Virus record (IMG/VR): IMGVR_UViG_3300035564_000063
Location: 1 to 27,032 of that record
Source of the DNA: a virus
Direction: 5' to 3' (one strand)
DNA length: 27,032 nucleotides
Shown piece after piece: positions 1 to 27,032 of the stretch; within the stretch, counting starts at the first letter, position 1; every line of letters begins with the position of its first letter. A program made the translations under genes and the position numbers. A model generated the notes under the pieces. The model was not told where the DNA came from, did not search any database, and saw only the letters and a list, made by a program, of their open reading frames with translations.

Positions 1-440
1 AGAACCGATACCGGCGTGGCTGGGGAGTGAACGCCGAGCGAGGGGAGAGATAAATTGCACACTGCTTCGCACCGTTTGTGCCAAGCTTCTTGAGGCGTAA
101 CTTCCTCCGGTTTCGCAATCCACCAGTCACCAGAGACGCGCTCGACCGCCGCCACCTGAATCGGCGAATCCTCGCGGAGAAGCTTTCTTGCATCCAGCAC
201 GGTCTTGTGGCGGTATTCGACAAAGTTTCCAAGGAGGGTCTCCGTTTCTTCGTGGATCAGCGCGATGCCGCGAGTGCGTGTCCAGTTGTCGGGATTGAGG
301 AACAGCTCGGAGGGAGGTGGAGGAGCGTCATCTTTGTCCTTCACCTTGACGCCGCGCCGCTTCGTCGCCGCTTCGTTCGCGGCGGCTATGTTGATGTGCT
401 TCTTCGCTGCTTGAAACAGTGCTTCTAATTCGTCTTCCAT
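1..440 (-). CDS. Hypothetical phage protein, 3' end cut by window edge
   Basis: This open frame starts at ATG 440 and has no stop before the left edge, so only the first 146 codons are visible. The start is chosen because a GAGGCTCA ribosome-binding box lies at 443-450 just before the ATG and promoter-like element A lies further upstream. The protein begins MEDELEALFQAAKKHINIAA, has a short proline run near residues 39-42 (APPPPSE), and then a mixed alpha/beta stretch containing FVEYRHKTVLDARKLL and VSGDWW. I do not recognise the family. Composition (charged, no membrane segment) suggests a soluble cytoplasmic protein. A frame on the opposite strand (78-428) lacks a ribosome site and is treated as a shadow. 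Confidence 0.75.
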   Translation of the reverse strand, partial: MEDELEALFQAAKKHINIAAANEAATKRRGVKVKDKDDAPPPPSELFLNPDNWTRTRGIALIHEETETLLGNFVEYRHKTVLDARKLLREDSPIQVAAVERVSGDWWIAKPEEVTPQEAWHKRCEAVCNLSLPSLGVHSPATPVSV

Positions 441-469
441 CTTGAGCCTCACTGTGTTATTATGCGCTT

Positions 470-485
470 GTTATGTTACAATAAC
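470..485. other. Small inverted repeat in the leader of the leftmost gene
   Basis: GTTAT (470-474) and ATAAC (481-485) are perfect complements around a 6-base centre. The element sits between promoter-like element A and the start codon of the leftmost gene, so it would be in that transcript's leader. It could be a weak hairpin or a protein-binding site. It resembles the inner stem of the elements at 5729-5744 and 15234-15249. Confidence 0.35.
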
Positions 486-505
486 GTGCGTCCGTTTGAT
501 AATGG

Positions 506-533
506 TTTGACACCAAACTGCGAATAAAGTTCC
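506..533 (-). promoter_or_regulatory. ECF-sigma-like promoter A (leftward)
   Basis: Read on the minus strand, GGAACT (533-528) is followed after exactly 16 bases by GTCAAA (511-506) and then CCATTATC. The -35 AAC and -10 GTC are typical of promoters read by ECF sigma factors (family knowledge). It lies directly after the stop of the 539-736 gene and about 65 bases before the start of the leftmost gene. Element B (2000-2027) is nearly the same sequence, including CGCAG in the spacer and the bases after the -10. Activity is inferred, not shown. Confidence 0.6.
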
Positions 534-538
534 CCAAG

Positions 539-736
539 CTATTGCATTTCTTTCCACCTGCTGGTGTAGTCAAGGCGGCGATTCTCTTCCACCTCGGACA
601 GCTCCGTCGGTTCATGCGCTTCGTAAAAGTGCTGAGTGGCGCAGCGGCGGGAAAGGAACTCTGCGTGAGGCCACGGGAAGGCGGGACAGTCGCAGACGAT
701 CTCGGCGGCAGGGTAGGTGTACTTGGGATAGGACAT
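539..736 (-). CDS. Small hypothetical Cys/His-containing protein (65 aa)
   Basis: The ATG at 736 overlaps the TAA of the upstream gene (TAATG), and AGGAGA precedes it by 6 bases, so start and reading frame are well supported. The protein (MSYPKYTYPAAE...) has Cys-Asp-Cys near residue 15, His near 24, Cys near 32 and two further His residues, a spacing that could hold a metal ion, though no standard zinc-finger pattern is clear. The C-terminal third is acidic and charged (ELSEVEENRRLD). No membrane segment is visible. It is translationally coupled to the 736-888 gene and is the last gene before promoter-like element A. Function is unknown. Confidence 0.65.
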   Translation of the reverse strand: MSYPKYTYPAAEIVCDCPAFPWPHAEFLSRRCATQHFYEAHEPTELSEVEENRRLDYTSRWKEMQ

Positions 737-888
737 TAGAAATCTCCTGCATCATGAGCTGCTGCCATAAAACAGAACAGCAAGACACACTCATCTTTCG
801 TCATGTCAGAAGGAACAAAACGTAAATAGTACGAGTGCCCTTCTGCAATCTTTGCAGCGTAGTTCCAGAAATAACTTTTACTTTTCAT
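736..888 (-). CDS. Small hypothetical protein (50 aa)
   Basis: The chosen start is ATG 888, preceded by GGAGGCTCA at 903-895. The frame can be extended to a GTG at 993, but that would place coding sequence across a strong hairpin, so the shorter form is preferred. The protein begins MKSKSYFWNYAAKIAEGHSY and ends in a moderately hydrophobic stretch (CVLLFCFMAAAHDAGDF). This could be a buried helix or a peripheral membrane contact. Its stop overlaps the next gene's start as TAATG. The 286-base leader upstream is unusually structured. No family is recognised. Confidence 0.65.
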   Translation of the reverse strand: MKSKSYFWNYAAKIAEGHSYYLRFVPSDMTKDECVLLFCFMAAAHDAGDF

Positions 889-894
889 GGCGGT

Positions 895-1167
895 TGAGCC
901 TCCATTATTGCGATGCTGAGCGCTTAGGGAAACTGGCCGGCGGCAAGCAACGTGTTGTGTCAGGGGAGACCACGTTGCTGCCGCCTGTCGCACAGCCGCC
1001 GGACGAGAGGCTCAATCATCGTCAGACTCGGAGCCAGTCGGTAGGATCACCTTTCGGGGTGAAAGTCGAGCTGGTCTTCCTAGCACCTAGCCCCTCTTGA
1101 GGAGGGGCATCGGTGCTGCATTGGCGTTAATCTGTAATACAGAGTGGGCAAGCCCTATCGCGCCAAT
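895..1167 (-). other. Highly structured non-coding region (candidate leader RNA or ncRNA)
   Basis: No convincing gene fills 889-1174, but inverted repeats do. (1) GGCGGC-AA-GCAACGTG (939-954) pairs with CACGTTGCTGCCGCC (971-985), giving 15 bp with one bulge. (2) CCGGCGGC (937-944) could instead pair with GCCGCCGG (995-1002), so two folds compete. (3) TCACC/GGTGA lies near 1047-1063. (4) AGCACC (1082-1087) with GGTGCT (1112-1117) encloses GCCCCTC/GAGGGGC (1090-1096/1102-1108). (5) ATTGGCG (1120-1126) with CGCCAAT (1161-1167) encloses palindromes CTGTAATACAG and GGGCAAGCCC. The region lies between the 1175-1864 and 736-888 genes on the leftward strand. No T-run follows any stem in either direction, so a simple terminator is not obvious. 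Confidence 0.5.
1022..1048 (-). promoter_or_regulatory. Weak ECF-like promoter F (leftward)
   Basis: On the minus strand GATCC (1048-1044) is followed after exactly 16 bases by GTCTGA (1027-1022). The -10 block matches element E exactly. The -35 block differs from GAACC at one of the key AAC positions, so this is the weakest member of the set. It would start a transcript covering the large 939-985 hairpin and then the 736-888 gene. It is kept because spacing and location fit the other elements. Confidence 0.25.
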
Positions 1168-1174
1168 TCCTTGT

Positions 1175-1864
1175 TTATTGCGCTGCTTCCATCTCGCCGA
1201 GCGCTTCGTCGGCGTTGATGCCCTTCGCCGCTGCATCCTTCGCACGCTTTTCATCTTCCATGCGCTGGATGATAACGCCCGTCTTCGTACCCGCCACGCG
1301 GAAGCTGTCGTACAGAGCCTTCCGCATGAGCTTCTTGTCGCCGTCTTTCGCCGCCGAGTCGTCCAGCTTTTTCTGCAGGAACGCCTTGACAAACTCGACC
1401 GTCTTGCCGCTCGCTTCGGCGATAGCGCGCACAACGATGCCCGCACCAGCCACTCCGCCGCCGCCTTCGGCGCGACCCTTACCCCACTTGCCCGCTTGTA
1501 TTTCGCTGTTCAGGTCGTCAATCGCAATGACCATGTCCTCTTCGGACAGCGGTTTGTCCGCCGGAGATGCGAGCTCGTCGCCAAACTTCTGCTCCCCGCC
1601 GTGGCCGGCGAACTTCGCCAGCAGCGAAAGGGGCAGCGGAATGGTGCGAGTGTCGCCGTTGCGGAAGTCCATCCTGACGGAGATCGCGCCGGACTGCAGC
1701 TGAATCACGCCACCGGCCTCGTCGACTTCGATCTTCGTTTCGTCGATCAGCGTTTCCTTATTGACCTTCCGCTTGCCGGCGAATTGCACTTCGCGACCGT
1801 CGCTCATTTTGACAGTCGTGTACTCGGTCTTACTCTTCTTGCTGACTTCGGCTTGTTCGGCCAT
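1175..1864 (-). CDS. Hypothetical phage protein (229 aa), largest gene of the leftward cluster
   Basis: ATG 1864 is preceded by GGAGACTCA, a variant of the ribosome-binding box used by neighbouring genes. The N-terminal 75 residues are beta-rich and read like a small barrel domain (VKMSDGREVQFAGKRKVN, then GGVIQLQSGAISVRMDF, then NGDTRTIPLPL). A glycine-rich linker follows near residues 135-145 (EGGGGVAGAGIVV). The C-terminal part is helical and charged (FVKAFLQKKLDDSAAKDGDKK onward). This layout is compatible with a DNA- or RNA-binding accessory protein, but I recognise no family and no catalytic motif. It has its own leader with several hairpins and promoter-like element B, so it is probably a separate unit from the genes to its right. 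Confidence 0.8.
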   Translation of the reverse strand: MAEQAEVSKKSKTEYTTVKMSDGREVQFAGKRKVNKETLIDETKIEVDEAGGVIQLQSGAISVRMDFRNGDTRTIPLPLSLLAKFAGHGGEQKFGDELASPADKPLSEEDMVIAIDDLNSEIQAGKWGKGRAEGGGGVAGAGIVVRAIAEASGKTVEFVKAFLQKKLDDSAAKDGDKKLMRKALYDSFRVAGTKTGVIIQRMEDEKRAKDAAAKGINADEALGEMEAAQ

Positions 1865-1880
1865 CTGAGTCTCCTAAGAT

Positions 1881-1952
1881 GCAGCCCTTTGTGCCGGCGG
1901 CTGCGTTATTCCGGCTGGTGGAAAACCCACCAGATAGCATTGCTGCTATCTG
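1881..1952 (-). promoter_or_regulatory. Hairpin-rich 5' leader of the 229-codon gene
   Basis: In the 130-base leader between element B and ATG 1864 there are three perfect inverted repeats. CAGATAGCA/TGCTATCTG (1931-1939/1944-1952) has a GCAA tetraloop when read on the minus strand. CTGGTGG/CCACCAG (1915-1921/1927-1933) and GCAGCC/GGCTGC (1881-1886/1899-1904) follow. The first two share bases 1931-1933, so they cannot both form completely. The last one ends just before the AGGAGACTCA ribosome site. It could regulate translation or stabilise the mRNA. No known riboswitch family is recognised. Confidence 0.5.
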
Positions 1953-1999
1953 CTGCGGTTCTCGTTGGGAGGTGAGCCTCGTTTTGTGTGCGATAATGG

Positions 2000-2027
2000 T
2001 TTGACAACGATCTGCGGGGAAAGTTCC
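2000..2027 (-). promoter_or_regulatory. ECF-sigma-like promoter B (leftward)
   Basis: On the minus strand GGAACT (2027-2022), exactly 16 bases, then GTCAAA (2005-2000) followed by CCATTATC. It lies immediately downstream of the stop codon of the 39-codon gene and about 130 bases before ATG 1864. It is a near duplicate of element A: GATAATGGTTTGACA, CTGCG and AAAGTTCCC are shared on the plus strand. A predicted start near 1992 would put the hairpin leader in the transcript. Confidence 0.6.
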
Positions 2028-2035
2028 CAAAGGAA

Positions 2036-2155
2036 TTACAAATTTTGCAACAGCTTCAGCAGCAGCTGGCACGCCTCGATCCGCTTTGGCTGCAGGTTGA
2101 AGCGCGCTTCGCTCAGCATCGCGGCGACTTCGGCGACAAGCTCGGCGTGGGTCAT
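2036..2155 (-). CDS. Micro-gene, 39-aa helical peptide
   Basis: ATG 2155 shares bases with the TGA of the gene before it (ATGA, 2155-2152), and the frame stops at TAA 2038-2036. The peptide starts MTHAELVAEVAAMLSEARFN and continues with LQPKRIEACQLLLKLLQNL. It has regular leucine spacing and reads as two amphipathic helices, with no membrane segment or signal. The coupling to the 59-codon gene and the compact fit between that gene and promoter-like element B support it as real. Function is unknown; a small helical protein that binds another phage or host protein is plausible. Confidence 0.6.
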   Translation of the reverse strand: MTHAELVAEVAAMLSEARFNLQPKRIEACQLLLKLLQNL

Positions 2156-2331
2156 AGCAGCCTCCCTTGCGTCGGCGACTTTGGCTTCGCCAGAATCGCC
2201 CGCATCTTCGCAATGTAGAACCGCGCGACCGCCTGCTCTCGTTTCCAGTCCCGCTTCTTAGCCTTACGCGGCGCTGTTTGGCCGCCGGCCCAAGGGCCGG
2301 ACTCGTCGGCTGCGTCGTTGAAGTCACTCAT
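2152..2331 (-). CDS. Small basic hypothetical protein (59 aa)
   Basis: The preferred start is ATG 2331, which overlaps the stop of the upstream gene and has GGAG eight bases before it; another ATG in frame at 2355 lacks this. The protein begins MSDFNDAADESGPWAGGQ, then has a strongly basic stretch (APRKAKKRDWKREQAVARF) and a helix ending in AILAKPKSPTQGRLL. The basic centre suggests nucleic-acid contact, but no fold is recognised. Its stop overlaps the start of the 39-codon gene. It belongs to a chain of overlapping genes running from 3176 to 2036. Confidence 0.65.
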   Translation of the reverse strand: MSDFNDAADESGPWAGGQTAPRKAKKRDWKREQAVARFYIAKMRAILAKPKSPTQGRLL

Positions 2332-2536
2332 CGCCAAGCTCCTCAAGCGCGTCATTTGTGGCTATGTAAACACAGCCGTAGACATGCGCGCTTTCGTTAA
2401 GACTGCTGATTGTCCTAAAGTATCTGTGTAAGCTGCCTACAAGACTGCCCACCAGCACAGTGTTTCCTGTTTGCAGCTCGAGTCGCTTTACTTGTCTCGC
2501 TTTATCCACCAGTTTTCTCCCAATGTCCATCCCCAT
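2324..2536 (-). CDS. Hypothetical protein (70 aa)
   Basis: The frame runs from ATG 2536 (or the second ATG at 2530) to TGA at 2326-2324, overlapping the genes on both sides. The sequence has a basic amphipathic start (GRKLVDKARQVKRLEL), a beta-prone middle (GNTVLVGSLVGSLHRYF) and an acidic end (DALEELGDE). There is no clear ribosome site because the start lies inside the 3' end of the preceding gene, so translation probably depends on coupling. No family is recognised. The exact start is uncertain. Confidence 0.55.
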   Translation of the reverse strand: MGMDIGRKLVDKARQVKRLELQTGNTVLVGSLVGSLHRYFRTISSLNESAHVYGCVYIATNDALEELGDE

Positions 2537-2717
2537 TTAATTCATACCGCTGCCCCTTGCCCAGCCCCAGTCCAACACCCTCTCGCTGGAAGCACTTTTC
2601 ATCCATGCTCGCCCACGAGCCGCGAGCTGTCTTGGCATCGTAGAACTTCGTGGCTATGTCATCCCCGCAGAGCTGACACGCGATCGGCGGCTTGCCGAGC
2701 CAGAATTTAGAGGTCAT
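2502..2717 (-). CDS. Small Cys-rich phage protein, zinc-ribbon-like (71 aa)
   Basis: The start is fixed at ATG 2717 by an ATGA overlap with the stop of the upstream gene. Cys14-x2-Cys17 (CQLC) and Cys42 are followed by a glycine-rich signature (GVGLGLGKGQRYEL). From memory this arrangement, a Cys pair, a W-x-x-M stretch and a GLG-x-GKGQ-x-Y tail, recurs in small hypothetical proteins of many phages. There the second half usually also has a Cys pair; here the partner of Cys42 is Asp39 (MDEKC), so the metal site may be incomplete. Role unknown, probably structural zinc binding. Confidence 0.65.
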   Translation of the reverse strand: MTSKFWLGKPPIACQLCGDDIATKFYDAKTARGSWASMDEKCFQREGVGLGLGKGQRYELNGDGHWEKTGG

Positions 2718-2854
2718 TTGACAAACCCTTTCTCCCGCATCCACGCCTTGTTTACTTCTTGGCAGTAAGCATGCGCCTCATCGAGCTGCGATGTGGGGAG
2801 TGATGCTGCTGCGTATCCGGCGGCGAAAAGTGCAAGTGCAATCAGTATCTTCAC
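2714..2854 (-). CDS. Micro-gene, 46-aa secreted or membrane-anchored peptide
   Basis: A GTG start at 2854 overlaps the TGA of the preceding gene (GTGA), with AGGAGG eight bases upstream. The N-terminus (MKILIALALFAAGYAAAS) is a classic signal peptide or membrane anchor with a Lys at position 2. The remaining 28 residues are soluble and charged (QLDEAHAYCQEVNKAWMREK), with a single Cys at 31. There is no lipobox Cys after the hydrophobic stretch, so it is not an obvious lipoprotein. With the membrane peptide encoded just upstream it forms a membrane/periplasm pair of unknown purpose. Confidence 0.65.
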   Translation of the reverse strand: MKILIALALFAAGYAAASLPTSQLDEAHAYCQEVNKAWMREKGFVK

Positions 2855-2988
2855 GAAAGGCCTCCTGCGTAGACGTAGAGGGTTGAAAGAACGAGGATGG
2901 CGAGGAAGCCGCCGACTGTCCACCATACTGCGGGGGGAGTCGGCGGCACTTCGCCCGCAAGGTACCGCTTGCCGGCATAGTCGTTCAC
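2851..2988 (-). CDS. Micro-gene, 45-aa single-span membrane protein
   Basis: GTG 2988 overlaps the stop of the upstream gene (GTGA), and its own TGA at 2853-2851 overlaps the next GTG. The peptide begins MNDYAGKRYLAGEVPPTPPA, followed by a membrane span of about 20 residues from VWWTVGGFLA to LSTLYVYAGGLS. The double overlap on both sides is the main evidence that it is translated. The size and topology would suit a small holin-like or accessory membrane protein, but there is no lysis enzyme next to it, so I make no functional claim. Confidence 0.65.
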   Translation of the reverse strand: MNDYAGKRYLAGEVPPTPPAVWWTVGGFLAILVLSTLYVYAGGLS

Positions 2989-3176
2989 GAGCGAAGCCCC
3001 AATACTTCTTTAGCGTACTTTTCTTTCTCTCCGCTACGCCATTCGCGGCTGCTCCACTTCCCTGCCGTCGTGGGTTCCCAGACGCGTGCCGGCGGCTCGT
3101 ACTTCGCGCGGCGAATTGCCTCGCTCGGTTCAAGTGTCTTGCGCTCATTCGTCCTGACGTTGTGGATGTATTCCAT
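2985..3176 (-). CDS. Hypothetical protein (63 aa)
   Basis: ATG 3176 is preceded by GAGGCTTA, a variant of the ribosome-binding box used in this cluster. The stop overlaps the next start as GTGA. The protein begins MEYIHNVRTNERKTLEPSEA and is rich in Arg, Lys, Glu and Trp (WEPTTAGKWSSREWRSGEKE), with no hydrophobic span. It is the first gene after promoter-like element D, so it probably heads the operon that runs down to 2036. No family is recognised. Confidence 0.65.
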   Translation of the reverse strand: MEYIHNVRTNERKTLEPSEAIRRAKYEPPARVWEPTTAGKWSSREWRSGEKEKYAKEVLGLRS

Positions 3177-3221
3177 TTAAGCCTCGCTGTTGTCGGCGGC
3201 GAAATTGCCGACCGATACACG

Positions 3222-3248
3222 TTAGACAATTCCTGCGATCACGAGTTC
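3222..3248 (-). promoter_or_regulatory. ECF-sigma-like promoter D (leftward)
   Basis: On the minus strand GAACT (3248-3244) is followed after exactly 16 bases by GTCTAA (3227-3222), then CGTGTATC. The -35 block overlaps the last codons of the 3239-3595 gene, and the element fills the only gap of the 3595-2036 gene chain. The expected transcript start near 3215 leaves about 40 bases of leader before ATG 3176. GCAG occurs inside the spacer as in elements A and B, shifted by one base. Confidence 0.6.
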
Positions 3249-3595
3249 AACAGTATGCGGCTTCCTGCGGGGATTATTGCGGAGCGCGCCGCCAGCTGAC
3301 AGTCCCTGTCGCACTGTGCCAGCACTTCCTCCGTCCACCCCATCTTCGCGCAGTAGGCATTACTCAGCACATTAAATCCTTGCGCCACCAGCGCGACTGC
3401 GTGCAGCCCATGCCGCGATTGGTGCTTAGCGAATATCTCTTGCATCACCGCTGTTGCCTGCCCCGCCATTGCTGCGTGCATTACGAGGAAGTACATATCC
3501 CTTCCATACTTCCTAACAACGTCGTGGAAGTGCGCCGGTATATCTTCCAGATCAGTGTCTGTGCCATTCAGCGGCATTGCTTCTTCTGCGCTCAT
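3239..3595 (-). CDS. Hypothetical phage protein (118 aa)
   Basis: ATG 3595 overlaps the TGA of the upstream helix-turn-helix gene (ATGA). The N-terminus is acidic (GTDTDLEDIPAHFHDVVRKY). The rest is predicted helical, with an Ala-rich stretch (MHAAMAGQATAVMQEIFAKH) and three Cys residues near the end (AYCAKMGW, AQCDRDC). It has no signal or membrane segment. Coupling to the DNA-binding gene suggests they act together or are simply co-regulated. No family is recognised with confidence. Confidence 0.7.
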   Translation of the reverse strand: MSAEEAMPLNGTDTDLEDIPAHFHDVVRKYGRDMYFLVMHAAMAGQATAVMQEIFAKHQSRHGLHAVALVAQGFNVLSNAYCAKMGWTEEVLAQCDRDCQLAARSAIIPAGSRILLNS

Positions 3596-4008
3596 TTCTT
3601 TGCTCCTTCTTTCATAAGCCTGTCAATATCCACGCCAAGCGCAGATGCCTTTTCTAGTGTTGCTGCTATCCCTGCTCCCCCTGTTTCATCCGGCGCATCT
3701 CCCCCATCAAGGAGCGAGGGCGGCGCGATGCGGGCTGGCGGCGAAGACAGAAGCTCTGGCGCTACTCGTACTTGCTGTTGCAGCGCAAGCAAGTTCTCCA
3801 GCGTCTTATCCGCTTCCGCTTGTGTTGGAAGCCTGTTCCCCGCTGTATCTTGCCAGCTTTCCCCTCTCACAATCCTCCCCACCTGCCCAATCGAGACGCC
3901 GAAGTGCCGCGACAGCGCACCTTGCGTATAGCCCTCCCCGTAAAGCTGTCTGATCTGCTGCACCTTTTCCAGCGAAAGCTTGCGTGTTGCGTTACCCTTG
4001 TTTAGCAT
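3592..4008 (-). CDS. Helix-turn-helix DNA-binding protein (138 aa)
   Basis: Residues 12-52 (LSLEKVQQIRQLYGEGYTQG, then ALSRHFGVSIGQVGRIVRGESW) form a clear helix-turn-helix of the Hin/resolvase-like kind, with the recognition helix near SIGQVGRIVRG. This module is common in small phage regulators and beside HNH endonuclease domains; no HNH motif is present here. The C-terminal half is a low-complexity linker plus a short helix (SALGVDIDRLMKEGAKK), perhaps for oligomer formation. Start ATG 4008 is preferred over ATG 4011 because AAGGAGA sits five bases before the former and only one before the latter. It follows a long inverted repeat and promoter-like element C, so it may bind its own control region. 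It is the only candidate regulator in the window. Confidence 0.75.
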   Translation of the reverse strand: MLNKGNATRKLSLEKVQQIRQLYGEGYTQGALSRHFGVSIGQVGRIVRGESWQDTAGNRLPTQAEADKTLENLLALQQQVRVAPELLSSPPARIAPPSLLDGGDAPDETGGAGIAATLEKASALGVDIDRLMKEGAKK

Positions 4009-4033
4009 CATGTCTCCTTGTTGTCTTCATCAT

Positions 4034-4222
4034 CCTATCTCCTTGCTCTTATCCTCTTCCCTCTAGCGGGATTCCCCAAACGGGCGCAGGGATTTTCGGA
4101 AGTTAAGAGGATCTTAAAAAGAAAAAAAATTAATAAAACAAAAATCCCTAAGTCCTTTTTCCCTTTCCAGTTTCCTCGATTTGGGGAAACCCGCTTGAGG
4201 CGAGAGGATACGAGTAGATAGG
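4034..4222. repeat. Long imperfect inverted repeat around an A/T-rich core
   Basis: Arms at 4034-4080 and 4180-4222 are inverted copies. Aligned from the inner ends, 37 of 43 positions match, with one 4-base gap. The inner ends read TTTGGGGAA then CCCGCT; the outer ends read AGATAGG. The 99-base core is A/T-rich and holds nested inverted repeats AGGGATTTT/AAAATCCCT (4088-4096/4141-4149) and TTAAGA/TCTTAA (4103-4108/4112-4117). It could be a small non-autonomous mobile element, although no clear target duplication is seen. It could instead be a giant leader hairpin in the transcript from element C, ending just before the ribosome site of the helix-turn-helix gene. Confidence 0.65.
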
Positions 4223-4249
4223 CAATGTGTGTATGGTGTGAACATAATG

Positions 4250-4277
4250 ATAGACCACGCCCTGAGCATTTAGTTCC
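4250..4277 (-). promoter_or_regulatory. ECF-sigma-like promoter C (leftward)
   Basis: On the minus strand GGAACT (4277-4272), exactly 16 bases, then GTCTAT (4255-4250) and CATTATG. CAG occurs at spacer positions 8-10, the same place as in elements A, B and G. It would drive the 4008-3239 pair, and perhaps further, with a leader of about 230 bases that contains the whole 4034-4222 inverted repeat. Confidence 0.55.
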
Positions 4278-4315
4278 CAAGCAAATGAAATTTAATTGCC
4301 GCTGAAGCGCCAACA

Positions 4316-4331
4316 GCTCCCCGAAGGGAGC
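4316..4331. other. Short GC-rich hairpin after the rightmost leftward operon
   Basis: GCTCCC (4316-4321) and GGGAGC (4326-4331) are perfect complements with a 4-base CGAA centre. It lies just downstream, on the leftward strand, of the stop codon of the 4349-4525 gene, so it may mark the end of that operon. No T-run follows on either strand, so an intrinsic terminator cannot be claimed. Confidence 0.3.
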
Positions 4332-4348
4332 CGCTAGCTTGTGACGGG

Positions 4349-4525
4349 TTACTTCTCGTCAGAACGCTCGAACATCGGGCAGTTATGCTTATAATTCCAG
4401 CCACAGCTGCTGTGCCCAAATTCCCCTGCGTTCGGACAGTTCACTCGTTCAAGGTCGTCTTGAGTGTCTTCCCTCCCGACGAGTTCCTTGAATTGCTCCT
4501 TCGTCATTTCTTCCTTTATTCGCAT
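4349..4525 (-). CDS. Small Cys-containing hypothetical protein (58 aa)
   Basis: ATG 4525 has GGAGGT five bases upstream, so it is chosen over the in-frame ATG at 4549. The N-terminal half is charged and helical (MRIKEEMTKEQFKELVGRED). The C-terminal half has Cys30, Cys41 and Cys49 plus two His (CPNAGEFGHSSCGWNYKHNC), a plausible small metal-binding knuckle. It is the last gene of the 5266-4349 chain and starts one base after the stop of the 19-codon membrane peptide gene. Function is not known. Confidence 0.65.
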   Translation of the reverse strand: MRIKEEMTKEQFKELVGREDTQDDLERVNCPNAGEFGHSSCGWNYKHNCPMFERSDEK

Positions 4526-4526
4526 A

Positions 4527-4586
4527 TTACCTCCAGAGCGCCAGCGCACCGACCGCCAGCATGATTAAGATGAATGATTCAAGCAT
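4527..4586 (-). CDS. Micro-gene, 19-aa single-span membrane peptide
   Basis: The full peptide is MLESFILIMLAVGALALWR: a membrane-spanning helix with an acidic N-terminus and a Trp-Arg end, an expected topology for a small inserted peptide. Its ATG (4586-4584) shares one base with the TAA of the gene before it (TAATG), GGAGAGG lies a few bases upstream, and the next gene's ribosome site and ATG follow directly. This triple fit supports translation. Such tiny phage membrane peptides often modulate host membrane proteins or lysis, but nothing here shows which. It is too short to judge by homology. Confidence 0.55.
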   Translation of the reverse strand: MLESFILIMLAVGALALWR

Positions 4587-4786
4587 TATCCTCTCCTTGC
4601 CGCGATACGCTCGGCCATCTTCGCCTTGTTCGCCGCTGACATGCGAATACGCTGCCGAAAGAACTTTCCGCACACAGAGCACTTCCATTGCTGGAATCGC
4701 TCCAGTGTTTTACAGTCCTCCCAGTAGACATACTGCTGCCCCGAGTGTAACGCCATTAAGCGAACACCACAATGCTTACTTATCAT
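4586..4786 (-). CDS. Small zinc-knuckle-like basic protein (66 aa)
   Basis: ATG 4786 is preceded by GGAGGCTCA with 7-8 bases spacing. The protein has Cys36-x2-Cys39 (KCSVCGKFF) followed by a strongly basic helix (FRQRIRMSAANKAKMAERIA), and additional Cys6 and Cys25 that could complete a four-ligand site. The CSVCGKFF core resembles one half of a classical zinc finger. DNA or RNA binding is a fair inference; no specific family is named. Its stop overlaps the micro-gene that follows (TAATG). Confidence 0.65.
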   Translation of the reverse strand: MISKHCGVRLMALHSGQQYVYWEDCKTLERFQQWKCSVCGKFFRQRIRMSAANKAKMAERIAARRG

Positions 4787-4886
4787 AGCGTGAGCCTCCA
4801 GTTATCCCAACCCCGCCCAGCAGCCGCTGAACGGCGCACCAAATCAGTGCGAGAATACCGGATTGCGCCGGTATTCCCTCACTCAC
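4776..4886 (-). CDS. Micro-gene, 36-aa putative membrane peptide
   Basis: A GTG at 4886 overlaps the TGA of the upstream gene (GTGA), and the frame ends at TAA 4778-4776, slightly inside the next gene. The peptide begins MSEGIPAQSG, has a hydrophobic centre (ILALIWCAVQRLLGGVGI) that could span or lie on a membrane, and ends TGGSRYDK. The stop-start overlap is the best evidence. The Gln-Arg within the hydrophobic part makes a simple transmembrane helix less certain. Without this gene, 4787-4882 would be an unexplained gap in an otherwise gapless operon. Confidence 0.5.
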   Translation of the reverse strand: MSEGIPAQSGILALIWCAVQRLLGGVGITGGSRYDK

Positions 4887-5266
4887 TCGGCTTCCAATTC
4901 CGCCATCAGTTTTGCATTAAACCACGCCATTGCCTCGGCATACGTCGTACCCCGTTTATCTGCAATCGCTTGGATATTCGGATCAATCTTCGCCACCGCC
5001 GACTTCCGCATGTTCCAGTCCGTGCTCGTTGTGAGGTGTGTGACCATTTCCTGAATCGCCGCCGCGCGCATTGCCTCGGTCACGGTAATCACTGTTCCAT
5101 CTTTTTGCTTCCGTGCGATTGCCGCATTGTCCCTGATCTTCTGCTCATACCCGTGCATTGCTGCATCATCGTGCGAAACCGTTGCCGCAGCGGAATCGAA
5201 AACGATTGCCGCGATACCGTCTTCAAACGTAAACACCAATTTCCCGCCTTCCCGATTGCATTTCAT
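4883..5266 (-). CDS. Hypothetical phage protein (127 aa), first gene of the leftward operon
   Basis: ATG 5266 is preferred because GGGGGCTCA, a variant of the cluster's ribosome-binding box, precedes it; an in-frame ATG at 5278 overlaps that box. The N-terminus is beta-rich (KLVFTFEDGIAAIVFDSAAA). The remainder is helical, with conserved-looking stretches DGTVITVTEAMRAAAIQEMV, STDWNMRKSA and GTTYAEAMAWFNAKL. From memory, proteins of this size with a VTEAMR segment occur as uncharacterised proteins in other phages. There is no membrane segment. It lies directly downstream of promoter-like element E, about 40 bases from the expected transcript start. Confidence 0.75.
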   Translation of the reverse strand: MKCNREGGKLVFTFEDGIAAIVFDSAAATVSHDDAAMHGYEQKIRDNAAIARKQKDGTVITVTEAMRAAAIQEMVTHLTTSTDWNMRKSAVAKIDPNIQAIADKRGTTYAEAMAWFNAKLMAELEAE

Positions 5267-5319
5267 TTGAGCCCCCATTATTTCATTGAACGGCGCAGGA
5301 TTGCATCCGTTACATACAA

Positions 5320-5346
5320 TCAGACCGCGCCATTTCCCAATGGTTC
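5320..5346 (-). promoter_or_regulatory. ECF-sigma-like promoter E (leftward)
   Basis: On the minus strand GAACC (5346-5342), exactly 16 bases, then GTCTGA (5325-5320) and TTGTATG. It is the only candidate of this type for the 5266-4349 operon. The phased TGTTACAA boxes at 5361-5388 sit immediately upstream of its -35, where an activator would bind. Confidence 0.5.
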
Positions 5347-5359
5347 AATCATTCTGGAA

Positions 5360-5388
5360 TTGTTACAATTTGTTACAAAGCTTACAAC
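5360..5388. repeat. Three helically phased TGTTACAA-type boxes
   Basis: TGTTACAA at 5361-5368, TGTTACAA at 5371-5378 and the degenerate CTTACAAC at 5381-5388 are spaced exactly 10 bp apart. With the preceding T the first two are 9-bp palindromes (TTGTTACAA). One-turn spacing places all three on the same DNA face, typical of cooperative protein binding. They lie between the leftward promoter E and the rightward control sequences. Confidence 0.6.
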
Positions 5389-5392
5389 GGAT

Positions 5393-5413
5393 GTGCGCGC
5401 ACCATGCTGGTGC
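5393..5413. promoter_or_regulatory. Pair of adjacent palindromes (operator-like)
   Basis: GTGCGCGCAC (5393-5402) is fully self-complementary. GCACCA (5399-5404) and TGGTGC (5408-5413) form a 6-bp inverted repeat around TGC, overlapping it. Both lie in the divergent control region and have no coding explanation. GTGCGCAC recurs at 5721-5728. Confidence 0.4.
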
Positions 5414-5423
5414 ATGGCAATGG

Positions 5424-5453
5424 TTGACAATTCTAGTCATGTATTGTTATGTT
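5424..5453 (+). promoter_or_regulatory. Possible sigma-70-type promoter (rightward)
   Basis: TTGACA (5424-5429), an 18-bp spacer and TATGTT (5448-5453) form a recognisable sigma-70-like arrangement facing the rightward genes. The -35 is perfect; the -10 matches four of six consensus bases. It lies about 350 bases before the first rightward gene and next to the two direct repeats at 5451-5482, which could block or activate it. Confidence 0.35.
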
Positions 5454-5482
5454 GCATTGCACCATTCCTTGTCGCATTGCAC
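5451..5482. repeat. Two direct repeats 20 bp apart
   Basis: GTTGCATTGCAC (5451-5462) and GTCGCATTGCAC (5471-5482) match at 11 of 12 positions and are offset by exactly 20 bp, two DNA turns. They overlap or follow the -10 of the possible sigma-70-type promoter, a typical place for repressor operators. Confidence 0.5.
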
Positions 5483-5567
5483 AACGTCGCCGTCGCCATC
5501 CATCTGCCGACAATTCGACAGTGGCGAATGTTCGTCAGTGCCGATTGTTCGACACGGTGTTGTCGGC

Positions 5568-5582
5568 TGCGAATGATTCGCA
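5568..5582. promoter_or_regulatory. Perfect 15-bp palindrome (operator-like)
   Basis: TGCGAATGATTCGCA is a perfect inverted repeat with a single central base. A related half-site GCGAATG followed by TTCG occurs at 5524-5533. Both are in the divergent control region without a supported gene, consistent with binding sites for a dimeric regulator. The helix-turn-helix protein at 3592-4008 is one candidate, by inference only. Confidence 0.45.
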
Positions 5583-5718
5583 TTGTCATCGGCTTGGTGC
5601 GCTGCAGCAATCCGACGCCGCCGACGATGCCGCCTCCCGCTTCGAGGACGGCGGGGGGCAAAAAGAAATCTCAAGCGCGCGCACAAATGCACTATCTAAT
5701 TTTTGCACTGGTGTGAGA

Positions 5719-5744
5719 ATGTGCGCACGTTATGCCATCATAAC
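5719..5744 (+). other. Stem-loop element, copy 1 (similar to 15225-15258)
   Basis: ATGTGCGC is followed by GTTATG-CCAT-CATAAC (5729-5744), a perfect 6-bp stem with a 4-base loop. The downstream copy after the capsid gene reads GTTATC-CCGT-GATAAT. The third-from-loop layout is kept while the closing G-C pair becomes C-G. It lies 33 bases upstream of the -35 of promoter-like element G. Confidence 0.45.
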
Positions 5745-5776
5745 ATCCTCCCGTTTGCTGTCCGCCACCAGTCCCC

Positions 5777-5803
5777 GAACTTTAGCCCCAGCGGATTGTC
5801 CAA
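5777..5803 (+). promoter_or_regulatory. ECF-sigma-like promoter G (rightward)
   Basis: GAACT (5777-5781), exactly 16 bases, GTCCAA (5798-5803). The spacer starts TTA and has CAG at positions 8-10, as in element A. It is the only member facing the virion genes found in the gaps examined. The expected transcript start is about 5809-5811, at the ATG of the first rightward gene, implying a leaderless or nearly leaderless message or a later start codon. Confidence 0.5.
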
Positions 5804-5808
5804 CAGTC

Positions 5809-6387
5809 ATGAGTGCGATTCTTCAGTCCCCCGATCTGCTTGCTGAAATAGCTGGCCATGCTCCCACTATGGGTGCAGTGGCGAAGATGAATTATAGTCA
5901 TGATGATATGATCGACTACATCATCACGCACCCCGGGTGCAAGCAGAATGATCTCGCCGCCCGCTACGGTTACACGCCCTCGTGGATTAGTAATGTAATG
6001 GCCTCGGATGCGTGGCAAAGTAAGATGGCGAAGCGGCGCGCCGAACTCGTAGATCCGACTCTCGTGGCAACGATAGAGGAACGCTTCGCCGCCCTCGCCG
6101 ACCGCTCCCTGACGCGGCTGATGGAGAAGCTCGACGCACCCACCGTCAGCGACAATGTCGTCTTAAAAGCAGTGGAGCTTGGCGCGAAGGCTCTCGGCGT
6201 GGGAGGTAATGCAGCCCCGACCGCCCCCGCCGCCGACCACCTCGCTCAGCTCGCTAACCGCCTTATTGACCTCCAAGCAACCGTCCGTACCCGCCTTCAA
6301 ACAGGAGTAACCCTCGATGCCGAAGTCACCCTCGTACAAGAAGTCGCCGCCACAAGTGTCCTCGAAGATCGGGAGGGCGGGCAATGA
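5809..6387 (+). CDS. Helix-turn-helix protein, probable small terminase-like packaging protein (192 aa)
   Basis: Residues 30-72 (SHDDMIDYIITHPGCKQNDL, then AARYGYTPSWISNVMASDAW) form a helix-turn-helix. The rest is helical and resembles small phage proteins found just before large terminases, with KAVELGAKALGVGGNAAP near residue 125-140 as a typical feature. Small terminases recognise phage DNA and start packaging, so I infer that role from position and fold; a regulator is the alternative. The frame is open back to 5449, but composition before 5809 is that of control DNA. ATG 5809 is chosen because the segment SAILQSPDLLAEIAGHAPTM reads as part of the family; ATG 5887 is possible. No ribosome site precedes ATG 5809. 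Confidence 0.65.
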   Translation: MSAILQSPDLLAEIAGHAPTMGAVAKMNYSHDDMIDYIITHPGCKQNDLAARYGYTPSWISNVMASDAWQSKMAKRRAELVDPTLVATIEERFAALADRSLTRLMEKLDAPTVSDNVVLKAVELGAKALGVGGNAAPTAPAADHLAQLANRLIDLQATVRTRLQTGVTLDAEVTLVQEVAATSVLEDREGGQ

Positions 6388-6505
6388 TGAAGGCGGGCGA
6401 TTTGTTAGCCGCGACCTCGCGGGCACTAGTCCACTTAAAGAGCAGTTTGAGCCAACTGATGCGGAGCCTGTTCGCCAGCATGCAAAGATGGCGGGCGCAT
6501 GCTAA
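6317..6505 (+). CDS. Small protein with EQFEPT motif, overlapping in another frame (62 aa)
   Basis: This frame overlaps the last 71 bases of the preceding gene. ATG 6317 has AGGAG nine bases upstream. Its C-terminal part (PLKEQFEPTDAEPVRQHAKM) closely matches the start of the 7065-7289 product (PLQEQFEPTPSQPIRQHARM): 16 of 24 aligned residues are identical, and most nucleotide differences there are synonymous (for example CGC CAG versus AGA CAA for Arg-Gln). That is good evidence that this frame is, or recently was, translated. The protein ends right after MAGAC, where its relative continues for 45 more residues, so this may be a shortened duplicate. Function unknown. Confidence 0.55.
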   Translation: MPKSPSYKKSPPQVSSKIGRAGNDEGGRFVSRDLAGTSPLKEQFEPTDAEPVRQHAKMAGAC

Positions 6506-6542
6506 GCCGCCGACACCTTACCAACAACTCTTAGGAGAAATA

Positions 6543-6719
6543 ATGGCAACTCTTGCAGATCTGCAAACCGCAGCCGCCAACCAGTCAACGCAGCTGGATC
6601 TCGTCGTGGCGAAGGTAGCGCAACTGAAGACGGTGACCCCGCTGGATCAAGCTGCTGTAGATGCGGTCGCCGCTACGCTGTCGGCGAATGATACGAAGAT
6701 CGCGGCGGCGCTGGCGTAA
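6543..6719 (+). CDS. Small coiled-coil-like protein (58 aa)
   Basis: ATG 6543 has AGGAGA five to six bases upstream. The frame extends back to 6384, but the upstream part has no ribosome site and overlaps the EQFEPT gene, so the short form is used. The sequence (MATLADLQTAAANQSTQLDL, then VVAKVAQLKTVTPLDQ) is Ala/Leu-rich with heptad-like spacing and no Cys or Trp, suggesting a small helical oligomer. Short proteins like this are common beside phage head genes. Its stop overlaps the next start as TAATG. Confidence 0.7.
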   Translation: MATLADLQTAAANQSTQLDLVVAKVAQLKTVTPLDQAAVDAVAATLSANDTKIAAALA

Positions 6720-6835
6720 TGGCTATTAGGAAGAAGGCGCCGTATCGGACGGGCAGAGTTCCTGCGCCGGTGCGTGTTGGGCCTCTTCCTAAGAAGCCAC
6801 GCCAGATTCGCACTCGCGCGCCGAGGTTTAGATGA
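6719..6835 (+). CDS. Micro-gene, 38-aa very basic peptide
   Basis: The ATG at 6719 shares one base with the preceding TAA, and the TGA at 6833-6835 overlaps the next ATG, so it is a properly coupled cistron. The product (MAIRKKAPYRTGRVPAPVRV, then GPLPKKPRQIRTRAPRFR) has 13 Arg/Lys, no acidic residue, and many Pro. It should be disordered and bind nucleic acid or an acidic protein surface. A role in DNA packaging or condensation is conceivable but not shown. Confidence 0.65.
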   Translation: MAIRKKAPYRTGRVPAPVRVGPLPKKPRQIRTRAPRFR

Positions 6836-7068
6836 GCCCCGTCGAAGCCGCTATTGCGGCCTTTCAAGAGCAGATAGATTCCTTTGCAACGGCGGCAAGC
6901 CAGGTCGGCTTCGCCGGCTCCAGCGGCTACTTCCAGCAGCGCGCATATGTCCTCGGGCAGGCCTACTTACTACGCGTGCAGTCCCTCGGCGTGGAGGGAG
7001 ACGTGTCCGCGACGGAACGCCTTTACAAGACCGGAACCGTTCTCCTAAGCACAACGGAGCCTAAATGA
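6832..7068 (+). CDS. Hypothetical structural-region protein (78 aa)
   Basis: ATGA overlaps on both sides fix start (6832) and stop. The product (MSPVEAAIAAFQEQIDSFAT, then AASQVGFAGSSGYFQQRAYV) is helical with a short Gly-Ser turn, lacks Cys and membrane segments, and ends TGTVLLSTTEPK. It sits in a run of coupled small genes leading into the large terminase, where small proteins of unknown role are usual in podovirus and siphovirus genomes. No family is named. Confidence 0.75.
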   Translation: MSPVEAAIAAFQEQIDSFATAASQVGFAGSSGYFQQRAYVLGQAYLLRVQSLGVEGDVSATERLYKTGTVLLSTTEPK

Positions 7069-7289
7069 AAAACCTAATGGATATAAACCCCCTCCAGGAA
7101 CAGTTTGAGCCGACTCCATCTCAACCCATTAGACAACATGCTAGGATGGCAGGCGATCCGGTTCACAGTGTCGCTGGAGGGGGCTACCAATGGGGAGGGC
7201 ATGGGAAGGTGTATTATGGCGCTGATGCGAAGGCGAAGGCGGCGAAACAGGGAGCGGCAGCTTATGCGAATGGATATAAGGGCAAATGA
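7065..7289 (+). CDS. Small protein with EQFEPT motif (74 aa)
   Basis: The start overlaps the previous stop (ATGA) and the stop overlaps the next start. The N-terminal third contains NPLQEQFEPTPSQPIRQHAR, shared with the 6317-6505 product. The rest is Gly/Ala/Lys-rich (VAGGGYQWGGHGKVYYGADA, then KAKAAKQGAAAYANGYKGK), with many aromatic residues and no acidic cluster, compatible with a flexible nucleic-acid-contacting tail. It is the longer and presumably functional copy of the pair. Role unknown. Confidence 0.7.
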   Translation: MKNLMDINPLQEQFEPTPSQPIRQHARMAGDPVHSVAGGGYQWGGHGKVYYGADAKAKAAKQGAAAYANGYKGK

Positions 7290-7597
7290 GCCGCATCACC
7301 CTCGACGGGAAGCTAGCTGGTGAAAGCGTCTCGACGGTCTTCGACTTTATCAGCAGGCTCGCAACCGGCGAAACGATCAGCACTGCAACAGTTGTCGCCA
7401 GCGTCTACTCGGGCGTTGATGCAACTCCAAGCGCTGTCATCTCCGGTTCGGCAAGTATCTCCGGCACGAAAGTCACGCAGCTCGTCGTTGCGGGGGTCTT
7501 AGGAGTGATGTATAAGCTGGTGTGCACAATCACGACGAGCGCCTCGCAGACGCTTCAGCTGTCCGCTTATTTAGCAATTGTGCCGGACACCGAATGA
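7286..7597 (+). CDS. Beta-rich phage structural-type protein (103 aa)
   Basis: Coupled at both ends by ATGA overlaps. The sequence is almost entirely beta-prone: ESVSTVFDFISRLATGETIS, VASVYSGVDATPSAVISGSA, then KVTQLVVAGVLGVMYKLVCT. The GETI, SVYSG and SG-x-V segments recur in small immunoglobulin-like phage proteins that accompany head or neck genes, as far as I recall. I take it as a small virion or decoration-type protein; nothing in the sequence shows the exact position in the particle. Confidence 0.7.
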   Translation: MSRITLDGKLAGESVSTVFDFISRLATGETISTATVVASVYSGVDATPSAVISGSASISGTKVTQLVVAGVLGVMYKLVCTITTSASQTLQLSAYLAIVPDTE

Positions 7598-7857
7598 GCG
7601 CTTCTGTACATACACTTCCTATCTGGAAAAAGGGAAGTACTCCAGCAGAGTGGTTAGAAGAACTAGCTGGACTGGCTAGAGAAAACCCTGAACGCTGGGC
7701 ACAAATTGCTGTAGTATTTAACGAGCTTAACGAAGAAAAGATGCCGACAAAAACTCGTTATTACAGCTATGGATTGCTTACCAATACAGATATACTCGGG
7801 GCCCTTCAGGTAGGAATACTAGAAGTATTTGACTACATGAAAGGTCGTCGCGGATGA
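7594..7857 (+). CDS. Hypothetical phage protein (87 aa)
   Basis: ATG 7594 overlaps the preceding TGA, and the stop overlaps the terminase start. The product starts MSASVHTLPIWKKGSTPAEW, has a helical centre (LEELAGLARENPERWAQIAV) and ends with TRYYSYGLLTNTDILGALQV. Proteins with this W-x-x-ELA and TKTRYY-TNTD pattern occur as uncharacterised phage proteins upstream of terminases, from memory. The gene is visibly richer in A and T than its neighbours, which may indicate separate acquisition. Confidence 0.7.
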   Translation: MSASVHTLPIWKKGSTPAEWLEELAGLARENPERWAQIAVVFNELNEEKMPTKTRYYSYGLLTNTDILGALQVGILEVFDYMKGRRG

Positions 7858-9410
7858 GCGCCGTTACTTACAACGCCGACCTGATCGAGGCGTTCGCGGG
7901 GACTTTTATCAGCCCGCGCTACGACAACAGGGCGGCTACCCCTCAGATGCATCGGGCGGCTTGGGCACTCTACGCGAGTGCGCATCCTCAGTGTATGGTG
8001 ATAGCGCCGCGCGAGCACGCTAAGTCGACCGCCCTCACGACCGTTTACATCCTAGCAGAGGTGCTGTTTCGGCAGAGCGACTACGTTATATTGGTGGGCA
8101 GCACGGAAGAGTTCGCCGCCGAGCAGCTCGGGAACGTCTCCGACGAGCTGCGGTCGAACGATGACCTTATCAGGGAGTTCGGCATCAAGGGCTTCGAGAT
8201 GGATTCGCGCACTGACATAATCATTGCGATGAATGACGGACACAAGTTCCGCATCCTGTGCCGCGGTGCAGAGCAGCGGATTCGCGGGCGGCTGTGGAAG
8301 GGCAAGCGGCCTAACCTCCTTGTTGGGGATGATCTGGAAGATGACGAACAAGTCGAAAATGCTGACCGCCGAACCAAGTTCCGTCGCTGGTTCTTCCGAG
8401 CTGCGAAGCAAGCTCTGGGCCGCTACGGTAAGACGCGCCTTCATGGAACTGTCTTGCATGACGACTCCCTCCTTAACCGTAACCTGCGCTGCGTCAACCC
8501 CGAGTGCAAGCACCTTATGCGGGAGAACACGCCCGACTACAGTTGCGTTAGGTGCGGAACGATTGGCTCGTGGAAGCATCTGTATTACAAAGCTCACTCT
8601 TCCTTTGATGACTTCTCTAATATACTTTGGCCGGAGCAGTGGCCGGAAGAGCGCCTCCGCGGCCGCCGCCAAGAGTTCATCGACGGAGGTGATGCCGCCG
8701 GCTACTCGCAGGAATTTCTCAACGACCCACTAGATAACAGCGAAGCATTCTTGAAGGGAGGTGACTTTCTCCCGATGACGGACGAAGACTACGACTCGCC
8801 GAAGATTGTTTGTGCGGCCGCCGACTTCGCCGTATCGCGGGCTGATAAGGCAAACCGCACGGCCTTCGTGGTCGGCGGCAAGGATGTTATGAACACTGTC
8901 CACCATATCGACTTCCGAGCAGGGCGGTGGGATCCGACTGAGTGGATTGACCAGATGTTCGACATTCAGGTGACGCACGCTCCCCAAGTCTTCTTCGTGG
9001 AGGATGGAGTTATCTGGAAAGCGGTCAAGTCGATGATCTACCGGGAGATGCAGGTGCGTGATATCCTCATCAATTTCGAAGCTGTTCTCCCTGTAAAGGA
9101 CAAGGGCACTCGGGGTCGCCCCTTTCAACGGAGGATGCGCGCCGGTCAGTGTCGCTTTGACAAACGGCACGAGAATTACTACGGATTCGAGCAGGAGGCG
9201 CTCCGCTTCACCGGCACAGCCGCCGCCACCCTTGACGATTACTTCGACGCCGCCGCCCTCCTGTCGCGAGGTTTCGACGATCTCGCCCACGTCGAGGTCG
9301 AAGATTTCTACGACGAGGACGATTGGGAAATGGAAAAGGGCTTTTGGAATCGCAAGCGTTCTAACGGAGTCAGGGATATACAGCCTGGCTTCCGGACGGG
9401 CTACCAGTGA
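7854..9410 (+). CDS. terL: Terminase large subunit (518 aa)
   Basis: The motor and nuclease that packages DNA into the procapsid. The ATPase domain shows a Walker A-like loop at residues 50-59 (IAPREHAKST) and a Walker B at 154-161 (NLLVGDDLED). The nuclease domain has Asp324 (AAADFAV), Glu383 (FVEDGV) and Asp461/462/465 (DDYFDAA), the expected acidic triad of the RNase H-like fold. Length fits the family. Unusual is a four-Cys segment between the domains: Cys213, Cys218, Cys231 and Cys234 (CVNPEC, CVRCG), which looks like a zinc ribbon. The start is coupled to the previous gene (ATGA). Confidence 0.93.
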   Translation: MSAVTYNADLIEAFAGTFISPRYDNRAATPQMHRAAWALYASAHPQCMVIAPREHAKSTALTTVYILAEVLFRQSDYVILVGSTEEFAAEQLGNVSDELRSNDDLIREFGIKGFEMDSRTDIIIAMNDGHKFRILCRGAEQRIRGRLWKGKRPNLLVGDDLEDDEQVENADRRTKFRRWFFRAAKQALGRYGKTRLHGTVLHDDSLLNRNLRCVNPECKHLMRENTPDYSCVRCGTIGSWKHLYYKAHSSFDDFSNILWPEQWPEERLRGRRQEFIDGGDAAGYSQEFLNDPLDNSEAFLKGGDFLPMTDEDYDSPKIVCAAADFAVSRADKANRTAFVVGGKDVMNTVHHIDFRAGRWDPTEWIDQMFDIQVTHAPQVFFVEDGVIWKAVKSMIYREMQVRDILINFEAVLPVKDKGTRGRPFQRRMRAGQCRFDKRHENYYGFEQEALRFTGTAAATLDDYFDAAALLSRGFDDLAHVEVEDFYDEDDWEMEKGFWNRKRSNGVRDIQPGFRTGYQ

Positions 9411-9577
9411 GCATGATTACCACAGGCGGCGAAAAGAGTCGGGCGGCGGAACGTCCACCAACGTTTCTTTGCAGACCACTAGGGCGTCTCAAGTCGTGCC
9501 TACAGGCCCGGCCTTACCAGACGGTTTTGACTTTGCTTGGTTTTGACCTTCTCAGCCCCGCCCCCAAATTATGCTGA
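9407..9577 (+). CDS. Possible small gene between terminase and portal (56 aa)
   Basis: A GTG at 9407 overlaps the terminase TGA (GTGA), and the frame runs to TGA 9575-9577, overlapping the portal start by 7 bases. The product (MSMITTGGEKSRAAERPPTF, then LCRPLGRLKSCLQARPYQTV) is basic with three Cys and a hydrophobic end. Fit between the flanking genes is the only evidence. There is no good ribosome site and no family. The alternative is that 9411-9570 is a non-coding spacer. Confidence 0.35.
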   Translation: MSMITTGGEKSRAAERPPTFLCRPLGRLKSCLQARPYQTVLTLLGFDLLSPAPKLC

Positions 9578-11622
9578 CCCTCTCAAAGCCCCTAGTCCTC
9601 GACGCAGATGCGATAAACTCGCCTAATCTGTGTGATCGCTTTGATGAAGACGATCTGAAGCGGATTGGAGTAGAATGTAGGGCTGGTCTTATCCGTGACG
9701 AATACTCGCGAAGTGACTGGATGAAGCGCAACGAGGCGGGTATGGATCTCGCACTACAATCGCAGAAGGAGAAAACCTTCCCCTGGCCAGGCTGTGCGAA
9801 TGTTGCCTTCCCCCTTGTGACCATCGCCGCCATGCAGTTTCACGCGCGCGCCTACCCCGCCATTGTGGGAAGCGGCCAAGTGGTGAAATGCGAGACTTTT
9901 GGCCCTGATCCTGACGGTCAGAAGGGCGCTCGTGCCTCGACTATCTCGAAGTATATGAGTTGGCAACTGCTTTATCAGGATAAATGTTGGGAAGAGCAGG
10001 AAGATAAGTCCATCTTTAACCTCAGTATCGTTGGCACTAACTTCAAAAAGACCTCCTACTCGACAGGGAAGGCCCACAACATCAGCGAATTGGTGCTTGC
10101 GAAGAACCTTGTAGTGGATTATTGGGCGAAATCTGTTGAAAGCTGCCCGCGGAAGACCCACCTGATTCCGTTTTTCCGCAATGAGGTCTACGAAAATGTA
10201 ATGCGGGGTAAGTGGAAGGATATTCTTGAGGAAGCGTGGTATAAAGCTACCCCAAATCCCCGCGAAGATCAGAAACGCGCTGCTCAGGATAAGCGTCAGG
10301 GTGTAAATCCGCCGCCGCCAGACGACACTACGTCCCTCGTTTTCGGCGAACAGCATGTAGATCTCGATCTCGACGACGATGGCTACGCCGAGCCTTACAT
10401 CATCACGTTCGAGCGCGAATCTGGCTCTGTTGTCCGCATAGTTTGCCGCTTTGACGACGAATCCGCCATTGAGCGCGTTGCTGCTGGCGAGCACAAGGGC
10501 AAGACAATCAAGATCAAGCCAGTTGAATACTTCACCAAGCGCACCTTTATCCCATCCCCTGACGGTGGCTTTTATGACATTGGTTTTGGAGTGTTCCTCG
10601 GGCCGCTTAACGAGAGTGTTAACAGTCTTGTCAATATGCTGCTTGACTGTGGAACAATGCAGACTACTGGCGGCGGGTTTCTTGGGCGTGGCGCCAAGAT
10701 TCGTGGAGGCGTCTACACACACGCTCCGTTTGAATGGAAGAGAGTCGATTCGACTGGAGATGATCTCCGCAAGTCGATCTTTCCCCTTCCTGTTCCGCAG
10801 CCCTCCGATGTTCTTTTTCAGCTCCTTTCCTTACTCATCCAGTACGCATCGAGAGTAGCAGGCACTACGGATATTACGGTTGGGGAGAATCCTGGTCAGA
10901 ACACACCGGCGCAAACGACGCAGACTATGGTGGAGATGGGGCAGAAGATCTACACGGCCATCTTTAAGCGGATCTGGCGGGCGAGTAAAGAGGAATTTGA
11001 GAAGCTCTATTTGCTGAATCAAGTCCACGGCTCGGCGGAAATTAAGCAGCTGTTCTCTGGTAAACCGGAGGAGATTGCGCCTGTTGCTGATCCGAACATC
11101 ACTAGTGATTCGATGAAGTTGCAAATCGCTGGCACTATCAAGACGGCGGCGCAAGGGAATCCTGGCTACGACGTGGATGAAGTGGAGCGGCGATTCCTTA
11201 ATGCCTTGCACGTGGAGAATATCGAGAAAGTCTATCCTGGTATGAAGGGCAAGCCGCCGCCGGAAGATCCGAAGATCACGCTGCAAAAGGCGAAGGACGA
11301 AGGTGCTATGCAGCGTATGCAGATGGAACTGCAAAATGATATGCAGAAATTCACCGTCACGCTGCAAGAAGAGCGCGCCCTTAATCAGGCGAAGATCATT
11401 GAGCTGCAAGCGAAGGCGCAGAACGAGTCCGCTAACGCGCAGACAGAGCAAGCTTACGCGCAAGTCGCAATCATCAACGCGGAGATTGGGCGCCTTAAAG
11501 TGATGAGCGATCACTATAATGCGCAGATTGATAAGCTGCTCGCCGCCGCGAAGATTCAGAGTGATCATCATATCGGTATCAAAGGCTTAGAGACAGGACA
11601 GAATGTTAAGGAGGCTGCATGA
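9571..11622 (+). CDS. Portal protein, P22-like class (683 aa)
   Basis: The portal forms the ring at the head vertex through which DNA enters and leaves. The N-terminal region has the typical PWPGCANVAFPLVTIAAMQF and FHARAYPAIV segments, then SIFNLSIVGTNFKKTSYS. Together these characterise large portal proteins of podoviruses. The centre contains GVFLGPLNESVNSLVNMLLD and GENPGQNTPAQTTQTMVEMG. Residues from about 570 to the end are a long charged coiled coil (MQRMQMELQNDMQKFTVTLQ onward), like the extended barrel of P22-type portals. ATG 9571 lacks a clear ribosome site; the family starts near here. The stop overlaps the next ATG. Confidence 0.88.
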   Translation: MLTLSKPLVLDADAINSPNLCDRFDEDDLKRIGVECRAGLIRDEYSRSDWMKRNEAGMDLALQSQKEKTFPWPGCANVAFPLVTIAAMQFHARAYPAIVGSGQVVKCETFGPDPDGQKGARASTISKYMSWQLLYQDKCWEEQEDKSIFNLSIVGTNFKKTSYSTGKAHNISELVLAKNLVVDYWAKSVESCPRKTHLIPFFRNEVYENVMRGKWKDILEEAWYKATPNPREDQKRAAQDKRQGVNPPPPDDTTSLVFGEQHVDLDLDDDGYAEPYIITFERESGSVVRIVCRFDDESAIERVAAGEHKGKTIKIKPVEYFTKRTFIPSPDGGFYDIGFGVFLGPLNESVNSLVNMLLDCGTMQTTGGGFLGRGAKIRGGVYTHAPFEWKRVDSTGDDLRKSIFPLPVPQPSDVLFQLLSLLIQYASRVAGTTDITVGENPGQNTPAQTTQTMVEMGQKIYTAIFKRIWRASKEEFEKLYLLNQVHGSAEIKQLFSGKPEEIAPVADPNITSDSMKLQIAGTIKTAAQGNPGYDVDEVERRFLNALHVENIEKVYPGMKGKPPPEDPKITLQKAKDEGAMQRMQMELQNDMQKFTVTLQEERALNQAKIIELQAKAQNESANAQTEQAYAQVAIINAEIGRLKVMSDHYNAQIDKLLAAAKIQSDHHIGIKGLETGQNVKEAA

Positions 11623-11909
11623 GTCGCGCTATTACCGAGACAGAATTCAATGATTGGAAGCTGCATCCAGTCACAATCGCTGTGATGGAAGTCCTTGCAG
11701 CGCGGAGAGAGGAACTCCGCCAGTTATGGGAAGGCGGCTCCTTCACCGACTATGATACAGCAACAACTGCCCTTGTTAATGTAGGTAACATAGGCACGTG
11801 CCGAGGCCTTGCCTTCGTCATGGAACTGACCTACGAGCAATACATAGGAGAGATAGATGATGAAAAACCAATCGGGCCTGAAACCCCTGGGGGTAGCGGT
11901 GCTCATTAA
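11619..11909 (+). CDS. Small portal-associated hypothetical protein (96 aa)
   Basis: Start overlaps the portal stop (ATGA). The product (MSRAITETEFNDWKLHPVTI, then AVMEVLAARREELRQLWEGG) has the W-x-x-HPVT and ELRQLWEGG pattern of small proteins that often follow the portal gene in this kind of phage. It is helical in its first half and ends in a flexible Gly/Pro tail. Its last 53 bases overlap the start of the GroES-like gene in another frame. A role in head assembly is inferred from position only. Confidence 0.75.
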   Translation: MSRAITETEFNDWKLHPVTIAVMEVLAARREELRQLWEGGSFTDYDTATTALVNVGNIGTCRGLAFVMELTYEQYIGEIDDEKPIGPETPGGSGAH

Positions 11910-12228
11910 GGCTTATGAACCAGAGCGTAAGGGCGGGCAGATTGTCCTTCCTGACGCCGTTGCCAGCAAAATGTCTATGGTAGACCAGCGCGCAACGGTT
12001 ATTGCTATCGGCCCTGTTGCGTGGAAAGATGAAGGTTACTGGAAGCCTTTATTTTTTGGACTGTTTCGTCGGTGGAAACAAGTAGACCGAGCAAAGGTAG
12101 GAGACAAAGTACTGGTTACGAAGTATGCAGGTTTTATGGCCGGCGAGAGCATTTCAGCTGATAGTCAGCAATATCGCCTTGTAAATGACAGGGACATTTT
12201 CTGTGCTATTGAAGGAGAGCAAGCATGA
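11857..12228 (+). CDS. GroES-like co-chaperonin (123 aa)
   Basis: The product follows the Cpn10 pattern. KPLGVAVLIKAYEPE is the first strand pair. GGQIVLPDAVASKMSM matches the mobile loop that contacts GroEL. RATVIAIG, then KVGDKVLVTKYAG, and a C-terminal YRLVNDRDIFCAIEGE are the remaining barrel strands. In GroES the equivalent order is GGIVL, GEVLAVG, KVGD and YLIMSESDILAIVE. An insertion with aromatic residues (GYWKPLFFGLFRRWKQ) replaces the usual roof loop. Phage GroES-like proteins, such as T4 gp31, pair with host GroEL to fold the capsid protein, and the location before scaffold and capsid genes fits. ATG 11857 has GGAGAG upstream. No GroEL is in the window. Confidence 0.85.
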   Translation: MMKNQSGLKPLGVAVLIKAYEPERKGGQIVLPDAVASKMSMVDQRATVIAIGPVAWKDEGYWKPLFFGLFRRWKQVDRAKVGDKVLVTKYAGFMAGESISADSQQYRLVNDRDIFCAIEGEQA

Positions 12229-13088
12229 CCGATGAAGTGTTGATTGAATCTGCCGCCGACGAGGCGACGCAAAAGCAGGCAGAGCAAGATGGCTGGATTC
12301 CGCCGTCGCGTTATAAGGGCGCTGCGGAGGACTTCGTAGACGCGGAGGAATTTATCAAGCGTGGTGAGACTGTTCTTCCGATTGTGAAGAAGAAGCTGGA
12401 GTCCACCCGCGCAGAGCTCGCCGCCGTCAATGCTCGCGCAACTGCGACCGAACAGGCACTTGCGAAAGCAACTGCGGCCATCGCCGAGATTAATGAGCGC
12501 CACACTGTCGCAACGCAGCGCGCAGTGGAGGCGGCGAAACGAGAAGTTAAAGCGCAGCTGGAACAAGCCAGCGCAGCCGGCGATCACGCCGCTGTTGCCG
12601 AGCTGACGCAGCAGATGGTTGATCTGAAGGATGCAGTGGGCGAAGCGAAGGTGGAGACTAAGGAGGTAAAGAAAGAACCTCCCGCCTTCGTCCCCACTCC
12701 CGACATGATAGCGTGGAACGCGGAGAATCCTTGGTTTGGAACAGATCGTCGTAAGACCGCCTTTATGCTTGGCATTGCAGAGGATATGCGAGTCGCCGGC
12801 GATAAGCGCATCGGCCGCGAGTTCTTTGACGCCGCCCTTGAGGAGATGAATACTGCTCTTGGTGTGACGAAGCGTCAAACTGTGGACAAGACAGAGAGTG
12901 GCGGTCGTGGCGGCTCGGCGAACGAGGTACGGACTGGCGGCGGCAAGAAAGGGTTTGCCTCGCTGCCCGCGGAGGCGAAGGCTGCTTGTGTCGCCGATGA
13001 GCGCCAGTTTGTTGGCCCTGACAAGAAGTACAAGACTGCCGCTGAGTGGCACAGCAAGTACGCCGACCTTTACTTTTCAATGGAGTAA
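12225..13088 (+). CDS. Scaffolding protein (287 aa)
   Basis: Position between portal and capsid genes and composition both indicate the internal scaffold of the procapsid. Residues 18-35 have the EQDGWIPPSRYKGAAEDF pattern typical of phage scaffolds. Residues 50-145 are a long Ala/Glu/Lys-rich coiled coil (KKKLESTRAELAAVNARATA onward). A helical region follows near 155-215, and the C-terminal part (KKGFASLPAEAKAACVADER, then YKTAAEWHSKYADLYF) is probably the capsid-binding end. The start overlaps the GroES-like stop (ATGA). It should be absent from mature virions. Confidence 0.82.
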   Translation: MTDEVLIESAADEATQKQAEQDGWIPPSRYKGAAEDFVDAEEFIKRGETVLPIVKKKLESTRAELAAVNARATATEQALAKATAAIAEINERHTVATQRAVEAAKREVKAQLEQASAAGDHAAVAELTQQMVDLKDAVGEAKVETKEVKKEPPAFVPTPDMIAWNAENPWFGTDRRKTAFMLGIAEDMRVAGDKRIGREFFDAALEEMNTALGVTKRQTVDKTESGGRGGSANEVRTGGGKKGFASLPAEAKAACVADERQFVGPDKKYKTAAEWHSKYADLYFSME

Positions 13089-13091
13089 GCT

Positions 13092-13619
13092 ATGCAAACC
13101 ATAAATCCCGCGAACAAAGATGCAAAGGTTGCCGCCGAACGCAAGCGTATTCCTATGTCCGTTCCGGTGCAACAGCTCGAAGCACCGGAACTGCCTGGGT
13201 ATCACTTGCACTGGTTCAACGGCACAAAGGAACGAATCCAGCGCGCCATTGACGGCGGCTACGAGTTTGTCCACGAACGCGATATGAAGTTGAATCCAGT
13301 AGGTCTTGGAAGTGTTTCAACCCACTCGGGTAACACCGACATGGGAAGCCAAGTTAGTAGGGTTGCAGGTCAGGAGCTAGATGTAGACGGTCAACCAGTT
13401 CGCATGATCCTTATGAAGATCAAGCAAGAATGGTATGACGAGGATCAGAAACTGGTTGCGGATAGGAATCAGCAAGTGGCAAACGCATTGACAGGCGGAG
13501 CGCTTGGGGATGGAAGCAATCCTGGCGACACCAGTCATAAGTATGTCGATAAAGCAAAAACGTCAATTCCTGACATGTTCAACCCAAACAAGAAACGCAA
13601 GGTCGTTTCTACTAACTAA
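13092..13619 (+). CDS. Hypothetical head-region protein (175 aa)
   Basis: Starts three bases after the scaffold stop. The product contains MSVPVQQLEAPELPGYHLHW, then FNGTKERIQRAIDGGYEFVH and later VRMILMKIKQEWYDEDQKLV. The PGYHLHWFNG/RIQRAIDGGYEFV signature belongs, as I recall, to a protein found next to scaffold and capsid genes in related phages, with unknown role. The charged, Lys-rich C-terminus (NPNKKRKVVSTN) is probably flexible. No membrane or catalytic motif. Head assembly or a minor head protein is inferred from context. Confidence 0.75.
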   Translation: MQTINPANKDAKVAAERKRIPMSVPVQQLEAPELPGYHLHWFNGTKERIQRAIDGGYEFVHERDMKLNPVGLGSVSTHSGNTDMGSQVSRVAGQELDVDGQPVRMILMKIKQEWYDEDQKLVADRNQQVANALTGGALGDGSNPGDTSHKYVDKAKTSIPDMFNPNKKRKVVSTN

Positions 13620-13630
13620 CGGAGATTCTA

Positions 13631-14269
13631 ATGGCTAATGCAAATCGGCCCTCGGGATTTACTCCGGTTTATAGCTTGTCGAACAGCTCGATGGCGGGGC
13701 AGGTACGAACCTACTCCATCGCCGCGAGCTACGCGACTGCGCTATACATCGGTGATCCCTGCATCTCTAGCGGCACTTCGGATGCCTTCGGTATCCAAGG
13801 TATTGCTATCGGCGCAACAACGGGCGCTCTTCGCGGCGTAATTGTCGGCCTCTATAACAGTGGCTCGACGAGTGGCGTTCCTGGCGGCCTGACTGTCGGT
13901 AACATCAACAATCCGAATCTGACCTATCGTCCTGCCGCCGACCCAAACGTCTGGTATGCAGATGTGTGTGACGATCCGAATATGCTCTTTATGATTCAGG
14001 AGCATGCAAACGGAACGCAGCTGACGGCGGCTGAAGTCGGCCTGAATCAGATTGGGTATAGTGGCACGGCTGGTAATGGCTATCTGTCGGGCTGGCAACT
14101 TGCCTCCACGACGGACGCTACTGCGGCTACAACGGCAACCCTGCAGCTTCGCCTTATGGGTCTTGCGCAGATGCCTGGAGCTACAAACGTTTTTGGTGCC
14201 AACGCAAAGTGGTTGGTTAAGATCAATGTCCACGAGCTCGGTACTGGTACCGGCGCGGCTGGCGTATAA
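13631..14269 (+). CDS. Probable head decoration / minor capsid protein (212 aa)
   Basis: GGAGATTCTA precedes ATG 13631. The start MANANRPSGFTPVYSLSNSS and internal segments ALYIGDPCISSGTSDAFGIQ, NLTYRPAADPNVWYADVCDD and MLFMIQEHANGT match a recurring phage head protein that lies directly before the capsid gene in podoviruses of this type. It is beta-rich, Gly/Thr/Ala-rich and lacks a membrane segment, as expected for a capsid-surface protein. Coding usage and strong ribosome site suggest high expression. Decoration is inferred from position. Confidence 0.75.
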   Translation: MANANRPSGFTPVYSLSNSSMAGQVRTYSIAASYATALYIGDPCISSGTSDAFGIQGIAIGATTGALRGVIVGLYNSGSTSGVPGGLTVGNINNPNLTYRPAADPNVWYADVCDDPNMLFMIQEHANGTQLTAAEVGLNQIGYSGTAGNGYLSGWQLASTTDATAATTATLQLRLMGLAQMPGATNVFGANAKWLVKINVHELGTGTGAAGV

Positions 14270-14281
14270 AGGAGAACGATT

Positions 14282-15202
14282 ATGGCCGGCGGCGTAATTA
14301 CCACTGGAAGCCACCCAAAGCTATTGTGGCCTGGCGTGTATACGACTTGGGGGCAGGTTTACGATGCCCACGAGAAAGAGTACACAGATCTGTATGAAAT
14401 AAAATACTCCGAGAAAGCGTATGAGCAAGGGGTGCAAGTAACGCCCTTTGGCCTCGCCCCCGTCAAAAACCAAGGCGCTTCCGTTTCGTATGACGGTGAA
14501 GTGCAAGGTGTTGTCAACACGTATCAGCATGTTGCTTATGCGCTTGGCTACATTGTCACGTTTGAAGAGCTGCGCGACAACCAATACAAGGAAGTCGCAA
14601 CGCGGCGTGCACAGGCAAATGCGTTCTCCATGCAACAGACGGTGGAAAATGTAGGCGCCTTCCTGTACAACAATGCATTCAGCACGACGTACTTCACCAC
14701 TGGTGATGGCGCCGCGCTGTGCTCGACGAGCCACGTAAATGCAACGGGCGGTACGTTCAGCAACGCGCTCGCGACGCCGGCGGATCTTAGTGAGTCGTCC
14801 CTTGAAGACTTGACCATCCAGATCATGGGTGCTCAGAACGACACGGGCTTGCTCATCAATGTGATGCCGCAGTCGTTGCACGTTTCACGTAATGAGTGGT
14901 ACAACGCGAATCGTATCCTTCAGTCGGTGTTGCAGTCTAATACTGCGAACAACAACATCAACGTGCTGAAGGCGACAAATGTGTTCCCGAAAGGGATCAA
15001 GATGAATCACTATTTCACCTCGGCGCACCCGTGGTTCATTCGCACTAACGCTCCGGAAGGCATGACGCTCTTTTGGAGAGACGAGCCGATGTTTGACCAG
15101 GATAATGATTTCGATACCAAAAACGCCAAGGCTGCTTCGTATATGCGCCTCAGCGTGGGCTGCACTGAGCCCCGTGGTATTTATGGGTCGAACGGGCCTT
15201 GA
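14282..15202 (+). CDS. Major capsid protein (306 aa)
   Basis: AAAGGAGAACGATT before ATG 14282 is one of the best ribosome sites in the window. The protein shows the layout of the Mu gpT-like capsid group with the HK97 fold. An N-terminal helix region (GQVYDAHEKEYTDLYEIKYS) is followed by GYIVTFEELRDNQYKEVATR, the GDGAALCSTSHVN segment (equivalent to the conserved DG-LF-x-x-H of the group), LLINVMPQSLHVSRNEWYNA and a C-terminal MRLSVGCTEPRGIYGSNG. No N-terminal delta-domain is visible, consistent with the separate scaffold. It builds the icosahedral head. Confidence 0.88.
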   Translation: MAGGVITTGSHPKLLWPGVYTTWGQVYDAHEKEYTDLYEIKYSEKAYEQGVQVTPFGLAPVKNQGASVSYDGEVQGVVNTYQHVAYALGYIVTFEELRDNQYKEVATRRAQANAFSMQQTVENVGAFLYNNAFSTTYFTTGDGAALCSTSHVNATGGTFSNALATPADLSESSLEDLTIQIMGAQNDTGLLINVMPQSLHVSRNEWYNANRILQSVLQSNTANNNINVLKATNVFPKGIKMNHYFTSAHPWFIRTNAPEGMTLFWRDEPMFDQDNDFDTKNAKAASYMRLSVGCTEPRGIYGSNGP

Positions 15203-15224
15203 TAGTTAGTTAGACTGCTTGTCA

Positions 15225-15258
15225 TGTGCGCCCGTTATCCCGTGATAATTGGCGCACA
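15225..15258 (+). other. Compound stem-loop after the capsid gene, copy 2
   Basis: TGTGCGCC (15225-15232) pairs perfectly with GGCGCACA (15251-15258). Inside, GTTATC (15234-15239) pairs with GATAAT (15244-15249) around CCGT, one pair being G-T. No T-run follows, so it is more like a processing or stabilising hairpin than an intrinsic terminator. A 30-codon frame starting at ATG 15224 covers it but has no ribosome site. Confidence 0.55.
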
Positions 15259-15298
15259 GAACAAGAAGTTTAGCCAGCCCTACGAGCTAGCAAGAGTG

Positions 15299-15315
15299 TA
15301 CCGGCACATCCGGTA
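15299..15315 (+). other. Second hairpin in the post-capsid gap
   Basis: TACCGG (15299-15304) and CCGGTA (15310-15315) form a perfect 6-bp stem with a CACAT loop. It lies 45 bases before the start of the next gene. With the preceding stem-loop it makes 15203-15360 the only structured gap within the virion operon. Confidence 0.45.
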
Positions 15316-15360
15316 AGGCAATACTTGGTGGACTTGTCCATCACACTTAGGAGATTCTTA

Positions 15361-16563
15361 ATGAATCCTATTGGTAGTTTCACTAATTTTCCGCAAGGAT
15401 TCGCAAACGGCTTGTCCGTTCGCGGCATGCCTTTGCTGCAGACGCAGCCAGGGCAAGTATTCTTTGTGGATAACGGGCCGCAAGTCCTGAACCCTAGTCA
15501 AAAGGCTGGCAGTGATGGGAACAGGGGAACGTATCTTGATCCCTTCGCTACGATCAATTATGCGGTGAATACAGCTTGCTCGCCTGGCCGCGGTGACATT
15601 GTTGTAGTAATGCCTGGGCATGCTGAGACCATTTCGGCGGCTACGACGTTGCTGCTCCAGACAAGTGGTGTGGCGATTGTCGGGCTGGGAGCCGGCGTTC
15701 AGCGGCCTACACTTACTTTCTCTACTGCCGCCGCCGCGAATATTCCTGTTGCTGGTAACGGAATTTCGATTCAGAACATTTTGTTCATCGGTAACTTCCT
15801 CAGTGTAACCTCGGTCTTCACGGCTGTTTCCTCGTCCTTTACCGGCGTTATCGCTAGCGGCGTGCTGACAGCCAGCGCAGTTACGGGCACGATCTACCCA
15901 GGTGCTACGATCTCAACGGGGACTGGTGTTCCTGTGGGGACGGTAATCCTAGCTCAACTGACTGGAGCGACGGTCGGCGGCGCGGGTACTTACTCTGTAA
16001 GTACGCAGACAACCGTCGCTTCCGCCAGCATGGGAACGGGATCACAGGACTTTGCAGTTGATAACTGTGAGTTCCGTGATAACAGCAGTGTACTTGGTTT
16101 CTTGACACTCTTCACTACCAGCGCAACCGCGAATGATGCAGACGGCTTTTCCTTCACTCGCAATACGTGGTGGAGTCAAAGTACTGTCTCGGTTACCTGT
16201 GCTCTTATTACTACTGTAGCGCAGGCTCGCTGGAACATCAGCGATAACGTAATGGTATCTCCGACGACGGCGGGAACGGAAGGCCCAATCTGCCTTGCAA
16301 CAGGTAGTGGCAACATGACATTCTTCACTATGGCAAGAAATCGCTTTCAGCGGTTGATGGTTAGTACGTCACTTCCAAGCGCAGTTAGCACTTCCGGCAC
16401 GGCGTGGAGTGGTCACGCCTACGATAACTACGTAGGAACGGGCCTTTCCGGCGGCACCGGCATCTGGATCAGCACTGGCACAAAGCTGGCCTTCACTAAC
16501 AACTACAGCATGATTACTCGAGCCGCCGACAAGTCAGCAATCATCAACCCTGTTGCCGTCTAA
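15361..16563 (+). CDS. Probable beta-helix virion protein with inserted module (400 aa)
   Basis: ATG 15361 has AGGAGA nine bases upstream and is preferred to a GTG at 15325. After an N-terminal segment the protein shows parallel beta-helix features: GTYLDPFATINYAVNTAC with GRGDIVVVMPGHAETISAAT, then GVAIVGLGAGVQRPTLTFST, SIQNILFIGNFLSVTS and FAVDNCEFRDNSSVLGF. About 65 residues (roughly 160-224, FTGVIASGVLTASAVTGTIY onward) interrupt the helix between rungs. They look like the widespread Gly/Thr-rich FTG-x-I module found in many phage surface proteins. Head fibre or minor capsid function is inferred from its place after the capsid gene. Confidence 0.7.
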   Translation: MNPIGSFTNFPQGFANGLSVRGMPLLQTQPGQVFFVDNGPQVLNPSQKAGSDGNRGTYLDPFATINYAVNTACSPGRGDIVVVMPGHAETISAATTLLLQTSGVAIVGLGAGVQRPTLTFSTAAAANIPVAGNGISIQNILFIGNFLSVTSVFTAVSSSFTGVIASGVLTASAVTGTIYPGATISTGTGVPVGTVILAQLTGATVGGAGTYSVSTQTTVASASMGTGSQDFAVDNCEFRDNSSVLGFLTLFTTSATANDADGFSFTRNTWWSQSTVSVTCALITTVAQARWNISDNVMVSPTTAGTEGPICLATGSGNMTFFTMARNRFQRLMVSTSLPSAVSTSGTAWSGHAYDNYVGTGLSGGTGIWISTGTKLAFTNNYSMITRAADKSAIINPVAV

Positions 16564-16585
16564 TATTTCTTAAAAGGAAACGCAC

Positions 16586-17281
16586 ATGTCTACTGGTCAA
16601 GCTAATACCAACATCTCCCTCACCCCAAGCAGCAAGGTTGTCAGCATCTTTGCTGGTGACTACGCAGCAGCTGATGAGGGTTCCTTTTTCACCACCTTCC
16701 TCGCGGCTACTGCGAATACTGCAGTTGCCGTAACGACGCAAGCGCTAGCTACTACTAGTCCGGTCTTTGTACTGTTTAACGGTAACGCGCCTGGCGGTAA
16801 CAATATCTACATGCGGTACTTGAAGTTCCGCATCACCGTTGCGCAGACTGCTCTTACTACCGTAGAGCAAGTTGGCGTTATTAACGCGACGAGTGGCGCA
16901 CAGACGACTGCCGGCACTGCGATGGCGGCGCCTGTCAACGTAAACGGATCTTCGAATACGTTGTCAAAGGCTCTTACGTGGGGCGGCGTTAACGTGATGG
17001 CAACTCCTGGTACCAATGCTCGTATTGTGCACTCAGGCCCTGTTGTTGGCATCATCCCGATCGTTTTGGACTCGTGGCATTTCTACTATGGTGATCCGGT
17101 CGGTTACGGCGCTAACCAAGAAGCCGCGACTACGACGAAGATTGTCACGTTGCCCTTGCCGCCAGTCATTGTTGCCCCGCAACAGTGGTATTCCTTTGGC
17201 GTTTGGGGTGCGAGCATGGCGGCTACGGCGGCTACGTACAAGATGGACGTTGGCTTCATTGAGCGCCCGAGCGGTCAATAA
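16586..17281 (+). CDS. Probable virion structural protein (231 aa)
   Basis: AAAGGAAACGCAC precedes ATG 16586. The product is rich in Ala, Thr, Val and Gly and is beta-prone throughout (SPVFVLFNGNAPGGNNIYMR, HSGPVVGIIPIVLDSWHFYY). It has few charged residues, no Cys, and ends with KMDVGFIERPSGQ. This is the composition of a virion surface or head protein. It is transcribed with the capsid and beta-helix genes. No specific family is assigned. Confidence 0.7.
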   Translation: MSTGQANTNISLTPSSKVVSIFAGDYAAADEGSFFTTFLAATANTAVAVTTQALATTSPVFVLFNGNAPGGNNIYMRYLKFRITVAQTALTTVEQVGVINATSGAQTTAGTAMAAPVNVNGSSNTLSKALTWGGVNVMATPGTNARIVHSGPVVGIIPIVLDSWHFYYGDPVGYGANQEAATTTKIVTLPLPPVIVAPQQWYSFGVWGASMAATAATYKMDVGFIERPSGQ

Positions 17282-17308
17282 CCTCACTTACCAGAAGAGG
17301 ACAAAAGG

Positions 17309-17728
17309 ATGGCCAACCAAGTCGATGCAAGAATCCTCGAGGAAGGCCACCGCAATGCTACTGTGCGTATAACGGCGTTTATGGACACTTCAGACGTGTC
17401 CTTAACGCCGGCTTTTGCGGTGACTAGTTTCGTAGCGAATGATCCGAATCAGTCAAAGTTGCTTGGCTTTCGGGTGGACTGGCTGCAGTATGCGGTTGAT
17501 CCGGATATTGTAGTAAGATTGTATTGGAACGCAGCTGCACCACAACTTATAGCTACTCTTGCTGATTCAAACGATCTTATCTTCAAGAAAGGTAGTGGCC
17601 TCTTGCCTGCGAACATGCTTGCCGCCGGCTTCGATGGTTCGATTAACTGCAGTACAGCAGGCTATTCCGCCGGCGCAAACACCGGCTTTACTTGTATTAT
17701 GACCCTCACGAAGCTGTATCAACTATGA
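17309..17728 (+). CDS. Probable virion-associated protein (139 aa)
   Basis: GAAGAGGACAAAAGG precedes ATG 17309. The product begins MANQVDARILEEGHRNATVR and continues with ITAFMDTSDVSLTPAF, then GFRVDWLQYAVDPDIVVRLY and TLADSNDLIFKKGSGLLP. This resembles a recurring protein found between capsid and gp4-like genes in P22-like podoviruses, probably in the head or neck. It is beta-rich, with two Cys near the end (NCSTAGY, FTCIM). The stop overlaps the next start (ATGA), linking it to the head-completion genes. Confidence 0.72.
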   Translation: MANQVDARILEEGHRNATVRITAFMDTSDVSLTPAFAVTSFVANDPNQSKLLGFRVDWLQYAVDPDIVVRLYWNAAAPQLIATLADSNDLIFKKGSGLLPANMLAAGFDGSINCSTAGYSAGANTGFTCIMTLTKLYQL

Positions 17729-18438
17729 CCGCTCCTGCCGATAACACTCCAGCGTCAATTATCGAGGACGCGTACTTTGACGCTGGACTCATTCAAGAGG
17801 GTCAGTCGCCTAACTCCGAGCAGCTTGCTACGGGAATGAGGAAGCTGACTGATCTTATTAACTACAAACAGACGAAGGGGTTAAGACTGTGGCTTAATTC
17901 GGATCTGACCGTGACGCTGACCGCGGGGACAGGGACTTACACTATTGGCCCTACGGGGACGATTGTGCAGGCAAAGCCAACCCGGATTGTGGATTGCTAT
18001 TACAGCGACAGCAACGGAATTCGCCGCCCGCTGATTCCGCTTAGTTGGAATGAATATGTTCGGCTGTCGCGGATCAACCAGACAGGTGCGCTTAATTCCT
18101 ATTTTGTGGACAAGCAAGCGACACTGCTGAGCGTGTTCTTCTGGTTGATTCCTGATGCCACTGCCGCCACTGGTACAGCCCACCCCATTATCCAGCAGCA
18201 AGTCACTAACTTCACCGGCCTCACCGACACAATGAACTTCCCGATTGAGTGGAGGATGTATCTGCGGTGGGGGCTGGCGGCTGACGTGTGCACCGGCCAG
18301 CCACAGCCAGTGATTGATCGCTGCACACAGTGGGCGACTTACTACGGCGACGCACTGGATGATTGGGACGTAGAGGATGCACCGACTCGCATTGCCCCCG
18401 ACTCCCGCTCCTCGCAAGGCTATGGAAGGTTCCGGTAA
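17725..18438 (+). CDS. P22 gp4-like head-completion / tail adaptor protein (237 aa)
   Basis: ATG 17725 overlaps the previous stop, so this start is preferred to one at 17692. The N-terminus ASIIEDAYFDAGLIQEGQSP, then ATGMRKLTDLINYKQTKGLRLW, is the characteristic helical pattern of gp4-type proteins, which bind the portal after packaging and build the neck. Later segments (PTRIVDCYYSDSNGIRRPLI, FPIEWRMYLRWGLAADVCTG) also fit. It is longer than P22 gp4 (about 166 residues). P22 gp4 has muramidase activity; I see no clear catalytic motif here. Confidence 0.78.
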   Translation: MTAPADNTPASIIEDAYFDAGLIQEGQSPNSEQLATGMRKLTDLINYKQTKGLRLWLNSDLTVTLTAGTGTYTIGPTGTIVQAKPTRIVDCYYSDSNGIRRPLIPLSWNEYVRLSRINQTGALNSYFVDKQATLLSVFFWLIPDATAATGTAHPIIQQQVTNFTGLTDTMNFPIEWRMYLRWGLAADVCTGQPQPVIDRCTQWATYYGDALDDWDVEDAPTRIAPDSRSSQGYGRFR

Positions 18439-19856
18439 TGGCACAGCAGCCAGGCCTTCCTCAGCGCCTACCCCTTGTTTTGCAGCCAGAAAATCGGCAA
18501 GAAGAAACAGACAAGGATGCGAAGCTGATAAATGGCTACATGGAGAAAGGAGTAAACCAAGGTGAGTATTGGCTTTACAAGCGGCCTGGCCTTCTCCAAA
18601 CTGGAGCTACTATCACTGGTAATGGTTACGGTGTTTATAACTGGCTTGGGGATATATACAGCATATTCGGACAGACCATTTATAAGAACGGTACAGCGAT
18701 TGCCGGCGGTGCGCCGAATGGAGCGCTGGATAACACTGGCGGCGTTTACCGTTTCAGTTCTTGTCTCGGAGCTACTCCGGCGCTGCAGTTTGGAAACGGA
18801 GTCGGCTCATATAACTACGATGGAAGCACACCATTTGCTGCTATCAGCGGTGCAAACTTTCCTGCGTCCGGACTGAAGAAAGGGTGGGCGTACTTAGATG
18901 GAACTACATATGTGGTCAACAGTGCTGCAAACATTAGGGGCTGTACTAACCTTAATGCTCCTACTGTTTGGACAGATGTTCTGAACACCATTACAGCGCA
19001 GATTGAGCCGGATGGCGGCATCTTTCTTAGCAAGCAGTTGGTGTATGTAGTTGCCTTTAAGCAGTGGACAACAGAGGTCTTCTATGACGCAGCAAACGCG
19101 ACTGGCAGTCCGCTTTCTCCTGTCCAAGGTGCAAAGATCAATTATGGTTGCGCTTCTCAGGACAGCGTGCAGGAGCTGGATGGTGTTTTGCTGTGGGCCG
19201 CTACGAACAGGTCGTCGGCGGTACAAGTAGTAATGATGGATTCGCTGAAGGTGCAGGTGGTTTCGACGAAGCCGATTGAGAGGATCTTAGGGGAAGCGGA
19301 CTTTTCGGCGGTTTACTCGCTGGGGATTAAGTACGAGGGGCATAGGTTCTACGTGCTGACGCTGAAGAATAATAACATCACGCTTGTTTATGATATGACG
19401 GATGGGCTGTGGAGTCAGTGGACAGATCCGAATGGGAACTATTTTAAGATTGTGTCGAGCACCTTTCTTGCGAATACGGGGAGGATACTGCAGCACGAGA
19501 CGAATGGGAAGCTTTATCTGATGGACTCGGAATACACTAACGACGACGGTAGTGTCATTACGGTGGATATGTATACTCCGAACTTCGATGCCGGCGTCAA
19601 GAATAAGAAGCATCTTACAAAGATGCGCTTCATCGGAGATCAAACGGCGGGGAGTATCCTGCAAGTGCGGTGCAATGATAATGACTATGATGCGACGAAG
19701 TGGACGAACTTTAGGAAGGTGGATCTTGGAGTGCGTGATCCGTATTTGACGAACTGTGGCTCCTTCCGCCGCCGTGCCCACCACTTCCGCCACACCGCCA
19801 ACACTCGCCTTCGCATCCAAGCAATCGAGTTGCAGATGGATGTGGGGACGCTTTAG
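18438..19856 (+). CDS. P22 gp10-like DNA stabilization / tail hub protein (472 aa)
   Basis: TAATG overlap sets the start at 18438. The length (472) and order after a gp4-like gene match P22 gp10, which plugs the portal below gp4 and carries the needle and tailspikes. Beta-propeller-like repeats are visible: NGYGVYNWLGDIYSIFGQTI, QFGNGVGSYNYDGSTPF, GWAYLDGTTYVVNSAANIRG, EGHRFYVLTLKNNNITLVYD and GKLYLMDSEYTNDDGSVITV. The C-terminus is RRRAHHFRHTANTRLRIQAI. It stabilises packaged DNA in the virion. The stop overlaps a GTG start. Confidence 0.82.
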   Translation: MAQQPGLPQRLPLVLQPENRQEETDKDAKLINGYMEKGVNQGEYWLYKRPGLLQTGATITGNGYGVYNWLGDIYSIFGQTIYKNGTAIAGGAPNGALDNTGGVYRFSSCLGATPALQFGNGVGSYNYDGSTPFAAISGANFPASGLKKGWAYLDGTTYVVNSAANIRGCTNLNAPTVWTDVLNTITAQIEPDGGIFLSKQLVYVVAFKQWTTEVFYDAANATGSPLSPVQGAKINYGCASQDSVQELDGVLLWAATNRSSAVQVVMMDSLKVQVVSTKPIERILGEADFSAVYSLGIKYEGHRFYVLTLKNNNITLVYDMTDGLWSQWTDPNGNYFKIVSSTFLANTGRILQHETNGKLYLMDSEYTNDDGSVITVDMYTPNFDAGVKNKKHLTKMRFIGDQTAGSILQVRCNDNDYDATKWTNFRKVDLGVRDPYLTNCGSFRRRAHHFRHTANTRLRIQAIELQMDVGTL

Positions 19857-20578
19857 TGGATTTCCTTGGCGCACTGATGGGGCTAGGCTTTCCTCCGGAT
19901 GGACTTCCGTTGAGTCCTCCACAGCAAAAGCTTATGTCAATTAACTCTATGCAAGCAACACCAGTTAAAGAGTCCGCCTTTCCGCCGCCCGTTCCCTTTT
20001 ATCCTTCTCAACGTCACGTTGCACTAGATTGGGAACCGGAGAAGTCAATTAGTACTGATGCTCTTACAAAGATTGCAGACGCACAGAAGCGAGCGGAAAA
20101 AACTGGTGTATTGACGCCAGAGCTTGGAAAGCACCTTCTTCCTATCGCGATGGTAGAAGGATGGGGAGAAGGAATGGGAGTTAAGGATACAAATGCTTTC
20201 TATGCCTCACGGCGGTTTGTGGATTCTCTGAGCAAAATGGGATTAGAAGAAGGGGTTGACTACACTAAGACGCTAGTGAAGGGGGAACCGCACATAATTC
20301 CTAATCCTCGTGGAGGTAATGCTCCTGCACTAGCCGCTGCTATCCTTGGAGAGAAGGCAAAGCTTAAAGGTGTCTCTACTGTAGCAGATGCAATCAAACG
20401 ATACAATGGAAAGGGAAAAGCTGTAGAAGAAGAAGGCAATCCTGGCGATCCTGACTATACAAGGACACCGGCTGACGTGAATGTCTACTGGAAGAAGGTG
20501 CAGGAAGCCAAGCGAATGCTTGAGCATCCGGCTAATGCCCCCTTTGTTGAAGCGTTCAATCGGAGATACCAGCAATGA
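19856..20578 (+). CDS. Possible lysozyme-like / transglycosylase virion protein (240 aa)
   Basis: GTG 19856 shares a base with the preceding TAG. Residues 85-230 resemble a goose-type lysozyme or lytic transglycosylase fold. GKHLLPIAMVEGWGEG carries a candidate catalytic Glu101; PALAAAILGEKAKLKG follows; VADAIKRYNGKGK at 177-188 matches the usual RYNG motif; and VYWKKVQEAKRMLEHP is the final helix. The first 60 residues are Pro-rich and may anchor it to the particle. A tail-linked peptidoglycan hydrolase would help DNA entry. No signal peptide is present, so host lysis is less likely. Family assignment is moderate. Confidence 0.55.
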   Translation: MDFLGALMGLGFPPDGLPLSPPQQKLMSINSMQATPVKESAFPPPVPFYPSQRHVALDWEPEKSISTDALTKIADAQKRAEKTGVLTPELGKHLLPIAMVEGWGEGMGVKDTNAFYASRRFVDSLSKMGLEEGVDYTKTLVKGEPHIIPNPRGGNAPALAAAILGEKAKLKGVSTVADAIKRYNGKGKAVEEEGNPGDPDYTRTPADVNVYWKKVQEAKRMLEHPANAPFVEAFNRRYQQ

Positions 20579-20898
20579 CAATGCGCGGGAGAGCAGATTA
20601 CCTAGAGTTGGGCGATTGGAACGCAGTCTGCTTTGAATGTGGCCGCAAGAGAAAAGCAAGCTACCTTGAGAAGAACTGGCAAGGATACTATGTCTGCCCA
20701 GAACATAACGAGCCGCGACAACCGCAAGACTTTGTCCGAAGCGTTGAGGATAACCAGTCGCCGCCGTGGGCACAGCCTATGCCGGCGGATTCCTTCGCGC
20801 AGACAGACTACATTGTGACAGAGAACTACGATTCACTGAATCCCTTTATTTACTTCCTCGAAACTGAAACCAGCTATCCACTGGAAACGGAGACTTAA
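20575..20898 (+). CDS. Small zinc-binding phage protein (107 aa)
   Basis: ATGA overlap with the upstream gene. Cys19-x2-Cys22 (CFEC) and Cys41-x2-His44 (CPEH) with RKRKASYLEKNWQGYYV between them make a clear zinc ribbon. The start RGRADYLELGDWNAVCFECG and the segment EPRQPQDFVRSVEDNQSPPW match a small protein common in phage tail regions, from memory. Its role is not known; it may be structural. The C-terminal 40 residues repeat ETET/SYPLETET-like acidic sequence and are probably flexible. Confidence 0.8.
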   Translation: MTMRGRADYLELGDWNAVCFECGRKRKASYLEKNWQGYYVCPEHNEPRQPQDFVRSVEDNQSPPWAQPMPADSFAQTDYIVTENYDSLNPFIYFLETETSYPLETET

Positions 20899-21969
20899 GT
20901 GCCAGTTAAAATTTCAGGACTTCCCTCGGCATCGGCGCTTACGGGAGCGGAAAGTGTGCCGATTGTGCAAGGCGGCGTTACGTCAAAGACGCTGATGAGT
21001 GCGATTGCTACATATGTGCAAGCAGCGCTTTCCTTTGTAACGGGCGCGCAGGTTCAAGCGCAGACTTATACATACTTTACAACGGGGGGGAGTTCGACTG
21101 CTTACACGCTGACGCCGACGCCCGCTCTTGGCGCACTAGCTACAGGGGATCGCTTTAGAGTGGCCTTTCACACTGCCGCCGGTGCGACGCCTACGCTTGC
21201 GGTTAGTGGATTGGCGGCGAAGAATCTGAAGTACAAAGATGCAACTGGCACGAAGCAGGCTGTTACATCTACACAGATCCCGAGTAACTGGATCTCGGAT
21301 GTAGAGTACGATGGAACGGATATGCTAGTAATGGATGTTCCGCCGGCGGCGGCTGCTATCCCACTTAGCACTGTGACGACAGCAGGTGACTTGATAGTTG
21401 GTACGGGTGCATCAGCTGTAGCACGCCTAGCTATGGGATCAGCATTGCAACAGCTACGGGTAAATGCAGGGGCGACTGCGCTGGAATTTGCCGCAGCAGG
21501 GGGTATAATAACTATCGGTACGCCACAACTTACAACTTCGGGAACAATCTGGACGTTTGCTAGTCTACCTTCCACAGCTAGGATGGTCGGATTGATTCTT
21601 AATCAATTTTCTACTAATGGCTCGTCTAACCCAATCGCGCAGATCGGGCCGGTTGGAGGTGTTGAAACGTCGGGCTATCTTGGTGCGTGCGGCTTTAATT
21701 CGACTAACGCTGCAGCGAGCGCGGGCGCTTTGCTGGCTAACTCAGTTACGAGCGCCACCATTCTTAATGGAATTGTCGTTTTCTTTCTTGAGAATAGTAC
21801 ATCAAATACGTGGGGATGGCTTACGTCGATGGGCGAGAGTGACGCAGCTATCGTGTTTAAAGGCGGTGGTATAAAGCCTCTTGCTGGTGCGCTGTCCAAG
21901 ATTGCGTTGACGCTCACCAACGGAACCGACGCTGGTGACCTAGGCGAAGTTAACTGCTTTTACTTGTAG
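20899..21969 (+). CDS. Tail fibre-like protein (356 aa)
   Basis: A GTG start at 20899 follows the previous TAA directly. The N-terminus VKISGLPSASALTGAESVPI, then VQGGVTSKTLMSAIATYV, is typical of fibre and receptor-binding proteins of podoviruses and siphoviruses, acting as the virion-attachment domain. A Gly/Ala/Thr-rich beta shaft follows (GDLIVGTGASAVARLAMGSA). The C-terminal 150 residues form a different beta domain (GTIWTFASLPSTARMVGLIL, WGWLTSMGESDAAIVFKGGG) likely to be the receptor-binding head. Host binding is inferred. Confidence 0.75.
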   Translation: MPVKISGLPSASALTGAESVPIVQGGVTSKTLMSAIATYVQAALSFVTGAQVQAQTYTYFTTGGSSTAYTLTPTPALGALATGDRFRVAFHTAAGATPTLAVSGLAAKNLKYKDATGTKQAVTSTQIPSNWISDVEYDGTDMLVMDVPPAAAAIPLSTVTTAGDLIVGTGASAVARLAMGSALQQLRVNAGATALEFAAAGGIITIGTPQLTTSGTIWTFASLPSTARMVGLILNQFSTNGSSNPIAQIGPVGGVETSGYLGACGFNSTNAAASAGALLANSVTSATILNGIVVFFLENSTSNTWGWLTSMGESDAAIVFKGGGIKPLAGALSKIALTLTNGTDAGDLGEVNCFYL

Positions 21970-21978
21970 GAGAAACAT

Positions 21979-22209
21979 ATGAACGAGGTTCGTGAGCTTG
22001 ATGTGATAACGGGGGAGTTGACTATCCGTGACTACACGCCGGCGGAGATTGCTAACTGTCAACATAGAGCCGCGCAAGAAGCTATTGACTTGGCAAACCA
22101 GCCAATTAGTCTAGATCAACAGGTCGCAGATCTTCACGCACAAGTGCAAGAGTTAAAAGCTATTCCCACTATTGCAGCGGGCCTCTCCGCCGCCGTAAAG
22201 GCTAGCTAA
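21979..22209 (+). CDS. Small fibre-associated protein (76 aa)
   Basis: TAGGAGAAACAT precedes ATG 21979. The product (MNEVRELDVITGELTIRDYT, then PAEIANCQHRAAQEAIDLAN) has a beta start and a helical, coiled-coil-like second half. It resembles the small proteins that sit just after fibre genes and act as fibre assembly helpers (for example those with an R-D-x-T-x-x-E motif). The context between two fibre-like genes supports this. A structural role cannot be excluded. Confidence 0.65.
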   Translation: MNEVRELDVITGELTIRDYTPAEIANCQHRAAQEAIDLANQPISLDQQVADLHAQVQELKAIPTIAAGLSAAVKAS

Positions 22210-22210
22210 C

Positions 22211-22585
22211 GTGGCCTTCTTTCAGCCGCCCCCTACTTACGCTGAGGTCGTTATCTACGATAAGGCAGCTAAGGATGCCGCTAGCCTTCTTCGCTCTGCA
22301 AAGTTCAACCCGCTCTGGCTTAACTGGTTCTTGAATCTAGTGAAGAATCTAAACCCTGCGGGAAGCGGATCGGTTACGAGTGTCTCAATCGCGGCGGCGA
22401 ATAATGGGATAGTAGCGTCAGTGGGAACGCCGACGACTACGCCAGCGTTGACACTTGGAATCGGTACACTACAGCCGGCGACTGGCTACAATGCAGTGGA
22501 TGGGAGTGCAGGAGTCTCCGGCTCTTTCGTAGCAGGCGTTAAAACAGTCACAGTGAAAAATGGTATTATTACTGCTATCGTGTAA
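22211..22585 (+). CDS. Short fibre-like protein (124 aa)
   Basis: GTG 22211 lies one base after the previous stop. The first 50 residues are helical with aromatic residues (LLRSAKFNPLWLNWFLNLVK). The rest is beta shaft sequence typical of tail fibres (SGSVTSVSIAAANNGIVASV, GTPTTTPALTLGIG, VKTVTVKNGIITAIV). The GSGSVTSV-type motif recurs in many fibre proteins. It may attach to the larger fibre or to the tail. A fragment of a larger fibre gene is the alternative. Confidence 0.65.
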   Translation: MAFFQPPPTYAEVVIYDKAAKDAASLLRSAKFNPLWLNWFLNLVKNLNPAGSGSVTSVSIAAANNGIVASVGTPTTTPALTLGIGTLQPATGYNAVDGSAGVSGSFVAGVKTVTVKNGIITAIV

Positions 22586-22594
22586 GGATTAACT

Positions 22595-24169
22595 ATGTCG
22601 ATAATGACTCCCTTTACTTTGCCCGATGGAACCACTTCTTCCTATGCGGGAGGCTTGGGCGATTACGTAGGGATGGCGACAGATAACTCGAACACAGGGA
22701 ATGGTTCGAGTATGGCGGCGTATTTGTGGGATAATCCTACAGGGGCGGCTCCCTACATCAGCGCTAATGGCACAACATGGGGAGATCTGCAAACTGCTGT
22801 TGGAACCTCTCCGTACTATTTAAACGCACTCGGCTCAAATGGGAGGCCGAATTATGGCACAAGTGGATTTATCGACAACAACAATGACAGGCCAGATGCT
22901 GCGCAGCAAGTAGGAAGTCAAATGTTTCGCGGCGCTGATGGCCAGATGCACCCAGCCACTTACAATCCTCAGTATGGGTGGGTCGCCAATTACAACACTG
23001 ACGTTGCGCCTTACCTGCACGAGAACAACAGTACGTTTGACCAGTTCGGCCCGCAGATTGCCCTCTCCCTTATGTCTATAGGTATGGGTATGCCGGCAGG
23101 AGGGACAGGAGAGGCGGCACTTGATAGTACTGCAATGTCTACGGCGGGCGCTAATGAAGCGTTTACGATAGATCCAACGACGCTGCAAAAGGTTCCCGCG
23201 AACATGAGCGTGCCGACTAGCTATGCTTCGCAGGCGGCGCAGAATCTAGCGAAGTTCACCGCTCCTGGTGGTATCTTCGGAATGGGCTATACGACTGGGA
23301 ATCAGATCGGCGATCGAGCAGCGCAAAGCGCTATTAAAGGAACCATCAACTCCGCTGTACAAGGCGGCGCTGATCCGTTAAAATCAGGGGCGCAAGCTGG
23401 CCTCAAATCAGGAGTAGCGAACGTGGCCGGATCTTTCTGGGATGCGCTAGGTGAAATATTTGGAGGAGGGGATACGAGTGGAGGAGGGGGAGCCGCCGCC
23501 TCGCCGCCGCCCTTTAGTATGGAAGGGCTTACTAATTCCTTTTATGGCGGCGGGAATACAGACTTCTCGGCGGCTCCTGCCTTTGGAAGTGATGTGATTA
23601 ATATATCTCCACAAGGTAGTTATGGCGGAGGCGGAGGCTTTGGTATGCCTTCTGCGCAACAAGTTGGCGGCGGACTGTCAGTGGGAAGTGGCATCTACGC
23701 GCTGATGCAGCAACAGAAGATGCGCCAGCTTGCACAGCAGATGATGCAACAGTCTGATCCTTGGGGCATGTCAGGGGGAAGAGGACAAGCGCAAACGCAG
23801 CTAATGTCACTGATGAATGACCCGAAGGGAGCGGCGGCAAATGATCCCGCGTTTCAACTGCGGATGCAGGCAGCACAACGAGCTAATGCTCCAATGGGTA
23901 CGGATAGTGGAGCTATGGCTACGGCAGCAGCAAATGCTTCGACGGACTGGTATAACCAGCGATTGCAGCAACTAGGCGGACTGGCGGGTGCTGGACAGAC
24001 TCCAGGTGCTGGGGCGCCGTACGCTATGCAAGGTGCGCAGAACGCGAATACCCTAGCTGGACAAGGACTTGCTAGTGTCGGTTACGGCGTTAACAGCATG
24101 ATGGGCGGCACTAACCAAGGCCTGCCTCCCCAAATCAAGCAGTGGTTCCAAAGCATGATGGGAGGCTAG
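22595..24169 (+). CDS. Probable internal virion (ejection) protein, Gly/Gln-rich (524 aa)
   Basis: Starts at ATG 22595 after GGATTAACT. The protein has an N-terminal Gly/Asn/Tyr-rich domain, a small-residue helix (ALSLMSIGMGMPAGGTGEAA), a Gly-rich linker (GGGDTSGGGGAAA) and a C-terminal Met/Gln-rich helical region (YALMQQQKMRQLAQQMMQQS) ending in KQWFQSMMGG. This pattern, with hydrophobic small-residue helices and Gln-rich coils downstream of fibre genes, is usual for podovirus ejection proteins that form a channel across the cell envelope. The specific family is not assigned. Confidence 0.6.
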   Translation: MSIMTPFTLPDGTTSSYAGGLGDYVGMATDNSNTGNGSSMAAYLWDNPTGAAPYISANGTTWGDLQTAVGTSPYYLNALGSNGRPNYGTSGFIDNNNDRPDAAQQVGSQMFRGADGQMHPATYNPQYGWVANYNTDVAPYLHENNSTFDQFGPQIALSLMSIGMGMPAGGTGEAALDSTAMSTAGANEAFTIDPTTLQKVPANMSVPTSYASQAAQNLAKFTAPGGIFGMGYTTGNQIGDRAAQSAIKGTINSAVQGGADPLKSGAQAGLKSGVANVAGSFWDALGEIFGGGDTSGGGGAAASPPPFSMEGLTNSFYGGGNTDFSAAPAFGSDVINISPQGSYGGGGGFGMPSAQQVGGGLSVGSGIYALMQQQKMRQLAQQMMQQSDPWGMSGGRGQAQTQLMSLMNDPKGAAANDPAFQLRMQAAQRANAPMGTDSGAMATAAANASTDWYNQRLQQLGGLAGAGQTPGAGAPYAMQGAQNANTLAGQGLASVGYGVNSMMGGTNQGLPPQIKQWFQSMMGG

Positions 24170-24170
24170 A

Positions 24171-25301
24171 GTGAGCGAACTCTTCGGAGCGCCCTCGGGG
24201 ATTATAGCGTCGGATGAGAATCTGAGGCAGAATCTGCACTCAGGGCTGCTGGCGCAAAAGACACTAGGGGAGATTGAACAGCAGCCGGCGGAGTTGGCGC
24301 TGAAACAGGCTCACGCGCGGCTGTTTGGGGCGGAGGCTTCGGAGAAGGAAGCGGCGGCGCAGCTCGCACAGCAAGCGCTGAAGCTGCAAGCTGACTTTGC
24401 CGCCGAGACCGCTGCGAGGCAGCAGATCATAACAGGCGTTCCCTCGACGCAAGGGCGCGAAGCAACTGTTGCAGACTTGCCACCAGGCGGACAAGCGCAT
24501 CAAGCTTCAGGAGCAGATCAGCTAGTGCAGTATGCTGACTTCTTGCAGCGTAAGCGTGCGCCTATTAGTATGATCGCTTCGGTGCAGAAGCAAATTGCTG
24601 ATATTCAAGAGAAGGAAGGAATTGCACACTACCGCGATTCGCAGGCGGCGAATGAACAGTTTAAGTTGACGCAAGCGAAGCTGAAGTCAATCGGCGGAAC
24701 GGCGGCTGCAGCAGCACAGAGTCCGCAGAATTACTTGTCGATTCTTGCTAATCCGCAGCAACGACAGTTCTTGCCGCCAGGCCTGACAGGAAATTACACT
24801 ATTGACAAGTCAATCCTTGAGGCGGTGTCGCAGAGCAGTATGGATGCGCACCAACAAGCTGAGCTGAAAAGGCAACAAGCGGAGGATAAGTCGAAGCAGG
24901 CTCTGCGAGCGGCAGAGCAGGGGCAGATCTCTGCACGTATCTCGCTGATGAAGGCGAGGGAAGATGCGCTGCAAGTCGCCGCCGACCTTAAGATTAAGTA
25001 CAATGGGGCCGGCTCGAAGGAGGCACAGGAAGCGATAAAGGCGCGGACAGAAGCTGCAAAGGCGAGGGTGTTTGCGGAACAACTGAAGTTCGCCCCGATG
25101 CTCCCCCTTGATCCGAAGTCTGTTAAGGATGGATCGCTGCACACGCTGAACGACAAGCGTATCGTGCGCGTCGTAGGCAGGGATGCTAACGGGATGCCGC
25201 AGTTGCAAGTGATCAGTCCTACAGAAGCAAAGCAGATGCGCGTGGATTCCATTAAAGCGGATAAGACAGGGGAAGAAGAAGTCCCTGTTAACGTGGAGTA
25301 A
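24171..25301 (+). CDS. Probable internal virion protein, coiled coil (376 aa)
   Basis: GTG 24171 follows the previous TAG by one base. Almost the whole sequence is Ala/Gln/Lys/Glu-rich helix with coiled-coil spacing (LRQNLHSGLLAQKTLGEIEQ, KEAAAQLAQQALKLQADFAA, QQAELKRQQAEDKSKQALRA). A small beta segment near the end reads DKRIVRVVGRDANGMPQLQV. There is no signal peptide or membrane span. Such proteins accompany large ejection proteins in podoviruses, for example T7 gp14/gp15/gp16 in role, not in sequence. The following gene starts two bases later. Confidence 0.6.
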   Translation: MSELFGAPSGIIASDENLRQNLHSGLLAQKTLGEIEQQPAELALKQAHARLFGAEASEKEAAAQLAQQALKLQADFAAETAARQQIITGVPSTQGREATVADLPPGGQAHQASGADQLVQYADFLQRKRAPISMIASVQKQIADIQEKEGIAHYRDSQAANEQFKLTQAKLKSIGGTAAAAAQSPQNYLSILANPQQRQFLPPGLTGNYTIDKSILEAVSQSSMDAHQQAELKRQQAEDKSKQALRAAEQGQISARISLMKAREDALQVAADLKIKYNGAGSKEAQEAIKARTEAAKARVFAEQLKFAPMLPLDPKSVKDGSLHTLNDKRIVRVVGRDANGMPQLQVISPTEAKQMRVDSIKADKTGEEEVPVNVE

Positions 25302-25303
25302 TT

Positions 25304-27032
25304 ATGGCTGAAGTTCTTAGTTGGGATGAAGCTACGGGAGCGGCGCCAACGCCAGCAGCTGCAGGAACGGCGGCTAAGGCAGCTCCGACAAATGGCCAGA
25401 TGGTTTCGTGGGACGAAGCTACAGGGCAGGATACGCTGGCGGCTAAGGCGAAGGAGCTGCAGACAACCTCGGCGGCGGTTAGGGAAACAGCAAAGGGAGC
25501 TGCCTCCCGCCTTGTGCGCTCTGGGGAAGCAGTTGGAGATATGCTTCTCGGCGCGCCTGCTTCAGTAGTGGGATGGATGCAGGGAGTAGGAGCTGCGCTT
25601 CGCTCGGCGGCAAGCGGAGAATCTAAGGGAACGACTCTGGAAGCATTACAAGGGGAAGAGCTACCAACGATCAACATTGCTGGCCATGCAATGCCGCTGG
25701 AGATGTTGAAGACCCCGCTGCAAAGTCTCCACAAGCTGCTGACAGGGGAAGAGCCGATAGATCAATCTGCGGTAGCGAAGATTGTAGATAAGGCGGCTGC
25801 GCAAGGAGAAAAGGCTGGAGTGCCAAAGGAGATTACTTCCAAAGTAATAGGCGGCATTATGGACTTCGGCGGCTTAGGTGGGCTGCATGCGGGAGTTAAA
25901 CTTGGCGTGACAACGGCACTGAAGCCAGGGGAAGTGGCAATGAAGCCGCCAGTGATGGGGGAAGAAGCTGCTCCTACTGAAGCGCCGCCGAAGACTCGCC
26001 GCGATCTGGATGCTGAGATTGCAAAGATACAAAAGGAAGATAGCTCCGTCTCTGCGCTGCTGAAGAAAGCGGCGAAGGATTCTAAGAAGGCAGAGGGGCT
26101 TCCTGACGATCACCCGATGAAGGACTTGCTGACGCAACGTGCACAACTGCTGCAAGAGGAAGCAGCGGCGAAACAACAAGAACTAGCGGCGGCTAGGGCT
26201 AAGCCGGTGGCACCCGTGGAGCCTTCTGTCGAGGAACGTATTGGCGGGACTGCGGATGACACAGAGGCTGAAGCGCGCAAGGCGGCTGTGATAGAAGCTC
26301 CGGCGATACAGAAGATACTGGAGAAGCCTGGTGCGTTGCGCTCGCCGGAAGAGATGATCCGCTTGCGCGGGGCGGTACAGCGGGCGAACGAAATGGGCTT
26401 CATTGACCCTGACTTAGCGAAGCATATGCTGAAAGTAATGGCGGGGACGGTTGCACTTGGAGCCGCCGGCACTGTTGCGTATGATCTCTATAACACCTAC
26501 GCGAAGGCGAAGGAGACGGAGGAACTGCAGAGGAAACAGGATCTGTATGATAAGCTGAAAGAGGAGGAACGGGATAGGATTAACAACGCTCCCGTAGTGC
26601 CGAATCCAGGGAGTGATGGAAAAATCTTCACGGCGGCGAAGGATATGACGCCGAGCGAGCTGACGACACTGCTGCTGAGTGGAGGGGTGCTAGGAAGTGT
26701 GAGGATGAAGGGAGTGGGGAGCTGGCATCCGGAGGCGGTGGAGAGGTTGGCGAGTCCTCTACGTAGATCTATGCGCGGCGGCAATGATTACTTTCCTGAT
26801 GGTGCTCCTCCTGAGGTTAAGGCTGAAGTTGAATGGACAGGTAAGGCCGTCCGTAACTACCTCAACAAGCACGCAGGAACGGAGGGAGATCCGCTGAAGG
26901 ATGTAGAACTGCCGAGCGGGAAGAAGTGGGGGGAGGTTACTGATGCACTAATTAAGGGTAAAACTGTTGCACAAATTGACCGAGAAGGAAACTTTAACGA
27001 TCTTGGCATGGTACAAGAAGCGCGAGAAAAAC
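25304..27032 (+). CDS. Large internal virion / polyvalent-type protein, 3' end cut by window edge
   Basis: The frame opens at ATG 25304 and stays open for 576 codons to the right edge. Residues 4-12 and 33-41 repeat VLSWDEATG / MVSWDEATG, a short motif seen at N-termini of phage ejection proteins. Then come helical Ala/Lys/Glu-rich regions, a segment of about 17 small hydrophobic residues near 375-392 (AGTVALGAAGTVAYDLY) and a charged coil. Near residue 505 begins a globular domain (GGNDYFPDGAPPEVKAEVEW, then TGKAVRNYLNKHAGTEGDPL) that resembles domains of large polyvalent phage proteins. It would be injected with the DNA. Total length unknown. Confidence 0.7.
   Translation, partial: MAEVLSWDEATGAAPTPAAAGTAAKAAPTNGQMVSWDEATGQDTLAAKAKELQTTSAAVRETAKGAASRLVRSGEAVGDMLLGAPASVVGWMQGVGAALRSAASGESKGTTLEALQGEELPTINIAGHAMPLEMLKTPLQSLHKLLTGEEPIDQSAVAKIVDKAAAQGEKAGVPKEITSKVIGGIMDFGGLGGLHAGVKLGVTTALKPGEVAMKPPVMGEEAAPTEAPPKTRRDLDAEIAKIQKEDSSVSALLKKAAKDSKKAEGLPDDHPMKDLLTQRAQLLQEEAAAKQQELAAARAKPVAPVEPSVEERIGGTADDTEAEARKAAVIEAPAIQKILEKPGALRSPEEMIRLRGAVQRANEMGFIDPDLAKHMLKVMAGTVALGAAGTVAYDLYNTYAKAKETEELQRKQDLYDKLKEEERDRINNAPVVPNPGSDGKIFTAAKDMTPSELTTLLLSGGVLGSVRMKGVGSWHPEAVERLASPLRRSMRGGNDYFPDGAPPEVKAEVEWTGKAVRNYLNKHAGTEGDPLKDVELPSGKKWGEVTDALIKGKTVAQIDREGNFNDLGMVQEAREK

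Follow-up and report, generated by a model that had tools for sequence, protein, structure and literature searches.

Which sigma factor directs transcription of a phage that repeats one ECF-like promoter element in its intergenic regions is the question raised by the window, the whole stretch of 27,032 nt of viral DNA analysed here. Six exact matches to GAACY-N16-GTC were found in the window against 1.34 expected (sd 1.08), and 100 dinucleotide shuffles of the window all gave fewer than six, which upholds the excess over chance claimed by the first-pass annotation of this DNA. All six sites lie mainly within the gaps between genes, which cover 10% of the window (Table 1); site D shares 10 bases with the 3' end of gene 3239-3595. 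The spacer had been described as an invariant 16 bp, and versions of the motif with a spacer of 15 or 17 indeed had zero matches in the window. Six of the seven elements originally listed (A, B, C, D, E and G) carry the exact motif, but the seventh, F (1022..1048, minus strand, GATCC...GTC), scored below the threshold of the position weight matrix (PWM) and was rejected as a member of the family. The statement that each leftward gap longer than about 60 bases holds exactly one element was slightly too strong, because the gap at 4757-4882 has none. The PWM scores of sites E and G are low because the first G of GGAAC is missing; both sites have equivalents at the same position in relatives, among which counterparts of site E of the form GGAACCANT...GTCTGATAC recur.

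Table 1. Promoter sites and selected genes of the window. PWM scores are leave-one-out scores, from a matrix trained on other contigs only.
Feature	Position	Strand	GAACY-N16-GTC match	Site sequence	Gene or operon served (predicted), or evidence	PWM score
Site A	506..533	-	509-532	GGGGAACTTTATTCGCAGTTTGGTGTCAAACC	promoter of gene 3-440	27.5
Site B	2000..2027	-	2003-2026	GGGAACTTTCCCCGCAGATCGTTGTCAAACC	promoter of gene 1175-1864	23.8
Site D	3222..3249	-	3225-3248	TTGAACTCGTGATCGCAGGAATTGTCTAACG	promoter of leftward genes from 3176	18.9
Site C	4250..4277	-	4253-4276	GGGAACTAAATGCTCAGGGCGTGGTCTATC	promoter of gene 3592-4011 (HTH protein)	17.4
Site E	5320..5346	-	5323-5346	TTGAACCATTGGGAAATGGCGCGGTCTGATTG	promoter of gene 4883-5278; motif match	
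Site G	5777..5803	+	5777-5800	CGAACTTTAGCCCCAGCGGATTGTCCAACAGTC	promoter of rightward packaging/structural operon; motif match	
First rightward-operon gene, small-terminase-like position, 192 aa	5809..6387	+			15 relatives, 56-70% identity; upstream of terminase large subunit	
Terminase large subunit	7854..9410	+			phrog_38, E 2.4e-57	
Major capsid protein	14282..15202	+			81-89% identity in most relatives; homologues annotated major capsid protein	
Head-closure/stabilization protein Hc3	18438..19856	+			phrog_578, E 9e-38	
Gene preceding giant gene in most relatives	24171..25301	+			synteny	
Putative giant late (ejection-type) protein, N-terminal 576 aa	25304..27031	+			synteny and comparison of giants	

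Queries with the terminase and with the first gene of the rightward operon retrieved 20 related IMG/VR contigs, and further contigs were added by searching with the capsid and with an alignment of the sigma domain described below. The motif survey covered 30 contigs of the phage family, window included, in which intergenic sequence has a share of 9%. The strict motif GGAACY-N16-GTC(A/T)A had 78 occurrences in gaps and 7 within genes in these 30 contigs, and at each other spacer tested it had 0-1 intergenic occurrences. The motif is thus not equally frequent inside genes; equal frequency was the outcome that the first-pass annotation had named as telling against its reading. Some of the 30 contigs are closely related, and redundant ones were removed for the orientation count; in the non-redundant set 53 of 59 sites were intergenic and 52 of these 53 faced the next gene, whose start was mostly 20-160 nt away. 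Leave-one-out matrices recovered the sites in unseen contigs and gave few matches in reversed sequence. A chance origin of the motif was rejected on the strength of the spacer control and the relatives.

The family consensus is approximately AT..CTggGGAACTTt..(AagT)..gtGTCTAAT, with the core GGAACTT-N16-GTCTAAT. Compared with the published sigma-E promoter elements, -35 GGAACTTTT and -10 GTCAAA (PMC1804206), the phage consensus is that of sigma-E/RpoE, and it has the attributes of the ECF02 type, namely a -35 GGAACTT, a -10 TCTAA/TCAAA and a spacing of about 16 (PMC1804206, PMC2893595), together with a location upstream of genes and facing them. Because the 16-base spacer is fixed and the sites are intergenic, gene-facing, conserved in divergent relatives and built of sigma-E elements, they behave as ECF promoters are expected to, and the window elements are almost certainly sigma-E-type (ECF) promoters. 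The ECF reading proposed at first pass is thus borne out by spacer, orientation, conservation and -35/-10 blocks, and the relatives moreover carry an ECF sigma domain. The sites could instead be operators of a phage regulator, either a repressor or an activator, and a leftward HTH gene (3592-4011) is present in the window, but such a role is very improbable for an asymmetric element that consists of the known sigma-E -35 and -10 blocks at one fixed spacing, faces the next gene in 52 of 53 cases, and in several relatives is followed by a start codon exactly 11 nt past GTC.

Relatives were searched for both sigma region 2 and sigma region 4, and the two were found in order within one late open frame of at least 1,343 aa. 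The proteins carrying this sigma domain are giants of 1,337-2,205 aa, in which the domain begins at aa 416-1240 and consists of PF04542 (Sigma70_r2) followed by PF08281 (r4_2), the regions 2 and 4 only that characterize ECF factors. Nineteen such loci, some of them near-identical, were obtained (fifteen, L080-L094, plus four contigs found later). The top PDB sequence match of the domain was E. coli sigma-E (E 5.7e-13), and the top Foldseek match of the modelled domain was likewise sigma-E (1or7), the fold matching ECF sigmas; within the structure model only the two sigma regions are of good quality (pLDDT 70-86), and the flanks are unreliable. The modelled region 4 superposes on 2h27, which is sigma-E region 4 with -35 DNA, with an rmsd of 1.4-1.5 A, and in the recognition helix GTVRS...R the T, R, S and second R are invariant among 13 sequences. 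A small tree placed most sigma domains of the giants in a single cluster, near RpoE. ECF sigma factors (group IV) are small stand-alone proteins, usually with an anti-sigma partner. The phage domain is internal to a giant protein, and no anti-sigma gene was noticed; this lowers the case for an ordinary ECF factor and does not speak against an ECF-like mode of working. Sigma matches from Zavarzinia were rejected as giants; their frames of 186-262 aa look like ordinary host genes.

The giant gene lies in the late structural operon, after the head-closure protein, and comes behind a conserved gene (about 350-380 aa). At the same place in a related annotated record, a 'phage stabilization protein' precedes structural proteins and large hypothetical ones, and because of this gene order we read the locus as a podoviral ejection-gene position. 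Gly/Ala-rich hydrophobic segments occur on both sides of the sigma domain. Judged from synteny, size and these segments, the giant protein is probably part of the virion and injected with the DNA. Besides the sigma domain, a PcfJ-like domain was found in four members and LPD23 in one, and a zincin-like stretch was present in the giant set under the Pfam cut-off, so that the giants are large proteins with several unrelated domains. They resemble in these same domains the polyvalent proteins, very large multidomain proteins for which injection along with the DNA has been predicted (Iyer et al. 2017, PMC5512222), and the PcfJ-like and large-polyvalent-protein domains fit proteins that have been proposed as injected. 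The word 'sigma' is absent from the text of the polyvalent-protein paper (PMC5512222).

The window itself stops inside the giant gene, ahead of the sigma position; in syntenic relatives the sigma domain is located further downstream in the same gene. The last module of the giant within the window (aa 472-552) matches sigma-carrying giants only (6/6), whereas over most of its length the window giant is closest to the sigma-negative giant of contig G038 (27.6%). Given these two observations, a sigma domain in the window phage is probable rather than seen. An IMG/VR search with the N-terminus of the window giant, carried out to extend the gene, returned no relative.

Promoters and sigma cassette largely occur together. 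Among sigma-positive contigs, the eight that extend over the early region (G001, G005, G009, G015, G018, G023, G028 and G039) had 3-7 strict sites, and the sigma-negative contigs G004 and G042 had zero; the sigma-negative G040 had one, which lies within a repeat-like GGAACCCGTCAAACC stretch and looks like chance. Sigma-70-like promoters showed the opposite distribution, being depleted in motif-bearing phages (24 versus 58 in the reversed control) and enriched in the motif-less relatives (28 versus 5). The Fisher p of 6e-8 for this contrast comes from counts pooled over partly related contigs and is optimistic, because related contigs are not independent. One sigma-70-like promoter is left in the window, at 5424-5453. 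Two contigs, G020 and G038, have the promoters, few sigma-70-like sites and a giant without the sigma cassette, and profile searches with loose cut-offs found no other sigma in them; promoters of this family can therefore exist without a detected phage sigma. Similarly, the Alcaligenes faecalis isolate phage vB_Af_QDWS535 has a single near-perfect site, at 48814-48840, ahead of the late operon, and lacks a sigma gene. In these three phages host RpoE is the obvious reader, and it may be the ancestral reader of the promoters.

Host RpoE is normally held by RseA. Phage entry might disturb the envelope so that RseA is degraded and the freed RpoE (ECF02) reads the promoters, the sigma domain of the giant being auxiliary or acting elsewhere. 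The motif equals the host-type sigma-E consensus, the three phages above bear it in the absence of a detectable sigma, and a contig with a capsid relative was binned with a Rhodocyclaceae MAG, in which a canonical rpoE operon is present, the downstream gene being RseA-like. Genome contigs offered two leads to the host, the contig of this MAG and a prophage-like locus of Zavarzinia, both weak as host evidence. However, nineteen loci retain the sigma domain in the giant, and with so few sigma-70-like sites the phages would depend on a stress factor that is normally sequestered. We regard reading of the promoters by host RpoE as a rather unlikely explanation.

The reading we favour is that a virion-delivered ECF sigma domain, perhaps with assistance from host RpoE, brings host RNA polymerase to both early and late operons, and we consider this rather likely. 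The phage is podovirus-like, and its family has nearly all operons behind sigma-E-type promoters, which would drive the leftward operons (early, replication-type) as well as the rightward packaging/structural operon. The giant late protein with its RpoE-like sigma domain would enter the cell together with the DNA, so that the sigma domain would be in place before expression of any phage gene and, being apart from the membrane-bound anti-sigma control of the host, could act immediately. Bound to host core RNA polymerase, it would then direct transcription of early and late phage operons, with host RpoE possibly assisting. The phage sigma would bind the motif, and transcription would start at the sites. 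Virion delivery is favoured because it is the only route by which a sigma synthesized late could be available to the leftward operons early in infection; these operons hold most of the sites and include replication-type genes, as far as functions can be read from sequences. It could be argued that the sigma, produced along with the structural proteins from a late operon that site G drives, serves only the late promoters of the same infection and that the early genes use an undetected system, much as QDWS535 has a good site at its late operon only. This is quite improbable, since most sites of the family precede leftward genes, replication-type genes are also leftward, and few sigma-70-like promoters are left. 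That the ECF sigma is a 'virion sigma', packaged in an ejected giant and switching host RNA polymerase to the phage's sigma-E-type promoters of early and late genes, has in our estimate a slightly better than even chance of being correct.

It is known that phages bring RNA polymerases, or enzymes that modify the polymerase, into the cell by injection, and that they make sigma factors once infection has begun. Phage N4 injects a virion RNA polymerase (vRNAP). In Thermus phage P23-45, gp96 is a tape measure fused to an RNAP (PMC10770324). Both are, like the phage-family giant, giant virion or late proteins whose transcription function is proposed to enter with the DNA, but the cargo here is a sigma that would recruit host polymerase and not a polymerase, and we infer its virion location. 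The E. coli sigma-E/RpoE system has the same promoter elements, and the phage sigma domain matches its sigma in sequence and fold; it differs in that the phage promoters drive nearly all operons and the phage sigma is internal to a giant. CrAss-like phages and Microcystis phage MaAM05 have stand-alone ECF-like sigmas related to the domain of the giant, which unlike the latter are annotated as genes in their own right, ordinary in size, and not as part of a giant late protein. No giant of such kind was found in INPHARED phages, where only ordinary sigma genes match, and none of 50,697 phage records showed a sigma within a giant protein of the ejection type. Neither this arrangement nor a virion or injected ECF sigma was found in the open-access papers searched, and an earlier account elsewhere is possible. 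If true, a virion sigma paired with stress-type promoters throughout the genome would be a new means of taking over the host polymerase from the very start of infection, distinct from both virion RNA polymerases and post-infection sigma factors. Close relatives with and without the sigma cassette provide a natural experiment on change of transcription strategy.

Site G also stands close to the first start codon of the late operon. In the window, the first rightward gene begins with an ATG (5809) that is 11 nt past the G of GTC, and the start codon of this gene is at exactly the same distance in G005, G007 and G039, which have the exact motif. An 11-nt distance from GTC to the start can also be read in G016 and G019, where the spacer is 17; other relatives have a leader before the first rightward gene. 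Where the distance is 11 nt, transcription starting at the usual distance would give an mRNA without a leader, and the rightward-operon mRNA is probably leaderless.

The RpoE-like sigma cassette is a presence/absence module within the family of giant late proteins at the probable ejection-protein position: the giants of related contigs G020 and G038 belong to the same family, and the cassette (~200 aa) is missing from its usual place in both. The giant of contig G004 also has no sigma domain; its residues 203-537 matched phrog_2206, annotated as 'virion RNA polymerase' (E 1.5e-12), which probably reflects a common non-polymerase region. The divergent giant of L094 (2,205 aa) contains the sigma domain, LPD23 and a weak zincin-like stretch, and its middle part matched Pseudomonas phage proteins, one of which is labelled as structural in its record.

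A near-perfect sigma-E-type site was found once in Alcaligenes phage vB_Af_QDWS535 (L240), with a score of 30.2 against the matrix built from the family's sites and 59 nt between its GTC and the first late-operon gene. This phage is a cultured isolate and a tractable system for testing. A prophage-like relative (L130) was located on a 465-kb contig of Zavarzinia marina, an alphaproteobacterial isolate; its capsid showed 62% identity, and the strict motif GGAACY-N16-GTC(A/T)A was not found in 20.9 kb of this locus.

An additional conserved promoter, GGAACTAAAGTAACAGTCTCGGGTC, lies immediately 3' of the giant gene, ahead of the last rightward genes. In the divergent gap of the window, the sigma-70-like promoter TTGACA-18-TATGTT, with TG preceding its second hexamer, may be a start for the host sigma factor. 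Between promoter B and the gene at 1175-1864, a perfect 9-bp hairpin, CAGATAGCAGCAATGCTATCTG, is followed by GTGGGTTTTC and could act as an attenuator or mRNA stabiliser. The window gene at 11857-12228 occupies the place that, in related records, holds an annotated GroES-like co-chaperonin flanked by portal and capsid.

Coordinates of the features in the window and in related contigs and loci
Feature	Record	Position	Strand
Same-family giant without sigma cassette	G020	5811-9641	
Same-family giant without sigma cassette	G038	12395-16138	
Giant without sigma	G004	11731-15717	
Divergent giant	L094	6281-12895	
Sigma-E-type site	L240	48814-48840	+
Promoter after giant	G013	2094-2117	+
Promoter after giant	G018	6147-6170	-
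Promoter after giant	G009	11527-11550	+
Sigma-70-like promoter	window	5424-5453	+
Hairpin	window	1931-1952	-
Gene at GroES-like co-chaperonin position	window	11857-12228	+
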